Assembly (NCBI GenBank): GCA_028868995.1
Contig: JAGWTH010000003.1
Coordinates: forward strand, 62,001-126,000
Source of the DNA: Burkholderiales bacterium
GTDB taxonomy: Bacteria; Pseudomonadota; Gammaproteobacteria; Burkholderiales; Burkholderiaceae_C
Direction: 5' to 3'
Length of the DNA: 64,000 nt
Within the stretch, counting starts at the first letter, position 1; each line of letters opens with the position of its first letter. The position numbers and the translations under genes were made by a program. Below the pieces are notes generated by a model. The model worked only from the letters and a program-made list of their open reading frames with translations, made no database searches and was not told where the DNA came from. Shown here piece by piece: positions 1 through 64,000 of this stretch.

Positions 1-231
1 GTGAACGAGCGCGGCCTGAAGATCCTGGCCGCGCTGGACGCGGCGGCGAAGGAAACGGGAAGCACGCCGGGCCAGGTGGCGATCGCCTGGCTGCTGGCGC
101 AGCCGGGCGTCACGTCGCCGATCGCGAGCGCCACCTCGCTGGCGCAGCTGCAGGACCTGGTGCGGGCGGCGCAGCTGAAGTTGCCAGCCGAAACCCTGCA
201 GCGCCTGGACGCGGCGAGCGCCTGGGGCTGA
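1..231 (+). CDS. Aldo/keto reductase, C-terminal fragment (cut by window edge)
   Basis: This is the last 76 residues of an aldo/keto reductase, an NADPH-dependent (alpha/beta)8-barrel oxidoreductase; the gene starts to the left of the window. The visible part has the typical end of the family: a helix followed by QVAIAWLLAQPGV, then the nucleotide-binding strand and loop TSPIASATSLAQLQ, and a final helix ending in LDAAS. The frame is open from base 1, so the first codon shown is not evidence of a start. Its TGA directly abuts the TCA (reverse-strand stop) of the converging MFS gene, leaving no intergenic space. The substrate cannot be inferred from this fragment. Confidence 0.85.
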   Translation: MNERGLKILAALDAAAKETGSTPGQVAIAWLLAQPGVTSPIASATSLAQLQDLVRAAQLKLPAETLQRLDAASAWG

Positions 232-1428
232 TCAGGCCGCGGCGTCCCGGAACAGCGGCCGCATCGCCAGCAGGCCCAGCAGGGGCCCCGCCGCCAGCCA
301 GGGCAGCACCTGCGCCAGCGGCCAGGCCTGGGCCGCGCGCACGAACAGCTCGATGCTGGCCACCGAGATCGCGAAGCCGATCGAGTTGCTGAAGGTCAGC
401 ACGCTGCCCACCACCTGCGGCGGCGCGTTGCGCGCCGTGAGCGCGGAGAACTGGGGCGAGTCGCCGGCCACCGTCAGGCCCCACAGCAGCAGCCAGGCGA
501 TAAAGACCGGCGTGGGCGCGGCCAGCAGCCAGGGAGACAGCAGGCAGCAGGCCGCGCTGGTGGCCAGCTGCGATCTCGCCACGTGCGCGCTGCCGAAGCG
601 CCGCACCAGCAGCCCGCCCCCGGCGCAGCCGAGCGCGCCCGCGGCGATCGCCCAGAAACTGAGCACGCTCACGGCGGTGCCGGCGAAGCGCGTCGCGGCC
701 ACCAGAGGCAGCAGCACGTACAGGGAGTAGAGCTCCCACATGTGGCCGAAGTAGCCGAACACCGAGCCGCGCAGCCGCCGCTCGCGCCAGATCGCGGCCA
801 GCGCCCGCAGCCGCACCGGCACGCCGCTGCCGCGCACCGGCTCGGGCACCAGCCAGGCGGTGGCCAGGCCGCCCAGGGCCGCCAGCAGCGACACCGACAG
901 CACCACCTGCTGCCAGGGCTGCAGGCCCGCGGCGGTCGAGCCTCCCGCGCCCTCCCCGGCCAGCGCCCGCAATCCGTGCGGCAGCGCGGTGCCCAGGACC
1001 AGCGCGCCGATCAGCACGCCCAGCGCGGCCCCCAGCCCTTCGCGGTACCAGCTCGCCGCGATCTTCATGCCCACCGGGTAGATGCCGGCCAGCAGGAAGC
1101 CGACGGCGAAGCGCAGCACGACCAGCAGCGTGAACTGCCCGTCGAGCGCGGCGATGGCGCCGTTGGCGAGGGCGGCGAGCAGCGCGCACCAGAGGAACAC
1201 GCGCGTGGGCCGGAAGCGGTCGGCCAGCATCAGCAGCGCGAACACCAGCGTGCCGGTGACGAACCCGAGCTGCACCGCCGTGGTCACCGTCGCCAGCGCG
1301 GCCGGCGGCAGCGACCAGGCGCGCTGCAGGTCGGGCAGCACCGCGTTGACGGCGAACCACAGCGAGGTGCCCGCGAACTGCGACAGCACGATCACCGGGA
1401 GGATGCGGCGCGGGACGGAGGTCGCCAT
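232..1428 (-). CDS. MFS transporter
   Basis: Predicted inner-membrane transporter of the major facilitator superfamily, 398 residues, a normal length for a 12-helix carrier. Hydrophobic segments alternate with short charged loops throughout. The first helix begins near residue 10 (VIVLSQFAGTSLWFAVN) and a motif-A-like loop, LADRFRPTRV, follows the second to third helices near residue 68. The SQFAGTSLWFA start resembles the CynX/NimT-like and uncharacterised MFS groups, but I cannot name a substrate. It is the last gene after the peptide ABC operon on the same strand, 13 bp downstream of the DppC-like permease, so it is probably co-transcribed with it. It may export or exchange a product of the imported peptides; this is inference. 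Confidence 0.85.
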   Translation of the reverse strand: MATSVPRRILPVIVLSQFAGTSLWFAVNAVLPDLQRAWSLPPAALATVTTAVQLGFVTGTLVFALLMLADRFRPTRVFLWCALLAALANGAIAALDGQFTLLVVLRFAVGFLLAGIYPVGMKIAASWYREGLGAALGVLIGALVLGTALPHGLRALAGEGAGGSTAAGLQPWQQVVLSVSLLAALGGLATAWLVPEPVRGSGVPVRLRALAAIWRERRLRGSVFGYFGHMWELYSLYVLLPLVAATRFAGTAVSVLSFWAIAAGALGCAGGGLLVRRFGSAHVARSQLATSAACCLLSPWLLAAPTPVFIAWLLLWGLTVAGDSPQFSALTARNAPPQVVGSVLTFSNSIGFAISVASIELFVRAAQAWPLAQVLPWLAAGPLLGLLAMRPLFRDAAA

Positions 1429-1441
1429 GGCCGCGTCGCCC

Positions 1442-2326
1442 CTACCTTTGCCGCGGATCCAGCGCGTCGCGCAGGCCGTCGCCCAGCAGGTTGAAGGACA
1501 GCACCAGCAGGAAGATCGCCAGCCCCGGCCAGATCGCCATCCAGGGCGCGTTGTCGATGAAGTTCTTCGCCGTATTCAGCATGCTGCCCCAGCTGGGCGC
1601 CGGCGGCTGCTGGCCCAGGCCCAGGAAGGACAGGCTGGCCTCGGCGATCACCGCCGAGGCGACCGCCAGCGTGGACTGCACCATCAGCGGCGCGGTGATG
1701 TTGGGCAGGATGTGGCGCAGCGCGATGCGCAGCGGCGAGTTGCCCACGGCGCGTGCCGCCTCGACGTAGTCCTCCACCTTCACCGCGAGCACCTGGCCGC
1801 GCGTGAGGCGCACGAAGATGGGCGCGGCCGACACGCCGATGGCCACCATGGCATTGGTGAGGCTGGGGCCGAGGAAGGCCGCCAGCGCGATCGCCAGGAT
1901 CAGGAAGGGGCAGGCGAGGAAGGCATCGGTCAGGCGCGAGATCACGCCGTCGACCCAGCCGCCGAGGAAGCCCGCGGCGAGGCCCAGCGGCACCCCGATC
2001 AGCAGCGAGATCGACACCGACACCACGCCGGCGAGCATGGACGCGCGGGTGCCCCAGATCACGCGCGAGAGCACGTCGCGGCCGATGTCGTCGGTGCCGA
2101 ACCAGTGCGCCTGCGAGGGCGCCTGGCGGATCGCCCCCCAGCTGGTGGCGATCGGGTCCTGCAGCCCGAGCCAGGGCCCGAACACCGCCAGCACGACGAA
2201 GCCCAGCACCACGGCCAGTCCCAGCAGCGCCGCCGGCCGGCGCCGCAGCCGTCGCCAGGCGCGGCGCCAGGGACCCGCGGGAGCGGGCAGGGTCGTTGCA
2301 GGATTCATGGGGAGGACGGCGGCCAC
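1442..2326 (-). CDS. Peptide-type ABC transporter permease (DppC-like)
   Basis: Inner-membrane permease of a dipeptide/oligopeptide ABC importer, 294 residues. An N-terminal helix near residues 35-55 is followed by the OppC/DppC family hallmark GTDDIGRDVLSRVIWG near 95-110. The binding-protein-dependent transport domain has its EAA loop (VEAARAVGNSPLRIALRH) near 187-205, which contacts the ATPase subunits. The reading frame can start at GTG 2326, one base after the stop of the DppB-like gene, or at ATG 2308; I chose the GTG because of the tight coupling, but the ATG is possible. It would pair with the DppB-like protein to form the pore. Family certain; substrate unknown. Confidence 0.9.
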   Translation of the reverse strand: MAAVLPMNPATTLPAPAGPWRRAWRRLRRRPAALLGLAVVLGFVVLAVFGPWLGLQDPIATSWGAIRQAPSQAHWFGTDDIGRDVLSRVIWGTRASMLAGVVSVSISLLIGVPLGLAAGFLGGWVDGVISRLTDAFLACPFLILAIALAAFLGPSLTNAMVAIGVSAAPIFVRLTRGQVLAVKVEDYVEAARAVGNSPLRIALRHILPNITAPLMVQSTLAVASAVIAEASLSFLGLGQQPPAPSWGSMLNTAKNFIDNAPWMAIWPGLAIFLLVLSFNLLGDGLRDALDPRQR

Positions 2327-2327
2327 T

Positions 2328-3269
2328 TCAACCCCGCAGGCGCGGGTTCACCGCGAAGTAGGCCAGGTCGGCCAGCAGGTTCAGCACCATGTAGGCGGTC
2401 GCCGTCACCAGCACCACGCCCTGCACCACCAGGTAGTCGCGGTTGAACACCGCGTCGATGATCAGCTTGCCGAAGCCAGGGATGGTGAACACCTGCTCGG
2501 TGAGCACGGCGCCGGACAGCAGCGTGCCCAGCTCCAGGGCGCCCAGCGTGATCACGGGCGTCAGCGCGTTGCGCAGCGCGTGCTTCAGCACCACCGTCTT
2601 CTCGCTCAGGCCCTTGGCGCGGGCGGTGCGCACGTAGTCCGCCGACAGCACCTGCAGCATCGCGCTGCGCGTGTGGCGCATCAGCACGGCGGCGATCGCG
2701 TTGCCCAGCACGAAGGCCGGCATGATCATGGACTTCAGGTTGCCCGCCAGGTCGTCGAAGGGGCTGACGTAGCCCGAGGCCGGCAGCCAGCCGAGGTTCA
2801 CCGAGAACAGCAGGATCAGCAGGATGCCCAGCCAGAAGTTGGGCGTGGAGATGCCCCACAGCGAGAACAGGTTGGCGGCCCAGTCCCAGGCCGTGCCCCG
2901 GCCGACCGCCGACACGATGCCCGCCGGCACGCCGATGGCCACCGCGATGGCCATCGCCAGCAGCGCCAGCTCCAGGGTGACCGGCAGCTTCTGCGCGATC
3001 AGCTGCAGCACCGGCTCCTGGTTGCGCACGGACTCGCCGAGGTCCCCGCGCAGCACGCCGCCCACCCAGTAGCCGTAGCGCACGGGCAGCGGCTCGTCCA
3101 GGTGCAGCTTCTTGTGCAGGTAGGCGACCACCTGCGGGTCCTGCTCCTCGCCGGCGAGGATCTGCGCCGGGTCCCCGGGCAGCAGCTGCTGCAGGCCAAA
3201 GATCAGCATGGACACCAGCACCAGCGTCGGCACGAGCTGGGCGAGGCGGCGGACCAGGTAGTCGGGCAT
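2328..3269 (-). CDS. Peptide-type ABC transporter permease (DppB-like)
   Basis: The second pore subunit of the peptide-type importer, 313 residues. The N-terminus YLVRRLAQLVPTLVLVSMLIF is the conserved first helix of the DppB/OppB family and is followed by the large periplasmic loop with LLPGDPAQ near residue 35. The EAA loop (YVRTARAKGLSEKTVVLKH) lies near residues 210-228. Six membrane segments are evident. It starts 14 bp after the end of the substrate-binding protein gene and ends 1 bp before the next permease, so all are one transcript. By analogy with Dpp and Gsi systems it forms a heterodimer with the DppC-like protein. Confidence 0.92.
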   Translation of the reverse strand: MPDYLVRRLAQLVPTLVLVSMLIFGLQQLLPGDPAQILAGEEQDPQVVAYLHKKLHLDEPLPVRYGYWVGGVLRGDLGESVRNQEPVLQLIAQKLPVTLELALLAMAIAVAIGVPAGIVSAVGRGTAWDWAANLFSLWGISTPNFWLGILLILLFSVNLGWLPASGYVSPFDDLAGNLKSMIMPAFVLGNAIAAVLMRHTRSAMLQVLSADYVRTARAKGLSEKTVVLKHALRNALTPVITLGALELGTLLSGAVLTEQVFTIPGFGKLIIDAVFNRDYLVVQGVVLVTATAYMVLNLLADLAYFAVNPRLRG

Positions 3270-3283
3270 CGGTCAGGCGCGCC

Positions 3284-4789
3284 TTACATCTTCAAGCCCT
3301 GCACCCGCAGCAGCCCGTCCGGGATGTTGCGCACGCCCTGCAGCTTCGGCGAGTAGGCCCACAGCCACTTGCGGTGGTACAGGTAGATGATGGGACGGTC
3401 TTTCAGCACCTTCGCGGCGACCTGCTCGAACACCTTCTTGCGCTGGTTGACGTCCAGGGTCTCGCGCGATTCCTTGATCAGCTTGTCGGCCTCGGCGTCG
3501 CAGTAGCCCGAGTAGTTCAGCGGCTGCTTGCACACGTCGAAGCTGTACAGGTTGCCGTCGGGGTCGGGCCGGCCGCTCCAGGCCAGCACGTAGGCCTCGA
3601 AGTCGCCCTTGTCGGCCATGTTCAGCGAGGTCGCGAACTCGGCGGCCTGGATCTTCACGTCGAAGCCGGCCTCGCGCGCCATCGCCTGCACCACCAGCGC
3701 GATGCGCTGGGCGTCGGAGGTCGTCGGCGTCAGCAGCGTGAAGCTCGGGTTGGTCACGCCCGCTTCCTTGAGCAGCTGCTTGGCCCGGGCGACGTCGCGC
3801 TTGGGCATGGGCATGTTCTTGGCGTAGAAGGCATTGGTGGGCGGCACCCACTGGTTGCCGACGATCGCCTGGTTGTCCATCACCACCTGCACCAGGCCCT
3901 GGCGGTCCAGCGCCAGTTCCAGGGCCTCGCGCACGCGCGGGTCATGCAGCGGGCTGGTCTTGGCCTTGTCGCTCTTGCCGACATTGATCGTGATGCCCTG
4001 GTAGCCGATCTCGGTGATCGCCGAGGTCTTGAACTTCTTCTCGGCCTGCAGCTTCTCCATGTCGCTGGGCGCGAAGCGCTCGATGAAATCGAGCTGGCCG
4101 GAGCGCAGGTTGGCCAGGCGCACCGTGGCGTCCGGGATCGGCGTGTAGACGATCTTGTCGAAGTGGATCGCGTCCTTGTTCCAGTAGGTCGGGTTCTTCT
4201 CCAGCACGATGCGGTCCTGCGGCACGCGCTCGACGAACTTGTACGGGCCCGAGCACACCGGGTGGGCGCCGAACTTGTCGCCCTCGGCCTGCGCCACCTT
4301 GGGCGCGACCATCATGCCGGCGCGGTCGGTGAGCTGCGCCAGCAGCGGCGCGAACGGCGAGGACAGGTTCAGGCGCACGGTCAGCGGGTCGATCACGTCC
4401 ACGCTGGTCACCGGGGCCAGCTCGCCGCGGCGGTTGGAGCCGGGCATGGTCTTGTGCCGCTCGATGTTGAACTTCACGGCGGCGGCGTCGAACTTCTCGC
4501 CGTCCTGGAAGGTCACGCCCGGGCGCAGCTTCAGCGTCACCGACTTGTGGTCCGGCGCCCACTGGTAGGACAGGGCCAGCTGCGGCACGATGTTCAGCTT
4601 CTCGTCGATGTCGAACAGCTTGTCGCACAGGCCGGCGAACACCATCCGGCCGACGAAGCTGCGCGCCAGCGTCGGGTCGAGCACGTCGGGATCCTCGGCC
4701 AGGCCGATGCGCAGGGTCTGCGCCTGCGCGGCGACGCCGCCGGCGACGAGCGCCAGGGCGAGCAGGAAACGCTTGGGGAACCAGGGCAT
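3284..4789 (-). CDS. Peptide-type ABC transporter substrate-binding protein (SBP family 5)
   Basis: Periplasmic receptor of the importer, 501 residues, usual for family 5 solute-binding proteins. Residues 1-23 form a Sec signal peptide ending in AAQAQ. The mature part has the family landmarks: LRIGLAEDPDVLDPTLARSFVGR at the N-terminus, LRPGVTFQDGEKFDAAAVKFNIER near 85-110, and the C-terminal lobe with PDPDGNLYSFDVCKQP near 390. Two cysteines in the C-terminal lobe may form a disulphide. An AAGGAGAG ribosome site lies just upstream of the ATG. It sits between the ATPases and permeases of the same operon. Ligand not deducible: dipeptides, longer peptides, glutathione or an opine-like compound are all possible. 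Confidence 0.93.
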   Translation of the reverse strand: MPWFPKRFLLALALVAGGVAAQAQTLRIGLAEDPDVLDPTLARSFVGRMVFAGLCDKLFDIDEKLNIVPQLALSYQWAPDHKSVTLKLRPGVTFQDGEKFDAAAVKFNIERHKTMPGSNRRGELAPVTSVDVIDPLTVRLNLSSPFAPLLAQLTDRAGMMVAPKVAQAEGDKFGAHPVCSGPYKFVERVPQDRIVLEKNPTYWNKDAIHFDKIVYTPIPDATVRLANLRSGQLDFIERFAPSDMEKLQAEKKFKTSAITEIGYQGITINVGKSDKAKTSPLHDPRVREALELALDRQGLVQVVMDNQAIVGNQWVPPTNAFYAKNMPMPKRDVARAKQLLKEAGVTNPSFTLLTPTTSDAQRIALVVQAMAREAGFDVKIQAAEFATSLNMADKGDFEAYVLAWSGRPDPDGNLYSFDVCKQPLNYSGYCDAEADKLIKESRETLDVNQRKKVFEQVAAKVLKDRPIIYLYHRKWLWAYSPKLQGVRNIPDGLLRVQGLKM

Positions 4790-4813
4790 GGAAACTCTCC
4801 TTTGCAGCGAAGT

Positions 4814-5890
4814 CTAGGAAACGGGATCGGGGGCGACGAAGGCGGCCTGCAGCCGCTCCAGGCGCCGGCGCGCGGGGGTGAAGGCGACGGGTTGCGGCGC
4901 CGGCGCACCGGCGGCGACATCGCGCCAGAAATGGCAGGCCACCGCGTGGCCGTCGGGCGTGGCCTCGAGCCGCGGGGCCTCCTGCGCGCAGCGGGGCTGC
5001 GCGTGGGGGCAGCGGGTGTGGAAATGGCAACCGGCGGGCGGCGCCAGCGGGCTGGGCACGTCGCCGCCCAGCACGGCGCGCTCGCGCTGCAGTCCGGGCT
5101 CCGGCCGCGGGATGGCCGACAGCAGCGCCTGCGTGTAGGGATGGCGCGGCGCGGCGAACAGGGCGTCCTTGCCGGCCGTCTCGACCACCCGGCCCAGGTA
5201 CATCACCGCCACCCGCGTGGCGATGTGCTTGACCACGGCCAGGTCGTGGGCGATGAACACGTAGGCCAGGCCGAAGCGCCGCTGCAGGTCCTGCAGCAGG
5301 TTGACCACCTGCGCCTGCACCGACACGTCCAGCGCCGACACCGCCTCGTCGCAGACGATCAGCTTCGGCTCCACGGCCAGGGCCCGGGCGATGCCCACCC
5401 GCTGGCGCTGGCCGCCGGAGAACTCGTGCGGATAGCGCAGCGCGTGCTCCGGCGCCAGGCCCACCGTGTGCAGCAGCTCCGCCACCCGTTCGCGCTCGCG
5501 GCCCGCATGCAGCCCGTGCAGGCGCAGCGGCTCGGCCAGCGTCTGGCCCACCGTCATGCGCGGGTTGAGCGAGGAATACGGGTCCTGGAAGATCAGCTGC
5601 ATCGCGCGCCGCTGCGCCCGCAGCGCGCCGGCGTCGAGCCCGCCGATGTCGCGGCCCTCGAACGCGATGCGCCCCGCCGTGGGCTCCACCAGGCGCAGCA
5701 GCAGCCGGCCCAGGGTGGACTTGCCGCAGCCCGACTCGCCCACCACGCCCAGCGTCTCGCCGGCGGCGATCTGCACGTCCACGCCGTCGACGGCGCGCAC
5801 CTGGCCGCTGACGCGCCCCAGCAGCCCGCGGCGCACCGGGAAGTGCTTGACCAGGCCTTCGGCCTGCACCAGGGGTGTGCCGGCCGTCAT
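4814..5890 (-). CDS. Peptide-type ABC transporter ATP-binding protein (DppF-like)
   Basis: Cytoplasmic ATPase of the importer, 358 residues. Walker A GESGCGKS lies at 51-58, the Q-loop near 102, the ABC signature FSGGQ at 157-161 and Walker B LIVCDEA at 177-183. A C-terminal oligopeptide/dipeptide domain carries [12 protein letters not shown] near 250 and the cysteine-rich stretch [14 protein letters not shown] near 310, which in this family can bind a [4Fe-4S] cluster. Its ATG overlaps the stop of the DppD-like gene (ATGA), indicating translational coupling. The two ATPases are expected to act as a heterodimer on the permease pair. Confidence 0.93.
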
Positions 5891-6897
5891 GCGAGCGCCG
5901 CCTCAGGCGCCTGCGGCACCAGTTCGTCGGGATCGAGCGGCGCGCGCCAGCAGGCCGAGAGGTGGCCCGGCTCCACCTCGCGCAGCGGCGGCGCCTCGGC
6001 GCGGCACTGGGCGACGGCGAACGGGCAGCGGTCGGCGAAGCCGCAGCCGGGCGGCCGGCGCAGCGGGCTGGGCACCTGGCCCTCGATCGAGGCCAGGCGC
6101 TCCTGCGCCACGTCCAGGCGCGGGATGGAGCCGAGCAGGCCCACGGTGTAAGGGTGCTGCGGCGCCTCGAACAGCGCCGCCGCCGGCGCCTGCTCCACGA
6201 TGCGGCCCGCGTACATCACGGCCACCTCGTCGGCGACCTCGGCCACCACGCCCAGGTCGTGCGTGATCAGGATGACGGCGGTGCCGGTTTCCGCCCGCAG
6301 CGCGCGCATCAGCTCCAGGATCTGGGCCTGGATCGTGACGTCCAGCGCGGTGGTCGGCTCGTCGGCGATCAGCAGGCGCGGCCGGCAGGCCAATGCCATC
6401 GCGATCATCGCGCGCTGGCGCATGCCGCCGGAGAGCTTGTGCGGATAGTCGTGGAAGCGCTGCTCGGGCGAGGGGATGCGCACCTGCCGCAGCACCTCGA
6501 TCGCGCGCTCCTGCGCCTGCGCGCGCGTCAGCGCCTGGTGGCGCAGCAGGCCCTCCACGATCTGGTCGCCGATGGTGAACGCGGGGTTCAGCGAGGTCAT
6601 GGGCTCCTGGAAGATCATGGCCATGCCGTTGCCGCGCAGGTCCATCAGCTCCTTCTTGCCCGCGCCTACCAGTTCGCGGCCCTCGAAGCGGATCGAGCCG
6701 CCAGCGATGCGCCCCGGCGGATTCGGCACCAGGCCCATGATGGACAGCGAGGTCACGCTCTTGCCGCAGCCCGACTCGCCGACGATGGCGAGCGTGCGGC
6801 CGGCGTCGACCGAAAAGCTCACGCCGTCCACCGCGGGGAAGCTGCCGTCGTCGGTGGTGAATTCCGTGCGCAGCCCGCGCACCTCCAGCACGGCCAT
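5887..6897 (-). CDS. Peptide-type ABC transporter ATP-binding protein (DppD-like)
   Basis: Second ATPase of the importer, 336 residues starting at [13 protein letters not shown]. The frame is open further upstream but that part is a shadow of the preceding DUF1028 gene. Walker A GESGCGKS is at 40-47, followed by a Q-loop in [11 protein letters not shown], signature [15 protein letters not shown], Walker [15 protein letters not shown], and the C-terminal [14 protein letters not shown] motif with the cysteines of [14 protein letters not shown] near 280-293. Its ATG overlaps the TGA of the DUF1028 gene, and its own TGA overlaps the ATG of the DppF-like gene. Confidence 0.93.
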
Positions 6898-7610
6898 CAG
6901 GCGGCTCCCGCGCGTTCGCGGTGGAAGCGGGCGATGCGCTCCTCGATCACGGCGCGGTCGGTGATGCCCGCCGGGTCGTGGCGGCCGGCCAGGCAGGCCA
7001 TGAAGGGCTGGTAGCGCTCCAGGCTCACCGCGTAAAGGCGCTGCAGCTCGCGCACGGGCTCCTCGTGGTCGTCGACGCGGATGTCCAGCTGCGGGTAGTC
7101 CTCGTCGGCGTGGATGCGCAGGGCCGCGGCCTGCTTGCCGCGCTTGTCGCCGCCCGCGGCCTCGCCGGCGGCGAGCGCGGCGAGCAGGCGCTCGGCCAGG
7201 TCGCCGCGGATAGAACGAAAGGCCTCGGCGGTGGCCTCGACCACCTGCGGCCCGGCCAGCATGTTGCCGGCGACGCTGAAGTCCTCGCCCAGGTGATGGC
7301 CGCACCATTCGATGCAGGCGGAACCGGTCCAGGCGGCGGGGCGTCCGGCGGCCAGCAGGACATGGACCTGGCGATGCTCGCGGCCGGCATCGGCGGCGAC
7401 CAGGGCGTCGATCACCTGCTGCGGCGAACGCCCCTCGGCCAGCAGGTCCATCCCCTTCGGGCCGTACAGCGGATTCAACAGGGCCTGGGTGGAGAGTGCA
7501 CCGACCCCGCGCCGGGTGTGCACGGTCAGCGCACCCACGGCGAAGAAGCGGCTGGCGATCGCGACGCCGAAGCGTCCCGTCCCGTCCCGCGCCAGGATCG
7601 ACCAAGTCAT
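6897..7610 (-). CDS. DUF1028 family protein
   Basis: First gene of the peptide-transporter operon, 237 residues. It begins MTWSILARDGTGRFGVAIAS, the typical start of DUF1028 (Pfam PF06267) proteins, which have been compared to Ntn-type hydrolases because of the N-terminal strand pattern; no activity is established. Further conserved blocks are GVGALSTQALLNPLYGPKGMDLL near 40-60 and GSACIEWCGHH with GNMLAGPQVV near 100-125. I chose ATG 7610 over the in-frame GTG 7619 because an AAGGTGG ribosome site sits five bases upstream of the ATG. Coupling to the ATPase gene by ATGA suggests that it processes a compound that the importer brings in. Confidence 0.85.
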   Translation of the reverse strand: MTWSILARDGTGRFGVAIASRFFAVGALTVHTRRGVGALSTQALLNPLYGPKGMDLLAEGRSPQQVIDALVAADAGREHRQVHVLLAAGRPAAWTGSACIEWCGHHLGEDFSVAGNMLAGPQVVEATAEAFRSIRGDLAERLLAALAAGEAAGGDKRGKQAAALRIHADEDYPQLDIRVDDHEEPVRELQRLYAVSLERYQPFMACLAGRHDPAGITDRAVIEERIARFHRERAGAA

Positions 7611-7725
7611 TCCATCCACCTTTCAAGGGGCTACCGGGGCCCGAACGACGGGGGATTCTGACGCCATTTCCGTGCCCGGTCTTCAGGGCTTGTCATGAGA
7701 ATGCAAGCCTTCCGGCGATGGGGGA

Positions 7726-8211
7726 TCAGTCCGGGGCCAGCCATCCCGGCAGCGCCGCCTCCAGCGCGCGGCGCATGCGGCGCACGTGAGAACCATCCCA
7801 GTACAGGCGCTGGCACATCGGGCAGCGCCACACCGGGCCCGGGTGCTCCCGCACCCCCTCGGGCAGCAGGGGCAACACCCCGGCGCGTTCCACCGGCTCC
7901 AGCGGCGCATTGTCCAGCATGCAGCGCGTGAACAGCGCCGGCGGCGGCGCGAGCCGCAGGGCGGCCACCAGTTCCTTCAGCTGGCGCAGCGGGTGGTCCT
8001 GCCGCACCTCGTGCGCGCGCGCCGGCTTGAGCTCGCGCAGGAGGTGGCGGTCGCGCGTGAGCAGGAGGCGGTCCTCGTCGCGCGCCAGCTGCACCAGCTG
8101 CGGGTCGTCCATCCCGGCGTCGTAGGCAGTGTCGTAGCCCAGCACGCGCAGCCAGCGCGCCAGCCGCCCCAGCATGGCGTCGACGGCGAAGCGCGGCGCG
8201 TCGTCGCTCAA
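7726..8211 (-). CDS. Mut7-C family RNase-like protein
   Basis: Protein of 161 residues belonging to the Mut7-C family (PIN-like fold, predicted RNase). The N-terminal part has RFAVDAMLGRLARWLRVLGYDTAY with the conserved aspartates of DAGMDD and LLTRDRHLL. The C-terminal part normally is a zinc ribbon of the form RCxxCN...CPxCxRxYWxGSH. Here the second half is intact (WRCPMCQRLYWDGSH), but the first knuckle reads RCMLDN and lacks its second cysteine. Many homologues carry an N-terminal ubiquitin-like domain, which is absent here. The best start is TTG 8211, which overlaps the amidase stop as TTGA; ATG 8175 would remove the conserved first strand. Confidence 0.8.
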   Translation of the reverse strand: MSDDAPRFAVDAMLGRLARWLRVLGYDTAYDAGMDDPQLVQLARDEDRLLLTRDRHLLRELKPARAHEVRQDHPLRQLKELVAALRLAPPPALFTRCMLDNAPLEPVERAGVLPLLPEGVREHPGPVWRCPMCQRLYWDGSHVRRMRRALEAALPGWLAPD

Positions 8212-9659
8212 GCAGGCGAGCCGACGGCGGGTGGCCGCTGCGAGGACCAGGGCGCGATCGCCTCCCACTCGCGCGCCAGCGCCAGCACGGCGAGGTCGGC
8301 GCGCGGCGGGCCGGCCAGCTGCATGCCCATGGGCAGGCCCTGCGGCCCGAAGCCCACCGGCACGCTCGCCACCGGCAGGCCGGCCAGCGTGAAGGGGGTG
8401 ACGATCTCCATCCAGCGGTGGTAGGTATCCATGGCCACGCCCGCCACCTCGTGCGGCCAGTCCAGCTCCGCGGAGAAGGGGAACACCTGCGCGGTGGGCG
8501 CCACCACGTAGTCGAAGCGCTCGAACAGGCGGCGGAAGGCCTGGTACACCGCCGTGCGCTGCACGGTGGCCTGGTACAGCTGCGCCGCCGTGAGCTGGAA
8601 GCTCTGTTCCACCTCCCAGCAGGCCTCGGGCTTCAACTGCTCGCGCAGCCGGGGCTGCGCGTACAGGGCCCCGAGCTTGCCGCCCACCAGCATCTGGCGC
8701 AGGCGCAGCCAGGCGCTCCAGTTCACCTCGCGCGCGACGTCCAGCGCGCAGGGCTCGACCTGCCAGCCCGCGCCCTCCAGCTTGCGCAGCGCGGCCTCGC
8801 ACAGCTCGCGGATGCCGGGCTCCAGCGGCAGGTCGCTCCAGAGGCTGCCCAGCCAGCCGATGCGGCGGCCGGGCCGGCAGACGATCGGGTCCGCCGCGGC
8901 GGGGTCGGGCAGCATCTCCGCCAGGGCGAGCGGCGCGCGGTCGTCCCAGCCCGCCATGGTGCACAGCAGGCGCGCGACGTCCTCGCTGGTGCGGCCCATG
9001 GGCCCTTCGGTGCTCAATTGCTGGAAGAACACGTCGTCGGCCGGCACCGCCGGCACGCGGCCGCGCGAGGGCCGGAAGCCGACGATGTGGTTGAAGGCCG
9101 CCGGGTTGCGCAGCGAGCCGCCCATGTCGCTGCCGTCGGCCACCGGCAGCATGCCCAGCGCCAGCGCCACGGCGGCGCCGCCGCTGCTGCCGCCGGCGGA
9201 CTTCGACGGGGCCCAGGCATTGCGGGTGGTGCCGAACACCTTGTTGTAGGTGTGCGAGCCCAGGCCGAACTCCGGCGTGTTGGTCTTGCCGATCACGATG
9301 GCGCCGGCGGCTTTCATGCGCTGCACGAACAGGGCGTCGGTGTCTGGGACGCGCCGGCCGACCGCGAGCGATCCCATGGTCGTCGGCAGGCCGGCGACGT
9401 CGCTCAGGTCCTTCACCGCCAGCGGGAAGCCGTGCATCCAGCCGGTGGGCTCGCGCCGCGCCAGCCTGGCGTCGCAGGCGTCCGCCTCGGCCAGCAAGGC
9501 CTGCGGGTCGCGCAGCGAGACGATCGCGTTGTAGTGCGGGTTGAGCGCGGCGATGCGGTCCAGCGTGGCCTGCATCAGCTCGCGGCAGGACACCTCGCGC
9601 CCCGCGATGCGCCGCGACAGGCTGGTCGCATCCAGCCGCAGCAGGTCGGCGCCCGTCAT
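8208..9659 (-). CDS. Amidase (amidase signature family)
   Basis: Amidase-signature hydrolase of 483 residues. The catalytic triad is visible: Lys83 in PLAVKDLSD, the cis-serine in the GGSSGG motif at 156-161, and the nucleophile Ser182 in GSDMGGSLRNPAAFN. These enzymes hydrolyse carboxylic amides, for example aryl or acyl amides; the specificity cannot be read from sequence. Its ATG overlaps the stop of the acyl-CoA ligase gene and its stop overlaps the Mut7-C start, so the three genes are translationally coupled. The pairing with an acyl-CoA synthetase suggests an amide to acid to acyl-CoA route, which is inference. Confidence 0.92.
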   Translation of the reverse strand: MTGADLLRLDATSLSRRIAGREVSCRELMQATLDRIAALNPHYNAIVSLRDPQALLAEADACDARLARREPTGWMHGFPLAVKDLSDVAGLPTTMGSLAVGRRVPDTDALFVQRMKAAGAIVIGKTNTPEFGLGSHTYNKVFGTTRNAWAPSKSAGGSSGGAAVALALGMLPVADGSDMGGSLRNPAAFNHIVGFRPSRGRVPAVPADDVFFQQLSTEGPMGRTSEDVARLLCTMAGWDDRAPLALAEMLPDPAAADPIVCRPGRRIGWLGSLWSDLPLEPGIRELCEAALRKLEGAGWQVEPCALDVAREVNWSAWLRLRQMLVGGKLGALYAQPRLREQLKPEACWEVEQSFQLTAAQLYQATVQRTAVYQAFRRLFERFDYVVAPTAQVFPFSAELDWPHEVAGVAMDTYHRWMEIVTPFTLAGLPVASVPVGFGPQGLPMGMQLAGPPRADLAVLALAREWEAIAPWSSQRPPAVGSPA

Positions 9660-11227
9660 GCCGGCACCCCGCTGAAATGCGCCTGGTGGCGCAGGCGCAG
9701 TTCGCGCTTGAGCAGCTTGCCGCTGGGGTTCTTGGGCAGGGCCTCGGTGAACACGACGGCCTTGGGCATCTTGAAGCCGGCCAGGTGCTGATGGCAGTGC
9801 GCCAGCACCTCGGCCTCCGTGAGCCGCTGGCCTGCCTTGGGCACGACGACGGCGACCACCGCCTCCACCCAGCGCGGATGCGGCACGCCCACCACCGCGA
9901 CCTCCGACACCTGCGGCATGCGGTAGATCATCTCCTCCACCTCGCGGCTGGCAACGTTCTCGCCGCCGGTCTTGATCATGTCCTTCTTGCGGTCGACGAC
10001 GGTGATGAAGCCCTCCTCGTCGATGGTCGCGAGGTCGCCCGAGTGGAACCAGCCGCCCTCGAAGGCGGCGCGGGTGCGCTCCTCGTCGTGGAAGTAGCCC
10101 AGCATCAGGTGCGGCGAGCGGTGCACGATCTCGCCCACCTCGCCCGGCTTCACGTCGCGCATCGCGTCGTCGACCACCCGCGTCTCCACGTTCAGCACCG
10201 GGCGGCCGCAGGAGCCCGGTTTGCGCAGCTGGTCTTCGGGGCCCAGCATCGTGGCCAGCGGCGCGATCTCGGTCTGGCCGTAGAGGTTCCAGAAGCCCAC
10301 GTCCGGCAGCCGTCGCGCCAGCTCGCGCAGCACCTCCACCGGCATGATGGAGGCGCCGTAGTAGCCCTTGCGCAGCGAGGACAGGTCGGTCTGGTCGAAC
10401 AGCGGCGAGCGCAGCAGGGAGATCCACACCGTGGGCGGCGCGAAGAACGAGGTGATGCGGTGCCTGGCGATCAGCGGCAGCAGGTTTTCCGGCGTCGGCT
10501 TGGCGGTGATGATGCTGCTGCCGCCCACGTAGATCTTGGGGCCCAGGAACACGTCGAGCTGCGCGCAGTGGTAAAGGGGCAGCGCATGCAGCGTCACGTC
10601 GCCGGCGGCGATGTCCGCGTCGACCGCGCAGCTGGCGTACTGCCAGATCACCGCGTCGTGCGTGAGCATCGCCCCCTTGGGGCTGGACTCGGTGCCGCTG
10701 GTGTAGACGATCTGCAGCAGGTCCTCGCCTTTCAGGTCCACGGCCGGCGGTGCCTCGCGCTGCGCGACGAGCGCGTCGAAGGTCGTCATGCCCGCCGCTG
10801 GCTCGGTCGGGTCCTCGGAGGGCAGCCAGACGAACTGCCGCACCTGCGTGTCCAGCGCCGCGGCGGCACGCGCCAGCTCCGCCAGGCCCGAATCGGTGGC
10901 CAGGGTCGCCGCGCCCGAATGGCGCAGGATGTAGGCGACCTCCTCGGCCTTCAGCATGAAGTTGATGGGCACCAGCACCGCCCCCAGGCGGGCCAGCGCG
11001 AAGCGCAGCGCGGCGAAGCCGTGCGAATTGCGCGCCAGCACCGCGAGCGGCGTGCCCTGGCCCACGCCCATCCGCGCCAGGCCGGCGGCCAGCCGGTCGA
11101 CCACGTCGTCGAATTCGGCGAAAGTCCAGCGGGTGGCGCCGCACTGGATCGCGAGCTTGCCCGGAAAGCGCTTCGCACTGCGGCGCAGCAGGTCCGCCAG
11201 GGTCTGGCGGCGGATGGCGGTGTCCAA
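9656..11227 (-). CDS. AMP-dependent acyl-CoA synthetase/ligase
   Basis: Adenylate-forming enzyme of 523 residues that activates a carboxylic acid with ATP and CoA. It has the P-loop IVYTSGTESSPKGAMLTH, the adenine-binding NLYGQTEIAPL, the hinge GWFHSGDLATIDEEGF with DRKKDMIKTGGENV, and the C-terminal catalytic lysine in NPSGKLLKREL. I chose the TTG start at 11227 because AAGGAG lies seven bases upstream and the protein then begins LDTAIRRQTLADLLRRSAKRFP, the usual N-terminus; longer starts reach back without homologous sequence. It resembles the fatty-acid or aryl-acid CoA ligase group; the substrate is unknown. It heads the ligase-amidase-Mut7C operon. Confidence 0.9.
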   Translation of the reverse strand: MDTAIRRQTLADLLRRSAKRFPGKLAIQCGATRWTFAEFDDVVDRLAAGLARMGVGQGTPLAVLARNSHGFAALRFALARLGAVLVPINFMLKAEEVAYILRHSGAATLATDSGLAELARAAAALDTQVRQFVWLPSEDPTEPAAGMTTFDALVAQREAPPAVDLKGEDLLQIVYTSGTESSPKGAMLTHDAVIWQYASCAVDADIAAGDVTLHALPLYHCAQLDVFLGPKIYVGGSSIITAKPTPENLLPLIARHRITSFFAPPTVWISLLRSPLFDQTDLSSLRKGYYGASIMPVEVLRELARRLPDVGFWNLYGQTEIAPLATMLGPEDQLRKPGSCGRPVLNVETRVVDDAMRDVKPGEVGEIVHRSPHLMLGYFHDEERTRAAFEGGWFHSGDLATIDEEGFITVVDRKKDMIKTGGENVASREVEEMIYRMPQVSEVAVVGVPHPRWVEAVVAVVVPKAGQRLTEAEVLAHCHQHLAGFKMPKAVVFTEALPKNPSGKLLKRELRLRHQAHFSGVPA

Positions 11228-11365
11228 GACACGACTCCTTGTTGGATGGTTTCGCGTATGGTGCACCAGCCCGCACCGCCTGCGCAGAGGGGTTTGACCG
11301 GAGGGACGGGAATCCAAGGCGTTGAAGCTGCGCGGGGATGACGTGCGGCCTCGCCGCCATGCGCC

Positions 11366-12085
11366 TCAGCCCGTCGGCTGGTCGGCGGGGGTGCGCTCCT
11401 CCCCCTCTTCTTCCTGGGCGCCGGCGCGCCGGCCCAGCCACTTGCCGACGAGGACGACGAGCACCGCGCCGGCCACCGGGGCGGCCGTGTGCAGATAGTG
11501 GTGCGCCTCGACGAAGTCCCTGATCGCGGGATCGCCCACCGCCATCTCGCCGGCCACCCAGCCCAGGAGCGCGGCGCCGGCGGTGATGATGACCGGGAAG
11601 CGGTTCATCAGCGTCAGGATGATCGTGCTGCCGAAGATGATCAGCGGGATGCTGATCACCAGCCCGATCACCAGCAGGAGCACGTCGCCCTTGGCGGCCG
11701 CGGCCACGCCGATGACGTTGTCCAGGCTCATCACCAGGTCGGCGATGATGATGGTCTTGATGGCCTGCAGCATGCCGGCATGGCTCTCCATGTCGCCCTC
11801 GTCGTCGTCCCCCTTGAGCAGCCCCACGCCGATCCACAGCAGCGCCGCCGCGCCGACCAGCTTCAGCCAGGGCAGGTTCAGCAGGTAGACGGCGAAGAAC
11901 GTCAGCACCACCCGCAGCACGATGGCGCCCACGCTGCCGAACACGATGGCCGGCTTCTGCTGCCGCGGCGGCAGCGAGCGGCAGGCGAGCGCGATCACCA
12001 CGGCGTTGTCGCCGGACAGCACGATGTTGATCAGGATGATCTGGGCCAGCGCGACCCAGAACTCGGGGGTCATGAAGACCGCCAT
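11366..12085 (-). CDS. TerC family integral membrane protein (YjbE-like)
   Basis: TerC/YjbE-type membrane protein of 239 residues with about seven helices. Family motifs are LINIVLSGDNAVVIALA in helix 1 and IADLVMSLDNVIGVAAAAKG in the middle; the paired acidic-Asn motifs are thought to bind a divalent metal. Relatives have been linked to manganese export and to metallation of exported enzymes, and others to tellurite resistance. A charged cytoplasmic loop (KGDDDEGDMESH) separates the halves. ATG 12085 is preceded by GAGGAA; ATG 12073 is a second choice. The 106-bp upstream gap was checked for a yybP-ykoY manganese riboswitch, and none was recognised. Confidence 0.88.
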   Translation of the reverse strand: MAVFMTPEFWVALAQIILINIVLSGDNAVVIALACRSLPPRQQKPAIVFGSVGAIVLRVVLTFFAVYLLNLPWLKLVGAAALLWIGVGLLKGDDDEGDMESHAGMLQAIKTIIIADLVMSLDNVIGVAAAAKGDVLLLVIGLVISIPLIIFGSTIILTLMNRFPVIITAGAALLGWVAGEMAVGDPAIRDFVEAHHYLHTAAPVAGAVLVVLVGKWLGRRAGAQEEEGEERTPADQPTG

Positions 12086-12191
12086 GGTGTTTCCTCGGGC
12101 AAGGGAAGACGGGACTGGACCCGCAGGCCCGCGCTGCCCCGAGGCTAAGCAGCCAGGCTGACAGGCTCTTGGCCGCCAGCTTTCGCCACGC

Positions 12192-13622
12192 TTACAGTCG
12201 CCCGTCCGACGCTTCGGCAAGCCCCGGTGCGGCCGGCCGCTGCCGGAAGAACACGGTGAAGGTGTTGCCCACCCCGTCCGTGTCGTCCTCCAGCTGGATG
12301 CGCGCGCCGTGCAGCGTGGCGATCTCGCTGACGATCGCCAGCCCCAGGCCGCTGCCGTCCTCCGGCGTGCCCAGCAGCCGGTGGAAGCGCTCGAACACCC
12401 GGTCGCGTTCCTGCGGCGGGATGCGCGGGCCGTCGTCGCTGACGGCCAGCAGGCACTCCCCGCCGGCGGCGGGCGCGGTGCGCACGGTGACGCGGCCGCC
12501 CGCCTGGCTGTAGCGGATGGCGTTGTCGATCAGGTTGTTCAGCAGCTCGCGCAGCCGGTCGCCGTCGGCGTCGATCACGAGCGGCGTGTCCGGACCCTCG
12601 AAGCCCAGGTCGATACCGCGCCGCAGGGCGTGCGGCACCCATTCCATGCTGACCTCCAGCGCGAAGGCGTGCAGGTCCAGCGGCTGCAGGTTCAGCGAGT
12701 GCAGCGCCCCGGGCTCGTTGCGCGCCAGCGAGAGCAGCTGCCGCACCAGCCGCGACAGCCGGTCCGCACTGATGTACAGCTGGTCCAGCGAATGGCGCAG
12801 CCGCTCGGGCTGGGTCTCGCGCAGGGCCAGCTCGATCTGCGCCTTCAGGCCGCTGACCGGCGTCTTCAGCTGGTGGGCCGCGTCGGCGACGAAGCGGTTC
12901 TGGAAATCGAAGGTGCGCGCCAGCCGCCCCAGCAGGTCGTTGACCTCCTGCACCAGCGGGCGCACCTCGCCGGGCACGTCGTCCAGCGGGATGGGGCTCA
13001 GGTCCAGGTGCGAGCGGTCGGACACCGCCTGGCGCAGGCGGCGCAGCGGCGCCAGGCCGCGCGAGATGCCCACCCACACCACGGCCGCCGTGACCGCGAT
13101 CAGCAGCAGCTGGGGCACGACCACGTTGGCCAGCATCTCCCAGGCCAGGCGCCGGCGCTTGTGCAGGGTCTCGGCCACCTCCACCTGCACGGGGGTGCCG
13201 GCCGGATCGCCCGCCGCCGGCAGGCGGGCGGCCACCATGCGCACCGGTTCGCCGTGGATCGTCGTGTCGTAGAAGCGCGGCCCGGCGGACGGGGCGGAGG
13301 GCGGCGCCGTGGGCAGGCCCCCGTCGCCGCCCAGCAGCGTGCCGTCCTGGCCCTGCACCCGGAACCACAGGCGGTCCTCGGTGTCGTTCAGCAGGACGCG
13401 CGCCGCCGCGTCCGACAGCTCCAGCCGCGGGCCGCCGGCGGCCGGGCGCACGTGCAGGACGATCTCGCGGGCGATCTCCTGCAGCGCCCGGTCGTAGGCC
13501 AGGTTGGCATGGCGCAGCACGTTCCACCAGGCGACCGCGGTGTCCAGCACCAGCAGGAGCAGCAGCGGCAGCAGCAGCCAGGCGAGCAGCTTGCGCTGCA
13601 GGCGCGGCTCACTGCGGCGCAT
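12192..13622 (-). CDS. Sensor histidine kinase (TctE/QseC-like)
   Basis: Membrane sensor kinase of 476 residues. Helix 1 is at about 14-34, followed by a periplasmic 2CSK-type N-terminal sensor region, helix 2 near 170-190, then HAMP-like linker, dimerisation domain with phosphoacceptor His250 in DAAHQLKTPVSGLKAQ, N-box NNLIDNAIRYS and G2-box GSGLGLAIV. The G1-box reads SDDGPRIPP, where most kinases have DNGPGIP, so a glycine is replaced by arginine. It overlaps the stop of its response regulator gene by 14 bp. TctDE systems in Burkholderiales often control tricarboxylate (Bug/Tct) uptake, but the inducer here is not known. Confidence 0.92.
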   Translation of the reverse strand: MRRSEPRLQRKLLAWLLLPLLLLLVLDTAVAWWNVLRHANLAYDRALQEIAREIVLHVRPAAGGPRLELSDAAARVLLNDTEDRLWFRVQGQDGTLLGGDGGLPTAPPSAPSAGPRFYDTTIHGEPVRMVAARLPAAGDPAGTPVQVEVAETLHKRRRLAWEMLANVVVPQLLLIAVTAAVVWVGISRGLAPLRRLRQAVSDRSHLDLSPIPLDDVPGEVRPLVQEVNDLLGRLARTFDFQNRFVADAAHQLKTPVSGLKAQIELALRETQPERLRHSLDQLYISADRLSRLVRQLLSLARNEPGALHSLNLQPLDLHAFALEVSMEWVPHALRRGIDLGFEGPDTPLVIDADGDRLRELLNNLIDNAIRYSQAGGRVTVRTAPAAGGECLLAVSDDGPRIPPQERDRVFERFHRLLGTPEDGSGLGLAIVSEIATLHGARIQLEDDTDGVGNTFTVFFRQRPAAPGLAEASDGRL

Positions 13623-14283
13623 CGGCGTGTTCCATCAGGTAGCCCATGCCGCGCACGGTGCGGATCTCGCAGCCCAGGGGCTCCAGCTTGCGGCGCAGCC
13701 GGTAGACGTAGACCTCGATGGCGTTCGCGCCGACCTCGTCGCCCCAGCCATAGAGGTGGTTGACCATCTGCTCCTTGCTGACGACGCGGCCCTCGCGCAT
13801 CAGCAGCAGTTCCAGCACCGCCAGCTCGCGCGGCGACAGGTCCAGCGGCTTGCGGTCGTGGAAGACGCGCCGGCCGACGGTGTCGAAGCGCAGCAGGCCG
13901 TGCTCCAGCCAGGGCGTGGAGTTGCTGCCGCGGCGCAGCAGCGCCCGCACCCGCGCCTCCAGCTCGGGCAGGTCGAAGGGCTTGGCGAGGTAGTCGTCGG
14001 CGCCCAGGTCGAGGCCGCGCACGCGGTCGTCCAGGGTGTCGAGGGCGGTGAGCATCAGCACCGGCAGGGTGGAGCGGCGCGCGCGCAGGCGCTTCAGCAC
14101 CTCCAGGCCCGACAGGCCCGGCAGCCCGATGTCCAGGATGGCCAGGTCGTAGATCGCCAGCGCCAGCGCGTGGTCGGCCTCCTCGCCGCTGCCGACCACG
14201 TCCACCGCATGGGCGGACTGGACGAGCGCCCGCGACAGGGCGTCGGCCAGGACCTTGTCGTCTTCCACCAGCAGGATGCGCAT
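13609..14283 (-). CDS. Response regulator, OmpR/PhoB family (TctD-like)
   Basis: Two-component regulator of 224 residues. The receiver domain has acidic pocket residues Asp8-Asp9, phosphoacceptor Asp51 in LAILDIGLPG, the conserved Thr in LMLTA and Lys in YLAKPFDLPE. The C-terminal winged-helix domain carries LDLSPRELAVLELLL and the recognition helix region NAIEVYVYRLRRKLE followed by IRTVRGMGYL. It is encoded directly before its kinase and overlaps it, so they are a cognate pair. The DUF2892 gene lies 75 bp upstream on the same strand. Confidence 0.94.
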   Translation of the reverse strand: MRILLVEDDKVLADALSRALVQSAHAVDVVGSGEEADHALALAIYDLAILDIGLPGLSGLEVLKRLRARRSTLPVLMLTALDTLDDRVRGLDLGADDYLAKPFDLPELEARVRALLRRGSNSTPWLEHGLLRFDTVGRRVFHDRKPLDLSPRELAVLELLLMREGRVVSKEQMVNHLYGWGDEVGANAIEVYVYRLRRKLEPLGCEIRTVRGMGYLMEHADAPQ

Positions 14284-14358
14284 CGGGCAATGCTAACGAA
14301 ACGCCGGGGGCCCGCCCCAGGCGGTCCCGGATGGCCCGATGCGATCCCGGCCGGCGCC

Positions 14359-14568
14359 TCAGTCGGCCTTGTCGGGATTCATCGGGCAGGTGCTCAGGCC
14401 CAGCAGGCTGTACAGCGGGCAGGTGCGCAGCAGGCCGGTGAGGAGCGGCACCACGCCGATGTAGCCCCAGGCACCGATGGTGCCGGTGACCGCCAGGCCC
14501 AGCAGGACGACGCCGACGCCGATGCGCAGCCACTGGTCCAGGGAGCCGACATTGCGCTTGAGGTTCAT
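14359..14568 (-). CDS. DUF2892 (YgaP-type) membrane protein
   Basis: Small membrane protein of 69 residues. It has the DUF2892 signature MNLKRNVGSLDQWLRIGVGVVLLGLA at the start and ends in TCPLYSLLGLSTCP. There are two short hydrophobic segments (about 16-34 and 36-50) and two cysteines near the C-terminus. Such proteins occur alone or fused to rhodanese domains (as in YgaP), suggesting a link to sulfur handling, but the role is unknown. A Shine-Dalgarno-like GGAGAA is close to the ATG. An FNR-like box lies about 60 bp upstream, suggesting oxygen-responsive expression. Confidence 0.85.
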   Translation of the reverse strand: MNLKRNVGSLDQWLRIGVGVVLLGLAVTGTIGAWGYIGVVPLLTGLLRTCPLYSLLGLSTCPMNPDKAD

Positions 14569-14628
14569 GGTTCTTCTCCAGGTTCGTTCCGGTCCTCCGG
14601 CAAGTTACCCCCGCCGCGTCCGCCGCAC

Positions 14629-14642
14629 TTGAGGCGGATCAA
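14629..14642. promoter_or_regulatory. FNR/Anr-like binding box
   Basis: The site TTGAGGCGGATCAA matches the FNR consensus TTGAT-N4-ATCAA at nine of ten positions; only the fifth base differs. It lies between the divergent DUF2892 and FtsH-like genes, about 60 bp from the first and 115 bp from the second, so it could serve either. Inference: oxygen-dependent control by an FNR/Anr family regulator. Confidence 0.6.
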
Positions 14643-14676
14643 CAGCCGTGCAGGGGAGCCGCCGGCATGATGGGTC

Positions 14677-14722
14677 CGCGCCCGGCGCCCGCGCCGCGCC
14701 CGGCACCCGCGCCGCGCCCGGC
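14677..14722. repeat. 18-bp GC-only tandem repeat, about 2.6 copies
   Basis: The unit CGCGCCCGGCGCCCGCGC at 14677-14694 repeats at 14695-14712 with one change (G to A in the middle) and continues as a ten-base partial copy to 14722. It lies in the leader between the FNR-like box and the FtsH-like start. It contains only G and C in the first unit. No function is evident; slippage polymorphism is expected. Confidence 0.8.
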
Positions 14723-14757
14723 CGGTGCATGATGCAGCCTGCGCGACCATTGCAGCC

Positions 14758-16809
14758 ATGAACGGACCCACCCCTTCCCCCACCCCGGCGCCCGCGCCGC
14801 CGCGGCAGCCTCCCGCGCCGCCGCCGGGTCCCGCCATGCCGCCGCGCCGCTACTGGCTGCTGTTCGCCTTCGTGCTGCTGGTGAACTGGCTGGTGATGAC
14901 CTACCTGTTCCCCTCCGGCGAGGCGCCGGTCACCATCCCCTACACGGAGTTCCGCGACGAGGTCGCCAGGAACAACGTCGTCTCCATCTACAGCCGCGCC
15001 ACCAGCATCGAAGGCCGCTTCAAGACCCCGGTGACCTGGCCGCCACCGAAGCCGGCGCCGCAGCCGGGGCAGCCGCCGGCCCCGCGCCAGCGGCCCATCC
15101 CGGGCGAGAACGACGGGCCTTCGCGCACGGCGGGCACCTTCACCACCGAGCTGCCCGCCTTCTTCGACCGCAACCTGGAGAGCTTCCTGATCGGCCACGA
15201 CGTGGAGATCAGCGCCGTGCCCCTGCAGCAGGGCGGCGTGCTGTCCACGCTGGTCTACGGCTTCGGTCCGGCCCTGCTGATCATCGGCTTCTACGTGTGG
15301 ATGTACCGCCGCGCGGCCAAGGGCGGCGGTGGCGGCCTGGGGCTGGGCGGCGGGCTGTTCGGCCTGGGCCGCAGCAAGGCGCGCCGCTACGACGCGACCG
15401 ACGCCGAGCACCGCGTCACCTTCGACGACGTGGCGGGCATCGACGAGGCCGAGAACGAGCTGATCGAGGTCGTCGAGTTCCTGAAGAACCCGCAGAAGTA
15501 CACGCGGCTGGGCGGCTCCGCCCCCAAGGGCGTGCTGCTGATCGGCGCGCCCGGCACCGGCAAGACGCTGCTGGCGCGCGCCGTGGCGGGCGAGGCGGGC
15601 GTGCCCTTCTTCTCCATGAGCGCCTCGGAGTTCGTGGAGATGATCGTGGGCGTCGGCGCCGCGCGGGTGCGCGACCTGTTCCGGCAGGCGCGCGAGAACG
15701 CCCCGGCCATCATCTTCATCGACGAGATCGACGGCATCGGCCGCGCGCGCGGCCAGGTCGCCCTCGGCGGCGCCAGCGAACAGGAGCAGACGCTGCAGCA
15801 GATCCTCACCGAGATGGACGGCTTCACCGGCCGCGAGGGGATCATCGTGCTGGCCGCCACCAATCAGCCCGACGTGCTGGACCGCGCCCTGCTGCGTCCC
15901 GGCCGCTTCGACCGCCGCGTCGTGGTCAACCTGCCGGACAAGGCCGGCCGCCAGGCCATCCTGAAGGTGCACGTGCGCAAGGTGCCCCTGGCCGCGGACG
16001 TGAGCCTGGAGGAGCTGTCCCAGACCACGCCCGGCTTCTCCGGCGCCGACCTGAAGAACCTGGTCAACGAGGCGGCCCTGCTGGCCGCGCGCCGCGACGA
16101 GGCCGAGGTGCGCCAGCGGGACTTCCTCGACGCGCTGGAGAAGATCGTGCTGGGCCCGGAGCGCCCGCTGCTGCTCACGCCGGACGACAAGGAGCGCATC
16201 GCCTACCACGAGAGCGGCCACACCATCATGGGCCTGGTGGTGCCGGGCGCCGACCCGGTCAACCGCGTGAGCATCGTGCCGCGCGGCCAGGCGCTGGGCG
16301 TGACCTACCAGCGGCCGCAGACCGACCGCTACAACTACCCCGAGGACTACCTGCGCGCGCGCATCATCGGCATGCTGGGCGGCCGGGCCGCCGAGGAGGT
16401 GGTCTACGGCACCCGCACCACCGGCGCCGAGAACGACATCGAGCAGGCGACGCAGCTGGCCCGCAGCATGGTCACGCGCTGGGGCATGAGCGACACGATC
16501 GGCATGGTGCAGCTCGCGCCGCGCCAGAACGTGTTCCTCGGCACGGGCGGCAGCTTCATGGGCGACAAGCCCTTCAGCGAGCAGACCGCCGCCCGCGTGG
16601 ACGCCGAGGTGCAGCGCATCATCGACGAGTGCCACGAGCAGGCCAAGCGCCTGCTGCGCGAGCACCGCGCGGCGCTCGACCGCCTGGTGCGGTCGCTGCT
16701 GGCCAAGGAGACGCTGTCGGAGCAGGAGATTCTCGAGGCCACCGGCCTGCCGCCGGCCCCGGCGCTGCAGAGCCGGCCCCTGCCCCACCCGGAAGGAGGG
16801 ACGCCATGA
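14758..16809 (+). CDS. FtsH-type ATP-dependent zinc metalloprotease
   Basis: AAA+ membrane protease of 683 residues. A proline-rich cytoplasmic N-terminus (residues 1-30) precedes transmembrane segment 1 (about 31-50). A periplasmic loop with a proline-rich insert follows, then segment 2 (about 162-182). The AAA module has Walker A GAPGTGKT at 263-270, Walker B FIDEID around 320-324 and the second region of homology [14 protein letters not shown]. The protease site HESGH is at 484-488. It degrades misfolded or regulatory membrane and soluble proteins. The N-terminus and context differ from the housekeeping ftsH (normally beside rlmE and folP), so I read it as an additional paralogue. ATG 14758 is preferred over 14725 because it gives a typical N-terminus. 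Confidence 0.92.
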
Positions 16810-17603
16810 GTGCCAGCCCGCGCATGCCCGCCGCCTTCATCGGCCACGGCTCGCCGATGAACACGCTGGAGCTGAACGACGCCACGCGCGCCTGGCGCGC
16901 CCTGGGCGCGGCGCTGCCGCGGCCGCGGGCCATCCTGGCCGTCTCCGCGCACTGGTTCATCCCCGCCACCGCGGTGACCGCGATGGCGCAGCCGCCGGTG
17001 ATCCACGACTTCTACGGCTTCCCGCCCGAGCTGTTCGCCTTCGACTACCCGGCGCCGGGCGACCCTGCGCTGGCGCAGGAGATCGCCGACCTGCTGCGGC
17101 CCGCCCCCGTCGCCCTGGACCGCGACAGCTGGGGCCTGGACCACGGCACCTGGTCGGTGCTGGCGCACCTGTTCCCGCAGGCCGACGTCCCGGTGCTGCA
17201 GCTGGCGATCCACTCCGGCGCGCCCTTCTCGTACCACGTGGAGCTCGGCGCGCGCCTGGCACCCCTGCGCGAGCGCGGCGTGCTGGTCGTGGGCAGCGGC
17301 AACGTGGTGCACAACCTGCGGCGCATCGCGCGCGACCAGGCAGGTCGCGGCTACGACTGGGCCGAGCGCTTCGACGCGCACGTGCGCGACGTGATGACCA
17401 CGCGGCCCGCGGAGCTGGCCGGGGTGGCCGCGCATCCGGACTTCGCGCTGGCGGTGCCGACGCCGGAGCACTTCCTGCCGCTGGCCTACCTGGCCGGCCT
17501 GTGCGCGGCGGCCGGCGAGGTGCCGCAGCCCTTCGCGCAGGGCTGCACCCTGGGGTCGCTGAGCATGACCAGCTACCTGCTGGGGATGCCCATGCCTTCC
17601 TGA
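16806..17603 (+). CDS. Class III extradiol dioxygenase, DODA/YgiD type
   Basis: Protein of 265 residues of the 4,5-DOPA dioxygenase (YgiD) family, whose members open catechol rings with an active-site metal. Metal ligands are suggested by GHGSPMN near residue 13, SAHWFIP near 47-53, WGLDHGTWSVLAH near 105-115 and GSGNVVHNLR near 160. The ATG overlaps the TGA of the upstream protease gene (ATGA), so both are translated from one message. YgiD relatives are often annotated as dioxygenases without a known physiological substrate; no catechol pathway is visible close by, apart from HppD about 1.2 kb further on. Confidence 0.88.
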   Translation: MSASPRMPAAFIGHGSPMNTLELNDATRAWRALGAALPRPRAILAVSAHWFIPATAVTAMAQPPVIHDFYGFPPELFAFDYPAPGDPALAQEIADLLRPAPVALDRDSWGLDHGTWSVLAHLFPQADVPVLQLAIHSGAPFSYHVELGARLAPLRERGVLVVGSGNVVHNLRRIARDQAGRGYDWAERFDAHVRDVMTTRPAELAGVAAHPDFALAVPTPEHFLPLAYLAGLCAAAGEVPQPFAQGCTLGSLSMTSYLLGMPMPS

Positions 17604-17618
17604 GGGCCGGTCCACGTC

Positions 17619-18590
17619 ATGCGCATGTGCGACGCGGAAGCGACCCACGCAGCCCTACCGTGGGACCGGCTCATCGCCGCACTGCAGCAGCTGTTCGCGC
17701 AGGGCTGCGAGGTGCCGCCGCGCCACGTGCACGAAGTGCCCGTTCCGGGCGGCGAGCCCTTCACCTCGCTGATCATGCCGGCCTGGATCCCGGGCCGGTA
17801 CTACGGCATCAAGACCATCAACATCGCGCCCGGCAACGCGCGCCGCGGCCTGCCGGGACTGCACGCGAGCTACCTGCTGTGCGACGGCACCACCGGCGCG
17901 CCGCTGGCGGTGATCGACGGCGACGCGATCACGCAGCGCCGCACCGCCGCCGCCTCGGCCCTGGCCGGACGCTGGCTGGCGCGCAAGCAGGCGAAGCACC
18001 TGCTGGTCGTGGGCGCGGGACGCATCGCGGCCATGCTGCCGCACGCCTGGCGCGCGGTGCGGCCGATCGAGACGGTGAGCGTCTGGGCCCGCTCGCCGGC
18101 GCAGGCGCAAGCGCTCGCCGCGAAGTGGCGGCGGGAGGGCCTGCCGGCGCGCGCGGTGGACGACCTGCGCAGCGCCTGCGGCGAGGCCGACATCGTGAGC
18201 TGCGCGACGCTCGCCACCGAGCCGGTGGTGCACGGTGCCTGGCTGCGCCCCGGGACGCACCTGGACCTGATCGGCAGCTTCACGCCCGCGATGCGGGAGG
18301 CGGACGACGCCTGCTTCGCCGGCGCCTCGCTGTGGCTGGACACCGAGGAGGCGCTGGGCAAGAGCGGCGATCTGCTGGGGCCGATGTCCCGGGGCGTGTT
18401 CCGGCCCCAGGACGTGCGCGGCACGCTCGCGTCGCTCGCGCGCGGCGAGTCCCCCGGGCGCGCGTCGGACAGCGGGCGCACGGTCTTCAAGTCGGTGGGC
18501 ACGGCCCTGGAGGACCTGGCCGCCGCGATCCTGGTGGTCGAGTCCGGCGCGCCGCCGGCCGGGGATGCGGTGCGGGCGCCCAGGCGTTAG
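17619..18590 (+). CDS. Ornithine cyclodeaminase / mu-crystallin family protein
   Basis: NAD(P)-binding protein of 323 residues of the OCD/mu-crystallin family. The N-terminal substrate domain contains MPAWIPGRYYGIKTINIAPGNA near 50-70 with the conserved Lys. The Rossmann dinucleotide site HLLVVGAGRIA lies near residue 128, followed by SVWARSPAQAQALA and SCATLATEPVVHG. The family includes ornithine cyclodeaminase, alanine dehydrogenase, ketimine reductase and 1-pyrroline-2-carboxylate reductase, so the reaction is not settled. It follows the dioxygenase by 15 bp and precedes hppD, suggesting an amino-acid catabolic neighbourhood. ATG 17625 is an alternative start. Confidence 0.85.
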   Translation: MRMCDAEATHAALPWDRLIAALQQLFAQGCEVPPRHVHEVPVPGGEPFTSLIMPAWIPGRYYGIKTINIAPGNARRGLPGLHASYLLCDGTTGAPLAVIDGDAITQRRTAAASALAGRWLARKQAKHLLVVGAGRIAAMLPHAWRAVRPIETVSVWARSPAQAQALAAKWRREGLPARAVDDLRSACGEADIVSCATLATEPVVHGAWLRPGTHLDLIGSFTPAMREADDACFAGASLWLDTEEALGKSGDLLGPMSRGVFRPQDVRGTLASLARGESPGRASDSGRTVFKSVGTALEDLAAAILVVESGAPPAGDAVRAPRR

Positions 18591-18753
18591 ACTGCGGCCC
18601 CAGACCATGCCCGGATTCGCCCTGTTCATCGGAGACCACCTCGCGCGCAGCGTGCGCGGGGTGCCGGGCGCGCCTCCCGCCTGACGGACCGCCGCCGGCC
18701 GCGCGCGCCGGCCCCCCGTTTTCCGTCGTTTCCCTTTTGCGCAGGAGTTCGCC

Positions 18754-19842
18754 ATGTCCGATCTGTTCGACAATCCCATGGGCCTGTGCGGGTTCGAGTT
18801 CGTCGAATTCGCCTCCCCCGTCCCCAACGTGCTGGAGCCCCTCTTCGAGAAGATGGGCTTCACCCTGGTCGCCAAGCACCGCTCCAAGGACGTGCTGCTG
18901 TACCGCCAGGGCGACATCAACTTCATCGTCAACCGCGAGCCCAAGAGCCTGGCGGGCTATTTCGCCGCGGAGCACGGCCCCTCGGCCTGCGCGCTGGCCT
19001 TCCGCGTGAAGGACTCGCACAAGGCCTACCACCGCGCCATCGAGCTGGGCGCCCAGCCGATCGAGGTGCCCACCGGCCCGATGGAGCTGCGCCTGCCGGC
19101 GATCAAGGGCATCGGCGGCGCGCCGCTGTACCTGATCGACCGCTTCGAGGACGGCAAGTCCATCTACGACATCGACTTCGAGTTCCTCCCGGGCGTGGAC
19201 CGGCATCCGAAGGGCGTGGGCCTGAAGGTGGTGGACCACCTCACCCACAACGTCTACCGCGGCCGCATGGCGCACTGGGCCGCCTTCTACGAGCGGCTGT
19301 TCAACTTCCGCGAGATCCGCTACTTCGACATCAAGGGCGAGTACACGGGCCTCACCTCCAAGGCGATGACCGCGCCGGACGGCCTGATCCGCATCCCGCT
19401 GAACGAGGAGTCGGGCAAGACCTCGGGCCAGATCGAGGAATTCCTGATGAAGTTCAGCGGCGAGGGCATCCAGCACGTGGCCCTGCTCACGGACAACCTG
19501 GTCGAGACGGTCGACCAGCTGCAGATGGCCGGCATCCCGCTGATGACGGCGCCCAACGACATCTACTACGAGATGCTGGAGGAGCGCCTGCCCGGCCACG
19601 GCCAGCCGGTGCCCGAACTGCAGGCGCGCGGCATCCTGCTCGATGGGGATACCGGCGGGGAGAAGCCGCGGCTGCTGCTGCAGATCTTCTCCGAGACGCT
19701 GCTGGGGCCGGTGTTCTTCGAGTTCATCCAGCGCGCGGGCGACGACGGCTTCGGCAACGGCAACTTCAAGGCGCTGTTCGAGTCGATGGAGCGCGACCAG
19801 ATCCGGCGCGGCGTGCTGCAGGTGGAAAAGGCGACGGCCTGA
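18754..19842 (+). CDS. hppD: 4-hydroxyphenylpyruvate dioxygenase
   Basis: Tyrosine/phenylalanine catabolic enzyme of 362 residues that converts 4-hydroxyphenylpyruvate to homogentisate. It has two vicinal-oxygen-chelate halves. The iron ligands appear to be His162 (VDHLTHNV), His241 (IQHVALLT) and Glu323 (FFEFIQR), in the usual spacing. The conserved C-terminal [13 protein letters not shown] is present near residue 335-347. An AGGAG ribosome site stands six bases before the ATG. The 163-bp upstream gap includes a GC-rich hairpin followed by short T-runs and should hold its promoter. Homogentisate dioxygenase and later enzymes are not in this window. Confidence 0.97.
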
Positions 19843-19905
19843 CTCGGGGTCCCGGCGGCCGGCGCCCGACTTGCACTATCCTCGGGGCACTGCCCCAGGG
19901 ATGCC

Positions 19906-20589
19906 ATGACCCGCGCGCTGATCGTCGAAGATGACCCCACCACCTCCGCGACCCTCGCGGCCCTCGTCCGGCGCCACCAGTGGCAGGCCGAGGTCCGGGA
20001 GGACCTCGATTCCGCCTGGAAGGCGTTGCGGGAGCAGCCCTTCGACTTCGTCCTGCTGGACCTGAGCCTGCCGGACGGGGAAGGCACCGACCTGCTGCAG
20101 AAGCTGCGCCGCGCGAGCGGCGGCGAGCAGCCCGACCCGAAGACGCCGGTGCTGGTGATCTCGGCGCGCTCCCAGCTGCGCTCGCGCCTGAGCGCGCTCG
20201 ACCTGGGCGCCGACGGCTACATCATCAAGCCGGTGCACCTGGAGGAAGTCGGGGCCGTGCTGCGGGCGCTGCTGCGCCGGCGCAGCACCTTGTCGGCCGG
20301 CCAGATCGTCCACCGCGACCTCGTGCTGGACCCGAACAGCCGCTTCGTGCAGAAGGCCGGCGCCCCGGTGGAGCTGACCGAGCAGGAATTCGCCGTGCTG
20401 CTTGCGCTGCTGGAGGACCGGCCCAAGGCCCTCAGCCGCGCCGAGATCCAGGCGCGCAGCGGCAACCGCGTGGGCGACGGTGGTGCGGTGGAGGTCCACA
20501 TCCACCACCTGCGCAAGAAGCTGGGGGACGGCCTGATCCAGACGGTGCGGGGCATGGGCTACCGCATCGACGGCGAAGAGCCGTCCTGA
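19906..20589 (+). CDS. Response regulator, OmpR family (no adjacent kinase)
   Basis: Two-component regulator of 227 residues. The receiver has Glu8-Asp9-Asp10, phosphoacceptor Asp52 in FVLLDLSLPDGEG, Ser in LVISARSQ and Lys in YIIKPVHLEE. It is followed by a winged-helix DNA-binding domain with VELTEQEFAVLLALL and VEVHIHHLRKKL ending in IQTVRGMGYRI. No histidine kinase gene is adjacent: hppD lies upstream and a small unknown gene downstream, so the partner must be elsewhere. A GGGGCACTGCCCC hairpin precedes the start by about ten bases and could affect translation. Confidence 0.92.
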   Translation: MTRALIVEDDPTTSATLAALVRRHQWQAEVREDLDSAWKALREQPFDFVLLDLSLPDGEGTDLLQKLRRASGGEQPDPKTPVLVISARSQLRSRLSALDLGADGYIIKPVHLEEVGAVLRALLRRRSTLSAGQIVHRDLVLDPNSRFVQKAGAPVELTEQEFAVLLALLEDRPKALSRAEIQARSGNRVGDGGAVEVHIHHLRKKLGDGLIQTVRGMGYRIDGEEPS

Positions 20590-20698
20590 ACCCCGGGGCG
20601 GCCGGGTCGCGCCCCGCGACGAGGCTTTAGGAAAACGTACTACCACAAGTTTCCCAATCCCTTAGCGCTTCAGCTCGTCCCTCCCGGACACTGTAAGC

Positions 20699-21049
20699 AT
20701 GCTCACATCGACGCTTCGCAGGCTGTTGGGAGGCAAGCGCGACGAGGAGGAAGCCACCCGCAGCCCCTTCCAGGCCACCCGGCCGTTCGCGGGCGCCCAG
20801 CGCCTGCCCGCCAGCGACCTGATCTTCCGCCTGAAGTCCTGGCCGCAGCTGCCCGAGGAGGGCCGCACCGCGGAGATCTACCGCATGCTGTCCATCATGA
20901 GCAGCCAGCCGGTCAACCGTGGCTGGCTGCTGGCGCGCTGCCGAATGGCGCCGCACCAGCTCGATCGCCTGCTGCTGAAGCTGGTGGCCCAGGGCGCACT
21001 GGAAGTGATCGACCCTGGCCGCTTCGGCCGGATCGAAGCCGGCGCGTGA
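20699..21049 (+). CDS. Hypothetical protein, possible winged-helix fold
   Basis: Protein of 116 residues that I do not recognise. The first 30 residues are basic and low in structure (LRRLLGGKRDEEEATRSP). From about residue 58 there is a helical pattern, YRMLSIMSSQPVNRGWLLARCRMAPHQLDRLLLKLVAQGALEVID, which looks like a short winged-helix or effector-coupling domain as seen in regulators controlling cell surface or signalling functions. The 109-bp upstream region holds an AGGAAAACG motif and the decamer AATCCCTTAG, the latter repeated in reverse orientation before the LuxR-type regulator at 31 kb. The gene converges on the CorC-like gene. Confidence 0.6.
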   Translation: MLTSTLRRLLGGKRDEEEATRSPFQATRPFAGAQRLPASDLIFRLKSWPQLPEEGRTAEIYRMLSIMSSQPVNRGWLLARCRMAPHQLDRLLLKLVAQGALEVIDPGRFGRIEAGA

Positions 21050-21051
21050 CG

Positions 21052-21101
21052 GGGGACTCGAGAAGAGCCGCCTTGCGGCTTATCTCGGGTGATCAGTCCC
21101 C
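21052..21101. terminator. Inverted repeat between convergent genes, likely bidirectional terminator
   Basis: GGGGACT at 21052-21058 pairs with AGTCCCC at 21095-21101. Inside, CGAGA pairs with TCTCG and GCCGC with GCGGC around a CTT loop, giving one long imperfect hairpin. It spans the space between the small unknown gene (plus) and the CorC-like gene (minus). There is no clear T-run, so termination strength is uncertain. Confidence 0.45.
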
Positions 21102-22397
21102 GGCCGCCGCGTCCGCCGGTTCGCGCGCGACCTGGGCCAGCACCTTGTCGATGCGCCGGCCGTCCAGGTCGACCACCTCGAACACCCAGTCGGCGCAGTC
21201 GATGCGCTCGCCGGTGGCCGGCAGGTGGCCAGAGATCGCCATCAGCAGGCCGGCCAGCGTGTTGTAGCGGCCCTTTTCCTCCTCCGGCAGCTCGCGGATG
21301 TCCAGCCGCGCCTTCAGTTCCGACACCGGCATCAGGCCGTCCAGCAGCCAGGACCCGTCCTCGCGCCGCGTGGCCCAGGCCTCCTCCTGCTGCGCCGGCT
21401 GCAGCTCGCCGGTGATGGCCTCCAGCAGGTCGTGCGGCGTGATCAGGCCCTGCACCACGCCGTACTCGTCCACCACGAAGACCAGCCGGGCGGCGTGCCT
21501 GCGGAACTGCTCCAGCAGCTCCATGCCCGAGAGCGTCTCGGGGACGAACTGCGCCGGCACGGCGTGCGGCTCCACGGCGCCCTCGTGGCCGGGCCCCAGG
21601 GAGATCAGCTTCGCCACGCTCACCAGCCCCACGACGTCGTCGAGAGAGCCCCGGCAGACCGGGTACCAGGAATGCACCTCGCCCTCGCCCGCGCGCCGCA
21701 GCGCGTCGCGCACCGTCGTCGCCGCGTCGATCCACTGGATTTCCGAGCGCGGCACCATCATCGAAGTGAGCGGCCGGTCGTCCAGGTGGAACACGTTGCG
21801 CACCATCCGGTGCTCGTGCTCCTCGATCACCCCGGCCTCCACGCCCTCCTCCAGGCTGTGCGCGATCTCCTCCTCGGTCATGCCGCGCGCGCGCGACTCG
21901 ATCGCCAGCAGCTTCAGGATGGCTTGGGTGGAGGCGGACAGCCCCTTGACGAAGGGTCCGGCGGCGCGCGACAGTCCGCGCATCGGCCGCGCGACCCAGC
22001 GGGCGATCTGCTCCGGGTAGATCTGGCCGATGCGCTTGGGCACCAGCTCGCCGAACAGGATGGTGACGTAGGTGATGATGGCCACCACGATCGCGGTGGC
22101 GGCGATCGCGGAGGCGCGCCCCGGCAGCCCCAAGCCGCGCAGCCAGCCGGCCAGGCCCTCGCTGAACGCGGCCTCGCCGATGATGCCGTTGATGATGCCG
22201 ATGGACGTGATGCCCACCTGCACGGTGGACAGGAACTGCGTCGGCTGGTCCAGCAGCTTCAGCGCCGCCTGCGCGCCACCGTCGCCCGCCTCCGCCATCG
22301 CCGCGAGCCGCGCGCGGCGGGTGGAGGCCAGCGCCATCTCGGACATGGCGAACAGGCCATTGAGCAGCGTCAGCAGCGCGATCAGCAGGAGATCCAT
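21093..22397 (-). CDS. CNNM/CorC (hemolysin-like) transporter-associated protein
   Basis: Membrane protein of 434 residues of the CNNM/HlyC-CorC family linked to Mg2+ or Co2+ transport and efflux. An N-terminal DUF21 membrane domain (about 1-190) begins with MDLLLIALLTLLNGLFAMSEMAL, and contains the conserved GELVPKRIGQIYPE near 115-130. Two CBS domains follow (about 205-330) with MVPRSEIQWIDA and LVFVVDEYGVVQGLIT, then a CorC_HlyC transporter-associated domain at the end with FEVVDLDGRRIDKVL. It stands alone on the minus strand with apaH divergent 119 bp away. Confidence 0.92.
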   Translation of the reverse strand: MDLLLIALLTLLNGLFAMSEMALASTRRARLAAMAEAGDGGAQAALKLLDQPTQFLSTVQVGITSIGIINGIIGEAAFSEGLAGWLRGLGLPGRASAIAATAIVVAIITYVTILFGELVPKRIGQIYPEQIARWVARPMRGLSRAAGPFVKGLSASTQAILKLLAIESRARGMTEEEIAHSLEEGVEAGVIEEHEHRMVRNVFHLDDRPLTSMMVPRSEIQWIDAATTVRDALRRAGEGEVHSWYPVCRGSLDDVVGLVSVAKLISLGPGHEGAVEPHAVPAQFVPETLSGMELLEQFRRHAARLVFVVDEYGVVQGLITPHDLLEAITGELQPAQQEEAWATRREDGSWLLDGLMPVSELKARLDIRELPEEEKGRYNTLAGLLMAISGHLPATGERIDCADWVFEVVDLDGRRIDKVLAQVAREPADAAAGD

Positions 22398-22516
22398 GAA
22401 TCAGGACAGAATCGGCGGCATGGCAGTTCGCCGCACTTTACTTCAAGCCGCGTGACCGACGACCCGACACCCTCCTGCCGCCACCGCCCGGCCCCGCCCG
22501 GGGCGGCGCGCTGACG

Positions 22517-23347
22517 ATGGCGCGCTACCTCGTGGGCGACGTCCAGGGCTGCGACGCGCCGCTCGCGCGCCTGCTCGCGAAGATCGGCTTCTCCGCCAGC
22601 CGCGACACGCTCTACGTGCTGGGCGACCTGGTCAACCGCGGCCCGGACTCGGCCGCCGTGCTGCGCCGTCTCATGGCCTGCGGCGACGCCGCGCGGTGCC
22701 TGCTGGGCAACCACGACCTGAGCCTGCTGGCCGTGGCCTACGGGCACCGCCAGCCGCACCGCAGCGACACGATGGGCGAGATCCTCGCCGCGAGCGACCG
22801 CGAGGCGATGCTGGACTGGCTGCGCCGGCAGGCGATGGCGCTGCACGCGCACGGCATCCTGATGGTGCACGGCGGCGTGCTGCCGCAATGGGACCTGGCG
22901 CAGACGCTGGCGCTGGCGCGCGAGGTGGAGCAGGTGCTGCGCGGCCCGGCGATCGCGGACTTCCTGGGGCGCATGTGGGGCAATCATCCCGACCACTGGG
23001 AAGACGGCCTCGCGGGCGCCGACCGGCTGCGCGTGGTCGTCAATGCGCTCACGCGCCTGCGCTTCTGCACGCCCGCGGGCGTGATGGACCTGAAGGCCTC
23101 GGGCGGGCTGGACGAGGCGCCGGCGGGCTTCCTGCCCTGGTTCGACGTGCCGGGACGCCGCACCGCCGGCGTGCCCATCGCCTTCGGGCACTGGTCGACC
23201 CTGGGCTACCTGCGCCGGCCCGACCTGATCGCGCTCGACACGGGCTGCGTGTGGGGCGGGTGCCTGAGCGCGCTGCGGCTCGCGGACGACGGCGCGCACG
23301 AGCTGATCCAGGTGCGCTGCGAGCAGGCGCAGGTGCCGGGGGAGTGA
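22517..23347 (+). CDS. apaH: Symmetrical bis(5'-nucleosyl)-tetraphosphatase
   Basis: Metallophosphatase of 276 residues that splits Ap4A into two ADP, and in other bacteria removes Np4A caps from RNA. All metal-binding motifs of the calcineurin-like fold are present: VGDVQGCDAPL near residue 7, LGDLVNRGPDS near 34, GNHD near 63 and MVHGG near 117; the C-terminal HWSTLGYLRRPDLIALDTGCVWGG is characteristic of ApaH. It is monocistronic: the upstream gene diverges and the downstream helicase converges. Confidence 0.96.
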   Translation: MARYLVGDVQGCDAPLARLLAKIGFSASRDTLYVLGDLVNRGPDSAAVLRRLMACGDAARCLLGNHDLSLLAVAYGHRQPHRSDTMGEILAASDREAMLDWLRRQAMALHAHGILMVHGGVLPQWDLAQTLALAREVEQVLRGPAIADFLGRMWGNHPDHWEDGLAGADRLRVVVNALTRLRFCTPAGVMDLKASGGLDEAPAGFLPWFDVPGRRTAGVPIAFGHWSTLGYLRRPDLIALDTGCVWGGCLSALRLADDGAHELIQVRCEQAQVPGE

Positions 23348-23355
23348 AGGTTCGC

Positions 23356-23441
23356 TGGGGTTCGGCGCTGCGCGCGCTCACCGCCCCCCTACGAACGGGG
23401 CGCCTCGGCAGGGTGGGGTGAGCGGCGAAGCCCGAACCCCA
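23356..23441. terminator. Large inverted repeat between convergent apaH and helicase genes
   Basis: TGGGGTTCGG at 23356-23365 is exactly complementary to CCGAACCCCA at 23432-23441. Further partly complementary blocks (GCTCACC and GGTGAGC) lie inside. The structure fills the 99-bp space between apaH (plus) and the RNA helicase (minus). A bidirectional terminator is the simplest reading, although no long T-run is present; a small repeat element is an alternative. Confidence 0.4.
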
Positions 23442-23446
23442 CCGCC

Positions 23447-24856
23447 TCAGTCGGTCGACTTGAACAGCGCCGCGACCTTGCGCTTGGGCTTGATGTTGGC
23501 GGAGATGCGGCCGCCGGCCGGCTTGGCGTTGGCTTCCCACGCCGGCGCTTCCTCGCGCGCGGGGGCCTCGTAGGGCTGGTCGAAGAAGGGGTCCCGCGGC
23601 GCGGAGGCCGGCCGGGGCTCGCGCCGAGCCTCCTGGCGCGCCGGCCGCTCGTCCTCCTCCTGGCCGCGCCAGGCGCGGCGGCCGTCGTTGATGCGGCCGC
23701 GGGGACGCTCGTCCTCGAACTCGACCGGCTCGATCTCCACCTTGCGCTTGAGCAGCTTCTCGAGGTCGGCCATCAGGCGGTGGTCGCCGGGCGACACCAA
23801 CGTGACGGCCAGGCCCGAGGCGCCGGCGCGGCCGGTGCGGCCGATGCGGTGCACGTAGTCCTCGGGGTTGAACGGCACGTCGAAGTTGAACACCGCGGGC
23901 ACGTCCTTGATGTCCAGCCCGCGGGCCGCGACGTCGGTGGCCACCAGCAGGTCGACTTCGCCCTTCTTGAAGGCGTCCAGCGCCTTCAGGCGCTCGTCCT
24001 GGCTCTTGTCGCCGTGCATCGCCACGGCCTTGAGGCCGTCGCGCTCGAGCGAGCGTGCCAGCCGCGCGCAGCCCAGCTTGGAGTTGACGAACACGAAGGC
24101 CTGGGAGATGCCGCGCTGGCGCACGATCTGCCGCAGCGCCCGGCGCTTGTCGTCTTCCGGCACGCTGTAGAAGTGCTGTTCGACGGTCGACGCCGTGGTG
24201 TTGGGGCGCGAGACCTCGATGGTGACCGGGTCCTGCAGGTAGCTGGCCGCCAGCCGCTTGATCTCGGGCGAGAAGGTGGCGGAGAACAGCAGCGTGGTGC
24301 GCTGCTTGGGCAGGTAGGACAGGATGCGCTGCAGGTCGGGCAGGAAGCCGATGTCCAGCATGCGGTCGGCCTCGTCGAGCACCACGTACTCCACCTGGTT
24401 CAGCACCGCGTTCTTGGCCTCGATGTGATCCAGCAGGCGGCCGGGGGTGGCCACCAGCACTTCGACGCCGCGCTTGAGTTCGGCCGTCTGGGGCTTCATG
24501 TCCATGCCGCCGAACACCACCGTGCTGCGCAGGTTGGTGTGCTTGGCGTACAGCTTGATCTGCTGGGCGACCTGGTCCGCCAGCTCTCGCGTGGGCAGCA
24601 GCACCAGCGCGCGCACCGGGTGCCGCGCGGGCGAGGTGGAGCTGTTCTCGTGCTTCAGCAGGCGCTGCAGCAGCGGCAGCGAGAAGGCGGCCGTCTTGCC
24701 GGTGCCGGTCTGCGCAGCGCCCATCACGTCCTTGCCGGTGAGGACCACGGGAATGGCCTGCGCCTGGATGGGCGTCATGGACTCGTAGCCCATCTCGGCC
24801 ACGGCCCGGGCCAGCGGCTCGGCCAGCGAAAGTTTGGAAAAGGCGGATTCGGACAT
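23447..24856 (-). CDS. DEAD-box RNA helicase (RhlE-type)
   Basis: ATP-dependent RNA helicase of 469 residues for RNA remodelling, ribosome assembly or decay. The first domain has the Q motif ESMTPIQAQAIP near 25-36, Walker A AQTGTGKT at 48-55, DEAD at 161-164 and SAT at 192-194. The second domain has the HRIGRTGRAG motif. The C-terminal 100 residues are charged and low-complexity (Arg, Glu, Pro rich) ending in ISANIKPKRKVAALFKSTD, as in RhlE-like proteins. ATG 24856 (MSESAFSKLSL) is preferred over the upstream in-frame ATG because it gives the family N-terminus. Confidence 0.93.
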   Translation of the reverse strand: MSESAFSKLSLAEPLARAVAEMGYESMTPIQAQAIPVVLTGKDVMGAAQTGTGKTAAFSLPLLQRLLKHENSSTSPARHPVRALVLLPTRELADQVAQQIKLYAKHTNLRSTVVFGGMDMKPQTAELKRGVEVLVATPGRLLDHIEAKNAVLNQVEYVVLDEADRMLDIGFLPDLQRILSYLPKQRTTLLFSATFSPEIKRLAASYLQDPVTIEVSRPNTTASTVEQHFYSVPEDDKRRALRQIVRQRGISQAFVFVNSKLGCARLARSLERDGLKAVAMHGDKSQDERLKALDAFKKGEVDLLVATDVAARGLDIKDVPAVFNFDVPFNPEDYVHRIGRTGRAGASGLAVTLVSPGDHRLMADLEKLLKRKVEIEPVEFEDERPRGRINDGRRAWRGQEEDERPARQEARREPRPASAPRDPFFDQPYEAPAREEAPAWEANAKPAGGRISANIKPKRKVAALFKSTD

Positions 24857-24922
24857 CAACCGCGTATTGTCGCACCACCGCAAGAATCACGCCCGGAACC
24901 CGCCCGGCGGCCCTCCCCTCCC

Positions 24923-25801
24923 CTAGAGCCGGGCCGCCTTGAAGGTGTCGCAGGCCTTGACGCTGCCCGTTTCCAGTCCGGTGCCGAACCAGTGCTGCCG
25001 CTGGGCGCTGGTGCCGTGGGTGAAGCTCTCGGGCACCACCGCTCGGCCCGCCGCCTTCTGCAGGGCGTCGTCGCCGATCTTCTGCGCGGCGTTCATGGCC
25101 GATGCGATGTCGCCCTGCTCCAGGATCTGGCGCGCCTTCTGGGCGTGGTTGGCCCAGACGCCGGCGAAACAGTCGGCCTGCAGCTCCAGCCGCACGCTCA
25201 GCGCGTTGGCCTGCGCCTGCGAGGCGTGCGCCCGGATGCGATCCACCCGCTCGGTGATGCCCAGCTCGTTCTGCACGTGGTGGCCCACCTCGTGGGCGAT
25301 CACGTAGGCCTGGGCGAAGTCGCCGGGCGCGCCCAGCTGGTTCTTCAGCGTGTCGTAGAAGCTCAGGTCGATGTAGACCTTCTGGTCGGCCGGGCAGTAG
25401 AAGGGACCCATGGCTGCCTGCCCGGCCCCGCACGCGGTGCGCACCGCGCCGCGGAACAGCACCAGCTTCGGGTCGTGGTAGGTGGCGCCGCCCTGGCGGA
25501 ACAGGTCGGTCCACACGTCCTCAGTGTCGGCCAGCACGGTGGACACGAAGCGCGCCTCGCGGTCGCCCGCGGGCGGCCGGTGCGCCGGGGCCTGCTGGAC
25601 GACGGGCGCGCCGCCGCCGCCGGACATCAGGCCCAGCAGCGTCAGCGGGTTGACGCCCAGCACCGCGCCCCCGATCAGGGCGATGACGACGGCGCCGATG
25701 CCGAGGGTGCCGCCGCCGAAACCGAAGCCGCCGCCGCCGCCACCGCCGTCCGAGCGCAGGTCCTCCACGTTCGACGATTCGCGATTGCCTTCCCAGCGCA
25801 T
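24923..25801 (-). CDS. Neutral zinc metallopeptidase (YpfJ family)
   Basis: Protein of 292 residues of the putative zinc metallopeptidase family (PF04228). The N-terminus [16 protein letters not shown] is followed by a glycine tract and one membrane helix (about 35-55). A low-complexity linker precedes the peptidase domain, which carries the zinc motif HEVGH at 170-174 and the glutamate-containing [11 protein letters not shown] near 205. The end [17 protein letters not shown] is also typical. It is probably anchored with its catalytic domain in the periplasm. Its start lies only 27 bp from the possible start of the divergent pcp gene, implying a shared promoter region. Confidence 0.9.
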
Positions 25802-25828
25802 GGAACCCCCGTGTTGCAGAATGGCCCG

Positions 25829-26497
25829 ATGCTACCGATTCCGGGCCGGGGTGCCGGTTCCCTTCCCCGCGTGCTGGTCACGGGCTTCGAGCCCTTCGGG
25901 GGCAGCCCGCTCAATCCCAGCCGGGACGCGGTCGCCGCCCTGCACGGGCGCGAGCTCGCCGGCCACCGCATCGTGGGCGGGGAGCTGCCCACTGCCTTCG
26001 GCGCCTCGCTGCGCCGGCTGCAGGCGCTGCTGGAGGAACACCGCCCCCGCCTCGTGGTCTGCACCGGGCAGGCCGGCGGGCGGGCGGCGCTGTCGCTGGA
26101 GCGGGTGGCCATCAACGTGGTCGACGCCCGCATCCCGGACAACGCCGGGGCCCAGCCGGTGGACCGTCCGGTCGTGCCGGACGGGCCGGCGGCCTACTTC
26201 ACCAGCCTGCCGATCAAGGCGATGCTCGCGGCGCTGCAGGCCTCCGGCGTGCGCGCCGAGGTGTCGCAGACGGCGGGCACCTTCGTGTGCAACGAAGCCT
26301 TCTACGGCCTGATGCACCTGCTCGCGCAGCCGGCGTGGCAGGGCGTGCGCGGCGGCTTCATCCACCTGCCCTGGCTGCCCGCGCAGGGCCAGCCCGCGCT
26401 GCCGCTCGCGGAAATGGTGCGCGGGCTGGAGCTCGCCATCGCCTGCGCGCTGGCCACGCAGGGCGACCTCCGGGTGCAGGCCGGCGCGCTCGATTGA
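25829..26497 (+). CDS. pcp: Pyroglutamyl-peptidase I
   Basis: Cysteine peptidase removing N-terminal pyroglutamate, 222 residues from ATG 25829. Family motifs are [11 protein letters not shown] with its active-site glutamate region near residues 15-25, the catalytic Cys154 in [11 protein letters not shown] and His179 in GGFIHLPW. Homologues usually begin [11 protein letters not shown], so GTG 25871, fourteen codons later, may be the true start and would give 208 residues. The gene is followed after 44 bp by the PHP phosphatase gene and may share its transcript. Confidence 0.92.
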
Positions 26498-26541
26498 CCC
26501 CGCGCCGGCGGCGCGCGATGGCGCCGCCTAGAATCGAGGGC

Positions 26542-27393
26542 GTGTCCATCCTGAATGCCGACCTCCACTGCCATTCCGTGGTGTCCGACGGCACGCTCGA
26601 GCCCGAGGCCCTGGCGGCCCGGGCCGCCGCCAACGGCGTCGAGCTCTGGGCGCTCACCGACCACGACGAGATCGGCGGCCAGCACCGCGCCGCCGCCGCC
26701 GCCCGTGCGCAGGGCATGCGCTACCTCACCGGCACCGAGATCTCCGTCACCTTCGCCGGCGAGACCGTGCACATCGTGGGTCTCGGCTTCGACCCCGACG
26801 ACGCGCAGATGCGGCGCGGCCTGGAGGAAACGCGCGGCGGCCGCGGCGCCCGCGCCCGGGAGATCGCCGCTTCCCTGGCCCAGGTGGGCATCCGCGACGC
26901 CTACGAGGGCGCCCTGCGCTACGTCGGCAACCCGGAGCTGGTGTCGCGCACGCACTTCGCCCGCTTCCTGGTGGAGGCCGGCGTGTGCAAGGACACCAGC
27001 GAGGTGTTCCGCCGCTACCTCACCGAGGGCAAGCCCGGCTTCGTGCCGCACCGCTGGGCCTCGCTGAAACATGCCGTGCAATGGATCACCGACGCCGGCG
27101 GCGTGGCCGTGATCGCCCACCCGGCGCGCTACAAGCTCACCGCCAACGAGGAATACGCGCTGTTCAGCGAGTTCCAGGCCCATGGCGGGCAGGCGGTGGA
27201 GGTGGTGACCGGCAGCCACTCGGCCGCGGAGGCGGTGAAGTACGCCGCGACCGCCAGGGAGTTCGGGCTCGCCGCCTCGCGCGGCAGCGACTTCCACAGC
27301 CCCGACGAGAGCCACACCGACCTGGGCCAGCTGCCCTACCTGCCCGGCGAGCTGACCCCGGTGTGGGAGCTGCTGGCCGGGCGCATCCGGTGA
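26542..27393 (+). CDS. PHP-domain phosphatase (RnaAM/YciV-like, 3',5'-nucleoside bisphosphatase)
   Basis: Metal-dependent phosphoesterase of 283 residues with the PHP fold. Motif 1 is DLHCHSVVSDG near residue 6-16, motif 2 WALTDHDEIGG near 36-46, motif 3 includes GTEISV near 63 and VIAHPARYKL near 193. Motif 4, RGSDFHSPDESH, is near 250. E. coli RnaAM (YciV) of this family hydrolyses 3',5'-nucleoside bisphosphates such as pAp and trims short RNA 5' ends. The GTG at 26542 follows a GAGGG site. It begins a tight operon running to trpS, and its TGA overlaps the next GTG. Confidence 0.9.
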   Translation: MSILNADLHCHSVVSDGTLEPEALAARAAANGVELWALTDHDEIGGQHRAAAAARAQGMRYLTGTEISVTFAGETVHIVGLGFDPDDAQMRRGLEETRGGRGARAREIAASLAQVGIRDAYEGALRYVGNPELVSRTHFARFLVEAGVCKDTSEVFRRYLTEGKPGFVPHRWASLKHAVQWITDAGGVAVIAHPARYKLTANEEYALFSEFQAHGGQAVEVVTGSHSAAEAVKYAATAREFGLAASRGSDFHSPDESHTDLGQLPYLPGELTPVWELLAGRIR

Positions 27394-28292
27394 GCGCCGT
27401 CGCCTCCGCCGGGGCACTGCAGCGCCCGCACACCCTCGCCGGCATCGCGCTCGTGGTCGCCTCGACCGCCTGCTTCGCCACCCTCGACACCACGACCAAG
27501 CTGGTGAGCGCCTCGGTGCCGCTGCTGATGGCCCTGTGGGTGCGCTACCTCTTCCAGGCTGCGGCCACCACGGCCGTCGTGCTGCCGCTGCGCGGCTGGC
27601 GCATCTGGCGCACCCGCCACTTGGCCTGGCAGCTGGCGCGCGGGCTGCTGCTGCTCGCCAGCAGCCTGCTCGCCTTCCTGAGCCTGCGCTACCTGCCGGT
27701 GGGCGAATTCACCGCCATCGTGATGATCACGCCGCTGGCGATCACGCTGCTGGCCGCCACCCTGCTGAAGGAGCCGGTGTCGGCCCTGCGCTGGGCGCTG
27801 GTGGCGGGCGGCTTCGCCGGCACGCTGGTGATCATCCGCCCGGGCGGCAGCACCTTCGGCCCCGGCAGCATCCTGCCGCTGGCGCTGGTCGCCTGCAACG
27901 CCGGCTTCCAGGTCATCACCAGCCGGCTGGCCCGCACCGAGGACCCGGTGACCATGCACCTGTACACCGGCTGGACCGGCACCGTCATCGCGACGCTGGC
28001 CGTGCCCTTCGTCTGGGCCCGCGTGCCCGACCCGTGGCTGTGGGGCGGCATGGCCCTCATGGGCCTGATGGGCACGGTCGGCCATTTCCTCCTGATCCTC
28101 GCCTACTACCGGGCGCCGGCGGCCACCCTCACGCCCTACCTGTACAGCCAGATCGGCTTCGCCATGCTGGGCGGCCTGCTCGTGTTCTCCCACGTGCCGG
28201 ACCGCCTCTCGCTCGCGGGCATCGTCATGATCGCCGTCTGCGGCGCCGCCGGCGCCTGGCTCACCGTGCGCGAACGGCGCGCCGCGACCTGA
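27390..28292 (+). CDS. EamA/DMT family transporter
   Basis: Drug/metabolite transporter superfamily protein of 300 residues with ten hydrophobic segments in two EamA repeats (about 15-140 and 155-295). Typical motifs include LALVVASTACFATLDTTTKLV in helix 1, RYLPVGEFTAIVMITPLAITLLA in the first repeat and a second-repeat QIGFAMLGGLLVFSHVPD. The GTG start overlaps the stop of the PHP phosphatase gene (GTGA). Substrate unknown; relatives export amino acids, nucleosides or other metabolites. Its position inside a nucleotide/translation operon does not identify the ligand. Confidence 0.88.
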   Translation: MSAVASAGALQRPHTLAGIALVVASTACFATLDTTTKLVSASVPLLMALWVRYLFQAAATTAVVLPLRGWRIWRTRHLAWQLARGLLLLASSLLAFLSLRYLPVGEFTAIVMITPLAITLLAATLLKEPVSALRWALVAGGFAGTLVIIRPGGSTFGPGSILPLALVACNAGFQVITSRLARTEDPVTMHLYTGWTGTVIATLAVPFVWARVPDPWLWGGMALMGLMGTVGHFLLILAYYRAPAATLTPYLYSQIGFAMLGGLLVFSHVPDRLSLAGIVMIAVCGAAGAWLTVRERRAAT

Positions 28293-28300
28293 AGGACGCC

Positions 28301-28936
28301 ATGGCACAGTACTTCGAGCTGCACCCCGACAACCCGCAGCCGCGCCTGCTGAAACAGGCCGTGGCCGTCATCGCCGGCGGCGGCGTGGTCGCCGTGCCCA
28401 CCGACTCCAGCTACGCCATCGCCTGCCACCTGGACGACAAGGCGGCGGCCGACCGGCTGCGGCAGATCCGCCGCATCGACGAGAAGTACCACCTCACCCT
28501 GCTGTGCCGGGACCTGAGCGAGCTGGCCAACTACGCCCGCGTGGACAACAAGCAGTACCGCATGCTCAAGGCGGCCACGCCCGGGCCCTTCACCTTCATC
28601 CTCGACGCAACGCGCGAGGTGCCGCGGCGGGTGAGCCATCCGCAGCGCAAGACCATCGGCCTGCGCGTGCCCGACCACCGGGCGCTGCAGGCGCTGCTGG
28701 AGGCGCACGGCGCGCCGCTGCTGGCCACCACGCTGATCGGCCCGGACGAGACCGAGCCGCTGAACGACCCCGACGAGATCCGCGAGCGCTTCCAGAAGGT
28801 GCTGGACGCGGTGATCGGCGCCGGCCCCTGCCCCGACCAGCCCACCACCGTGGTCGACCTCACCCCGATGGGCACCGGCGGCGACCCGCTGCTGGTGCGC
28901 CGGGGCCGCGGCGACCCCGCCCTCGTGGGCCTGTGA
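28301..28936 (+). CDS. Sua5/YciO/YrdC family protein (YciO-type)
   Basis: Protein of 211 residues with the Sua5/YciO/YrdC fold. Visible motifs are GGGVVAVPTDSSYAIACHLDDKAA near 28-50, RIDEKYHLTLLCRDLSEL near 62-80, ATPGPFTFILDATREVPRR near 95-112 and KTIGLRVPDHRALQALLE near 118-135. The family includes the threonylcarbamoyl-AMP synthases of the tRNA t6A pathway; YciO-type members share the RNA/ATP site but their role is less clear. Eight bases separate it from the EamA gene and 22 from the site-2 protease gene. Confidence 0.9.
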   Translation: MAQYFELHPDNPQPRLLKQAVAVIAGGGVVAVPTDSSYAIACHLDDKAAADRLRQIRRIDEKYHLTLLCRDLSELANYARVDNKQYRMLKAATPGPFTFILDATREVPRRVSHPQRKTIGLRVPDHRALQALLEAHGAPLLATTLIGPDETEPLNDPDEIRERFQKVLDAVIGAGPCPDQPTTVVDLTPMGTGGDPLLVRRGRGDPALVGL

Positions 28937-28958
28937 GCCGGTCTGACACAATGCCGCG

Positions 28959-29627
28959 GTGGACTCGAACAACCTGATCCAGACGATCCTCGTCTTCGCG
29001 CTGCCGGTGCTCTTCGCGATCACCATTCACGAGGCGGCCCACGGCTACGTCGCACGGCACTTCGGCGACAACACGGCCTACATGCTCGGGCGGGTGACGC
29101 TCAACCCGATGAAGCACATCGACCCCATCGGGACCATCCTGATGCCGCTGATGCTGTACTTCGCGACGCAAGGGGCCTTCCTCTTCGGCTACGCCAAGCC
29201 GGTGCCGGTCAACTTCGGTCGCCTGCGCCACCCCAAGCGCGACAGCGTGTGGGTCGCCCTGGCCGGTCCGGCCTCGAACTTCGTCCAGGCGCTGCTGTGG
29301 GCGATCCTGTTCACCGTGCTGGCCGGCGTCGGCCTGACCGAGCCCTTCTTCCTGAAGATGGCCAAGGCCGGCGTGCTGGTGAACCTGGTGATGTGCGCCT
29401 TCAACCTGTTCCCGATCCCGCCGCTGGACGGCGGGCGCATCCTGGTGGGCCTGCTGCCACCGAAGCAGGCCTACGCCTTGAGCCGCATCGAGCCCTGGGG
29501 CTTCTTCATCGTCATGGCCCTCGTGCTCCTGGGCATCGTCAGCCGCTTCTGGCTCAGCCCCCTGATCGACATCGGCTACCAGCTGCTGAACCTGCTGCTG
29601 ACGCCGCTGACCCTCCTCTTCTCGTGA
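28959..29627 (+). CDS. Site-2 protease family membrane metalloprotease (M50)
   Basis: Integral membrane zinc protease of 222 residues of the short S2P group. The zinc motif HEAAH is at residues 24-28 in the first helix, and the second motif, NLFPIPPLDGGRIL, lies near 147-160. Five to six membrane segments are seen, with no PDZ or CBS domain. Its substrates are unknown; site-2 proteases cut membrane-embedded helices such as anti-sigma factors. The GTG start at 28959 is the only one that keeps the first helix. trpS follows after 4 bp, an arrangement often seen in betaproteobacteria. Confidence 0.9.
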   Translation: MDSNNLIQTILVFALPVLFAITIHEAAHGYVARHFGDNTAYMLGRVTLNPMKHIDPIGTILMPLMLYFATQGAFLFGYAKPVPVNFGRLRHPKRDSVWVALAGPASNFVQALLWAILFTVLAGVGLTEPFFLKMAKAGVLVNLVMCAFNLFPIPPLDGGRILVGLLPPKQAYALSRIEPWGFFIVMALVLLGIVSRFWLSPLIDIGYQLLNLLLTPLTLLFS

Positions 29628-29631
29628 CAGC

Positions 29632-30921
29632 ATGAGCGCCTCCGTCGTCCGCTACCTCACCGGCATCACCACCACCGGCACGCCCCACCTGGGCAACTAC
29701 GTCGGCGCGATCCGCCCGGCCGTGCAGGCCAGCCGCCGCGCCGGCACCGAGAACTTCTATTTCCTGGCCGACTACCACGCGCTGATCAAGTGCGACGAGC
29801 CCGCGCGCATCCAGCGCTCCACGCTGGAGATCGCCGCCTGCTGGCTGGCCGCGGGGCTGGACGCGCAGCAGGTGTTCTTCTACCGGCAGTCCGACATCCC
29901 CGAGATTCCCGAGCTGACCTGGCTGCTCACCTGCGTGACCGGCAAGGGCCTGCTCAATCGCGCCCACGCCTACAAGGCGCAGGTGGACAAGAACGTGGCC
30001 GCGGGCGTCGACGTCGACGCCGAGGTGACCATGGGCCTGTTCATGTACCCGGTGCTCATGGCCGCCGACATCCTGATGTTCCAGGCGCACAAGGTGCCCG
30101 TGGGGCGCGACCAGATCCAGCACATCGAGATGGCGCGCGACATGGCGCAGAGCTTCAACCACCTCTATGGCGAGCACCTGGTGCTGCCCGAGGCGGAGGT
30201 CGACGACGCGGTGGCCCTGCTCCCCGGCCTGGACGGCCGCAAGATGAGCAAGAGCTACGACAACGTGATCGGCCTGTTCGCCCCGCGCGAGCAGGTGCGC
30301 AAGCAGATCTTCTCCATCGTCACCGACTCGCGCGCGCCGGGCGAGCCCAAGGACACGGAAGGCTCGGCGCTGTTCCAGATCTACCAGGCGTTCGCCTCGG
30401 CCGAGGACACGCAGAAGATGCGCCAGCTCTACGCCTCGGGCATCTCCTGGGCCGACGCCAAGCAGATGCTGTTCGAGCACATCGATGCCGAGATCGCCCC
30501 CATGCGCGCGCGCTACGAGCACCTGGTGAGCCACCCCCGGGAGCTCGAGGACATCCTGCAGGCCGGCGCGGCCAAGGCGCGCGAGCGCGCGACGCCGCTG
30601 CTGCGCGAGCTGCGCCAGGCGGTGGGCCTGCGCAACCTCGCCAGCGCCGCCGGCGCCGCGAAGAAGGACAAGGCGAAGGCGGCGCTGCCCAGCTTCAAGC
30701 AGTACCGCGAGAGCGACGGCCTGTTCTATTTCAAGTTCGTCGACGCCCAGGGGCGGCTGCTGCTGCAAGGCGGCGGCTTCGCCTCGCCGCGCGAGGCCGG
30801 CCAGTGCATCGCCGGGCTGAAGGCGGCGCGGGCGCTGACGGCCGGCCTGGCCGCCGCGCCGGGCGTGGGCGGGGAGGAAGTCGCGGCCGCCTTGCGCGAA
30901 CTGGCGGACGCCGGGAACTAA
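29632..30921 (+). CDS. trpS: Tryptophan--tRNA ligase with C-terminal extension
   Basis: Class I aminoacyl-tRNA synthetase of 429 residues charging tRNA-Trp. The HIGH-type motif appears as TPHLGN at 17-22 and KMSKS at 204-208. The catalytic and anticodon-binding parts end near residue 335. Standard bacterial TrpRS has about 330-340 residues; here a further 90 follow, joined by a Lys/Ala linker. The tail contains LPSFKQYRESDGLFYFKFVDAQ and LLLQGGGFASPREAGQCI, a strand pattern resembling the YegP/DUF1508 unit. It is the last gene of the operon that starts with the PHP phosphatase. Confidence 0.95.
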   Translation: MSASVVRYLTGITTTGTPHLGNYVGAIRPAVQASRRAGTENFYFLADYHALIKCDEPARIQRSTLEIAACWLAAGLDAQQVFFYRQSDIPEIPELTWLLTCVTGKGLLNRAHAYKAQVDKNVAAGVDVDAEVTMGLFMYPVLMAADILMFQAHKVPVGRDQIQHIEMARDMAQSFNHLYGEHLVLPEAEVDDAVALLPGLDGRKMSKSYDNVIGLFAPREQVRKQIFSIVTDSRAPGEPKDTEGSALFQIYQAFASAEDTQKMRQLYASGISWADAKQMLFEHIDAEIAPMRARYEHLVSHPRELEDILQAGAAKARERATPLLRELRQAVGLRNLASAAGAAKKDKAKAALPSFKQYRESDGLFYFKFVDAQGRLLLQGGGFASPREAGQCIAGLKAARALTAGLAAAPGVGGEEVAAALRELADAGN

Positions 30922-31001
30922 GGGATTAGCACCGAGGTCTTCTTCAGGAAAGCGCTATCCTTGGTCTTTCGTCCTCGCAATTACATTTGTCGAAAAACAA
31001 C

Positions 31002-31595
31002 ATGGCCCTGTACGTCATCGACGACCACCCCCTGATGCGCGAGGCGGTGGTGATGCTGCTGCGCCGGATGCGGCCCGGCGCCGAAGTCGTCGAGCTGGAC
31101 CGGCTCGGCGGCATCGATGCCGCCGTCCGCCAGCACGGCGTCCCGGACCTCATCACCCTGGACCTGAAGCTGCCCGACACCACCGGCTGCTCCGGCGTGA
31201 GCGAGCTGAAGCAGCGCTTCCCCGACACGCCGCTGGCGGTGCTGTCCGCCTCGCCCGCGGCCGACGCCGAGGAGGCCTGCATCGAGGCCGGCGCCGACAT
31301 CTACATCGAGAAGTCCTCGGGCGCCCAGGAGATCGGCAACGCGCTGCGCGCGCTGCTGTCGGCCGACGGCCAGTTCGAGGAGCTCGCCCCCACCGACAGC
31401 AAGCTGTCCAAGCGGCAGAAGCAGCTGATCGTGATGCTCGATCGCGGCCTGTCCAACCGCGAGATCGCCGACGAGCTGGGCATCAGCGAGCACACGGTGA
31501 AGGTGCACCTGTGGCGGCTGTTCCGCCGCCTGGGCGTCAAGAGCCGCACCCAGACCATCCACTACGCCCGCACGCACGGCCTGCTGGCCGCCTGA
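31002..31595 (+). CDS. Response regulator, LuxR/NarL family
   Basis: Two-component regulator of 197 residues. The receiver carries Asp7-Asp8, phosphoacceptor Asp54 in LITLDLKLPDTTG, Ser in VLSASPAAD and Lys in IYIEKSSGAQE. The C-terminal LuxR-type HTH spans about 133-190 (LSKRQKQLIVMLDRGLSNREIADELGIS, then VKVHLWRLFRRLG). I chose ATG 31002; an in-frame TTG at 30987 is possible but neither has a clear ribosome site. The gene converges on a histidine kinase gene 15 bp away, which is the likely partner. The leader contains AGGAAAGCG and CTAAGGGATT motifs similar to those upstream of 20699. Confidence 0.92.
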   Translation: MALYVIDDHPLMREAVVMLLRRMRPGAEVVELDRLGGIDAAVRQHGVPDLITLDLKLPDTTGCSGVSELKQRFPDTPLAVLSASPAADAEEACIEAGADIYIEKSSGAQEIGNALRALLSADGQFEELAPTDSKLSKRQKQLIVMLDRGLSNREIADELGISEHTVKVHLWRLFRRLGVKSRTQTIHYARTHGLLAA

Positions 31596-31610
31596 GCACC
31601 GGGCGGGCCT

Positions 31611-33035
31611 TCAGATGTCGCCGCGGGCCGGCGCCATCTGCGCCAGCGCATGCACCGCGCGTTCCGCCGCGGCGCGCCCGTCGGTCGGGCGCAGCACCAG
31701 CCGGAACACGCTGCCGCGACCCAGGCGCGACTGCAGCGCCAGGGGATGGCCCAGGATGTCGGTAAGCCGCGCCACGATGTACAGGCCCAGGCCGAAGCCG
31801 TCCTCCGTGCCCGAATGCGAGGGCACCTTGTAGAACTCCCGGAAGATCTCGCGCTGGTGCACCGGCGCGATGCCCACGCCGGTGTCCCAGATCTCGACCC
31901 GCAGGCCGTCGCGCGCGGGCCGCGAGGCCACCAGGACGCCGCCGCGCTGCGTGTACTTCACCGCATTGGCGATCAGGTTGCCGACGATGCGCTGCAGCAG
32001 GATCGGGTCCGAGACCGTGGTGCCGGGGCGCAGGTACATGCGGAACTGCAGGCCCTTGGCCTCGCACAGCGGCCGGTACTGCAGCTCCAGGTCGCGCAGC
32101 AGCTTGGCGACGTCCACGGTGTCGATGTTCAGGCGGATCTTGCCGGAGTCCAGCCGCGCCAGGTCGAACAGCGAGTCGAACAGGTGGTTCACCGCCTTGG
32201 TGGACTCCACGATCTTGGGCGCGATCTCGTGCACCAGCTCCGGCTCGGAGCCCAGCCAGTCGGCGTACAGGCCCAGCGCATGCACCGGCTGGCGGATGTC
32301 GTGGGCGGCGCTGGCGAGGAAGCGGTTCTTGATCTCCACCGCGTCCAGCGCCGCCTGGGTCTGGCGGGTGAGCGACTCGATCAGCTGCTCGTTGCGGAAC
32401 TGCAGCTCGAAGTTGCGGCGGTGCGTGGCGTGCAGCTGCAGGCCGGTGTGGCGCAGCACCTGCCAGAACACGAGCAGCAGGCCCACCAGCCACCAGTGGT
32501 AGGTCGGCCCCTGCAGGTGCAGCTGCACCACCATGCGCCAGCCCATGATGGCCAGCGAGGTCGCCGCCATGGTGTCCAGGTAGGCCAGCATGGTGGAGCG
32601 CTGGGTCGACAAGCCGTTGACGGAGAGCATGGCGAGGCCCGCCAGGGTCAGCCAGCAGATGAACTGGTCGGACAGCGAGGTGCGGTCGAAATACAGGAAG
32701 GTCGCGGCGCCCCACAGCAGCGCCGTCGCCGGCCAGACCAGCCGCCAGCGGCGGAAGAACGCCAGGTGTTCGTCGGTGCCCTGGTGGCGCACCCGGTCCT
32801 CGTAGCGCCGCAGCACCGCGTAGCGCCAGCCGGTCACCGCGAGCACCGCCAGGATCCAGGCCGCCATGAGCGCAGGCGGCAGGTCGTCCCACAGCACGCC
32901 GAAGATCACCAGGACCGGCAGCAGCGACAGCCACTGGGCCTGGCGCTGGGTGCGCATCAGGCTGCGCACCAGCTCGCCATCGACCCAGTGCGCCTCCGCG
33001 GAGGGCGTCGGGGCCGGGAGCGTCTCCGGTTTCAT
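31611..33035 (-). CDS. Sensor histidine kinase with multi-helix membrane input domain
   Basis: Histidine kinase of 474 residues. The N-terminal half (about 35-190) has five or six hydrophobic segments in pairs and no large periplasmic loop, a membrane-embedded sensor of unknown ligand. A coiled linker (FELQFRNEQLIESLTRQTQ) follows. The H-box is SAAHDIRQPVHALGLY with His245, the N-box NLIANAVKYT, the G1-box WDTGVGIAP and the G2-box GFGLGLYIV. The HDIRQP form of the H-box is typical of kinases paired with NarL-type regulators. The convergent LuxR-type regulator next door is therefore the probable partner. There is no receiver domain at the end. Confidence 0.92.
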   Translation of the reverse strand: MKPETLPAPTPSAEAHWVDGELVRSLMRTQRQAQWLSLLPVLVIFGVLWDDLPPALMAAWILAVLAVTGWRYAVLRRYEDRVRHQGTDEHLAFFRRWRLVWPATALLWGAATFLYFDRTSLSDQFICWLTLAGLAMLSVNGLSTQRSTMLAYLDTMAATSLAIMGWRMVVQLHLQGPTYHWWLVGLLLVFWQVLRHTGLQLHATHRRNFELQFRNEQLIESLTRQTQAALDAVEIKNRFLASAAHDIRQPVHALGLYADWLGSEPELVHEIAPKIVESTKAVNHLFDSLFDLARLDSGKIRLNIDTVDVAKLLRDLELQYRPLCEAKGLQFRMYLRPGTTVSDPILLQRIVGNLIANAVKYTQRGGVLVASRPARDGLRVEIWDTGVGIAPVHQREIFREFYKVPSHSGTEDGFGLGLYIVARLTDILGHPLALQSRLGRGSVFRLVLRPTDGRAAAERAVHALAQMAPARGDI

Positions 33036-33240
33036 GCGCCGAGTCTAGGCGATCGTCCGGGCGGCCCTCGCGCGCAGCTTCAGGAACCCACCGACACAGC
33101 AAGAGGCGCCGTCCTACAAGGGCGGCCGCGCAAAGCGCCCAGACTCTTCCGTAGCGCTGACCTGATGCCCGCACGCAGGCAGCGCGCCCTGGAAGTCGGG
33201 CTCCCCAGCCCCCTTGTTCCCCAACCTAGACGAGGACCCC

Positions 33241-33471
33241 ATGGATTCCCAAACCTCCCACGTCACCGAGGCCGCCAAGTCGGCTCCCAAGAAGTCCCTG
33301 CGTGGATTCGCCGCGATGGACCCGCAGCGCCAGCGCGAGATCGCCAGCCTCGGCGGCCGCGCCGCCCACCAGAGCGGGCACGCCCACGAGTTCACCAGCG
33401 AGGAGGCCCGCGCCGCCGGCAAGAAGCGCCATGCGCGCGCCACCGGCGCCTCCGAATCCCCCCGCGCCTGA
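33241..33471 (+). CDS. KGG-motif stress-induced protein (Con-10/GsiB-like)
   Basis: Small hydrophilic protein of 76 residues. It contains GFAAMDPQRQREIASLGGRAAHQSGHAHEFTSEEARAAGKKRHA, two degenerate GGxA-type repeats of the KGG/Con-10 family, known from general stress protein GsiB and desiccation- or starvation-induced proteins. The first repeat reads LGGRAAH and the second has lost the second glycine (AAGKKRHA). It is rich in Ala, Lys, Arg and has no cysteine or membrane segment. Stress protection is inferred from the family only. The 205-bp upstream region, shared with the divergent kinase gene, holds no recognised box. Confidence 0.75.
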   Translation: MDSQTSHVTEAAKSAPKKSLRGFAAMDPQRQREIASLGGRAAHQSGHAHEFTSEEARAAGKKRHARATGASESPRA

Positions 33472-33604
33472 CCGGCGCCGGGCGCGGTACCCGGCCCGGG
33501 GCGGCCGGGCCGGCCCGCCCCTCGCGGGCCACACCGGCCGCCCCGCGCCTGTTCCCCTCGCGGCCGCAAGCCGCTAGCATCGGCCGACCCCGTCCGCGCC
33601 GCCG

Positions 33605-33889
33605 ATGAAACGCAGCACCCGCCCGCTGGCCGCCGCGGCCCTCGCCGCGGCGCTGGTGCTCGCCCTCTCCTGGCACCTGCATTCCTGGGGCGGCATCGCC
33701 CTGGTGATCGTCGCCGCCGCCGGCTATGCCTGGTACCGGGCGCAGGTCGCCCGCGGCGAGGCGGCGGAGCGCTTCTTCGGCGATGCCGGCGAGGACACCC
33801 GCCTCACCGGTTTCCAGGGCGGCTCCCCCAGCGAGATGCCGCCCCTGGAGCCGCGCGCCGGCGAGCCCGGCGCGCCGGCGGGACGCTGA
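33605..33889 (+). CDS. Small hypothetical membrane protein
   Basis: Protein of 94 residues, not recognised. Residues 5-23 and 27-46 are hydrophobic (LAAAALAAALVLALSW and GGIALVIVAAAGYAWY), giving a two-helix hairpin or a signal anchor plus one helix. The rest is a charged, proline-rich tail (AERFFGDAGEDTRLTGFQGGSPSEMPPLEP), probably cytoplasmic. Coding bias fits its neighbours. A strong intrinsic terminator in the same direction lies about 280 bp downstream and might end its transcript, unless that terminator belongs to the small RNA proposed here. Confidence 0.6.
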   Translation: MKRSTRPLAAAALAAALVLALSWHLHSWGGIALVIVAAAGYAWYRAQVARGEAAERFFGDAGEDTRLTGFQGGSPSEMPPLEPRAGEPGAPAGR

Positions 33890-34008
33890 GCCTCGCCTGG
33901 CGCCGGTTCCCGGCGCAGCAATGGCTCACGTTCGCGCCACCTGCCAACTTCTTCACGGACCCGTCCATCGCGAGGGACGAACGGCATGAGCCGGCCGAGC
34001 GAGCGGAG

Positions 34009-34037
34009 TTGGCGTTCGCCAGCCCCCGGTCGATACT
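34009..34037 (+). promoter_or_regulatory. Sigma70-like promoter candidate for a small RNA
   Basis: TTGGCG at 34009-34014 and GATACT at 34032-34037 are separated by exactly 17 bp. Each matches its consensus hexamer (TTGACA, TATAAT) at four of six positions. A start near 34044 would give a transcript of about 155 nt ending at the terminator at 34170-34199. Read by eye only. Confidence 0.35.
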
Positions 34038-34043
34038 TCTTGC

Positions 34044-34199
34044 AACAAAGTCAAGAGATTGCCGGGGACGTCGGCGGGAGATCAGGGGAATCAGGGTACC
34101 GGCCACCGCGCCGGCCCAGGATGTCGTTGGGGAAGGCCTCGAGTGCAAGCGGGGCCATTTTGAGGGGAAAGCCCCGCGTGCGCGCGGGGCTCTTTTTTT
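34044..34199 (+). ncRNA. Candidate small RNA antisense to the end of the epimerase-like gene
   Basis: A stretch of about 155 nt with a promoter-like element just upstream and a strong intrinsic terminator at its end. It has no plausible plus-strand ORF. It is complementary to the last 50 codons of the minus-strand epimerase-like gene, a part without obvious family conservation. I compared it mentally with SRP RNA, 6S RNA, tmRNA and RNase P RNA signatures, and none fits. It may instead be only the 3' untranslated end of the 33605-33889 transcript. Confidence 0.3.
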
Positions 34200-35184
34200 G
34201 GGCGCCGCCCCGGGGCCCCGGCAGGCAGCCCAGTCCCTCCAGCGTGGCCTCGACCGCCTGCTCCAGAGGCGTGTGGGGCTCCTCGCCGAGCGTGGCGGGC
34301 AGCCGCGGGCCGTCCAGGCGCAGCGGCTCGCGCCACAGGTAGCGCATCTCCAGCAATTCGCGCAGGGTGACGTTGAAGGGCGCGGCCGCGCGCACCAGCC
34401 ACCAGGGAAAGTCGCGCAGGGCCGGCATCTTCCCCGTGCGCCGGGCCACGACCCTGCAGACCGCCTGCGCCATCTGCAGCCCGTCGGCATCCCAGTGACC
34501 CGCCATGTGGAAGCGGGCGAACGGCGCCAGCGTCTGGCGGCGCTCCAGCAATCGCAGCATCGCTCTCGCCACATCGGGCACGTAGGACCATTGGTGGCCC
34601 ACGCCGCGCGCGCCCGGCAGGCGCACCGTCCGCACCGGGCGGCCGGGCGTCACCAGGCCCTGCGCGAACCAGTTGCCGCGCGCCTGCGGGCCGAAGAAGT
34701 CGCCGGCGCGCACCACGATGCCGCGGGCGCCCCGCTCGCTCGCCTCGCGCATGCGCCGCTCCATCTCCACGCGCAGGGCGCCCTTGCGCGTCAGGGGATG
34801 CTCGGGCGCGTCCTCGCGCACCACCGGCCCGGCATCCGGCCCATAGTTGTAGACCGTCCCCGGCAGGACGACGGTCGCACGCTGCGCCACCGCGGCCGCC
34901 AGCGTGTTGTCCATCATGGGCAGCACCAGTCGGTCCCAGTGGCGGTAGCCGGGAGGATTGACCGCGTGCACGATGACGCCGCAGCCGCTCGCGGCGGCGG
35001 CCACGTCCGCGCCGTTCATCGCATCACCGCGCAGCCAGGTGATGCCGCCCTCGTCCTGCCGCGGCTGCGCCTGCGAGCGCCGCAGCGCGCGCACCGCCCA
35101 ACCCGCGTCGCGCAGCTGCCGGGCCACCTCGCCGCCGATGCCCCCGGTGGCGCCCAGAACGAGCGCCGTGCCTGTGTGCTCCAT
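34051..35184 (-). CDS. NAD-dependent epimerase/dehydratase family protein
   Basis: Extended-SDR protein of 377 residues. The N-terminal dinucleotide motif is LVLGATGGIGGEVARQL, followed by VIVHAVNPPGY and a GTVYNYGP segment where the catalytic Tyr would lie; the usual YxxxK is not obvious, so activity is uncertain. The family-like part ends near residue 325 (LEGLGCLP). The last 50 residues (from PGPRGGAQKKSP) are encoded across a plus-strand terminator and look like read-through after loss of a native stop. ATG 35184 is chosen because MEHTGTALVLGATG is the normal start. A LysR gene diverges from it 98 bp away and may control it. Confidence 0.8.
   Translation of the reverse strand: MEHTGTALVLGATGGIGGEVARQLRDAGWAVRALRRSQAQPRQDEGGITWLRGDAMNGADVAAAASGCGVIVHAVNPPGYRHWDRLVLPMMDNTLAAAVAQRATVVLPGTVYNYGPDAGPVVREDAPEHPLTRKGALRVEMERRMREASERGARGIVVRAGDFFGPQARGNWFAQGLVTPGRPVRTVRLPGARGVGHQWSYVPDVARAMLRLLERRQTLAPFARFHMAGHWDADGLQMAQAVCRVVARRTGKMPALRDFPWWLVRAAAPFNVTLRELLEMRYLWREPLRLDGPRLPATLGEEPHTPLEQAVEATLEGLGCLPGPRGGAQKKSPARTRGFPLKMAPLALEAFPNDILGRRGGRYPDSPDLPPTSPAIS
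34170..34199 (+). terminator. Strong intrinsic terminator
   Basis: AGCCCCGCG at 34170-34178 pairs perfectly with CGCGGGGCT at 34183-34191 around a TGCG loop, followed on the plus strand by TCTTTTTTT-type U-tract (seven Ts at 34193-34199). The minus strand lacks an equivalent U-run, so it works mainly rightwards. It lies inside the open reading frame of the epimerase-like gene. Confidence 0.85.
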
Positions 35185-35282
35185 GTTCCATCTCCTTGTT
35201 GCCGTCGTCGATGCAGGCATTCTGGACACCTGGCAGCCCCATTGGAATTGCCGAAGATGGTGGAGCGGCTATACATTCCTGC

Positions 35283-36119
35283 ATGGCCGACGACATCGCC
35301 TGGGACCTGTACCGGACCTTCCTCGGCGTCCTGACGGAAGGGTCGCTCTCGGGCGCCGCCCGCGCCCTGGGCATCACCCAGCCGACGGCGGGACGCCACA
35401 TCGCTGCGCTGGAGAAGTCCCTCGGCGTCGCCCTGTTCACGCGGGCCCAGACGGGCCTGCTGCCGACCGAAGCCGCGCTCGCGCTGCGCGGCCACGCGGA
35501 GGACATGCGCAGCACGGCCGCGGCGCTGCGGCGCGCGGCCGGCAGCCATGGCGAAGGGGTGCGGGGGACGGTCCGCATCTCCGCCAGTGAGATCGTGGGC
35601 GTGGAGGTGCTGCCGGCGATCCTGGCCGGCCTGCGCGAGGCGCACCTCGAGCTGAAGATCGAACTGGTGGTGACCAACCGCGTGCAGGACCTGCTGCGGC
35701 AGGAGGCGGACATCGGCGTGCGCATGACCCGGCCGAGGCAGGAGGCGCTGGTCGCCAGGCGCATCGGCGACATCCCCGTCGGCCTGCACGCGCATCCGGA
35801 CTACCTGGCGCGTCACGGGACACCGAAGACGCTGGACGACCTGTCGCGCCACACCCTGGTCGGCTTCGACCAGGAGACGGCGTTCATCCGCGCCGCCCGC
35901 AAGCAGCTGGCGCTGGTGCGCGCCGGTTGCGGCATCGGCATGTGCCAGGTGCCCCTGGCCCGGCGGGAGCCGCGCCTGGTGCGCCTGCTGCCGCGCCAGT
36001 TCACCTTCCGGCTGGAGACCTGGGTGACGATGCACGAGGACCTGCGCGGCAGCCCGCGCTGCCGCGCGGCCTTCGACGCGCTGGCGCAGGGGCTGCGGCG
36101 CTACATCGCCGGGGGCTGA
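35283..36119 (+). CDS. LysR family transcriptional regulator, shortened effector domain
   Basis: LysR-type regulator of 278 residues. The N-terminal winged HTH (about 8-65) has FLGVLTEGSLSGAARALGITQPTAGRHIAALEKSLGVALFTR. The effector-binding domain follows with VRISASEIVGVEVLPAIL and the dimer strand region. Between TAFIRAARKQ and LALVRAGCGIGMCQV the usual stretch of roughly 25 residues (second subdomain strands before the DLAQL helix) seems to be missing without a frame shift; LysR proteins normally have about 300 residues. This suggests an in-frame deletion, and effector response may be altered. It is divergent from the epimerase-like gene. Start ATG 35283 gives MADDIAWDLYRTFL. Confidence 0.88.
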   Translation: MADDIAWDLYRTFLGVLTEGSLSGAARALGITQPTAGRHIAALEKSLGVALFTRAQTGLLPTEAALALRGHAEDMRSTAAALRRAAGSHGEGVRGTVRISASEIVGVEVLPAILAGLREAHLELKIELVVTNRVQDLLRQEADIGVRMTRPRQEALVARRIGDIPVGLHAHPDYLARHGTPKTLDDLSRHTLVGFDQETAFIRAARKQLALVRAGCGIGMCQVPLARREPRLVRLLPRQFTFRLETWVTMHEDLRGSPRCRAAFDALAQGLRRYIAGG

Positions 36120-36162
36120 CGGCGGCCGGCTCACACGCGACGAACCGGCACAATGCGCTCGC

Positions 36163-36894
36163 ATGTGCAACCGCTACCGCGCCGCCAGCGTCGTGCGCAT
36201 CCGCGACGCCTTCGGCTTCACCTACATCGAGAGCGGCCCGCCGATCGAGTACCGCTACAAGCTCACCGGCACCGGCCCGCTGCAACCGGGCCCCTTCATC
36301 CGCCGGCGCGAACTGGTGGTGGGCCAGTGGGGCCTCACGCCCGACGGCAGCGCGACGCTCAAGCCGGTGAACCAGCGCACCGGGAGGCCCCTGAGCACCA
36401 ACAACGCGCGCTGGGATCCCGCGCGGCTCCAGCCCGAGGCGCGCAGCTTCCGCGGCCCCTGGGACCGCCGCCAGCGCTGCCTGATCCCGGTGGAGGACTT
36501 CGACGAGCCCTACTGGGGCACGGGCAGGAACATCTGGTGGCGCTTCCGCCGCGCCGACGGCCAGCCACTGGCGGTGGCGGGCCTGTGGAACGACTGGACG
36601 GACCCCGCCACGGGCGAGGCGATCCCGAGCTACACCATGCTCACGATCAACTGCAACGCGCACCCGGTGCTGTCGCTGATGCACAAGCCGGACGTCGATG
36701 CCCAGGGCGCGCCGCTGCCGCCCGAACGCCAGGACAAGCGCACGATCGTCGCGCTGGAGCGCGGGAGCTGGGAACAGTGGCTGCACGGCACGCGCGAGGA
36801 GGCGGCGGCGCTGGTACGGCTGCCCGCCGACGATCTCTATGTGCACGGGCCGGCGGATCCGCAGGTGCAAGTGCAGTTGCCGCTGCTGGGCTAG
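36163..36894 (+). CDS. SOS response-associated peptidase (SRAP, YedK/HMCES family)
   Basis: SRAP protein of 243 residues. YedK/HMCES proteins form a thiazolidine crosslink to abasic sites in single-stranded DNA through the cysteine exposed after Met removal. Here it starts MCNRY, giving Cys2. The conserved Asn is in STNNARWD near residue 75. The acidic site appears as CLIPVEDFDEPYW near 105 rather than the common GFYEW, and the C-terminal His lies in NAHPVLSLMHKPD rather than HxRMP. The protein thus belongs to a variant subgroup. Its stop overlaps the converging small gene by four bases. Confidence 0.88.
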   Translation: MCNRYRAASVVRIRDAFGFTYIESGPPIEYRYKLTGTGPLQPGPFIRRRELVVGQWGLTPDGSATLKPVNQRTGRPLSTNNARWDPARLQPEARSFRGPWDRRQRCLIPVEDFDEPYWGTGRNIWWRFRRADGQPLAVAGLWNDWTDPATGEAIPSYTMLTINCNAHPVLSLMHKPDVDAQGAPLPPERQDKRTIVALERGSWEQWLHGTREEAAALVRLPADDLYVHGPADPQVQVQLPLLG

Positions 36895-37262
36895 TACGGC
36901 CGGTCCGCCCTGTACGGCCCGGCGATCTCGCCGCCGAAGGAGCCAGCCGAGCGCTTGAGGATGTACTCCCCTTCGGGGGCCACCACCGGCCACCGCGCAG
37001 GCACGCGCAGGCCGGCCCGGAAGCGGGGGTGGAAGCGGAAATGCCGGTTGCGGCAGCGCACCTCGAGCTCCCAGTTGCGCAGGTCCAGGCTGACACGGGC
37101 GTCGTTGGCGTCCGTCCAGGCCTTTACCGCGCGCATGTGGTTCAGCGTGACGGAAAAGTTGATGGCAACGACGCGAGGAGTCCGTCCGAACGCGCCCTGA
37201 GGACCAGGAAAGGGGCGCCCATTCCCTTGGGAACACCCGTCCGGCAACACTGGCGTACTCAT
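36891..37262 (-). CDS. Hypothetical protein coupled to a LysR gene
   Basis: Protein of 123 residues that I do not recognise. Its ATG overlaps the stop of the upstream LysR gene (ATGA), which supports it as a real gene. The first 28 residues are Pro/Gly rich; the rest has alternating strands such as RVVAINFSVTLNHMRAVKAWTDAN and SLDLRNWELEVRCRNRHFRFHPRFRAGLR, basic and aromatic. It has no signal peptide or membrane helix. It could be a remnant of a larger protein. Convergent SRAP and this gene share their last four bases. Confidence 0.5.
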   Translation of the reverse strand: MSTPVLPDGCSQGNGRPFPGPQGAFGRTPRVVAINFSVTLNHMRAVKAWTDANDARVSLDLRNWELEVRCRNRHFRFHPRFRAGLRVPARWPVVAPEGEYILKRSAGSFGGEIAGPYRADRPY

Positions 37263-38131
37263 GGAGCTTCTCCGAGCCGCTCGACCAGCAGGTCCACCAA
37301 CGCACGCAGCCTGGGAAGTCGGCGCAGATCGCGGTGATACCCCAGCCACACGTCGCGCCCGGGCGGAGGAAGATCCAGTTCTACCCGGCGCAGCCCCGGA
37401 TGCGAGTCGCCGAGCAGGCAGGGAAGCACCGCCACCCCGACACCTGCGGCGCAGGCTACCGCCTGCACGTGCCGGCTGTTGCTGCGAAATGCAATGCGCC
37501 CTTGCGGATACCGGCTGCGCAGCCAAACGGCGTCGGGCATCTCGCTGAACCCGAGATCCATCGTCACGAGGCGGGGTTCCTGCTCGGGGAAAGGCGGGCT
37601 ACTCGTGGACGTGTACAGGGCATAGGACACGTGCATCAGGCGCCGCTGGACAACGTCGGGCTCGTCGAAGGGCACGATGCGCGCGACCAGGTCGGCCTCA
37701 CGGCGTGCAAGGCTGAAGAGCCGGGCGTCCGTGAGCAATTCGACGGTGATGCGGGGATGGAGGGCCGTGAGCTCCGCGCATACCGGGGCGATGGCGTGCA
37801 GGCCGAACCAGTCCGAGGCCGATACGCGCAGCATGCCTTCCAGATGGGAGTCGGCGCCGTCGAGTTGCCGCGAGAACGAGAGGGCATCGGCTTCCATGCG
37901 CTCCGCATGGGCCAGCACGGAGGCTCCCTCGTCGGTCAGCACGAACCCTTCCGCTGTTCTCTGGAACAGGGCCTGGCCCAGCGACGCCTCCAGCGCGTTG
38001 AGGCGCCGGCCCATCGTGGGCTGGCTCTGGCCGAGCGCGCGCGCCGCCGCACTCAGCGTGCCGGCCCGGGCGATGGCCAGGAAGACGCGCACGTCATCCC
38101 AGATCATGGCGGCCATCATACAAAAACGCAT
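37259..38131 (-). CDS. LysR family transcriptional regulator
   Basis: LysR-type regulator of 290 residues. The HTH domain is WDDVRVFLAIARAGTLSAAARALGQSQPTMGRRLNALEASLGQALF near 10-55. The effector domain follows with MLRVSASDWFGLHAIAPV and ends in VLPCLLGDSHPGLRRVELDLPPPGRDVWLGYHRDLRRLPRLRALVD. ATG 38131 has a GAAG site; ATG 38119, 38116 and 38107 are alternatives, the last giving MIWDDVRVFLAIAR. It diverges from the MDR oxidoreductase gene; a palindrome suited to LysR binding lies between them, so it probably controls that gene and itself. Confidence 0.92.
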   Translation of the reverse strand: MRFCMMAAMIWDDVRVFLAIARAGTLSAAARALGQSQPTMGRRLNALEASLGQALFQRTAEGFVLTDEGASVLAHAERMEADALSFSRQLDGADSHLEGMLRVSASDWFGLHAIAPVCAELTALHPRITVELLTDARLFSLARREADLVARIVPFDEPDVVQRRLMHVSYALYTSTSSPPFPEQEPRLVTMDLGFSEMPDAVWLRSRYPQGRIAFRSNSRHVQAVACAAGVGVAVLPCLLGDSHPGLRRVELDLPPPGRDVWLGYHRDLRRLPRLRALVDLLVERLGEAP

Positions 38132-38153
38132 GGAAGTTCTTCAATTCCGATAG

Positions 38154-38171
38154 TTCCCATTCAATTGGGAA
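38154..38171. promoter_or_regulatory. Palindromic operator candidate for the LysR regulator
   Basis: TTCCCA (38154-38159) and TGGGAA (38166-38171) form a perfect 6-bp inverted repeat with a 6-bp spacer. It contains a T-N11-A arrangement typical of LysR sites and lies between the divergent LysR and oxidoreductase genes. The heptamer TTCAATT occurs in the spacer region and again about 20 bp to the left, so two half-sites may exist. Confidence 0.55.
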
Positions 38172-38214
38172 TGACCAACACTGGCGCCACCTTCCATCGC
38201 AACAAGGAAAGCCC

Positions 38215-39225
38215 ATGTCCGACGTTCATTCCCGCGAGATGCGTGCCGTGCTGGTCCCTTCGGCCAACGCGCCGTCTGCCCTGCAGTCCCTGCCCAAGCC
38301 TGTCCCGCGCGCCGGCGAGGTCCTGGTCCGCATCCATGCGAGCGCCGTCAATCCGCTCGACACGAAGATCCGGGCCGGCCAGGCCGCGCACGCTCGCCAA
38401 CCGCTTCCGGCCGTGCTCGGCATGGACCTCGCCGGCACCGTCGAGGCCGTGGGCGAGGGCGTGGTGTCCTTCCAGGTGGGCGATGAGGTCTACGGCTTCA
38501 CCGGCGGCATCGGTGGTCTGCAAGGCAGCCTTGCGGAATACGCGGCCGTCGACGCGAGGCTCATCGCGCGCAAGCCCGACAACCTCACCATGCGCGAGGC
38601 TGCGGCCCTGCCGCTGGTGTTCATCACCGCCTGGGAAGGACTGGTCGACCGCGCCCACGTGCGCAGCGGCCAGAAAGTGCTGGTGCACGGCGGCGCGGGG
38701 GGAGTGGGGCACGTCGCAGTGCAACTGGCACGGGCTCGCGGCGCCGAGGTCTTCGCGACCGGCAGGGCGTCGCAGGCGGACTACATCCGCTCCATCGGCG
38801 CGAAGCCGATCGATTACGAGACTACGCCGGTAGCAGCCTATGTGGACCGGTACACGGGCGGCCGGGGGTTCGACATCGTCTTCGACACGATCGGGGGTTC
38901 CGTGCTCGACGCATCGTTTGCCGCCGTGCGGCGCTATACGGGACACGTGGTGAGTTCGCTCGGTTGGGGCTCGCACCCTCTGGCGCCCCTCTCGTTCCGG
39001 GGCGCAACCTACTCGGGCGTATTCACTCTTCTGCCGATCCTGACGGGCGAGTTCCGGGAGCACCACGGAGAGATCCTGGCGCAGGCCACCGTGCTGGCCG
39101 AAGCGGGCTTGCTCAAGCCGCTGCTGGATCCGGCGCGGTTCGCACTCGATGCCGTGGACGCCGCACATGCCAGCGTTGCCGGCGGCAGCGCCCGGGGGAA
39201 GGTCGTGGGCGACGTCCTGGCGTGA
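38215..39225 (+). CDS. MDR family NAD(P)H-dependent oxidoreductase (quinone oxidoreductase type)
   Basis: Medium-chain dehydrogenase/reductase of 336 residues. The catalytic N-terminal fold includes VRIHASAVNPLDTKIRAG and PAVLGMDLAGTVEAVGEGV near 40-80. The Rossmann site is KVLVHGGAGGVGHVAVQLARARGAEV near 155-175. The structural zinc cysteines of alcohol dehydrogenases are absent, placing it in the zinc-free quinone oxidoreductase or enoyl-reductase branch. An AAGGAAA ribosome site precedes the ATG. The SDR gene follows 43 bp downstream. The LysR-type regulator upstream, with its palindrome, likely controls the pair in response to an unknown inducer. Confidence 0.9.
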   Translation: MSDVHSREMRAVLVPSANAPSALQSLPKPVPRAGEVLVRIHASAVNPLDTKIRAGQAAHARQPLPAVLGMDLAGTVEAVGEGVVSFQVGDEVYGFTGGIGGLQGSLAEYAAVDARLIARKPDNLTMREAAALPLVFITAWEGLVDRAHVRSGQKVLVHGGAGGVGHVAVQLARARGAEVFATGRASQADYIRSIGAKPIDYETTPVAAYVDRYTGGRGFDIVFDTIGGSVLDASFAAVRRYTGHVVSSLGWGSHPLAPLSFRGATYSGVFTLLPILTGEFREHHGEILAQATVLAEAGLLKPLLDPARFALDAVDAAHASVAGGSARGKVVGDVLA

Positions 39226-39268
39226 ACCGCCGCCCCGCATCCCGCATGCCGTTGAACCTGGAGGTTAC

Positions 39269-40096
39269 GTGCCAAGGACATTCATCCTGACCGGCAGTTC
39301 GCGAGGCCTGGGGCGCAGCATCGCTCGCGCCGTCCTCGAAGCAGGCCACCAATTGGTCGCGACCGCACGCGACCCGGGGAAGCTTCAGGACCTGGTGGAG
39401 CACTACGGCGAGCGCGTGCTTCCGGTCGCCCTCGACGTCACAGATTACGCCGCGGCACAGCGCGCCGTTGCGCTTGGCGTGGCCCGCTTCGGCCGGCTCG
39501 ACGTGGTGATCAACAACGCAGGGTTTGCGAACATCGGGGCGGTGGAGGACATGCCGCCGGCCGCGATCGAGACGCAGTTCGCGACCAAGTTCATGGGAAG
39601 CGTGCACGTGATCAAGGCCTCGTTGCCTGTCCTGCGCGCGCAGGGGGCGGGGCATGTCATCCAGATCTCGTCGATCGGCGCGCGAATCGCAACGCCGGGA
39701 GCCGCCGCGTACTACGCAAGCAAATGGGCCCTGTCCGGGTTCGTGGAGTCCCTCGCGCTGGAGGTGGCGCCGCTGGGCATCCATGTCACGGCGGTCGAAC
39801 CGGGCGGCATGAGGACGGACTTCGCGAAGGATTCTTCCGTCACGCTGTTCCCCGCCAGCGCGCCTTATGCCGGCACGGCAGGCGCCGTCATCGCCAAGAT
39901 GCGTGCGGACGGCTATGCGGACGACTATGCGGATCCTGCCCGGGTCGCCGCCCTGGTCCTCGCGGTGGCGGAACTGGACAACCCGCCGGTTCGCCTGCTC
40001 GCGGGGAGCGCCGTTCTGTCCCGGGGCGTCGACGCCAATCGAGCCCAAGCCCAGGCAGACCGAGACTGGGCCTGGCTGAGCCGCAGAGCGGATTGA
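39269..40096 (+). CDS. Short-chain dehydrogenase/reductase (SDR)
   Basis: Classical SDR of 275 residues. Cofactor motif TGSSRGLGRSIA is near residue 8, NNAG near 84, catalytic Ser in QISSIGAR near 137, and YYASK near 150-154. The conserved PGG appears as VEPGGMRTDF. The residues around the cofactor suggest NADP(H), with Arg after the glycine motif. GTG 39269 has GGAGG four bases upstream; the longer ORF start would overlap the upstream gene and has no such site. It is probably in one operon with the MDR oxidoreductase; together they could reduce or detoxify a carbonyl compound. Confidence 0.92.
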   Translation: MPRTFILTGSSRGLGRSIARAVLEAGHQLVATARDPGKLQDLVEHYGERVLPVALDVTDYAAAQRAVALGVARFGRLDVVINNAGFANIGAVEDMPPAAIETQFATKFMGSVHVIKASLPVLRAQGAGHVIQISSIGARIATPGAAAYYASKWALSGFVESLALEVAPLGIHVTAVEPGGMRTDFAKDSSVTLFPASAPYAGTAGAVIAKMRADGYADDYADPARVAALVLAVAELDNPPVRLLAGSAVLSRGVDANRAQAQADRDWAWLSRRAD

Positions 40097-40705
40097 GCAG
40101 CGCCCGGCGCATGGGCCCACGACCGACGCATCGCTGCGAACCCAGGAAAAGCTTGGAGCTCCCCGCCCCGGCGGTTCGTACTTGCGCGGGGCCTGCCTCA
40201 ATCCAGTGAGCAGCTCACCCAGTTTCGGCCCCCACGGCCTTTTCCTGGACGCAGAAAAGCCGAAGGCCTGGATTTCTCAAGGCCCTCGGGTATGCGGGAG
40301 GACCGCTGGGGGACTTAGCGGACGGGTGTCCTGGCGGAGCCGGAGACAGCAGTATCGGGCTCCTGGTTCACTGGGCGATGCGCCTTCCAGACGGATGGGC
40401 ATCCCCGGAATGCCGCGAACGATACCCCTTAGGCGGCGGCAACATGCTGGATGACAGTGCACCTCAAAGAGCTTCTGCGCGACGTTCCCGCCCGCAAGCA
40501 CACACCCGCGCCGGCGCGCCTGCATTCCTCAGGATGGAATGCGTTTCGCTTGATGCACCATCATTGCGATCGTCGAAACCTGCTCCTACAGTGGCGACCC
40601 GGTGCTTCCCCGCACCCGGAACAGCCAGCGACGGGAATGAGGCTTTTCGAGGCGCACGGCGTCATCGGACCAGCGGCATCCCTGTCGATCGAACAGGAGA
40701 CAATC
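40097..40705. other. 609-bp intergenic region containing the left repeat copy
   Basis: There is no convincing gene here. It contains the degenerate copy of the tRNA-Ser 3' flank (40243-40345). The 360 bp between that copy and the Bug gene show short open frames in several frames but no family motif and no recognisable integrase remnant. The last part must hold the promoter of the Bug-Bug-amidohydrolase genes; AGGAGA at 40695-40700 is the ribosome site for the first. Confidence 0.6.
40243..40345 (-). repeat. Degenerate direct copy of the tRNA-Ser 3' end and terminator (att-like, distal)
   Basis: This 103-bp segment matches 50031-50133 at 95 of 103 positions with no gaps, in the same orientation. 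It includes the tRNA 3' acceptor sequence with CCA (on the minus strand, CTCCGGCTCCGCCA with one change) and the hairpin terminator at 40260-40289, in which one stem pair is lost and another became a wobble. The rest of the tRNA is absent. It looks like a displaced tRNA 3' end at the far edge of an integrated island. Confidence 0.85.
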
Positions 40706-41713
40706 GTGAACATCCCCATCCGCCGCAGCAGCTTGCCCTCGCTCGTCCGCCGCGCATTGCTTTCCATCGGCGCGCTGGCACTCGCCTCGGGGGCGCAGTC
40801 CGCGCTGGCGGAAGGCTATCCCGCCAAGCCGGTCCGGCTGGTCGTCGGCTTTTCCGCGGGGGGCCCGACGGACGTGGTGGCCCGCGCCTTTGCCGAACAC
40901 GCCGCACGCGTGCTGGGCAAGCCCTTCATCGTGGACAACCGACCCGGCGCGAACACCATCATCGCCGCCGAGCTGGTCGCGAAGGCCCCCGCCGACGGCT
41001 ACACGCTGCTGCTCGGCGCCACCAACCACACCATGATTCCCGCGCTGTACAGCGCGCAGGTCAAGTTCGATGCGGTGCGCTCGTTCGCGCCGGTGTGCAC
41101 GCTGGCCGACAGCCCCACCGTGCTGGTGGTCGGGTCCGCGATGCACGTGACCACACTGGCCGGCTTCCTCGACGACGTGCGGGCGGCGCCCGGGAAACGC
41201 ACCTTCGGCTCGCCGGGCACGGGCAGCTCGGGCCACTTCGCGGGGGAGCGTTTCGCGCGCCTGACCCACACGACCCTGAACCACATCCCCTACAAGGGAG
41301 CGGCCCCCGTGGTGACTGACCTGGTCGCCGGCCAGCTGGACAGCTCCTTCGCGACGCTCGGTTCGGTGCTGCCGCTGATTCAGGCAGGCAAGATCACGCC
41401 GATCGCCGTGGCGGCCGCGCAGCGTTCGCCGCTGCTGCCGAACACGCCCACTTTCAACGAAGCCGGCGTCAAGAGGTTCAACGACAGCGCGTGGTACGGC
41501 CTGCTCGCACCCGCCGGCACGCCGCCCGCCGTGCTCCAGGCACTCGAAAAGGCCGCCCGCAGCTTCGACCAGGAGCCGGCTTCGGTGGCAAAGCTGCAAG
41601 GCCTGGGACTCGGCGCGCAGAGCGTGTGCGGCGCCGCGTTCGGCAATCAGTTGCAGCGCGAAGTGCAAGTCAATACGCAGCTGGCCAAGGATCTCAATCT
41701 CAAGATCGAGTAA
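40706..41713 (+). CDS. Bug-family tripartite tricarboxylate transporter substrate-binding protein
   Basis: Periplasmic receptor of 335 residues of the Bug/TctC family. Signal peptide about 1-33, with Arg-Arg before the hydrophobic core ([23 protein letters not shown]). Family motifs in the mature part are [72 protein letters not shown] and the C-terminal lobe. GTG 40706 has AGGAGA five bases upstream; the longer frame before it is not homologous. Ligands are usually carboxylates. No TctA/TctB permease is in the window, so the receptor is an orphan. It is the first gene inside the repeat-bounded island. Confidence 0.93.
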
Positions 41714-41760
41714 GCGTCCGCGCACACGCCCTCCCCCAACTCCCACCAAGGATCCATTCC

Positions 41761-42735
41761 GTGTTGTTTTCCTCCCTATCCCGCACGCGCCGTGCCCTGT
41801 TCGCCGCCTGCGCTTTCGCAGTCGCTTCCATCGCCCACGCTGCTTACCCGGAGCGCACGATCACCATCGTCGTTCCCTACGCGCCCGGCGGGGCTGCCGA
41901 CGCGCTGGCGCGCATCGTGGCCGCGAGCATGGCGACCAAGCTCGGCACCAGCGTGATCATCGACAACCGCGCGGGCGCGAGCGGAACCATGGGCGAAGCT
42001 TTCGTGGCCAAGGCGCCGGCCGACGGGTATACGCTCCTCTACACCGCGACGCCGTACTCGATCAACCCGCACCTGTTCCCGCATATGCCGTACGCGCCCG
42101 GCGCGCTGCAACCCCTGTCGCTGGTTTCGCTGGCCGCCAACGTCCTCATCGTGAAGGGCGACTCGCCCTACAAAAACGTGCAGGACCTGATCGCCAAGGC
42201 CAAGGCGCATCCCGGCAAGGTCAACTTCGCTTCCGGCGGCAGCGGCACCGTGCAGCGCATGGCGGCCGAACTGTTCCGCCAGAAACTGAACCTCGACATG
42301 GTCCACGTGCCCTACAAGAGCGGCGGGCCGGCGATCACCGACGTGATGGGCGGCCAGGTCGACTTCATGTTCGGCACCGTCGCCGCGACCTCGGCGCACA
42401 TCGATGCGGGCAAGCTCAAGGCGCTGGCCGTCACCTCGCCCAAACGCTCGCCGCGACTGCCCGCCGTCCCCACCGTGGCCGAGACCGTGATCCCGGGCTA
42501 CGAGGTGTACGAGTGGAACGGCATGTTCCTGCCGGCGGGAACGCCACCCGACGTCGTGGCGAAGCTGCAGAAGGCCGTTGCCGAGACCATGCAGGAGCCG
42601 GACGTGAGGAAACGCATCACCGGCCTGGGTGCGGACCCGGTTGGCTCGACGCCCGCGCAGTTCGCGGACTACCTGAAGAAGGAAGACGCGAAATGGGCGG
42701 AGGTCGTACGCAAGGGCAACATCCGCCTGGACTGA
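41761..42735 (+). CDS. Bug-family substrate-binding protein
   Basis: Second Bug/TctC-type receptor, 324 residues. Signal peptide about 1-27 ending in IAHAA. Mature motifs are [54 protein letters not shown] and HVPYKSGGPAITDVMGGQVDFMFG. GTG 41761 with AAGGA eight bases upstream is the natural start. It lies 47 bp after the first Bug gene and 16 bp before the amidohydrolase gene, so all three form an operon. Two different receptors side by side suggests alternative ligands or duplication; they are clearly divergent from each other. Confidence 0.93.
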   Translation: MLFSSLSRTRRALFAACAFAVASIAHAAYPERTITIVVPYAPGGAADALARIVAASMATKLGTSVIIDNRAGASGTMGEAFVAKAPADGYTLLYTATPYSINPHLFPHMPYAPGALQPLSLVSLAANVLIVKGDSPYKNVQDLIAKAKAHPGKVNFASGGSGTVQRMAAELFRQKLNLDMVHVPYKSGGPAITDVMGGQVDFMFGTVAATSAHIDAGKLKALAVTSPKRSPRLPAVPTVAETVIPGYEVYEWNGMFLPAGTPPDVVAKLQKAVAETMQEPDVRKRITGLGADPVGSTPAQFADYLKKEDAKWAEVVRKGNIRLD

Positions 42736-42751
42736 ATCGGGCCGTCCTGAC

Positions 42752-43633
42752 GTGACGCTGCCTCCGCTTTCCGAGCCCGTGCCGCACTCCGCCGGCACGC
42801 GCCGGCCGCGCCGCGCACTGCCCGAAGGGGCTTGCGATGCGCACATGCACATCTTCGATCCGCGCTTTGCGCCTTCGCCGCACTGGCCGCGCACGCCCCC
42901 GGTCGCGCCGGTGGCCGCCTACCGGCGCCTGCAGCAGCGCATCGGCACGCAACGGACGGTAGTGGTCACGCCCTCCACCTATGGGGTGGACAACACCTGC
43001 ACGCTGGATGCCCTCGACGAGTTGGGCCCAACCGCGCGCGGAGTGGCCGTGGTCGATGCGGATGTCCCGCGGGCCGAACTCGACCGGCTCGCGTCGCATC
43101 GGGTGTGCGGCTTGCGGGTGAACTTCGTCTCGCCGCAATCCTGGGGCGAGACCACGCCGCAGATGCTGCAGACGCTGGCGGACAGGGTCGCGCCGCTGGG
43201 CTGGCACGTCCAGGTGTTCGCACATCCGGAGCAGCTGATGGCGATGGAAGCCCTGCTCGGCTCGCTGCCGGTGCCGCTGGTGATCGACCACCTGGGTCGG
43301 ATCGATCCGGCCGAGGGTGCGCAAGGCCCTGCGTACGACGCGCTGCGCCGCCTGCTCGATCGCGGCAACACCTGGATCAAGCTCTCCGGGGCCTACATGC
43401 GTTCGCGCGAAAGGGCGCCGGGCTACGGCGACACCTTTGCGGTGGCTCAAGGGCTGCTGCGGCACGCGCCTGAACGGCTCGTCTGGGGCAGCGATTGGCC
43501 TCACACAACGGAGAAGCCGGGTTCGGTGGACGACGCCGACCTCGTCGACGTGCTGCTCGCTTGGTGCTGGACACAGGACCTGCTGGAGCAGGTCCTGGTG
43601 CGCAACCCGCGGCGGCTTTACGGTTTCGACTGA
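42752..43633 (+). CDS. Amidohydrolase family protein (LigI / galactarolactone-isomerase-like)
   Basis: Metal-dependent or metal-lost amidohydrolase of 293 residues (PF04909). Key motifs are ACDAHMHIFDPRFAPS near 27-42, the phosphate/carboxylate loop VVVTPSTYGVDN near 68-79, GLRVNFVS near 115, VIDHLGRID near 172, and RLVWGSDWPHTTE near 243-255. The family includes 2-pyrone-4,6-dicarboxylate lactonase and D-galactarolactone isomerase, enzymes of sugar-acid or aromatic breakdown. The GTG at 42752 starts 16 bp after the Bug gene. Its 3' end overlaps the converging SMP-30 gene by 16 bp. It is paralogous to the protein at 47200-48075. Confidence 0.88.
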   Translation: MTLPPLSEPVPHSAGTRRPRRALPEGACDAHMHIFDPRFAPSPHWPRTPPVAPVAAYRRLQQRIGTQRTVVVTPSTYGVDNTCTLDALDELGPTARGVAVVDADVPRAELDRLASHRVCGLRVNFVSPQSWGETTPQMLQTLADRVAPLGWHVQVFAHPEQLMAMEALLGSLPVPLVIDHLGRIDPAEGAQGPAYDALRRLLDRGNTWIKLSGAYMRSRERAPGYGDTFAVAQGLLRHAPERLVWGSDWPHTTEKPGSVDDADLVDVLLAWCWTQDLLEQVLVRNPRRLYGFD

Positions 43634-44550
43634 CGACCGAGCGCAAGCGCACGGCCCGCCACGTCCAGGCGCGCCATCAGCACGTTGCCGTGCGTCGAGT
43701 CCGTGCAATACACGGTCTTGCGATCCAGCCCGCCGAACGTCAGGTTGGTGACCGACGCGCCGCGCGGCCCCATCAGCACGAGCTCTGGCTCGGCGAATCG
43801 GTTGAGCACCCACACGTAACCCAGGCCCGGATTCGCGACCAGCAGCCGTCCGGTTTCGTCCATCGCCAGTCCGTCGGGACCGCTCGGGCCGTACGACGTG
43901 AAGAACTGGCCCGCCTTGGACACGCTGCCGTCCGCGAGCAGCGGCATACGCCACACGCAGTTGCCGCGCGTGACCGCGACGAACAGGAAGCGCTCGTCGG
44001 GCGACAACACGATGCCGTTGGGGCTGGGAACATTCGACAGCAGCATGTCGAGGTGGCCGTCGGGCGCCAGCCGGTAGACGCGCCCGGTGGGATCCTGCAG
44101 GCCGGTCTGTCCCTGGTCCGTGAAGTACAGGTTGCCGCGCGTGTCGAACACGAGATCGTTCACGCCCTTGAACCTCTCGCTGTTGCGGCGCTCCAGGAAG
44201 GGCCGCACCTTGCCGCTTGCGATCTCCAGCACCACCAAGCCGTTCTTGTAGTCGGTGACCAGGAGCTCGCCGGGCGTGAGGAACTTCATGCCGTTAGGCT
44301 CCCCGTCCCATTCGCCCACGAGCGACCAGCCGCCCGACGGGTCGATCCGGAAGACTCGGCCAAATGGGATGTCCGTCACATAGAGGTTGCCAGCTGCGTC
44401 GAACACCGGCCCCTCCAGGAAGGAATCCGCGAGGCGCCCGCCCTGGTTCACGTCTGCCCAATCGCTGCGCACGCCGGTTCGGCGGAACTCAGCCGGCATG
44501 GAGGTGAACAGAGCGAGCTCGCGGGTCTCGGGTGTCTGCAGGAGGATCAT
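43618..44550 (-). CDS. SMP-30/gluconolactonase-family lactonase
   Basis: Six-bladed beta-propeller enzyme of 310 residues of the SMP-30/gluconolactonase/LRE family, which opens sugar or other lactones with a divalent metal. Predicted metal ligands are Glu in FLEGPVFDAAGN near residue 43, Asn in GVNDLVFDTRGN near 137 and Asp in GPDGLAMDETGR near 235. Repeated blades of the form G-NLYVTD and LLVTDYKNG are visible. ATG 44550 (MILLQTPETRELALF) starts 10 bp after the stop of the dehydrogenase gene. It is the last gene of the minus-strand catabolic operon. No signal peptide is seen, so it should be cytoplasmic. Confidence 0.88.
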   Translation of the reverse strand: MILLQTPETRELALFTSMPAEFRRTGVRSDWADVNQGGRLADSFLEGPVFDAAGNLYVTDIPFGRVFRIDPSGGWSLVGEWDGEPNGMKFLTPGELLVTDYKNGLVVLEIASGKVRPFLERRNSERFKGVNDLVFDTRGNLYFTDQGQTGLQDPTGRVYRLAPDGHLDMLLSNVPSPNGIVLSPDERFLFVAVTRGNCVWRMPLLADGSVSKAGQFFTSYGPSGPDGLAMDETGRLLVANPGLGYVWVLNRFAEPELVLMGPRGASVTNLTFGGLDRKTVYCTDSTHGNVLMARLDVAGRALALGRQSKP

Positions 44551-44560
44551 CGCCGCATTG

Positions 44561-45499
44561 TCAGGCAGTCGTCCTCTGGGCGGCGGCAAGCACGGCCAGC
44601 ACGTTCTTTGCCGCGGCGACGCCCATGTTGACGTAAGCATCCCCCGTCACCCCGCCGATGTGCGGACTCAGGACGATGTTGCGCTCACCATGGAAGGGGT
44701 GCGGCGCCGTCATGGGTTCGACCGCGAAGCTGTCCAGCCCGGCGGAGCCGACCTGGCCGGAGTGCACGGCGTCCAGCAAGGCGGCCTCGTCGATGAGGCC
44801 ACCGCGGGCTGTATTCACCAATATCACGCCACGCTTGCAGGCTGCCAGCGTCTGCGCGTTCAGCATGTTGCGGTTGTCTGCCGTCAGCGGGCAATGCAGT
44901 GAGATGGCATCGGATTCGCGCCAGATCGTAGCAAGGTCCACAACGCGGATGTAGTCCGGCACATTCCGCGCGAAAGGATCGAAGCCGATCACCTTCATGC
45001 CCATCGCGTCGCACATGCGCGCGAAGCGCTGGCCGATGGCGCCCAGACCCACCAGGCCGATCGTGCGGCCGTGCAACTCCAGGCTCTTGTGCGTGGCCTT
45101 GTCCCAGTGCCCCGCGTGCATGCGATCGTTCAGGTGGACGACCGACTTCGCACAAGCGAGCAACAAGGCCATCGCCTGCTCGGCGACAGCCGCAGCGTTC
45201 GCCCCCGCCGCTGCGCGCACCTCGATGCCGCGCGCGTTGGCCGCCTCCTTGTCGATGGTGTCCGTGCCGCTGCCGTGCTTGGAGATGACACGCAGCGAAG
45301 GCGCGGCGTCCATCACGGCGGCGCCGACCTTGCCGTAGCGCACGATGATGCCGGCCGGGTCATGCCGCTCGCAAAGCGCAACCAGGTCCGCCTCCTGAGG
45401 CGTCCTTCCCGCGTAGAGGACCTCGAAGTCCTTCAGCAGGTCGAGGGCCTGCTGTGCGAGGTCCGCGCCGGTGACGACGATCGCTCGCCTTGCGCTCAC
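44561..45499 (-). CDS. D-2-hydroxyacid dehydrogenase (3-phosphoglycerate dehydrogenase-like)
   Basis: NAD-dependent dehydrogenase of 312 residues of the D-isomer-specific 2-hydroxyacid family. The NAD site is GRTIGLVGLGAIGQRFARMC near 138-157. Catalytic residues are Arg in VNTARGGLIDE near 230, a Glu about 30 residues later, and His in LSPHIGGVT near 280. The GTG start at 45499 overlaps the stop of the RraA-like gene (GTGA). SerA-type serine biosynthesis is unlikely because there is no regulatory ACT domain and the gene lies in a catabolic cluster; it may oxidise a hydroxy-acid intermediate or reduce the pyruvate-like product of the aldolase. Confidence 0.9.
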   Translation of the reverse strand: MSARRAIVVTGADLAQQALDLLKDFEVLYAGRTPQEADLVALCERHDPAGIIVRYGKVGAAVMDAAPSLRVISKHGSGTDTIDKEAANARGIEVRAAAGANAAAVAEQAMALLLACAKSVVHLNDRMHAGHWDKATHKSLELHGRTIGLVGLGAIGQRFARMCDAMGMKVIGFDPFARNVPDYIRVVDLATIWRESDAISLHCPLTADNRNMLNAQTLAACKRGVILVNTARGGLIDEAALLDAVHSGQVGSAGLDSFAVEPMTAPHPFHGERNIVLSPHIGGVTGDAYVNMGVAAAKNVLAVLAAAQRTTA

Positions 45500-46176
45500 A
45501 GGCTTTCCTCTTCCTTGAGCACGCCGGCGGCACGCAGGGCAGGCAGCAGCCAGGAACTGGCGGTGTTGCCTTTCTTGATCGCGGTAATGCGGGCCGACTC
45601 GTCCTCTACCTTCTTGCGCGCCAGGGGCATCAGGGAGGCGACGCGCTCGCGTTCGCCGATGAACACGCCATCGGCATCCGCCACGACGAGATCGCCTGAG
45701 CGCACCGTCACGCCTCCGAGGCTGATGGGATGGCCGATCCGGCCCGGCACGTTCTTTGTCGGACCATTGGGGTTGGTGCCGTACGACCAGACGGGAAAGT
45801 CCATCTCGTCGATCTCCAGGCTGTCGCGCACCGCGCCGTCGATGATCACGCCGGCGATGCCCAGCTGCTTGCACGCCGTCATCATGATCGTTCCCATGAG
45901 GGCGGCGGTCTGGTCACCCTTGCCGTCGATCACCAGCACGTCGCCCGGCTTGGCCAGGGTCATGGCAGCATGGATCATCAGGTTGTCGCCAGGACGCACT
46001 TCGACGGTCAGCGCGGGACCCGCCACTTTCATGCGCGGACGCAGCGCCGCGATGCGGCCGTGCAAGGCGCCGCGGCGGCCGTTCACGTCGGCCAGGATGG
46101 CAGCCTGGAATTCGGAAGCTTGGCGAACGAGACCGGGCGAGACGCGATCGAAGTCGCGGACGATGTCTTGGGTCAT
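45496..46176 (-). CDS. RraA-like protein / 4-hydroxy-4-methyl-2-oxoglutarate aldolase family
   Basis: Protein of 226 residues with the RraA/HMG-CHA aldolase fold. The substrate and metal motif is IAGVIIDGAVRDSLEIDEMDFPVWS near 108-132, with the Arg-Asp pair of the aldolases. The loop GDNLMIHAAMTLAKPGDVLVIDGKGD near 62-87 is also typical. Aldolase members split 4-hydroxy-4-methyl-2-oxoglutarate or 4-carboxy-4-hydroxy-2-oxoadipate into pyruvate plus pyruvate or oxaloacetate. The tail after residue 180 is longer than in short RraA proteins. The gene is in one operon with Bug, amidohydrolase, dehydrogenase and lactonase genes, which supports a catabolic role. Confidence 0.87.
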   Translation of the reverse strand: MTQDIVRDFDRVSPGLVRQASEFQAAILADVNGRRGALHGRIAALRPRMKVAGPALTVEVRPGDNLMIHAAMTLAKPGDVLVIDGKGDQTAALMGTIMMTACKQLGIAGVIIDGAVRDSLEIDEMDFPVWSYGTNPNGPTKNVPGRIGHPISLGGVTVRSGDLVVADADGVFIGERERVASLMPLARKKVEDESARITAIKKGNTASSWLLPALRAAGVLKEEESL

Positions 46177-46204
46177 GGTGTTTCTTTCAGGGATCCCGGG
46201 AAAT

Positions 46205-47203
46205 TCAGTCGGTGTGGATGTGGCCATCGCGGATGACCTTGGCCCAGGTGGCGGAGTCCGCTTTCTGCACTTCTGCCAGGTGCTGGGGCGTGCCGCCGAC
46301 CAGGTTCGTGCCGAGCTTGTCGGCAAGCGCCACGACGGACGGATCGCGCAAGGCCTTGTTGATCTCCGCGTTCAGGCGGTTCACGATGGCCTGAGGTGTG
46401 CGTCCCGGGAGGTACACCGCCTGCCACTGCTCGATCACGAAATCCGGTTGGCCCGCTTCCGCCATGGTCGGGACTTGGGGAAGGGCCTTGAGCCGCTTCG
46501 CCGAAGTCACTGCGAGCGCGCGCAGCTTGCCCGACTGGACGTGCGGCAGCGCCGCCGTCACCGGCGCGAACATGAACTGCACCTGCCCTGCGAGGGTGTC
46601 CAGGAGCGCCGGCGTGTCGCCCTTGTAGGGCACATGGAGGAACTTCACGCCCTTGCGCTGGGCCAGCAGTTCCGCCTGCATCTGCAGGATCGTGCCGTTG
46701 CCGCCCGAGGCGTAAGCCAGCTGGCCGGGCTTGGCACGTGCAGCCGCCAGCAGGTCCTCGAGCGAGTGGAAGGGCTGCGCGGCGGCGGTGACCAGCACGT
46801 GCGGAACGGTCCCGACCAGGATCACCGGCTCCAGGTCGCGCAGGGGGTCGTAGGAGAGCTTCGCAAGCAGGTGCGGCGCGATGGTCTGAGCTCCGATGGA
46901 GGTTCCCAGGACCGTGTAGCCGTCCGGTGCTGCGTGTGCGACGAAGGCACCGCCGATCGTGCCGGTGGCGCCTGGTCTGTTGTCGACGACCACCGGCGCC
47001 CCGACCGATGCGGACAAGATCGGAGTGATGCTCCGGGCCAGGACATCCGTGGTCCCACCCGGCGGGTAGGGCACGACCCAAGTGATGGCGTGTCCAGCGG
47101 GCCAGGCCGATTGGGCACGCACGCAGGGCGCGATGGCCGCTGCGGCGAGGCCACCCAGCAGCAGTCGGCGTTTGGAGTCTGCAAGGGATTTGGAAGAGTT
47201 CAT
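46205..47203 (-). CDS. Bug-family substrate-binding protein
   Basis: Third Bug/TctC-type receptor, 332 residues. The N-terminus SKRRLLLGGLAAAAIAPCVRAQ looks like a Tat-like twin-arginine or lipoprotein-like signal; the cysteine in APC could be a lipidation site, although the lipobox is poor. Motifs of the mature protein are [53 protein letters not shown] and HVPYKGDTPALLDTLAGQVQFMFAP. Its ATG overlaps the stop of the amidohydrolase gene. It is the third gene of the minus-strand operon and an orphan receptor. Ligand unknown, likely the substrate of the adjacent enzymes. Confidence 0.93.
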   Translation of the reverse strand: MNSSKSLADSKRRLLLGGLAAAAIAPCVRAQSAWPAGHAITWVVPYPPGGTTDVLARSITPILSASVGAPVVVDNRPGATGTIGGAFVAHAAPDGYTVLGTSIGAQTIAPHLLAKLSYDPLRDLEPVILVGTVPHVLVTAAAQPFHSLEDLLAAARAKPGQLAYASGGNGTILQMQAELLAQRKGVKFLHVPYKGDTPALLDTLAGQVQFMFAPVTAALPHVQSGKLRALAVTSAKRLKALPQVPTMAEAGQPDFVIEQWQAVYLPGRTPQAIVNRLNAEINKALRDPSVVALADKLGTNLVGGTPQHLAEVQKADSATWAKVIRDGHIHTD

Positions 47204-48075
47204 GGAGCAGGCGGCGCAAAGCCGTAGAGACGTTCGGGGTTGGCAACGAGAATGTTTTGCAAGGTGCGTGCATCGCCCGCCCAGGCGGCCAGCCGGTCCA
47301 CCTGGCGAGCGTCGTCAGGAAAGGACTGCTTTCCAGCGGAGGATGTGGCATGAGGCCAGTCGCTGCCCCACAGGACGCGGTCAGGCGCGGCATCGATGAA
47401 ACTTCGGGCCAGCGCATCCAGGGTGGGGTCCTCCACCGTACCGAGCGGGCTGACGATGCAGCCGCCGGAGAGCTTCACCCACGCTCGACCGCCTGCGAGG
47501 AGTTCCAGCAGCAGCGCGTGAGCCGGTTCGGCCGCGAAGTTCGCTGGCGCGATGCGACCGAAATGGTCGAACACCAGGTCCACCGGCAGCGTGCGCAGCA
47601 CGGGTGCGAGTTCGACGAGCAAGGTCGTGGGCATCAGCAGCTGCAGGTGCCACCCGAGGGGCGCAATCCGCTGCGCGATGGGCCGGATCGCGTCCGGCTC
47701 GAGCGTCCGGCTCAGGGAAAGGTTGATGCGGACACCGCGGACGCCGGCAAGATGCATCCGCTGCAAGCTGGCGTGGTCGGTGTCAGCGGCGATCACCGCG
47801 ACGCCGCGCCCCATCGGCCCCAGTTCGGCCAGGCCCGCGAGCATCGCGCCGTTGTCGGTGCCGTAGGTCGATGGCGTGACGATGACGGCGCGGCTCGTTC
47901 CCATGCGGCGCTGCACTTGCCGGTACTGCGCGATGGAGGCATCGGGCGGCAGCAGCGCCGCGTCCGTGACTGCCGGATGACGGCTGTCGTAGACGTGCAG
48001 GTGGCAGTCGCAGGCGCCGGGCGGCAGGACCGCGGCGGCCACCGCGTCACCTGCGGAGAACGGGAACGACGCCAT
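47200..48075 (-). CDS. Amidohydrolase family protein (galactarolactone-isomerase-like)
   Basis: Second LigI/galactarolactone-isomerase-type amidohydrolase, 291 residues. Motifs are PPGACDCHLHVYDSRHPA near 18-34, QYRQVQRRMGTSRAVIVTPSTYGTDNGAML near 56-85, GVRGVRINLSLSR near 110, VFDHFGRIAPAN near 165 and RVLWGSDWPHATSS near 230. The QRRMG and PSTYGTDN blocks are closest to what I recall of D-galactarolactone isomerases. It shares the whole layout with the protein at 42752-43633. It lies 15 bp after the fourth Bug gene and overlaps the third Bug gene by four bases. Confidence 0.88.
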   Translation of the reverse strand: MASFPFSAGDAVAAAVLPPGACDCHLHVYDSRHPAVTDAALLPPDASIAQYRQVQRRMGTSRAVIVTPSTYGTDNGAMLAGLAELGPMGRGVAVIAADTDHASLQRMHLAGVRGVRINLSLSRTLEPDAIRPIAQRIAPLGWHLQLLMPTTLLVELAPVLRTLPVDLVFDHFGRIAPANFAAEPAHALLLELLAGGRAWVKLSGGCIVSPLGTVEDPTLDALARSFIDAAPDRVLWGSDWPHATSSAGKQSFPDDARQVDRLAAWAGDARTLQNILVANPERLYGFAPPAP

Positions 48076-48090
48076 GGATGATGCGGCTTG

Positions 48091-49053
48091 TCAGTCGACC
48101 TTGGCGCCGGATTCCTTGACGATGGGTGCCCAGCGGGCGAGGTCCTCGTGCATCAGCGTGGAGAAGCGTTCGGCCGAGCCGCCGAGCACGTCGGCGCCCT
48201 GGGCTTCGAACTTCTTCTTCAACTCGGGGTCCTTCAGCGCCGCGTTGATGTCCGCATTCAGCTTCGCCACGACGGGCTTCGGCAGGTTGGCCGGGCCCAG
48301 GATGCCGAACCAGGTGACGGCCTCGAAGCCCTTGTAGCCGGACTCGGAGACGGTCGGCACCTGCGGCAGGTCACCGACGCGCTGCAGCGAGGTCACCGCG
48401 AGGGCCCGCATCTTGCCGGTGCGGATGTGGCCGATCAGCGTGGGCACCGACGAGATATAAAGCTGCACGGCGCCGCTGATCACGTCGACGGCGCCCTGCG
48501 CCGCGCCCTTGTACGGGACACGCGTGAGCTGGACGCCGGCGAGCTTCTCGAAGGAGACGGTGGCGAGGTGCGCCACGGTGCCGTTGCCCGAGTAGGCGAT
48601 GTTGACGCTGCCCGGATGCGCCTTCGCCTCCTTCACCACGTCGGCCAGGGTATGGAACGGCGAAGTGGCTCCGACCACGATCACCAGCGGCGAGCTCGCC
48701 ACCAGGCTGACCGGGGTCAGGTCCTTCAGGGGATCGTAGGGCAGATGGCTGTAGAGCGTGGGGTTGATGGCGAGGTTGCTCGTCTGGCCCATCACGAAGG
48801 TGTAGCCATCGGCCGCCGACTTCGCCGCGGCGTCCACGCCGAGGTTGCCGCCGGCCCCCGGCTTGTTGTCGATCACGAAGTCATACCCCTTGAGCTTGCC
48901 GGTGACCTCGCGCGTGAGGATGTCCGTGCCGCCGCCGGCGGGGAACGGCACGATCATGCGGATGGGCCTGGCAGGCCAGGATTGGGCGAAGGCGGTCGAG
49001 GTGGCGAGGGAGGCAGCGGCGAGTGCGAGGGCAGCACGACGGGAAATCTGCAT
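48091..49053 (-). CDS. Bug-family substrate-binding protein
   Basis: Fourth Bug/TctC-type receptor, 320 residues, first gene of the minus-strand catabolic operon. Signal peptide about 1-24 (MQISRRAALALAAASLATSTAFAQ) with twin arginines. Mature motifs are WPARPIRMIVPFPAGGGTDILTREV, VIDNKPGAGGNLGVDAAAKSAADGYTFVM and RVPYKGAAQGAVDVISGAVQLY. The divergent IclR gene starts 100 bp away, so this receptor and the genes behind it are the probable targets of that regulator. The final residues VKESGAKVD are typical of the family. Confidence 0.94.
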   Translation of the reverse strand: MQISRRAALALAAASLATSTAFAQSWPARPIRMIVPFPAGGGTDILTREVTGKLKGYDFVIDNKPGAGGNLGVDAAAKSAADGYTFVMGQTSNLAINPTLYSHLPYDPLKDLTPVSLVASSPLVIVVGATSPFHTLADVVKEAKAHPGSVNIAYSGNGTVAHLATVSFEKLAGVQLTRVPYKGAAQGAVDVISGAVQLYISSVPTLIGHIRTGKMRALAVTSLQRVGDLPQVPTVSESGYKGFEAVTWFGILGPANLPKPVVAKLNADINAALKDPELKKKFEAQGADVLGGSAERFSTLMHEDLARWAPIVKESGAKVD

Positions 49054-49152
49054 GGTTCTTGTCTCCGGATGGGCGCGGTCTGCGCGCAGCGAACTGTAGA
49101 CACTCGTTCCGCCTCGTACAATGCCATTTCACTGAACGAACCTTGGTGCATC
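49054..49152. promoter_or_regulatory. Divergent promoter region of IclR gene and catabolic operon
   Basis: The 99-bp gap holds TACAAT at 49117-49122, a good -10 hexamer facing the IclR gene, with only a weak -35. CGTTC at 49105-49109 and GAACG at 49134-49138 form an inverted repeat around it, a possible operator. The assignment is by eye. Confidence 0.35.
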
Positions 49153-49920
49153 ATGCGCAACGCGAAGAGGACGCAGAACGAGAACGAACCGGCCGGCAGC
49201 GAGGGCGGGGTGACGGCAGTGACACGCGCGATGTCGCTGATGGAAGCGTTCGAGATCGGCGAGTCGACGCTGTCGCTCGCCGAATTGAGCCGCCGTACCG
49301 GCATGCACAAGACCACGGTGCTACGGCTCACGCGTACGCTGGCGCTGTCCCAATACATGGTCCAGGCGGACGACGGGCAGTGGCGGCTGGGGCCTGCGGC
49401 CGGCTGGCTGGGCGCGCGCTACCAGGCAGGATTCGATGTGAACCGCGTGGTCGAGCCCGCGCTGCACCTTCTGGTGAAGGAGACCGGCGAGAGCGCATCC
49501 TTCTACGTGCGCGAAGGCGACATCCGCTCCTGCGTGGCGCGCGTCGAGGGCCCGCAGTCCGTGCGGCACAACGTGCGAATAGGCGAGCGCCTGCCTCTCA
49601 ACAAGGGAGCCCCGGGACGCGTGATCCTGGCATTCAGCGGCGCGGCCGGCGAGCCCTATGAGGCCATTCGCGAGCGCGGCTTCCACATTTCGCTCGGTGA
49701 ACGCGAGGCGGAAGTCGCCAGCGTCGCGGCGCCGGTGTTCGGGCTGAACTGGCGCCTCCTCGGCTCCATGTGCATTTCCGGACCTAGCTCGAGGCTGACC
49801 AAGGCCAAGCTGGAAAGGCACGCGAAGGTGATCATCCGGGCGGCCAACCAGTTGTCCTACGCGCTGGCGGGCAGCCATTCGTCCGCCACGCCGGCGGCCT
49901 TGTCGCGGTGGCATCCCTGA
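49153..49920 (+). CDS. IclR family transcriptional regulator
   Basis: IclR-type regulator of 255 residues. The N-terminal winged HTH (about 20-75) contains TRAMSLMEAFEIGESTLSLAELSRRTGMHKTTVLRLTRTL. The GAF-like effector domain follows with ESASFYVREGDIRSCVARVEGPQSVRHNV and LPLNKGAPGRVILAFSG. IclR proteins commonly control catabolic and glyoxylate-related operons. It diverges from the fourth Bug gene, pointing to control of the Bug-amidohydrolase-Bug-RraA-dehydrogenase-SMP30 operon. It is the last gene before the tRNA-proximal repeat. Confidence 0.93.
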   Translation: MRNAKRTQNENEPAGSEGGVTAVTRAMSLMEAFEIGESTLSLAELSRRTGMHKTTVLRLTRTLALSQYMVQADDGQWRLGPAAGWLGARYQAGFDVNRVVEPALHLLVKETGESASFYVREGDIRSCVARVEGPQSVRHNVRIGERLPLNKGAPGRVILAFSGAAGEPYEAIRERGFHISLGEREAEVASVAAPVFGLNWRLLGSMCISGPSSRLTKAKLERHAKVIIRAANQLSYALAGSHSSATPAALSRWHP

Positions 49921-50030
49921 AGACCCCAGCCGGAAGCCGTCAGCGCACTGAGCTTGGTCGACGGCGAACTCTTCTGGGCTGCTGCCGGTTTCGAAGACAC
50001 CCCGATAAGGCTCTGGACCGGTGTGGACGG

Positions 50031-50133
50031 TCCTGGACGCGCAAAAACCGAAGGCCTTGATTTCTCAAGGCCTTCGGGTGTGCGGGAGGACCGCTGGGGG
50101 ACTTTGCGGACGGGTGTCCTGGCGGAGCAGGAG
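50031..50133 (-). repeat. tRNA-Ser 3' end and flank, proximal copy of the 103-bp direct repeat
   Basis: The intact copy of the repeat. On the minus strand it comprises the last 14 nt of the tRNA including the encoded CCA, the spacer and the perfect terminator hairpin. It matches 40243-40345 at 95 of 103 positions in direct orientation, framing 9.7 kb of catabolic genes. Confidence 0.85.
50042..50077 (-). terminator. Intrinsic terminator of the serS-tRNA-Ser transcript
   Basis: On the minus strand, CCGAAGGCCTTGA pairs perfectly with TCAAGGCCTTCGG around a GAAA tetraloop and is followed by TTTTTG. It lies about 45 bp downstream of the tRNA 3' end, within the 103-bp repeat. Confidence 0.93.
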
Positions 50134-50210
50134 GGATTCGAACCCTCGATACGGTAAAACCGTATACCGGATTTCGAGTCCGGCGCATTCGACCACTCTG
50201 CCACCGCTCC
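50120..50210 (-). tRNA. tRNA-Ser (anticodon CGA)
   Basis: A 91-nt class II tRNA including an encoded 3' CCA. The acceptor 5' strand GGAGCGG pairs with CTGCTCC. The anticodon stem CCGGA/TCCGG encloses the loop CTCGAAA, giving anticodon CGA for serine codon UCG. A long variable arm (TACGGTTTTACCGTA) is typical of tRNA-Ser, and the T-loop GGTTCGAATCC is intact. It lies 45 bp downstream of serS on the same strand and is followed by an intrinsic terminator, so the synthetase and this substrate tRNA may share a transcript. Its 3' end is part of the island-bounding repeat. Confidence 0.97.
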
Positions 50211-50255
50211 TGAATTCGGTTCGCGTGGTGCGAAGCCCGCTAGTTTAACCGAATC

Positions 50256-51575
<1,320 letters not shown>

Positions 51576-51611
51576 TTATTCGGGGGGCCCCGGCGGCGGC
51601 CGGGGCGGCGC

Positions 51612-52553
51612 TCAGGCGAGCGTGGCGGGGTCCAGGTTGGCGCCGCAGAGCACCAGGGCGACCACCTCGTCGGCCCGCGGCTGGTACGCCCCGGTGCGCA
51701 GCGCTGCCAGCCCCAGCGCAGCGGCCGGCTCCACGGCGAGCTTGAAGTCCTGCCACAGCGCCAGCTGCGCGTCGCGGATGGCCGCGTCGGGCAGCAGCAG
51801 CGCCTGGGGCAAGTACTTCTGCGTGACCTCCCAGGCGATCGCCCCGATGCGCCTGGCGCCCAGGGAGTCGGCCGCGATGCCGCTCACCGCCACGTCCACC
51901 GGCTCGCCGGCCTCGCGGGCCCGGTAAAGGGTGGGGGCGAGCTCGGGCTCCAGCGCAACGACACGGCTGCGGTCCTCGAACCAGGCGGCCACGCCGGCGA
52001 TCAGCCCGCCGCCGCCCACGCTCACCAGCACGCTGTCGGGCGCCCGGCCCCCTTGCTGCTCGATCTCCATGGCCAGCGTGCCGGCGCCGGCCACCACCTC
52101 GGGCTGGTCGTAGGCGTGCGTGAGCAGCGCCCCGGTCTCGCGCTGGCGCGCCAGGCAGGCCTCCAGCGCCTCGGCGTAGACCGCGCCGGTGACGACCACG
52201 TCGGCCCCCAGCTCGCGCAGCTTCTGCTGCTTGGCCGGGCTGCTGACGGTGGGCACGAACACCTCGCACTTCACGCCCAGCGCCCGCGCGGCCGCCGCGG
52301 TGGCGATGCCGGCATTGCCGCCCGAGGCGACGATCACGCCGGCCGCCGGGATGGGGTTGGCCAGCAGGCGGTTGTACATGCCGCGCGCCTTGAAGCTGCC
52401 GCCGACCTGCAGTTGCTCCAGCTTGAGCCAGACCTCTTCGCAGGCCACGCCGAGCGCATGGCCCGGCAGCTTCCACAGCGGCGTGCGGCGCACGAAGCCG
52501 CGGCCGTCGGACTCGAAGCGCCATGCGGCGGTCTCGACCTCGGCGCGGTTCAC
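51612..52553 (-). CDS. PLP-dependent threonine/serine dehydratase-like protein
   Basis: Fold-type II PLP enzyme of 313 residues. The PLP lysine is in [13 protein letters not shown] near residue 52, the substrate loop is [10 protein letters not shown] near 75, and the phosphate-binding glycine loop is [11 protein letters not shown] near 170. It lacks a C-terminal ACT-like regulatory domain, so a catabolic threonine or serine dehydratase, or serine racemase, is more likely than the biosynthetic IlvA. The GTG start overlaps the stop of ispH (GTGA); longer starts fall inside ispH. Confidence 0.9.
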
Positions 52554-53482
52554 AGCTTGAGGCCCTTGGGCAGGGGGAACTTCACCGTCTCGACGATGCC
52601 GTCCATCCTGCGCACCGCCACGGCGCCCAGCGCCTTGATGCGCGCCACCACCTCCTGCACCAGCACCTCGGGCGCCGAGGCGCCGGCGGTCAGGCCGACG
52701 CGGGACTTGCCCTCCAGCCACTCGGCGCGCAGCTCCTGCGGGCTGTCGACCATGTAGGCGGTCACGCCCAGCTTGCGCGCGAGCTCGGCCAGGCGGTTGC
52801 TGTTGGAGCTGGTGGGGCTGCCCACCACGATCACCACGTCCACGTCGCGCGCCAGCAGCTTCACGGCGTCCTGCCGGTTCTGCGTGGCGTAGCAGATGTC
52901 CTGCTGCTTGGGCTGGCGGATCTTGGGGAAGCGCTCGCGCACCGCGCGCATGATCTCCGCGGCGTCGTCCACCGACAGCGTGGTCTGGGTCACCACCGCC
53001 AGCAGCTCGGTCTGAGCGGGCTGCACCGTGGCGACGTCGGCCACGTCCTCCACCAGGTGGATGCCGTGGTCCAGCTGGCCCATGGTGCCTTCCACCTCGG
53101 GATGGCCCTTGTGGCCGATCATGATGAACTCGTAGCCCTCTTTCGCGAGCTTGGCCACTTCCATGTGGACCTTGTTCACCAGCGGGCAGGTGGCGTCGAA
53201 CACGTGGAAGCCGCGCTGGGCGGCCTCGTTCTGCACCGCCTTGCTCACGCCGTGGGCCGAGAACACCAGCGTCGCGCCGGGCGGCACCTCGGCCAGGTCC
53301 TCGATGAAGATCGCGCCCTTGGACTTGAGGTCGTTGACCACGAAGGTGTTGTGCACGATCTCGTGGCGCACGTAGATCGGCGCGCCGAACTTCAGCAGCG
53401 CGTGCTCCACGATGTCGATCGCCCGGTCGACGCCGGCGCAGAAGCCGCGCGGCTCGGCCAGGAGGATTTCCTGCGGTCCCAT
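52550..53482 (-). CDS. ispH: 4-hydroxy-3-methylbut-2-enyl diphosphate reductase
   Basis: Last enzyme of the MEP isoprenoid pathway, 310 residues; makes IPP and DMAPP from HMBPP with an iron-sulfur cluster. The three cluster cysteines are Cys15 ([10 protein letters not shown]), Cys99 (DATCPLV) and Cys197 ([10 protein letters not shown]), nearly the same positions as in E. coli IspH. Conserved HxxH-type residues and [11 protein letters not shown] are present. The ATG shares its A with the stop of the FKBP gene upstream. FKBP-ispH pairs are common in proteobacteria (fkpB-ispH). Confidence 0.98.
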
Positions 53483-53958
53483 CACAGCACCCCGATCAGC
53501 TGGACCTCGAAGGTCACCGGCTGGCCCGCGAGCGGGTGGTTGAAGTCGAACAGCACCGCGTCGGGCTGGCCGTCGCCGTCGGCGTCCTCGCCCAGCTGGC
53601 GCACGGCGCCGGCGTACTGGCCCAGGCCGTCGGGCGTGGGGAACTGCACCACGTCGCCCACGGCATAGGTCTCCAGCGGGTCGCCCAGCTGCGCCAGCAG
53701 CTTGCGCGCCACCCACTGCACCATGTCCGGGTTGCGCTCGCCGAAGGCCTCGCCGGCCGGGATCTCGAAGGTGGCGCGGGTGCCCTCCTCCAGGCCCAGC
53801 AGGCGCTGCTCCACGGCGGGCGACAGTTCGCCGGCGCCCAGGGTCAGCGTGGCCGGCTGCTCGGCGAAGGTGTTGATGATGTCCCCCGCCGGGCCCGCCA
53901 GGCGGTAATGCAGCGTGAGGAAGGAGCCGGGTTGCACCCGGGCGGGCGAAGTGGTCAT
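53482..53958 (-). CDS. FKBP-type peptidyl-prolyl isomerase (FkpB/SlpA-like)
   Basis: Peptidyl-prolyl cis-trans isomerase of 158 residues. It begins with the FKBP strand [13 protein letters not shown], contains [44 protein letters not shown] (flap insert and active-site region), and ends with [20 protein letters not shown], the signature of SlyD/SlpA types. No signal peptide, so it should be cytoplasmic. It overlaps the ispH start by one base, as in the fkpB-ispH pair of E. coli. Confidence 0.93.
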
Positions 53959-54117
53959 GGGAATGGGGGCTCGGGACCCTCCATTGTAGAAACCCGGGGC
54001 CGGCGGGTCCGGCCGGGGCGCGGATGGCCCTACCCCACCCCCCGAACAGGGGAACTGCGCCACAGCCCGCCTGCGGGCGGACCGATAGACTGCAGGCTCG
54101 ACCTCCCCCGCCGCCCC

Positions 54118-54798
54118 ATGCCTCTCCTGCAGGAACTCCCGCCCGACGCCCGCCCACGCGAAAAGCTGCTGGCGCGCGGCGCCGCGGCCCTGAGCGACAG
54201 CGAGCTGCTGGCCCTGCTGCTGCGCACCGGCACCCGCGGGCGCAGCGTGCTGCAGATGGCGCAGGAGGTGCTGGAGCGCTTCGGCGGCCTGGCCGGCCTG
54301 CTGCACGCCAGCGGCGAGCAGCTGCGCGCCATCCACGGCCTGGGCGGCCCGGCCAAGCGGTCCGAGCTGCTGGCCGTGATGGAGCTGGCGCGGCGCGCGG
54401 TGGCCGAGCGCCTGAAGGAACGCGAGGTCTTCGGCTCGCCCGAGGCCGTGAAGAGCTACCTGCAGCTGCACCTGGCCCGCCGCCCGCACGAGGTGTTCGC
54501 CGGCCTGTTCCTCGACGCCCAGAACCGGCTGATCGCGATGGAGGAACTCTTTCGCGGCACCCTGACCCAGACCAGTGTGTACCCCCGCGAAGTCGTCCTC
54601 CAGGCCCTGCACCACCACGCCGCCGCCGTGGTGCTGGCCCACAACCACCCGAGCGGCACCGTGCAGCCCTCGCGCGCCGACGAGGCGCTGACGCAAACGC
54701 TCAAGGCCGCCCTGGCCCTGGTGGACGTGCGCGTGCTCGATCACGTGATCGTGGCGCCGGGCCACGCCCTGTCGATGGCCGAAAGGGGGCTGCTGTGA
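54118..54798 (+). CDS. radC: RadC family protein (JAB/MPN domain)
   Basis: Protein of 226 residues with an N-terminal helix-hairpin-helix region (about 25-95, including [19 protein letters not shown]) and a C-terminal JAB/MPN metalloprotease-like domain. Zinc ligands are in HNHPSG, with His175 and His177, and the acidic residue in [20 protein letters not shown] near 141-160. The name RadC comes from an old repair phenotype now in doubt; the function is unclear. It is divergent from the FKBP gene and overlaps the next gene by GTGA. Confidence 0.94.
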
Positions 54799-55433
54799 AG
54801 GCCCGCTCCCTGCAGGACCTGCAGGCGATCCGCAAGCAGGTCGCTGAGCGGGAACGCATCGCCCGGGAGGAAGCCGCGGCCCGCGCCGCAGAGAAGAAGC
54901 GCACGGAAGCGGAGAAGAACCTGTTCCAGCGCGCCACCGGCCCGGTGCACAAGCTGCGCGAGCACGGCAAGGTGCACCACCCGCCCGAGCCGGTGGCGCC
55001 CGTCCCCGCGCAGCGCCAGCTGGACGACCAGCGCGTGCTGAAGGAGTCGATCAGCGACGAATTCGACGCCTCCACGCTGCTGGAAGTGGACGAGGCGCTG
55101 AGCTTCCGCCGCCCCGGCGTGGGCATCGACGTCACGCGCAAGCTGCGCCGCGGCCACTGGAGCATCCAGGCCGAGATCGACCTGCACGGCCTGCGCACCG
55201 ACGACGCCCGCGAGGCCCTGGCCGACTTCATCCGCGAGGCCGCCCGCCAGGGCCTGCGCTGCCTGCGCGTGGTGCACGGCAAGGGCCTCGGCTCACCCGG
55301 CAAGACGCCGGTGCTCAAGGGCAAGGTGCACGGTTGGCTGGTGCAGAAGAACGAGGTGATGGCGTTCGTGCAGGCGCGGGGGGACGAAGGCGGGGCGGGG
55401 GCGCTGGTGGTGCTGCTGCGGCCGGCAGCCTAG
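54795..55433 (+). CDS. Smr domain protein
   Basis: Protein of 212 residues. An N-terminal charged helix (about 10-50, [26 protein letters not shown]) is followed by a linker and the Smr domain, with [20 protein letters not shown] near 125, [12 protein letters not shown] near 155 and a closing GALVVLL. Smr domains are nucleases or DNA/RNA-binding modules found alone or on MutS2. The GTG start overlaps the radC stop. Its TAG stop is part of the CCTAGG hexamer at 55429-55434 that serves as the target of the adjacent insertion sequence, so the coding sequence is still complete. Confidence 0.92.
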
Positions 55434-55434
55434 G

Positions 55435-56477
55435 TGTGAAGGTTCAATAGGTTCTTGCGGGTGTTCACCCGGAGAGGTTTTGAGAGACTGGGAATCGCCA
55501 AACCCCCCGTCAACTCGACTTTCCTAACCGGATGAACACCCATAAGCATGCCCGATTGACGTACCTTCGTCGCCTGGAAATGGTTCACGACATCCTCCAG
55601 GGCGGTTTGTCCGCCTCAGAGGCTGCTGCCAAGCAGGGGGTCAGTGCCGTGACCGCGCGCAAGTGGCTGGGCCGCTACCTGGCTGACGGAGCAGCGGGTT
55701 TGTTGGACAAGTCCTCCCGGCCCGAAAAGTCACCGCGCGCCATTGCGCCCCATGTGGCCCTGGCCATCGTGGAGTTGCGCCGAAAGCTGTTGCTGCAAGC
55801 GCACATTGCGTCGTACATGGGTGTCTCGAAGGCAACGGTGAGTCGCGTGCTGCGCCGCGCCGGCCTGTCCCGCCTGAGCGACCTGCGGCCCGATGAACCC
55901 GTGCAGCGCTACGAACGGGAGAACCCCGGGGAGTTGCTGCACATCGACATCAAGAAGCTCGGGCGCTTTGACAAGGTGGGCCACCGCATCACCGGCGACC
56001 GCAGGCATCGCGCTCGCGATATCGGCTGGGACTACGTCTTCGTGGCCGTGGATGACCACAGCCGGGCGGCTTTCACCGCGGTCTACCCAGATGAGAGTCG
56101 GCACAGCGCCGCGGCATTCCTGCGTGCAGCTGTGAGCCACTTCAAAAGCTGGGGCGTACCGATCCAGCGCGTGCTCACGGACAACGGCATGTCGTTTCAC
56201 TCGGCGCTGTTCTCAGAGGCTTGCCTGGAGCTGGGCATCACCCAGAAATTCACCCGAGCCTACCGCCCGCAGACCAACGGCAAGGCTGAGCGGTTCATCC
56301 AGTCGGCCCTGCGGGAGTGGGCGTACGGGCGGGTCTACGCCAACTCAGAGCAGCGGCGGGAGGCCTTGCCGGCCTGGACCCACTTCTACAACTGGCACCG
56401 CCTCCATCACGGAATCAACCTGGCAGCGCCCGTGTCTCGGCTTTCGATTCCTCGAAAGAACCTGTTGACACTTCACA
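55435..56477 (+). mobile_element. IS481-family insertion sequence
   Basis: A 1,043-bp element with imperfect terminal inverted repeats: the left end starts TGTGAAGGTTCAATAGGTTC and the right end, read inwards, starts TGTGAAGTGTCAACAGGTTC. It encodes one DDE transposase. The left flank is CCTAGG, fitting the NCTAGN target reported for IS481-type elements. The right flank is GCCAGC, so there is no target duplication. The right flank lies inside an SdpI-like gene. This indicates deletion next to the element or recombination between two copies. Confidence 0.92.
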
Positions 56478-56959
56478 GCCAGCCCGCGGGCATAGGCGCC
56501 CGCGACCACCAATGCGGCCAGCACCGGCAGGACGAGCGCCATGACTCCCGTGAAGGATCGCCCGGATGCCCATTCCGGTTCCGAGAGATAAAGGCACGTG
56601 GTCAGGGAGACGGCGACCAGCAGGGCCCAGCCGGCGAGGCGATTGACCCGGAACCAGACCGCGCGATCGCCCAGGGTCTGCGCGGTGCGGAAACCGTAGA
56701 AGCGATTGGGCGGCACCATCCGCAGCGCGAGCGGAACGGAGAAGGCCGCGATCAGGGCCGCGGGCACGAACATCGAGATGGGTCCGCTCATGGTCCGGGT
56801 GGGTCGCCCCGCTTCACATCGGCGTGTTGCGCATCCAGTCCGCCGTCTGGAAGAACGACTCCCTCAACCTCGCCCGCAGCTCCTCGGGCACGCCGGTCTC
56901 GCCCATCGCCTGGTCCATGCAGGCCAGCCACTGGTCGCGCTCCAGGATGCCGATCTTGA
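55532..56959 (+). CDS. IS481-family transposase, reading through the element end
   Basis: DDE transposase. The N-terminal HTH region (about 8-110) has LTYLRRLEMVHDILQGGLSASEAAAKQGVSAVTARKWLGRY. The catalytic residues are Asp139 (LLHIDIKKLG), Asp217 (VLTDNGMSF) and Glu253 (GKAERFIQ), a D-D-35-E spacing. The element-encoded part is about 315 residues and ends LLTLHS at the right terminal repeat. There is no stop in the element. With a CTAG duplication, TAG would fall in frame two codons later. As the right flank is different, the frame runs another 160 codons antisense to chromosomal genes, to 56959. These extra residues are not native and may affect function. Confidence 0.85.
   Translation: MNTHKHARLTYLRRLEMVHDILQGGLSASEAAAKQGVSAVTARKWLGRYLADGAAGLLDKSSRPEKSPRAIAPHVALAIVELRRKLLLQAHIASYMGVSKATVSRVLRRAGLSRLSDLRPDEPVQRYERENPGELLHIDIKKLGRFDKVGHRITGDRRHRARDIGWDYVFVAVDDHSRAAFTAVYPDESRHSAAAFLRAAVSHFKSWGVPIQRVLTDNGMSFHSALFSEACLELGITQKFTRAYRPQTNGKAERFIQSALREWAYGRVYANSEQRREALPAWTHFYNWHRLHHGINLAAPVSRLSIPRKNLLTLHSQPAGIGARDHQCGQHRQDERHDSREGSPGCPFRFREIKARGQGDGDQQGPAGEAIDPEPDRAIAQGLRGAETVEAIGRHHPQRERNGEGRDQGRGHEHRDGSAHGPGGSPRFTSACCASSPPSGRTTPSTSPAAPRARRSRPSPGPCRPATGRAPGCRS
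56345..56791 (-). pseudogene. SdpI-family membrane protein, 3' end replaced by IS481
   Basis: The first 104 codons encode a small membrane protein resembling the short SdpI/YhfL group: VPLALRMVPPNRFYGFRTAQTLGDRAVWFRVNRLAGWALL near 20-58 is the signature, with three hydrophobic segments. At 56477 the frame enters the insertion sequence, and the last 44 residues (from VKCQQ) are encoded by its right end. Intact relatives have about 110-120 residues, so only the tail is lost, but the protein product is a hybrid. SdpI is the immunity protein against SdpC toxin in Bacillus; most relatives have unknown function. Confidence 0.75.
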
Positions 56960-57221
56960 AGGGCAGGTGGCGCATGCGCAAGCGGGGGTGGCCGAAGCGG
57001 TCGGTGTAGTGCTGGGGGCCGCCCAGCCAGCCGCAGAGGAACCAGAACAGGTGCTGGCGCGCCCGCTCGAGGTGGCTGCCGTGCACCGCGCGCAGCTCCT
57101 TGTACTTCGGCTCCAGGTCCATCAGGTCGTAGAAGCGCTCCACCAGCGCGTGGACCTTCTGTTCGCCGCCGATCCACTCGAAGGGGGTGGCGTACGCCGG
57201 CTTCTCTTGTTCGCTTTCCAT
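56814..57221 (-). CDS. Group II truncated haemoglobin
   Basis: Globin of 135 residues of the trHbO (YjbI) group. The signature RFGHPRLRMRHLPFKIGILERDQWLACM gives proximal haem ligand His85 and the conserved group-II Trp98; the N-terminal PFEWIGGEQKVHALVERFYDLM is the usual helix B-E region. These proteins bind oxygen and nitric oxide and may protect against oxidative or nitrosative stress. The gene lies between the FtsX-like permease gene (22 bp upstream) and the interrupted SdpI-like gene. Confidence 0.92.
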   Translation of the reverse strand: MESEQEKPAYATPFEWIGGEQKVHALVERFYDLMDLEPKYKELRAVHGSHLERARQHLFWFLCGWLGGPQHYTDRFGHPRLRMRHLPFKIGILERDQWLACMDQAMGETGVPEELRARLRESFFQTADWMRNTPM

Positions 57222-57243
57222 GTCCCGATTGTCCCAGCCCAGG

Positions 57244-59766
57244 CTATTCGGCGGCCTGCCGCAGCGTTTCCACCACCGGCCGCTGCAACACCTCGCGCAG
57301 GCCCCACCAGCCCGCCGCGAGCGCCAGCACGGCGCCGGCGGCGGCGCCGGCCAGGGGGACCAGGGGCGAAGCGGTCCAGGTGAAGTCGAAGGCCCACTTG
57401 GCCAGGGCCCAGCCCACGGCCGACGCGGCCACGCTGGCCAGGAAGCCGGCGAGCAGGCCCACGCCCACCAGTTCGGCGCGCTGCACCTGGCGCAGCAGGC
57501 TGCCCTTGGCGCCCACGGCGCGCATGATCGCGTACTCGCGCGCGCGCTCCTCGCGGGTGGCGGTGACGGCGGCGAACAGCACCACCACGCCGGCGGCGAG
57601 CGTGAAGCCGAACAGGAACTCCACCGCGCGGATCACCTTGTCCAGCACGCCCTGCACCTGCGACAGGGTGGCCGTCATGTCGACGTTGGTCACGTTGGGG
57701 AAGGCGCGCACCAGGGCGTTGTCGAAGCCCTTCTGCGCCGGCGCGCGGAAGGCGCCCATGTAGGTGATCGGCATGTCGGGCAGCTGGCTCACCGGATACA
57801 TCACGAAGAAGTTGGCGTGCATGGAGCTCCAGTCCACCTTGCGCAGCGAGGTGATGCGCACCTCGCTGGGGGTGCCGGCGATGTCGAATCGCAGCGTGTC
57901 GCCCAGCTTCAGGCCCAGTGTGTTGGCGATGCCCTCCTCCACGCTCACCGCGCCCTGCTCCTCGGGCACCCAGCGGCCGGCCACGATCTCGTTGTAGGCC
58001 GGCTTCTGCGCGGCGTAGGAGAGGTTGAATTCGCGGTCCACCAGGCGGCGCGCACGGTCATCGGGATAGTCGTCGGGCGTGACCGGCTTGCCGTTCACGG
58101 CCACCAGCCGGCCGCGGAACATGGGGTACCAGTCCAGCCGCTCGACGCCCGCGTCGTGCAGCTGGCGCAGGAAGGCGTCGGCCTGGTCCGGCTGCACATT
58201 GATCACGAAGCGGTCGGGCGCGTCGGGGGGCGTGGCCTGGCGCCAGCTGGCGATGAGGTCGGTGCGCAGCAGCACCAGCAGCACCAGCGCCAGCAGGCCC
58301 ACGGCCAGCGCGCTGGTCTGCACCACCGTGTAGGCGGGCCGGGCGCCGATCTGGCGCGTGGCCAGCACCAGCCAGCGCGGCGCGGTGGACTCGTGCACCA
58401 GGCGGCGCAGCAGCTTCACCGCCACCCAGCTCAGGCCCGCGAACACCAGCACGGCGCCGGCGAAGCCGCCCACCGCGATGCCGCCCAGCTTGAGGTCGCT
58501 GCTGGCCGCCAGCAGCAGGGCCGCGAAGGCGGTGATGCCGATCGCCAGCGCCACGAGGGAGGCCGGCTTGAGGCCGCCCACGTCGCGCCGGATCACCCGC
58601 AGCGGCGGCACCTGCGCCAGCTGCAGCACCGGCGGCAGGCCGAAGGCGAACAGCAGCGTCAGGCCGACGCCCAGCCCGAAGAGCACGGGCCACGGGCCCG
58701 GCGCCGGCAGCGAGGTCTCCACCAGGCCGCCCAGCAGCGCGATGAACACGAAGTGCACCGCGAAGCCCAGGGCCACGCCGGCCAGGCTGGCGACCAGGCC
58801 GACCAGCCCGAACTCGAACGTGTAGCTCCAGGCGATGGTGCGCTGGCTCTGCCCCAGCACGCGCAGCATGGCGCAGTCGTCCAGGTGCCGGCTCGCGAAG
58901 CCGCGCGCGGCCAGCGCCACCGCCACGGCGCTGAGCAGCGCGGCGAGCAGCGCCACCAGGTTGAGGAACTTGCCGGCGCGGTCCAGCGTCTGCTGCATCT
59001 CGGGCCGGCCGCCTTCCAGGGACTCGACGCGCACGCCGCGCACCTCGGGCCGCTTCACCTGCGCCTGCGCCCAGGCGGTGAAGCGCGCCACGCTGCGGTC
59101 GTCGCCCGCCACCGCGAAGCGCCAGGTGATGCGGCTGGCCGGCTGCACCAGGTGCGTGGCGGGCAGGTCGCTCGCGTTGATCATGACGCGCGGCGCGAAG
59201 CTCAGGAAGCCGGCGCCGCGGTCCGGCTCGAGCGTGATCACCCGCGCGATGCGCAGCTGCGCGTCGCCCAGCAGCAGCGCATCGCCCATGCGCAGGCCCA
59301 GGGCCTCGAGCACGCCGGGGTCGACCCAGGCCTCGCCCGGGTGCGGCACCGCGTTCGTCTTCGCGCCGGGCGCGTCGGGCCCGGTCGCCACCTGCATGCT
59401 GCCGCGCAGCGGATAGCCCGCGGGCACCGCCTTCAGCACGATCAGGCGGGTGGCGCCGCCCTGCGCCTCGCTCGCGCGGGCCATGGAGGGGAACACCATC
59501 GTGTCCACGGTGCGCAGGCCCAGCGCCTTGGCCTGCGCCGCGAAGGCGGGCGGCGTAGGGCTGTCGCTCACCACCACGGCGTCGCCGCCCAGCAGCGCGC
59601 GGGCGTCGCGGTTGAGGCCGGCCTGCAGCCGGTCGGCAAAGAAGCCCACGGCGGTGAGCGCGGCGACGGCCAGCGTCACCGCCACCATCAGCAGGCGCAG
59701 CTCGCCCGCGCGCAGGTCGCGCCGCAGCGTGCGCCAGCCCAGGGCGAAGGCGGAAGCCAGCCTCAT
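57244..59766 (-). CDS. FtsX-like ABC transporter permease (YbbP-like)
   Basis: Large membrane protein of 840 residues. It begins RLASAFALGWRTLRRDLRAGELRLLMVAVTLAVAAL, one helix followed by a large extracytoplasmic domain (about 45-250). Two FtsX permease domains are separated by further periplasmic domains; about ten helices in total, the last near residues 800-825. YbbP-type permeases work with a YbbA/LolD-like ATPase and are thought to act on lipids or lipoproteins. No such ATPase gene is beside it here. Its ATG overlaps the fdhD stop (ATGA), an unusual coupling to a formate dehydrogenase accessory gene. Confidence 0.9.
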   Translation of the reverse strand: MRLASAFALGWRTLRRDLRAGELRLLMVAVTLAVAALTAVGFFADRLQAGLNRDARALLGGDAVVVSDSPTPPAFAAQAKALGLRTVDTMVFPSMARASEAQGGATRLIVLKAVPAGYPLRGSMQVATGPDAPGAKTNAVPHPGEAWVDPGVLEALGLRMGDALLLGDAQLRIARVITLEPDRGAGFLSFAPRVMINASDLPATHLVQPASRITWRFAVAGDDRSVARFTAWAQAQVKRPEVRGVRVESLEGGRPEMQQTLDRAGKFLNLVALLAALLSAVAVALAARGFASRHLDDCAMLRVLGQSQRTIAWSYTFEFGLVGLVASLAGVALGFAVHFVFIALLGGLVETSLPAPGPWPVLFGLGVGLTLLFAFGLPPVLQLAQVPPLRVIRRDVGGLKPASLVALAIGITAFAALLLAASSDLKLGGIAVGGFAGAVLVFAGLSWVAVKLLRRLVHESTAPRWLVLATRQIGARPAYTVVQTSALAVGLLALVLLVLLRTDLIASWRQATPPDAPDRFVINVQPDQADAFLRQLHDAGVERLDWYPMFRGRLVAVNGKPVTPDDYPDDRARRLVDREFNLSYAAQKPAYNEIVAGRWVPEEQGAVSVEEGIANTLGLKLGDTLRFDIAGTPSEVRITSLRKVDWSSMHANFFVMYPVSQLPDMPITYMGAFRAPAQKGFDNALVRAFPNVTNVDMTATLSQVQGVLDKVIRAVEFLFGFTLAAGVVVLFAAVTATREERAREYAIMRAVGAKGSLLRQVQRAELVGVGLLAGFLASVAASAVGWALAKWAFDFTWTASPLVPLAGAAAGAVLALAAGWWGLREVLQRPVVETLRQAAE

Positions 59767-60617
59767 GCGCCGGCCGATCGCAGGCGCGGCCCCGCCAGCC
59801 CCGGCTGCAGCGCCAGGCGCGCGGGCGCCGTGTAGCAGAAGAAGTGCCTGCCGGTGGCGCGGCCGATGGCGCACAGGCCGATGCGCTCGGCGATCTCGAA
59901 GCCCATCTGCGTCATGCCGCTGCGCGACACCACGATGGCCACGCCCATCTGCGCCGACTTGATCACCATCTCGCTGGTGAGCCGGCCGGTGGTGTAGAAC
60001 ACCAGCGGCTCGCCGGCGGTGGCGGGCTCTTGCCCGTGCAGCCACATCCAGCCGGCAATGGTGTCGATGGCGTTGTGCCGGCCCACGTCCTCCACGAACA
60101 GCAGCATCTGCTCGCCGCGGAACAGCGCGCAGCCGTGCACCGAGCCGGCCGACTTGTAGGTGCTCTCCTGCAGCCGGATCGCATTGACGATGCCGTACAG
60201 CTGCGCCTGCGTGAGGCGCGCCTCGGGCAGCGCCACGCTGTCGACCTCCTCCATCAGGTGGCCGAACACGCTGCCCTGGCCGCAGCCGGTGGTCACGACA
60301 CGGTGCGCCGTGCGCTCCTCGATGCGCTCGATGCCCGCGCGGGTCTTCACCGCGGCCGCGCCGACGTCCCAGTCCACCGTCACCGACTCCACCGCGGCCA
60401 CGCTGTCCACCAGCCGCTGGTTGCGCAGATACCCCAGCACCAGCCACTCGGGATGGGCGCCCAGCGTCATCAGCGTGACCAGCTCGCGCTTGTCCACGTA
60501 GACGGTCAGCGGCCGTTCGGCCGGGATGGAGATGGTTTCCGCCTCGCCCTGCTCGTTGACGACCTGCACGCTGCGGGTGAGCGGGGCGCGGGCATCGGTG
60601 AGGACGGGGCGGGTCAT
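59763..60617 (-). CDS. fdhD: Formate dehydrogenase accessory sulfurtransferase
   Basis: FdhD of 284 residues; it transfers sulfur from IscS to the molybdenum cofactor to activate formate dehydrogenase. Motifs are PLTVYVDKRELVTLMTLGAHPEWLVLGYLRNQ near 35-65, the cysteine loop VTTGCGQGSVFGH with Cys112, and the C-terminal nucleotide-binding region RSGMTQMGFEIAERIGL. In E. coli the loop has a CxxC pair; here the second position is Gly (CGQG). It follows the formate dehydrogenase operon on the same strand after an intrinsic terminator, so it has its own promoter or depends on read-through. Confidence 0.95.
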   Translation of the reverse strand: MTRPVLTDARAPLTRSVQVVNEQGEAETISIPAERPLTVYVDKRELVTLMTLGAHPEWLVLGYLRNQRLVDSVAAVESVTVDWDVGAAAVKTRAGIERIEERTAHRVVTTGCGQGSVFGHLMEEVDSVALPEARLTQAQLYGIVNAIRLQESTYKSAGSVHGCALFRGEQMLLFVEDVGRHNAIDTIAGWMWLHGQEPATAGEPLVFYTTGRLTSEMVIKSAQMGVAIVVSRSGMTQMGFEIAERIGLCAIGRATGRHFFCYTAPARLALQPGLAGPRLRSAGA

Positions 60618-60631
60618 GTGCCAAGGCTACC

Positions 60632-60664
60632 GCAAAAGAAAAGGCCAGCCCGCAGGCTGGCCTT
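60632..60664 (-). terminator. Intrinsic terminator after the formate dehydrogenase operon
   Basis: AAGGCCAGCC (60641-60650) and GGCTGGCCTT (60655-60664) form a perfect 10-bp stem with a four-base loop. On the minus strand it is followed by TTCTTTT. It lies between the 99-residue exported protein gene and fdhD. Confidence 0.9.
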
Positions 60665-60682
60665 GGCGGGGTACGGCCGGAC

Positions 60683-60982
60683 TTACTTGGTGGCGGGCGC
60701 CGGCGCGGCGGCGGCCGGCGGCGCGTAGGCGAACGGCCCCGGGTCAGTGCAGGGCGGCGTGGCCGGGCCGGGCTTGAACTCGCCGCGGTGCATGGCCTTG
60801 TACTTCTCCACCACCCGGTCCTGGGCCTTGCACAGCAGGTAGCCGTCGACCTTCCCCTGCCAGGCCGCCTTGGCGGCGGCCTCCGCGGCCTTGGCCTTGG
60901 CGGCGTCGTCGGGCGGGGGCAGCTTGGCGGCGGCCAGGGCGGGGGCGGCTGCGGCGGCCGCGATGAGCATCCAGCGGATCAT
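60683..60982 (-). CDS. Small exported hypothetical protein in the fdh operon
   Basis: Protein of 99 residues, not recognised. Residues 1-19 are a signal peptide (MIRWMLIAAAAAAPALAAA). The mature part is alanine- and lysine-rich at first (DDAAKAKAAEAAAKAAWQGKVDGYLLCKAQDRVVEKY) and ends with a proline/alanine tail; two cysteines (LLCKAQ and TPPCTD) may form a disulphide. It is the last gene before the terminator, 12 bp after the gamma subunit gene. Its position suggests a periplasmic accessory role for formate dehydrogenase; no direct evidence. Confidence 0.7.
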   Translation of the reverse strand: MIRWMLIAAAAAAPALAAAKLPPPDDAAKAKAAEAAAKAAWQGKVDGYLLCKAQDRVVEKYKAMHRGEFKPGPATPPCTDPGPFAYAPPAAAAPAPATK

Positions 60983-60994
60983 CTTCGTCTCTCC

Positions 60995-62173
60995 TCAGGC
61001 GGGGCGGGCCTTGCCAGGCGCCGGCTGCGCGCCGGCGGGCTTGCTGCGCTCGGCCGGGATGCGGCCGGCCTTGATGTCGTCGTGCCAGTCCGCATGGTGC
61101 TCGTGCGCCCAGGCGTCGTCGACGTAGCCGGTGCGCATGGCGTCGTAGGCGCCGCGCATGCCGATGGTGCCCATGTAGATGTGGCCGAAGAAGGCGGCCA
61201 GCATCAGCACCGTGGCCACGGCGTGCAGCATGTGCGCCAGCTGCATGGTCTGGCGCTCGTACACGAGGTTGGGGATCAGCTTGTCCAGCACCAGGCCGGA
61301 ACCGACCACCACCGCGCCCAGCACCAGCACGCCGCCCCAGAAGACCACCTTCTCGCCGGCGTTGAAGCGGTGCGAGGGCACCTCCGTCTTGCCGAACAGC
61401 CCGCCGGCGCGCAGCAGCCACTGCAGGTCGCCCTTGCGCGGCAGGTTGTCCCGGATGAAGGTGAGGAAGACCACCAGCAGCGACACCGCGAACAGCGGCC
61501 CGGCGAAGTTGTGCAGGTTCTTCAGCAGGTAGGTGAGGTAGCCGAACAGGGTCTGGCCGATCAGCGGCAGCAGGAAGAACTTGCCGAAGGCCATCACGAT
61601 GCCCGACAGGCCGAGGACCACGAAGGCGATGGCGTTGACCCAATGCGCGGCGCGCTCGAAGGGCGTGAAGCGCTCGATGCGGCGCTGGGCGCCGGGCTGG
61701 GCGGGTGCGCCGATCGGGCCGCGGCCGAAGTAGAAGATCGCCAGCGCCACCACCACGATCAGCAGCAGCGAGCCGCCGTAGGGGATGATCCACTGGTTGC
61801 GCACCTCGCGCCAGGCCTCGCCGGCCGTGACGAAGCGGGTGCCCGGGTAGCGCAGCGGCGCCTGGATCAGCACGCCGGCCTCCGGCGCCTCGGACTTCGG
61901 CAGGCTGCTGTAGCCCGCGTTGCCGCCCTGCACGCCGCGCCACAGGGGCGCGTTGTTGCCCGGCTGCACGGCGTTGCGCTGGCCGTTGGTCTGGTCCATG
62001 TAGCCCGGATCGTTCGCGGCGTCGCGCTTCACCTCGGGCTTCACGTCGAAGATGTTCTGGCCCTGGATGCCCGCCGGAGCGGCGGCGGGCGGGGCCGTCT
62101 GTGCCTGGGCGCCGCCGGCCAGCGCGAAGGCCAGCGCCGCGGCGGCCAGCAGCTCAGTGAGTGGTCTTCGCAT
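60995..62173 (-). CDS. Formate dehydrogenase, gamma (cytochrome b556) subunit
   Basis: Membrane subunit of 392 residues that anchors the dehydrogenase and passes electrons to quinone. A signal peptide (about 1-24) precedes a roughly 100-residue periplasmic N-terminal region not found in short FdoI/FdnI forms. Membrane helices follow from about 128. Haem ligands are suggested by FERAAHWVNAI near 175, LLKNLHNFAGP near 220 and LAHMLHAVATV near 315. The start overlaps the small lipoprotein gene by 20 bp. It is one operon with alpha and beta subunits. Confidence 0.93.
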   Translation of the reverse strand: MRRPLTELLAAAALAFALAGGAQAQTAPPAAAPAGIQGQNIFDVKPEVKRDAANDPGYMDQTNGQRNAVQPGNNAPLWRGVQGGNAGYSSLPKSEAPEAGVLIQAPLRYPGTRFVTAGEAWREVRNQWIIPYGGSLLLIVVVALAIFYFGRGPIGAPAQPGAQRRIERFTPFERAAHWVNAIAFVVLGLSGIVMAFGKFFLLPLIGQTLFGYLTYLLKNLHNFAGPLFAVSLLVVFLTFIRDNLPRKGDLQWLLRAGGLFGKTEVPSHRFNAGEKVVFWGGVLVLGAVVVGSGLVLDKLIPNLVYERQTMQLAHMLHAVATVLMLAAFFGHIYMGTIGMRGAYDAMRTGYVDDAWAHEHHADWHDDIKAGRIPAERSKPAGAQPAPGKARPA

Positions 62174-62387
62174 ACTCGTTCTGCCCCCGTTCGGCGCGGA
62201 CCTTGAGTTCCTGCTCCCAGCTGGTGCGGTCGCCGGCCTTCCAGCCCTGGGCCATGAAGGCCGGCTGGGTGCTGCCCGTGTAGGCCGGCTGGTCGCTCTT
62301 GCTGCCGCCGGCGGTCTGCTCGCGCTCGGTGCAGCCGGCCACCGCGAAGGCCGCGGCGGCGAGGGTGAGGACGATGGCGGTTTTCAC
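62154..62387 (-). CDS. Small lipoprotein between fdh beta and gamma genes
   Basis: Protein of 77 residues from GTG 62387, which overlaps the stop of the beta-subunit gene (GTGA). The N-terminus VKTAIVLTLAAAAFAVAGC is a lipoprotein signal with lipobox AVAGC and cysteine at 19. The mature 59 residues are polar (GGSKSDQPAYTGSTQPAFMAQGWKAGDRTSWEQELKVRAERGQNEY) with no known domain. The stop lies 20 bp inside the gamma gene. It is likely a membrane-attached accessory of the formate dehydrogenase on the periplasmic side; its role is unknown. Confidence 0.75.
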   Translation of the reverse strand: MKTAIVLTLAAAAFAVAGCTEREQTAGGSKSDQPAYTGSTQPAFMAQGWKAGDRTSWEQELKVRAERGQNEYAKTTH

Positions 62388-63001
62388 GACTTGGCACCTC
62401 CCGGCTGGCCGGCCTGCTTCGAGCCGTAGGCAGTGCCCCAGCCCCAGACCTCGGCGCCCTTGCCGCGCTGGACCACGCGGGTGCGGAAGATGTCCGCCAC
62501 CACGTCGCCGTCGCCGGCGAGCAGGGCCTTGGTGGAGCACATCTCCGCGCAGGCGGGCAGCTTGCCCTCGGCCAGGCGGTTGCGCCCGTACTTCTCGAAC
62601 TCGGCCTGCGAGCCGTTGGCCTCGGGGCCGCCGGCGCAGAAGGTGCACTTGTCCATCTTGCCGCGCACGCCGAAGCGGCCCTGGGCCGGGAACTGCGGCG
62701 CGCCGAAGGGGCAGGCGTAGCTGCAGTAGCCGCAGCCGATGCAGGTGTCCTTGTCGTGCAGCACCACGCCCTCTTCCGTGCGGTAGAAGGTGTTGGTGGG
62801 GCACACCGCCATGCAAGGCGCATCGGAGCAGTGCATGCAGGCGACCGAGATCGACTTCTCGCCGGGCACGCCGTCGTTGAGCGTGACCACCCGCCGGCGG
62901 TTCACGCCCCAGGGGATCTCGTGCTCGTTCTTGCAGGCCGTGACGCAGCCGTTGCACTCGATGCAGCGCTCCGAGTCACAGATGAATTTCATTCGGGCCA
63001 T
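62384..63001 (-). CDS. Formate dehydrogenase, beta (iron-sulfur) subunit
   Basis: Electron-transfer subunit of 205 residues with four [4Fe-4S] ligand sets: CIECNGCVTACKNEHEI near 14-28, CMHCSDAPCMAVCPTNTF near 52-69, CIGCGYCSYACPFGAP near 84-100, and CTFC near 121 with CAEMCSTKALL near 155. ATG 63001 is preceded by GGAGGAG at good spacing and is better than the TTG at 63007. It connects the molybdenum/tungsten alpha subunit with the cytochrome b subunit. No long C-terminal membrane helix is present, unlike E. coli FdnH. Confidence 0.95.
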   Translation of the reverse strand: MARMKFICDSERCIECNGCVTACKNEHEIPWGVNRRRVVTLNDGVPGEKSISVACMHCSDAPCMAVCPTNTFYRTEEGVVLHDKDTCIGCGYCSYACPFGAPQFPAQGRFGVRGKMDKCTFCAGGPEANGSQAEFEKYGRNRLAEGKLPACAEMCSTKALLAGDGDVVADIFRTRVVQRGKGAEVWGWGTAYGSKQAGQPGGAKS

Positions 63002-63014
63002 CTTCAACTCCTCC

Positions 63015-64000
63015 TCAGGCGGCCTGCACGTCGCAGATGGTCGTCTTGGTCTCTTGCATCATGGTGACCGCGTCGTAGCCGTAGGTGGTGCCGGTGTTCA
63101 CCGCCTCGCCGCGCACGATGGGCGCCGCCCCGTTCGGGTAGAACGCGAGCAGGTCCTGGCCCTGCCAGTGGCCGGAGAAGTGGAAGGGCATCCACACCGT
63201 GTCGGGCGCCACCCGCTCGGTCACCAGCGCCTGCACCTTCAGCTGCGCGCCGGTGGGGGTCTTCACCCAGGCCTTGTCGCCGTCGCGGATGCCGCGCGCC
63301 GCGGCGGTCTTCGGGTTGATCTCGACGAAGCAGACCTGCTGCAGCTCGGCCAGCCAGGGGTTGGAGCGGGTTTCCTCGCCGCCGCCTTCGTACTCGGTGA
63401 GCCGCCCGGAGGTGAGGATCAGCGGGAACTTCTCGTACAGCTTGTCCTGGATGTTCTTCTGCTGCACCGTCTTGAACAGCGTCGGCAGCCGCCAGAAGGC
63501 CTTCTTGTCGTCGTGCGTCGGGTACTTGGCCACCAGGTCGGGCCGGGTGCTGTACAGCGCCTCGCGGTGCTGCGGGATCGGGTCGGGGAAGTTCCAGACG
63601 ACCGCGCGCGCCTTGGCATTGCCGAAGGGGTAGACGCCGTGGTTCTTCATGGCCACGCGGATGAGGCCGCCGGACATGTCGGTCTTCCAGTTCTTGCCCT
63701 CGGCCGCGGCCTTCTCGGCGTCGGTGAGCTCGTCCCACCAGCCCAGCTTCTTCATCAGGATGTGGTCGATCTCGGGGTAGCCGGTCTGGATGTCGCAGCC
63801 CACCGGCGCCGCGCCGTCCTCGGCCAGCAGGTTGACGCCGTCCTTCTCCACGCCGAAGTTGGCGCGGAAGCAGCCGCCGCCGTCCATCACGTGCTTGGAC
63901 GGGTCGTACAGGTTGGGCGTGCCCGGGTGCTTGAGCGCGGGCGTGCCGTAGCACGGCCAGGGCAGGCCGAAGTAGTCGCCACTGATGTCGTAGCCCGTCT
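63015..64000 (-). CDS. Formate dehydrogenase, alpha (catalytic) subunit, C-terminal part
   Basis: The last 328 or so residues of the catalytic subunit; the gene begins outside the window. The frame is open to base 64000. It includes YFGLPWPCYGTPALKHPGTPNLYDPSKHV, then MDGGGCFRANFGVEK, and the C-terminal molydopterin dinucleotide-binding domain with LILTSGRLTEYEGGGEETRSNPWLAELQ, FVEINPKTAAARGIRDGDKAWV and the closing WMPFHFSGHW. The selenocysteine/cysteine active site and the N-terminal cluster lie beyond the edge. It is the first of the fdh genes seen, 13 bp before the beta gene. Confidence 0.95.
   Translation of the reverse strand, partial: TGYDISGDYFGLPWPCYGTPALKHPGTPNLYDPSKHVMDGGGCFRANFGVEKDGVNLLAEDGAAPVGCDIQTGYPEIDHILMKKLGWWDELTDAEKAAAEGKNWKTDMSGGLIRVAMKNHGVYPFGNAKARAVVWNFPDPIPQHREALYSTRPDLVAKYPTHDDKKAFWRLPTLFKTVQQKNIQDKLYEKFPLILTSGRLTEYEGGGEETRSNPWLAELQQVCFVEINPKTAAARGIRDGDKAWVKTPTGAQLKVQALVTERVAPDTVWMPFHFSGHWQGQDLLAFYPNGAAPIVRGEAVNTGTTYGYDAVTMMQETKTTICDVQAA

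Follow-up and report, generated by a model that had tools for sequence, protein, structure and literature searches.

The stacking of islands by tandem accretion, and remnants that resemble CIMEs, are phenomena already known in kind. In the account of PMC5704250, CIMEs lack integration and transfer genes, are bounded by attL- and attR-like ends, are formed by decay and occur in tandem with another insertion. The ssrA-specific islands of Dehalococcoides, as portrayed in PMC3146451, lie in tandem downstream of one RNA gene, with repeats of the 3′ end of that gene between them; an integration module is present in 16 and lacking in 15, and reductive dehalogenase genes are among those they carry (PMC3146451). 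A further type of variable locus is the hotspot without mobility genes, for which homologous recombination has been proposed (PMC5635113).

The locus described here lies behind a tRNA-Ser gene in a window of 64,000 nucleotides (the whole stretch of DNA analysed) and consists of a catabolic block framed by two copies of a 103-bp repeat. As in CIMEs, no recombination or transfer genes are found among the ten assigned genes of the block, which appears to keep attL/attR-like ends in the form of the two module copies with their 14-nt core. In contrast to CIMEs, these ends share an arm of about 100 bp and not the core alone, and no relative of the integrase of the related genome G064 is found in this genome at E ≤ 1e-15. 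With the Dehalococcoides islands as described in PMC3146451 the locus has in common the tandem position behind one RNA gene, the 3′-end repeats and the catabolic cargo; however, those islands use a serine recombinase and a 20-bp tmRNA repeat, whereas here relatives have tyrosine integrases, the core is 14 nt of tRNA-Ser and the repeat spans 103 bp. The mobility-gene-less hotspots, to the extent that PMC5635113 characterises them, are similar in having a variable interval between conserved genes and no recombinase, but the window has an attachment signature at a tRNA end. We consider it probable that the window holds two island arms in tandem, left by islands that were stacked at tRNA-Ser and have since lost their integrases.

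The distal copy of the repeat (40243–40345, plus strand; a detached module with core) and the proximal copy (50031–50133, plus strand; a putative attachment-arm module with core) were delimited by alignment, genome search and the model R1 described below. As an earlier note on this DNA had claimed, they form a gap-free repeat in direct orientation, 95 of the 103 positions being identical and 8 different. They are the only full-length matches to the repeat in the 3.76-Mb genome (E 2e-48 and 2.7e-37), the third-best match being 30 bases of the hairpin palindrome (E 0.002); a dispersed repeat was rejected because only these two full copies exist. The target gene, tRNA-Ser(CGA), lies at 50120–50210 on the minus strand (ARAGORN; Rfam RF00005), and the proximal copy therefore takes in its last 14 nt. 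This segment (50120–50133) is the putative attachment core, as suggested by the boundary in detached copies and by the exact core 14-mers near integrases in G020 and G030. Alignment and 14-mer search place the duplicated core at 40332–40345, with one mismatch at 40341. Homology of the proximal copy to other genomes extends left to about 49998 in pairwise BLAST, a limit also given by a profile that includes the window sequence itself, so that 50031 is not a natural edge. Neither an ungapped scan nor a 14-mer search allowing up to 3 mismatches found a third copy near 37 kb, where the outer edge would lie; as the 14-mer search yields 54 window matches where 20.5 are expected, its weak matches are meaningless.

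The module is built of the tRNA 3′ end, GGAC/TGGAC repeats about 10 bp apart and a terminator-like hairpin. Downstream of tRNA-Ser(CGA) the hairpin was placed at 50048–50077 (minus strand) from the fold and the stem of the aligned copies; the fold of 50036–50084 on the minus strand has an energy of -29.1 kcal/mol (z -6.5), and the distal hairpin one of -23.3 kcal/mol (z -4.0). The distal terminator, which had been described as having lost its stem pairing, is thus weakened but not lost. The stem is present across 13 aligned copies and varies in step, and in this alignment the window copies are 92% identical to each other and each at most 74% identical to the 11 other copies.

The ten genes assigned between the copies encode four TctC-type binding proteins (PF03401), two on the plus strand (40751–41713 and 41791–42735, in ORFs that open at 40451 and 41491, with starts chosen by us) and two on the minus strand (46205–47203 and 48091–49053); two amidohydrolases (PF04909; 42752–43633, plus, and 47200–48075, minus); an SMP-30/gluconolactonase family (SMP-30/SGL) protein (PF08450; 43618–44640, minus); a D-2-hydroxyacid dehydrogenase (PF02826/PF00389; 44561–45520, minus, within the ORF 44561–45874, start also chosen by us); an RraA-like aldolase (PF03737; 45496–46326, minus), the domain of which covers residues 78–222, so that the true start is probably later than annotated; and an IclR-type regulator (PF09339/PF01614; 49126–49920, plus, with a start of our choice), which sits at the spot where an integrase would be expected. 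That the block is without a recombinase, as previously stated, is borne out by these ten genes and by PF00589, which has five matches genome-wide and none on this contig. Likewise, a search of the window with the integrases of four relatives detected no integrase remnant (best E 0.82). The composition shift that the earlier note proposed to look for is present: GC3 of the block is 0.86 against 0.94 in the comparison genes (p 5e-5), a set of 32 genes with a backbone homologue (a first test had omitted the gene at 28136–29026) in which some bias to high GC3 remains because candidates came from a list requiring GC3 > 0.80. No block gene has a match of at least 45% identity at the same site in the loci of 29 relatives, TctC and amidohydrolase relatives of 33–43% identity being present at the site in some of them. 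Atypical composition and the lack of a counterpart at that level are both marks of an island; among the marks of a tRNA-targeted island, the window has the 3′-end duplication at the far side, no integrase is detected in it, and no empty site occurs in the 29 loci compared.

Beyond the distal copy lies a block of about 3 kb (37259–40096; profiles, GC3 and search of relatives), likely a remnant of an older island, with genes for a LysR regulator (37259–38131, minus), an MDR (38215–39225, plus) and an SDR (39149 or 39275 to 40096, plus). Its GC3 is 0.83 against 0.94 (p 0.001), so that the distal copy has DNA of low GC3 on either side, and the SDR of this block has matches at E ≤ 1e-60 in only 2 of 60 Ramlibacter genomes, its own included, the other being 50% identical. 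By its GC3 and the lack of a close relative in the genus this block is likely foreign too, which goes against the earlier reading of the distal copy as the far end of the foreign DNA. To judge by the relatives' loci, backbone resumes at about 33.0–34.2 kb of the window; by synteny, the conserved backbone begins beyond the two blocks with a histidine kinase gene (31611–33035, minus; PF02518/PF00512), and next to the tRNA it is represented by serS (50256–51566, minus; PF00587/PF02403). Six relatives differ in the distance from tRNA-Ser to the histidine kinase gene, which varies from 2.1 to 47.9 kb and is shortest (2.1 kb) in G035. The predicted empty site, with serS–tRNA-Ser beside the SDR/MDR genes, occurs in 0 of the 29 relatives' loci compared, which represent one genome per species, the nearest strains being outside the sample.

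The module recurs in the genus. At E ≤ 1e-10, the threshold to which counts are restricted, R1, a model of the module, recovers all 13 training sequences and 5 new places, which amounts to 18 places in 15 of 60 Ramlibacter genomes; at E ≤ 0.001 there are matches in 28 of the 60, and only two tRNA-Asp places from the weaker ones are used. Twelve of the strong places are flush with tRNA-Ser (9 CGA and 3 GCT; G001 is counted with CGA because 61 nt match at the end of a contig, where ARAGORN finds no tRNA) and six are detached, matching the tRNA only over its last 14–15 nt. All four detached copies that share a contig with the tRNA lie downstream in direct orientation, at 9.8 kb in the window, 3.0 kb in G014 (only weakly similar, at 74% over 81 bp and with a number of core mismatches), 34 kb in G009 and 53 kb in G064, and detached copies with the same boundary are present in five genomes besides that of the window. 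The arms of G022 and G076 (GCT) align with each other over 212 bp and with the G066 arm over 155 and 161 bp. A strict module pattern, which is a narrow test in that it misses the window's own copies, is found in 4 of 60 genomes of the genus and in 0 of 399 sampled family genomes (6 of them of the genus). A match of this pattern in viral contigs (L114) was set aside as chance, there being no tRNA and neither hairpin nor tRNA end in the stretch read; also dropped were a third R1 match in G076 (C69:11792), a hairpin without tRNA end, and a 15-nt repeat in G005 that abuts a run of N, likely a scaffold gap. A 35-bp repeat also occurs in G027, and when viral sequences were scanned with an island protein a single distant match was obtained.

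In G066, tRNA-Ser(GCT) is followed by the module, then after about 65 bp by an integrase with the domains PF13356, PF22022 and PF00589, and then by AlpA and a DUF927 protein. This position, with tRNA-Ser on one side and a tyrosine integrase on the other, makes the module most likely the integrase-proximal attachment arm of a Ramlibacter island family. The Arm-DNA-bind_3, Phage_int_M and Phage_integrase architecture is what we take the label P4-type to denote. The gene order in G066 would resemble that of P4-type islands, whereas the window has the arm without an integrase, and neither AlpA nor a replication gene among its assigned genes. A weaker module relative (E 1.1e-8) is found in G036 between tRNA-Asp and an integrase, the match to which is split over two frames; an attachment scrap was not found within 9 kb in G066. 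Integrases adjoin tRNA-Ser(CGA) in G007, G009, G023, G064 and G076. Four genomes (G009, G064, G020 and G030) have an integrase next to one of the two ends and, at the opposite one, a duplicate of 14–15 nt from the homologous tRNA-Ser end, which backs the earlier claim of insertion at the tRNA 3′ end in this geometry; G023 resembles them, but there the ends fall on separate contigs. Of the nine strong flush modules for which 1 kb of flank or more was searched, one, that of G066, has an integrase, a count that leaves out G008 and G022 (too short) and G004; the other eight, the window included, were searched with four integrases, and PF00589 was run genome-wide on 4 of the 8.

In the stacking that we favour, the 103-bp repeat would be the integrase-side arm of tRNA-Ser-targeting, P4-type tyrosine-recombinase islands together with the 14-nt core, the part of the tRNA 3′ end that the recombinase would exchange. 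The first to insert at tRNA-Ser(CGA) would have been an older island with its arm facing the tRNA, and a second island of the same family would have entered the restored core, displacing the older arm and its 14-nt tRNA scrap by 9.8 kb. Both would have lost their integrases, leaving the 9.7-kb catabolic block and the LysR-MDR-SDR block, while the proximal arm would have persisted, probably because its hairpin now acts as terminator of tRNA-Ser(CGA). Counter to the arm reading are the lack of an integrase in the window and at seven other flush modules, the absence of an attachment scrap near 37 kb and within 9 kb in G066, the split integrase match of G036, the weakness of the detached copy in G014 and the position of the module outside integrase-bearing islands in G009, G064 and G023, which would equally suit a native tRNA flank.

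The module could instead be the lineage's own tRNA-Ser 3′ flank and terminator, the native flank having been displaced by a single 9.7-kb island that came from a close donor sharing this flank and whose integrase was later lost or acted from elsewhere. A native flank would agree with the nine of 60 genomes in which the module is flush with tRNA-Ser(CGA), with the terminator-like covariation of the stem and with the position of the module outside integrase-bearing islands in G009, G064 and, probably, G023. We nevertheless regard it as unlikely, because the module is also flush with tRNA-Ser(GCT) in G076 and precedes the integrase of G066, because the DNA beyond the distal copy is itself low in GC3 and without a close genus relative, and because an island bearing the flank on its own end requires an unusual excision in the donor. 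The earlier idea that the long homology reflects the tRNA context of the donor is for the same reason less satisfactory than an island arm, as in G066 the module has another tRNA-Ser on one side and an integrase on the other.

Two further explanations dispense with an integrase. Exchange by homologous recombination, as proposed for mobility-gene-less hotspots, could have brought in the block, e.g., by crossover of a circular molecule within the tRNA-module segment or by exchange between flanking core genes. Such exchange would suit the lack of an integrase in or near the block and the variable interval up to the histidine kinase gene, but it gives no reason to expect a boundary at tRNA nucleotide 14–15 in six detached copies and in integrase-bearing islands, and we think it improbable. 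Far less credible still is a segmental duplication of the tRNA 3′ flank inside this genome without mobile DNA, the alternative origin raised in the earlier note: the window copies are indeed closest to each other among the 13 aligned, but detached copies with the same boundary in five other genomes, the GC3 shift and the absence of block-gene matches of at least 45% at the site in 29 relatives' loci speak against it.

Stacking of islands would show that catabolic blocks can accumulate behind one tRNA and persist after integrase loss in a soil bacterium, and the locus supplies a concrete 14-nt core and arm sequence for a Ramlibacter island family. The caution for island finders is that the repeat nearest a tRNA may mark an internal junction, the outer edge of the island being elsewhere. 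A more tentative and rather unlikely extension is domestication: the arm would now serve an essential tRNA as its terminator, and selection on the hairpin would keep arm and core in place after the integrase is gone. If the arm is the tRNA terminator, this would readily account for attachment ends that outlast their elements. Were domestication true, catabolic blocks without an integrase would stay permanently open to renewed targeting by any incoming island that uses the same core, and the slot behind tRNA-Ser would be a self-maintaining cassette dock in Ramlibacter.

The segments at 40243-40345 (distal copy) and 50031-50133 (proximal copy) are direct repeats, identical at 95 of 103 positions in a gap-free alignment as the earlier note had claimed, and the full-length repeat occurs at only these two places in its genome (3.76 Mb in 81 contigs searched). 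The proximal copy contains the final 14 nt of tRNA-Ser(CGA), which is located at 50120-50210 on the minus strand. The absence of a recombinase between the copies was also borne out: the 10 genes assigned there have transport, catabolic or regulatory functions, and none of the five PF00589 matches in the genome lies on the window's contig. The stem of the distal terminator, said to have lost its pairing, is indeed weaker than the proximal one but still folds. A minus-strand run at 43618-49920, encoding TctC, an amidohydrolase, a further TctC, RraA, a 2-hydroxyacid dehydrogenase and SGL, with a divergent IclR gene, looks like one catabolic operon plus its regulator; pieces similar to this run occur on Variovorax plasmids.

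The repeat belongs to a conserved module consisting of a tRNA 3' end, GGAC repeats and a terminator-like hairpin. Among 60 genomes of the genus Ramlibacter, the window's own included (G numbers), the hairpin and repeats are common to the window and the tRNA-side spacers of G014, G008, G026, G022 and G001, with a repeat spacing of about 10 bp in most of them, and six copies continue to the left via TGGA(C) repeats, in the direction of an ACCCC..TAAGG motif. A model of the module built from 13 sequences (R1) gives matches in 28 of the 60 genomes when E<=0.001 is allowed. At E<=1e-10 it retains 18 places, spread over 15 genomes, made up of all 13 training sequences and five new ones (G081, G066, G072, G023 and G004). 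Nine of these 18 are flush with tRNA-Ser(CGA) (G001 being counted on a 61-nt match only), three are flush with tRNA-Ser(GCT) (the module of G004 being shortened), and six are detached, retaining only the last 14-15 nt of the tRNA. G036 (locus L144) and G035 (L145) each have a weaker relative flush against tRNA-Asp(GTC); at L144 an integrase, its match split across two frames, directly follows the module. An additional module-like hairpin without tRNA end lies at L104:3792-3914 in G076, 4 kb from the detached copy.

In all six detached copies the tRNA match ends at nt 14 or 15 (window, with one mismatch; G014, with several; G009, G064 and G023; G076, for tRNA-Ser(GCT)). In four genomes the detached copy is on one contig with the tRNA, and in all four it is downstream and in direct orientation, at 9.8, 3.0, 34 and 53 kb; in G023 and G076 the two sit on separate contigs. 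An integrase adjoins the tRNA in G009, G064 and G023, and exact 14-mers of the tRNA end are found at 11.4 kb in G020 and 5.3 kb in G030, each with an integrase no more than about 0.3 kb away (expected from base composition, 0.00015 and 0.00018, respectively). This boundary and the integrase-near 14-mers bear the signature of site-specific exchange within the tRNA end. In G027 (L054, contig C10) a repeat of 35 bp with 97% identity lies 4.6 kb downstream of tRNA-Ser; in it, 6 nt of the tRNA-Ser 3' end are joined to 29 bp of spacer, a boundary unlike the 14-nt core.

In G066, tRNA-Ser(GCT) is followed by the module, then, after about 65 bp, by an integrase (411 aa, with PF13356, PF22022 and PF00589), and next by AlpA and a DUF927 protein. 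The CGA arm of G022 and the GCT arm of G076 align across 212 bp, and with the G066 arm across 155 and 161 bp, respectively, nearly reaching the integrase start. Because of this order and these alignments, the module would most simply be the arm on the integrase side in a family of islands using several tRNAs, with 3' ends reading TGGCGGA on the opposite strand. An objection to this reading is that, among the nine flush modules searched with 1 kb or more of flank (leaving out G008 and G022, which are too short, and G004), only that of G066 has an integrase beside it. A comparable pattern is seen in a second, looser spacer group: G064, G023 and the CGA locus of G076 have an integrase, and G015 and G028, which have 66 and 41 bp of spacer in common, show no PF00589 match on the tRNA's contig. 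A third arm-like spacer beside tRNA-Ser, 86% identical across 192 bp between two species (L045 in G013, L051 in G021), has no PF00589 match nearby.

Variable DNA extends beyond the distal copy. Window proteins are collinear with those of G011 and G026 as far as 33035, and DNA matches to G011 continue to about 34200. The stretch from tRNA-Ser to the histidine kinase gene (31611..33035) measures 2.1 kb in G035, 4.9 kb in G036, 6.1 kb in G011, 14.9 kb in both G012 and G020, 17 kb in the window and 47.9 kb in G026; the gene is visible in five of 29 relatives' loci (in the remaining 24 its place differs or it falls outside the stretch compared). The left-flank SDR matches at E<=1e-60 in two of the 60 genomes, its own and G061 (50% identity), and for 37300-40242 weak matches occur in 54 of the 60, its own included, the best elsewhere covering 392 bases at 67%. 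Lacking close matches in the genus genomes, the DNA on the left side of the distal copy is, by this measure, as variable as the block to its right. The predicted empty site, with serS-tRNA-Ser beside the SDR/MDR genes, was not found among the 29 loci compared. GC3 agrees with variable DNA on both sides: it is 0.83 in three genes left of the distal copy (p 0.001) and 0.86 in 10 genes between the copies (p 5e-5), against 0.94 in 32 backbone genes drawn from a list requiring GC3 above 0.80, which leaves some bias towards high values. Parts of the region are similar, at 71-81%, to plasmid segments from Variovorax, Ideonella and others (15 of 72,556 plasmid records matched, none across most of the query); taken by itself, the LysR-MDR pair has a 76% match on an Ideonella plasmid. 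TctC-type genes also lie behind tRNA-Ser in G025 (L065, with an amidohydrolase too), G001 (L069), G005 (L067), G031 (L047) and G034 (L056), at 33-43% identity to those of the window; this recurrence may be chance, since such genes are abundant in genomes of this kind. A putative Ku-like ORF is located within the interval that follows tRNA-Ser in each of G035 (L063) and G067 (L165).

Read from the tRNA outwards, the window would contain arm, catabolic block, 14-nt core, arm and an older LysR-MDR-SDR block (37259..40096), two related islands having probably stacked on one core and lost their integrases. A scan of the window for the repeat and the 14-mer found no core beyond the older block. The two arms probably have a common origin in one island lineage, or have since been homogenised, because they are 92% identical to each other and at most 74% to 11 other aligned copies (a set to which the five new places do not belong). 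No work on Ramlibacter genomic islands or tRNA integrases was found, by title, in the openly licensed literature. Among described kinds, the nearest are CIMEs that arise through decay and accretion (PMC5704250), the tandem ssrA islands found in Dehalococcoides, of which 15 have no integration module (PMC3146451), and hotspots lacking mobility genes (PMC5635113). Since no integrase remains and excision is putative, we regard the catabolic block as CIME-like and do not class it as a CIME. In the hairpin, five of 12 pairs are changed on both sides in at least one copy with pairing kept (a count without shuffle control), and covariation contributes a small term of -0.78 kcal/mol. These paired changes suggest that the arm may have been kept as a terminator of tRNA transcription.
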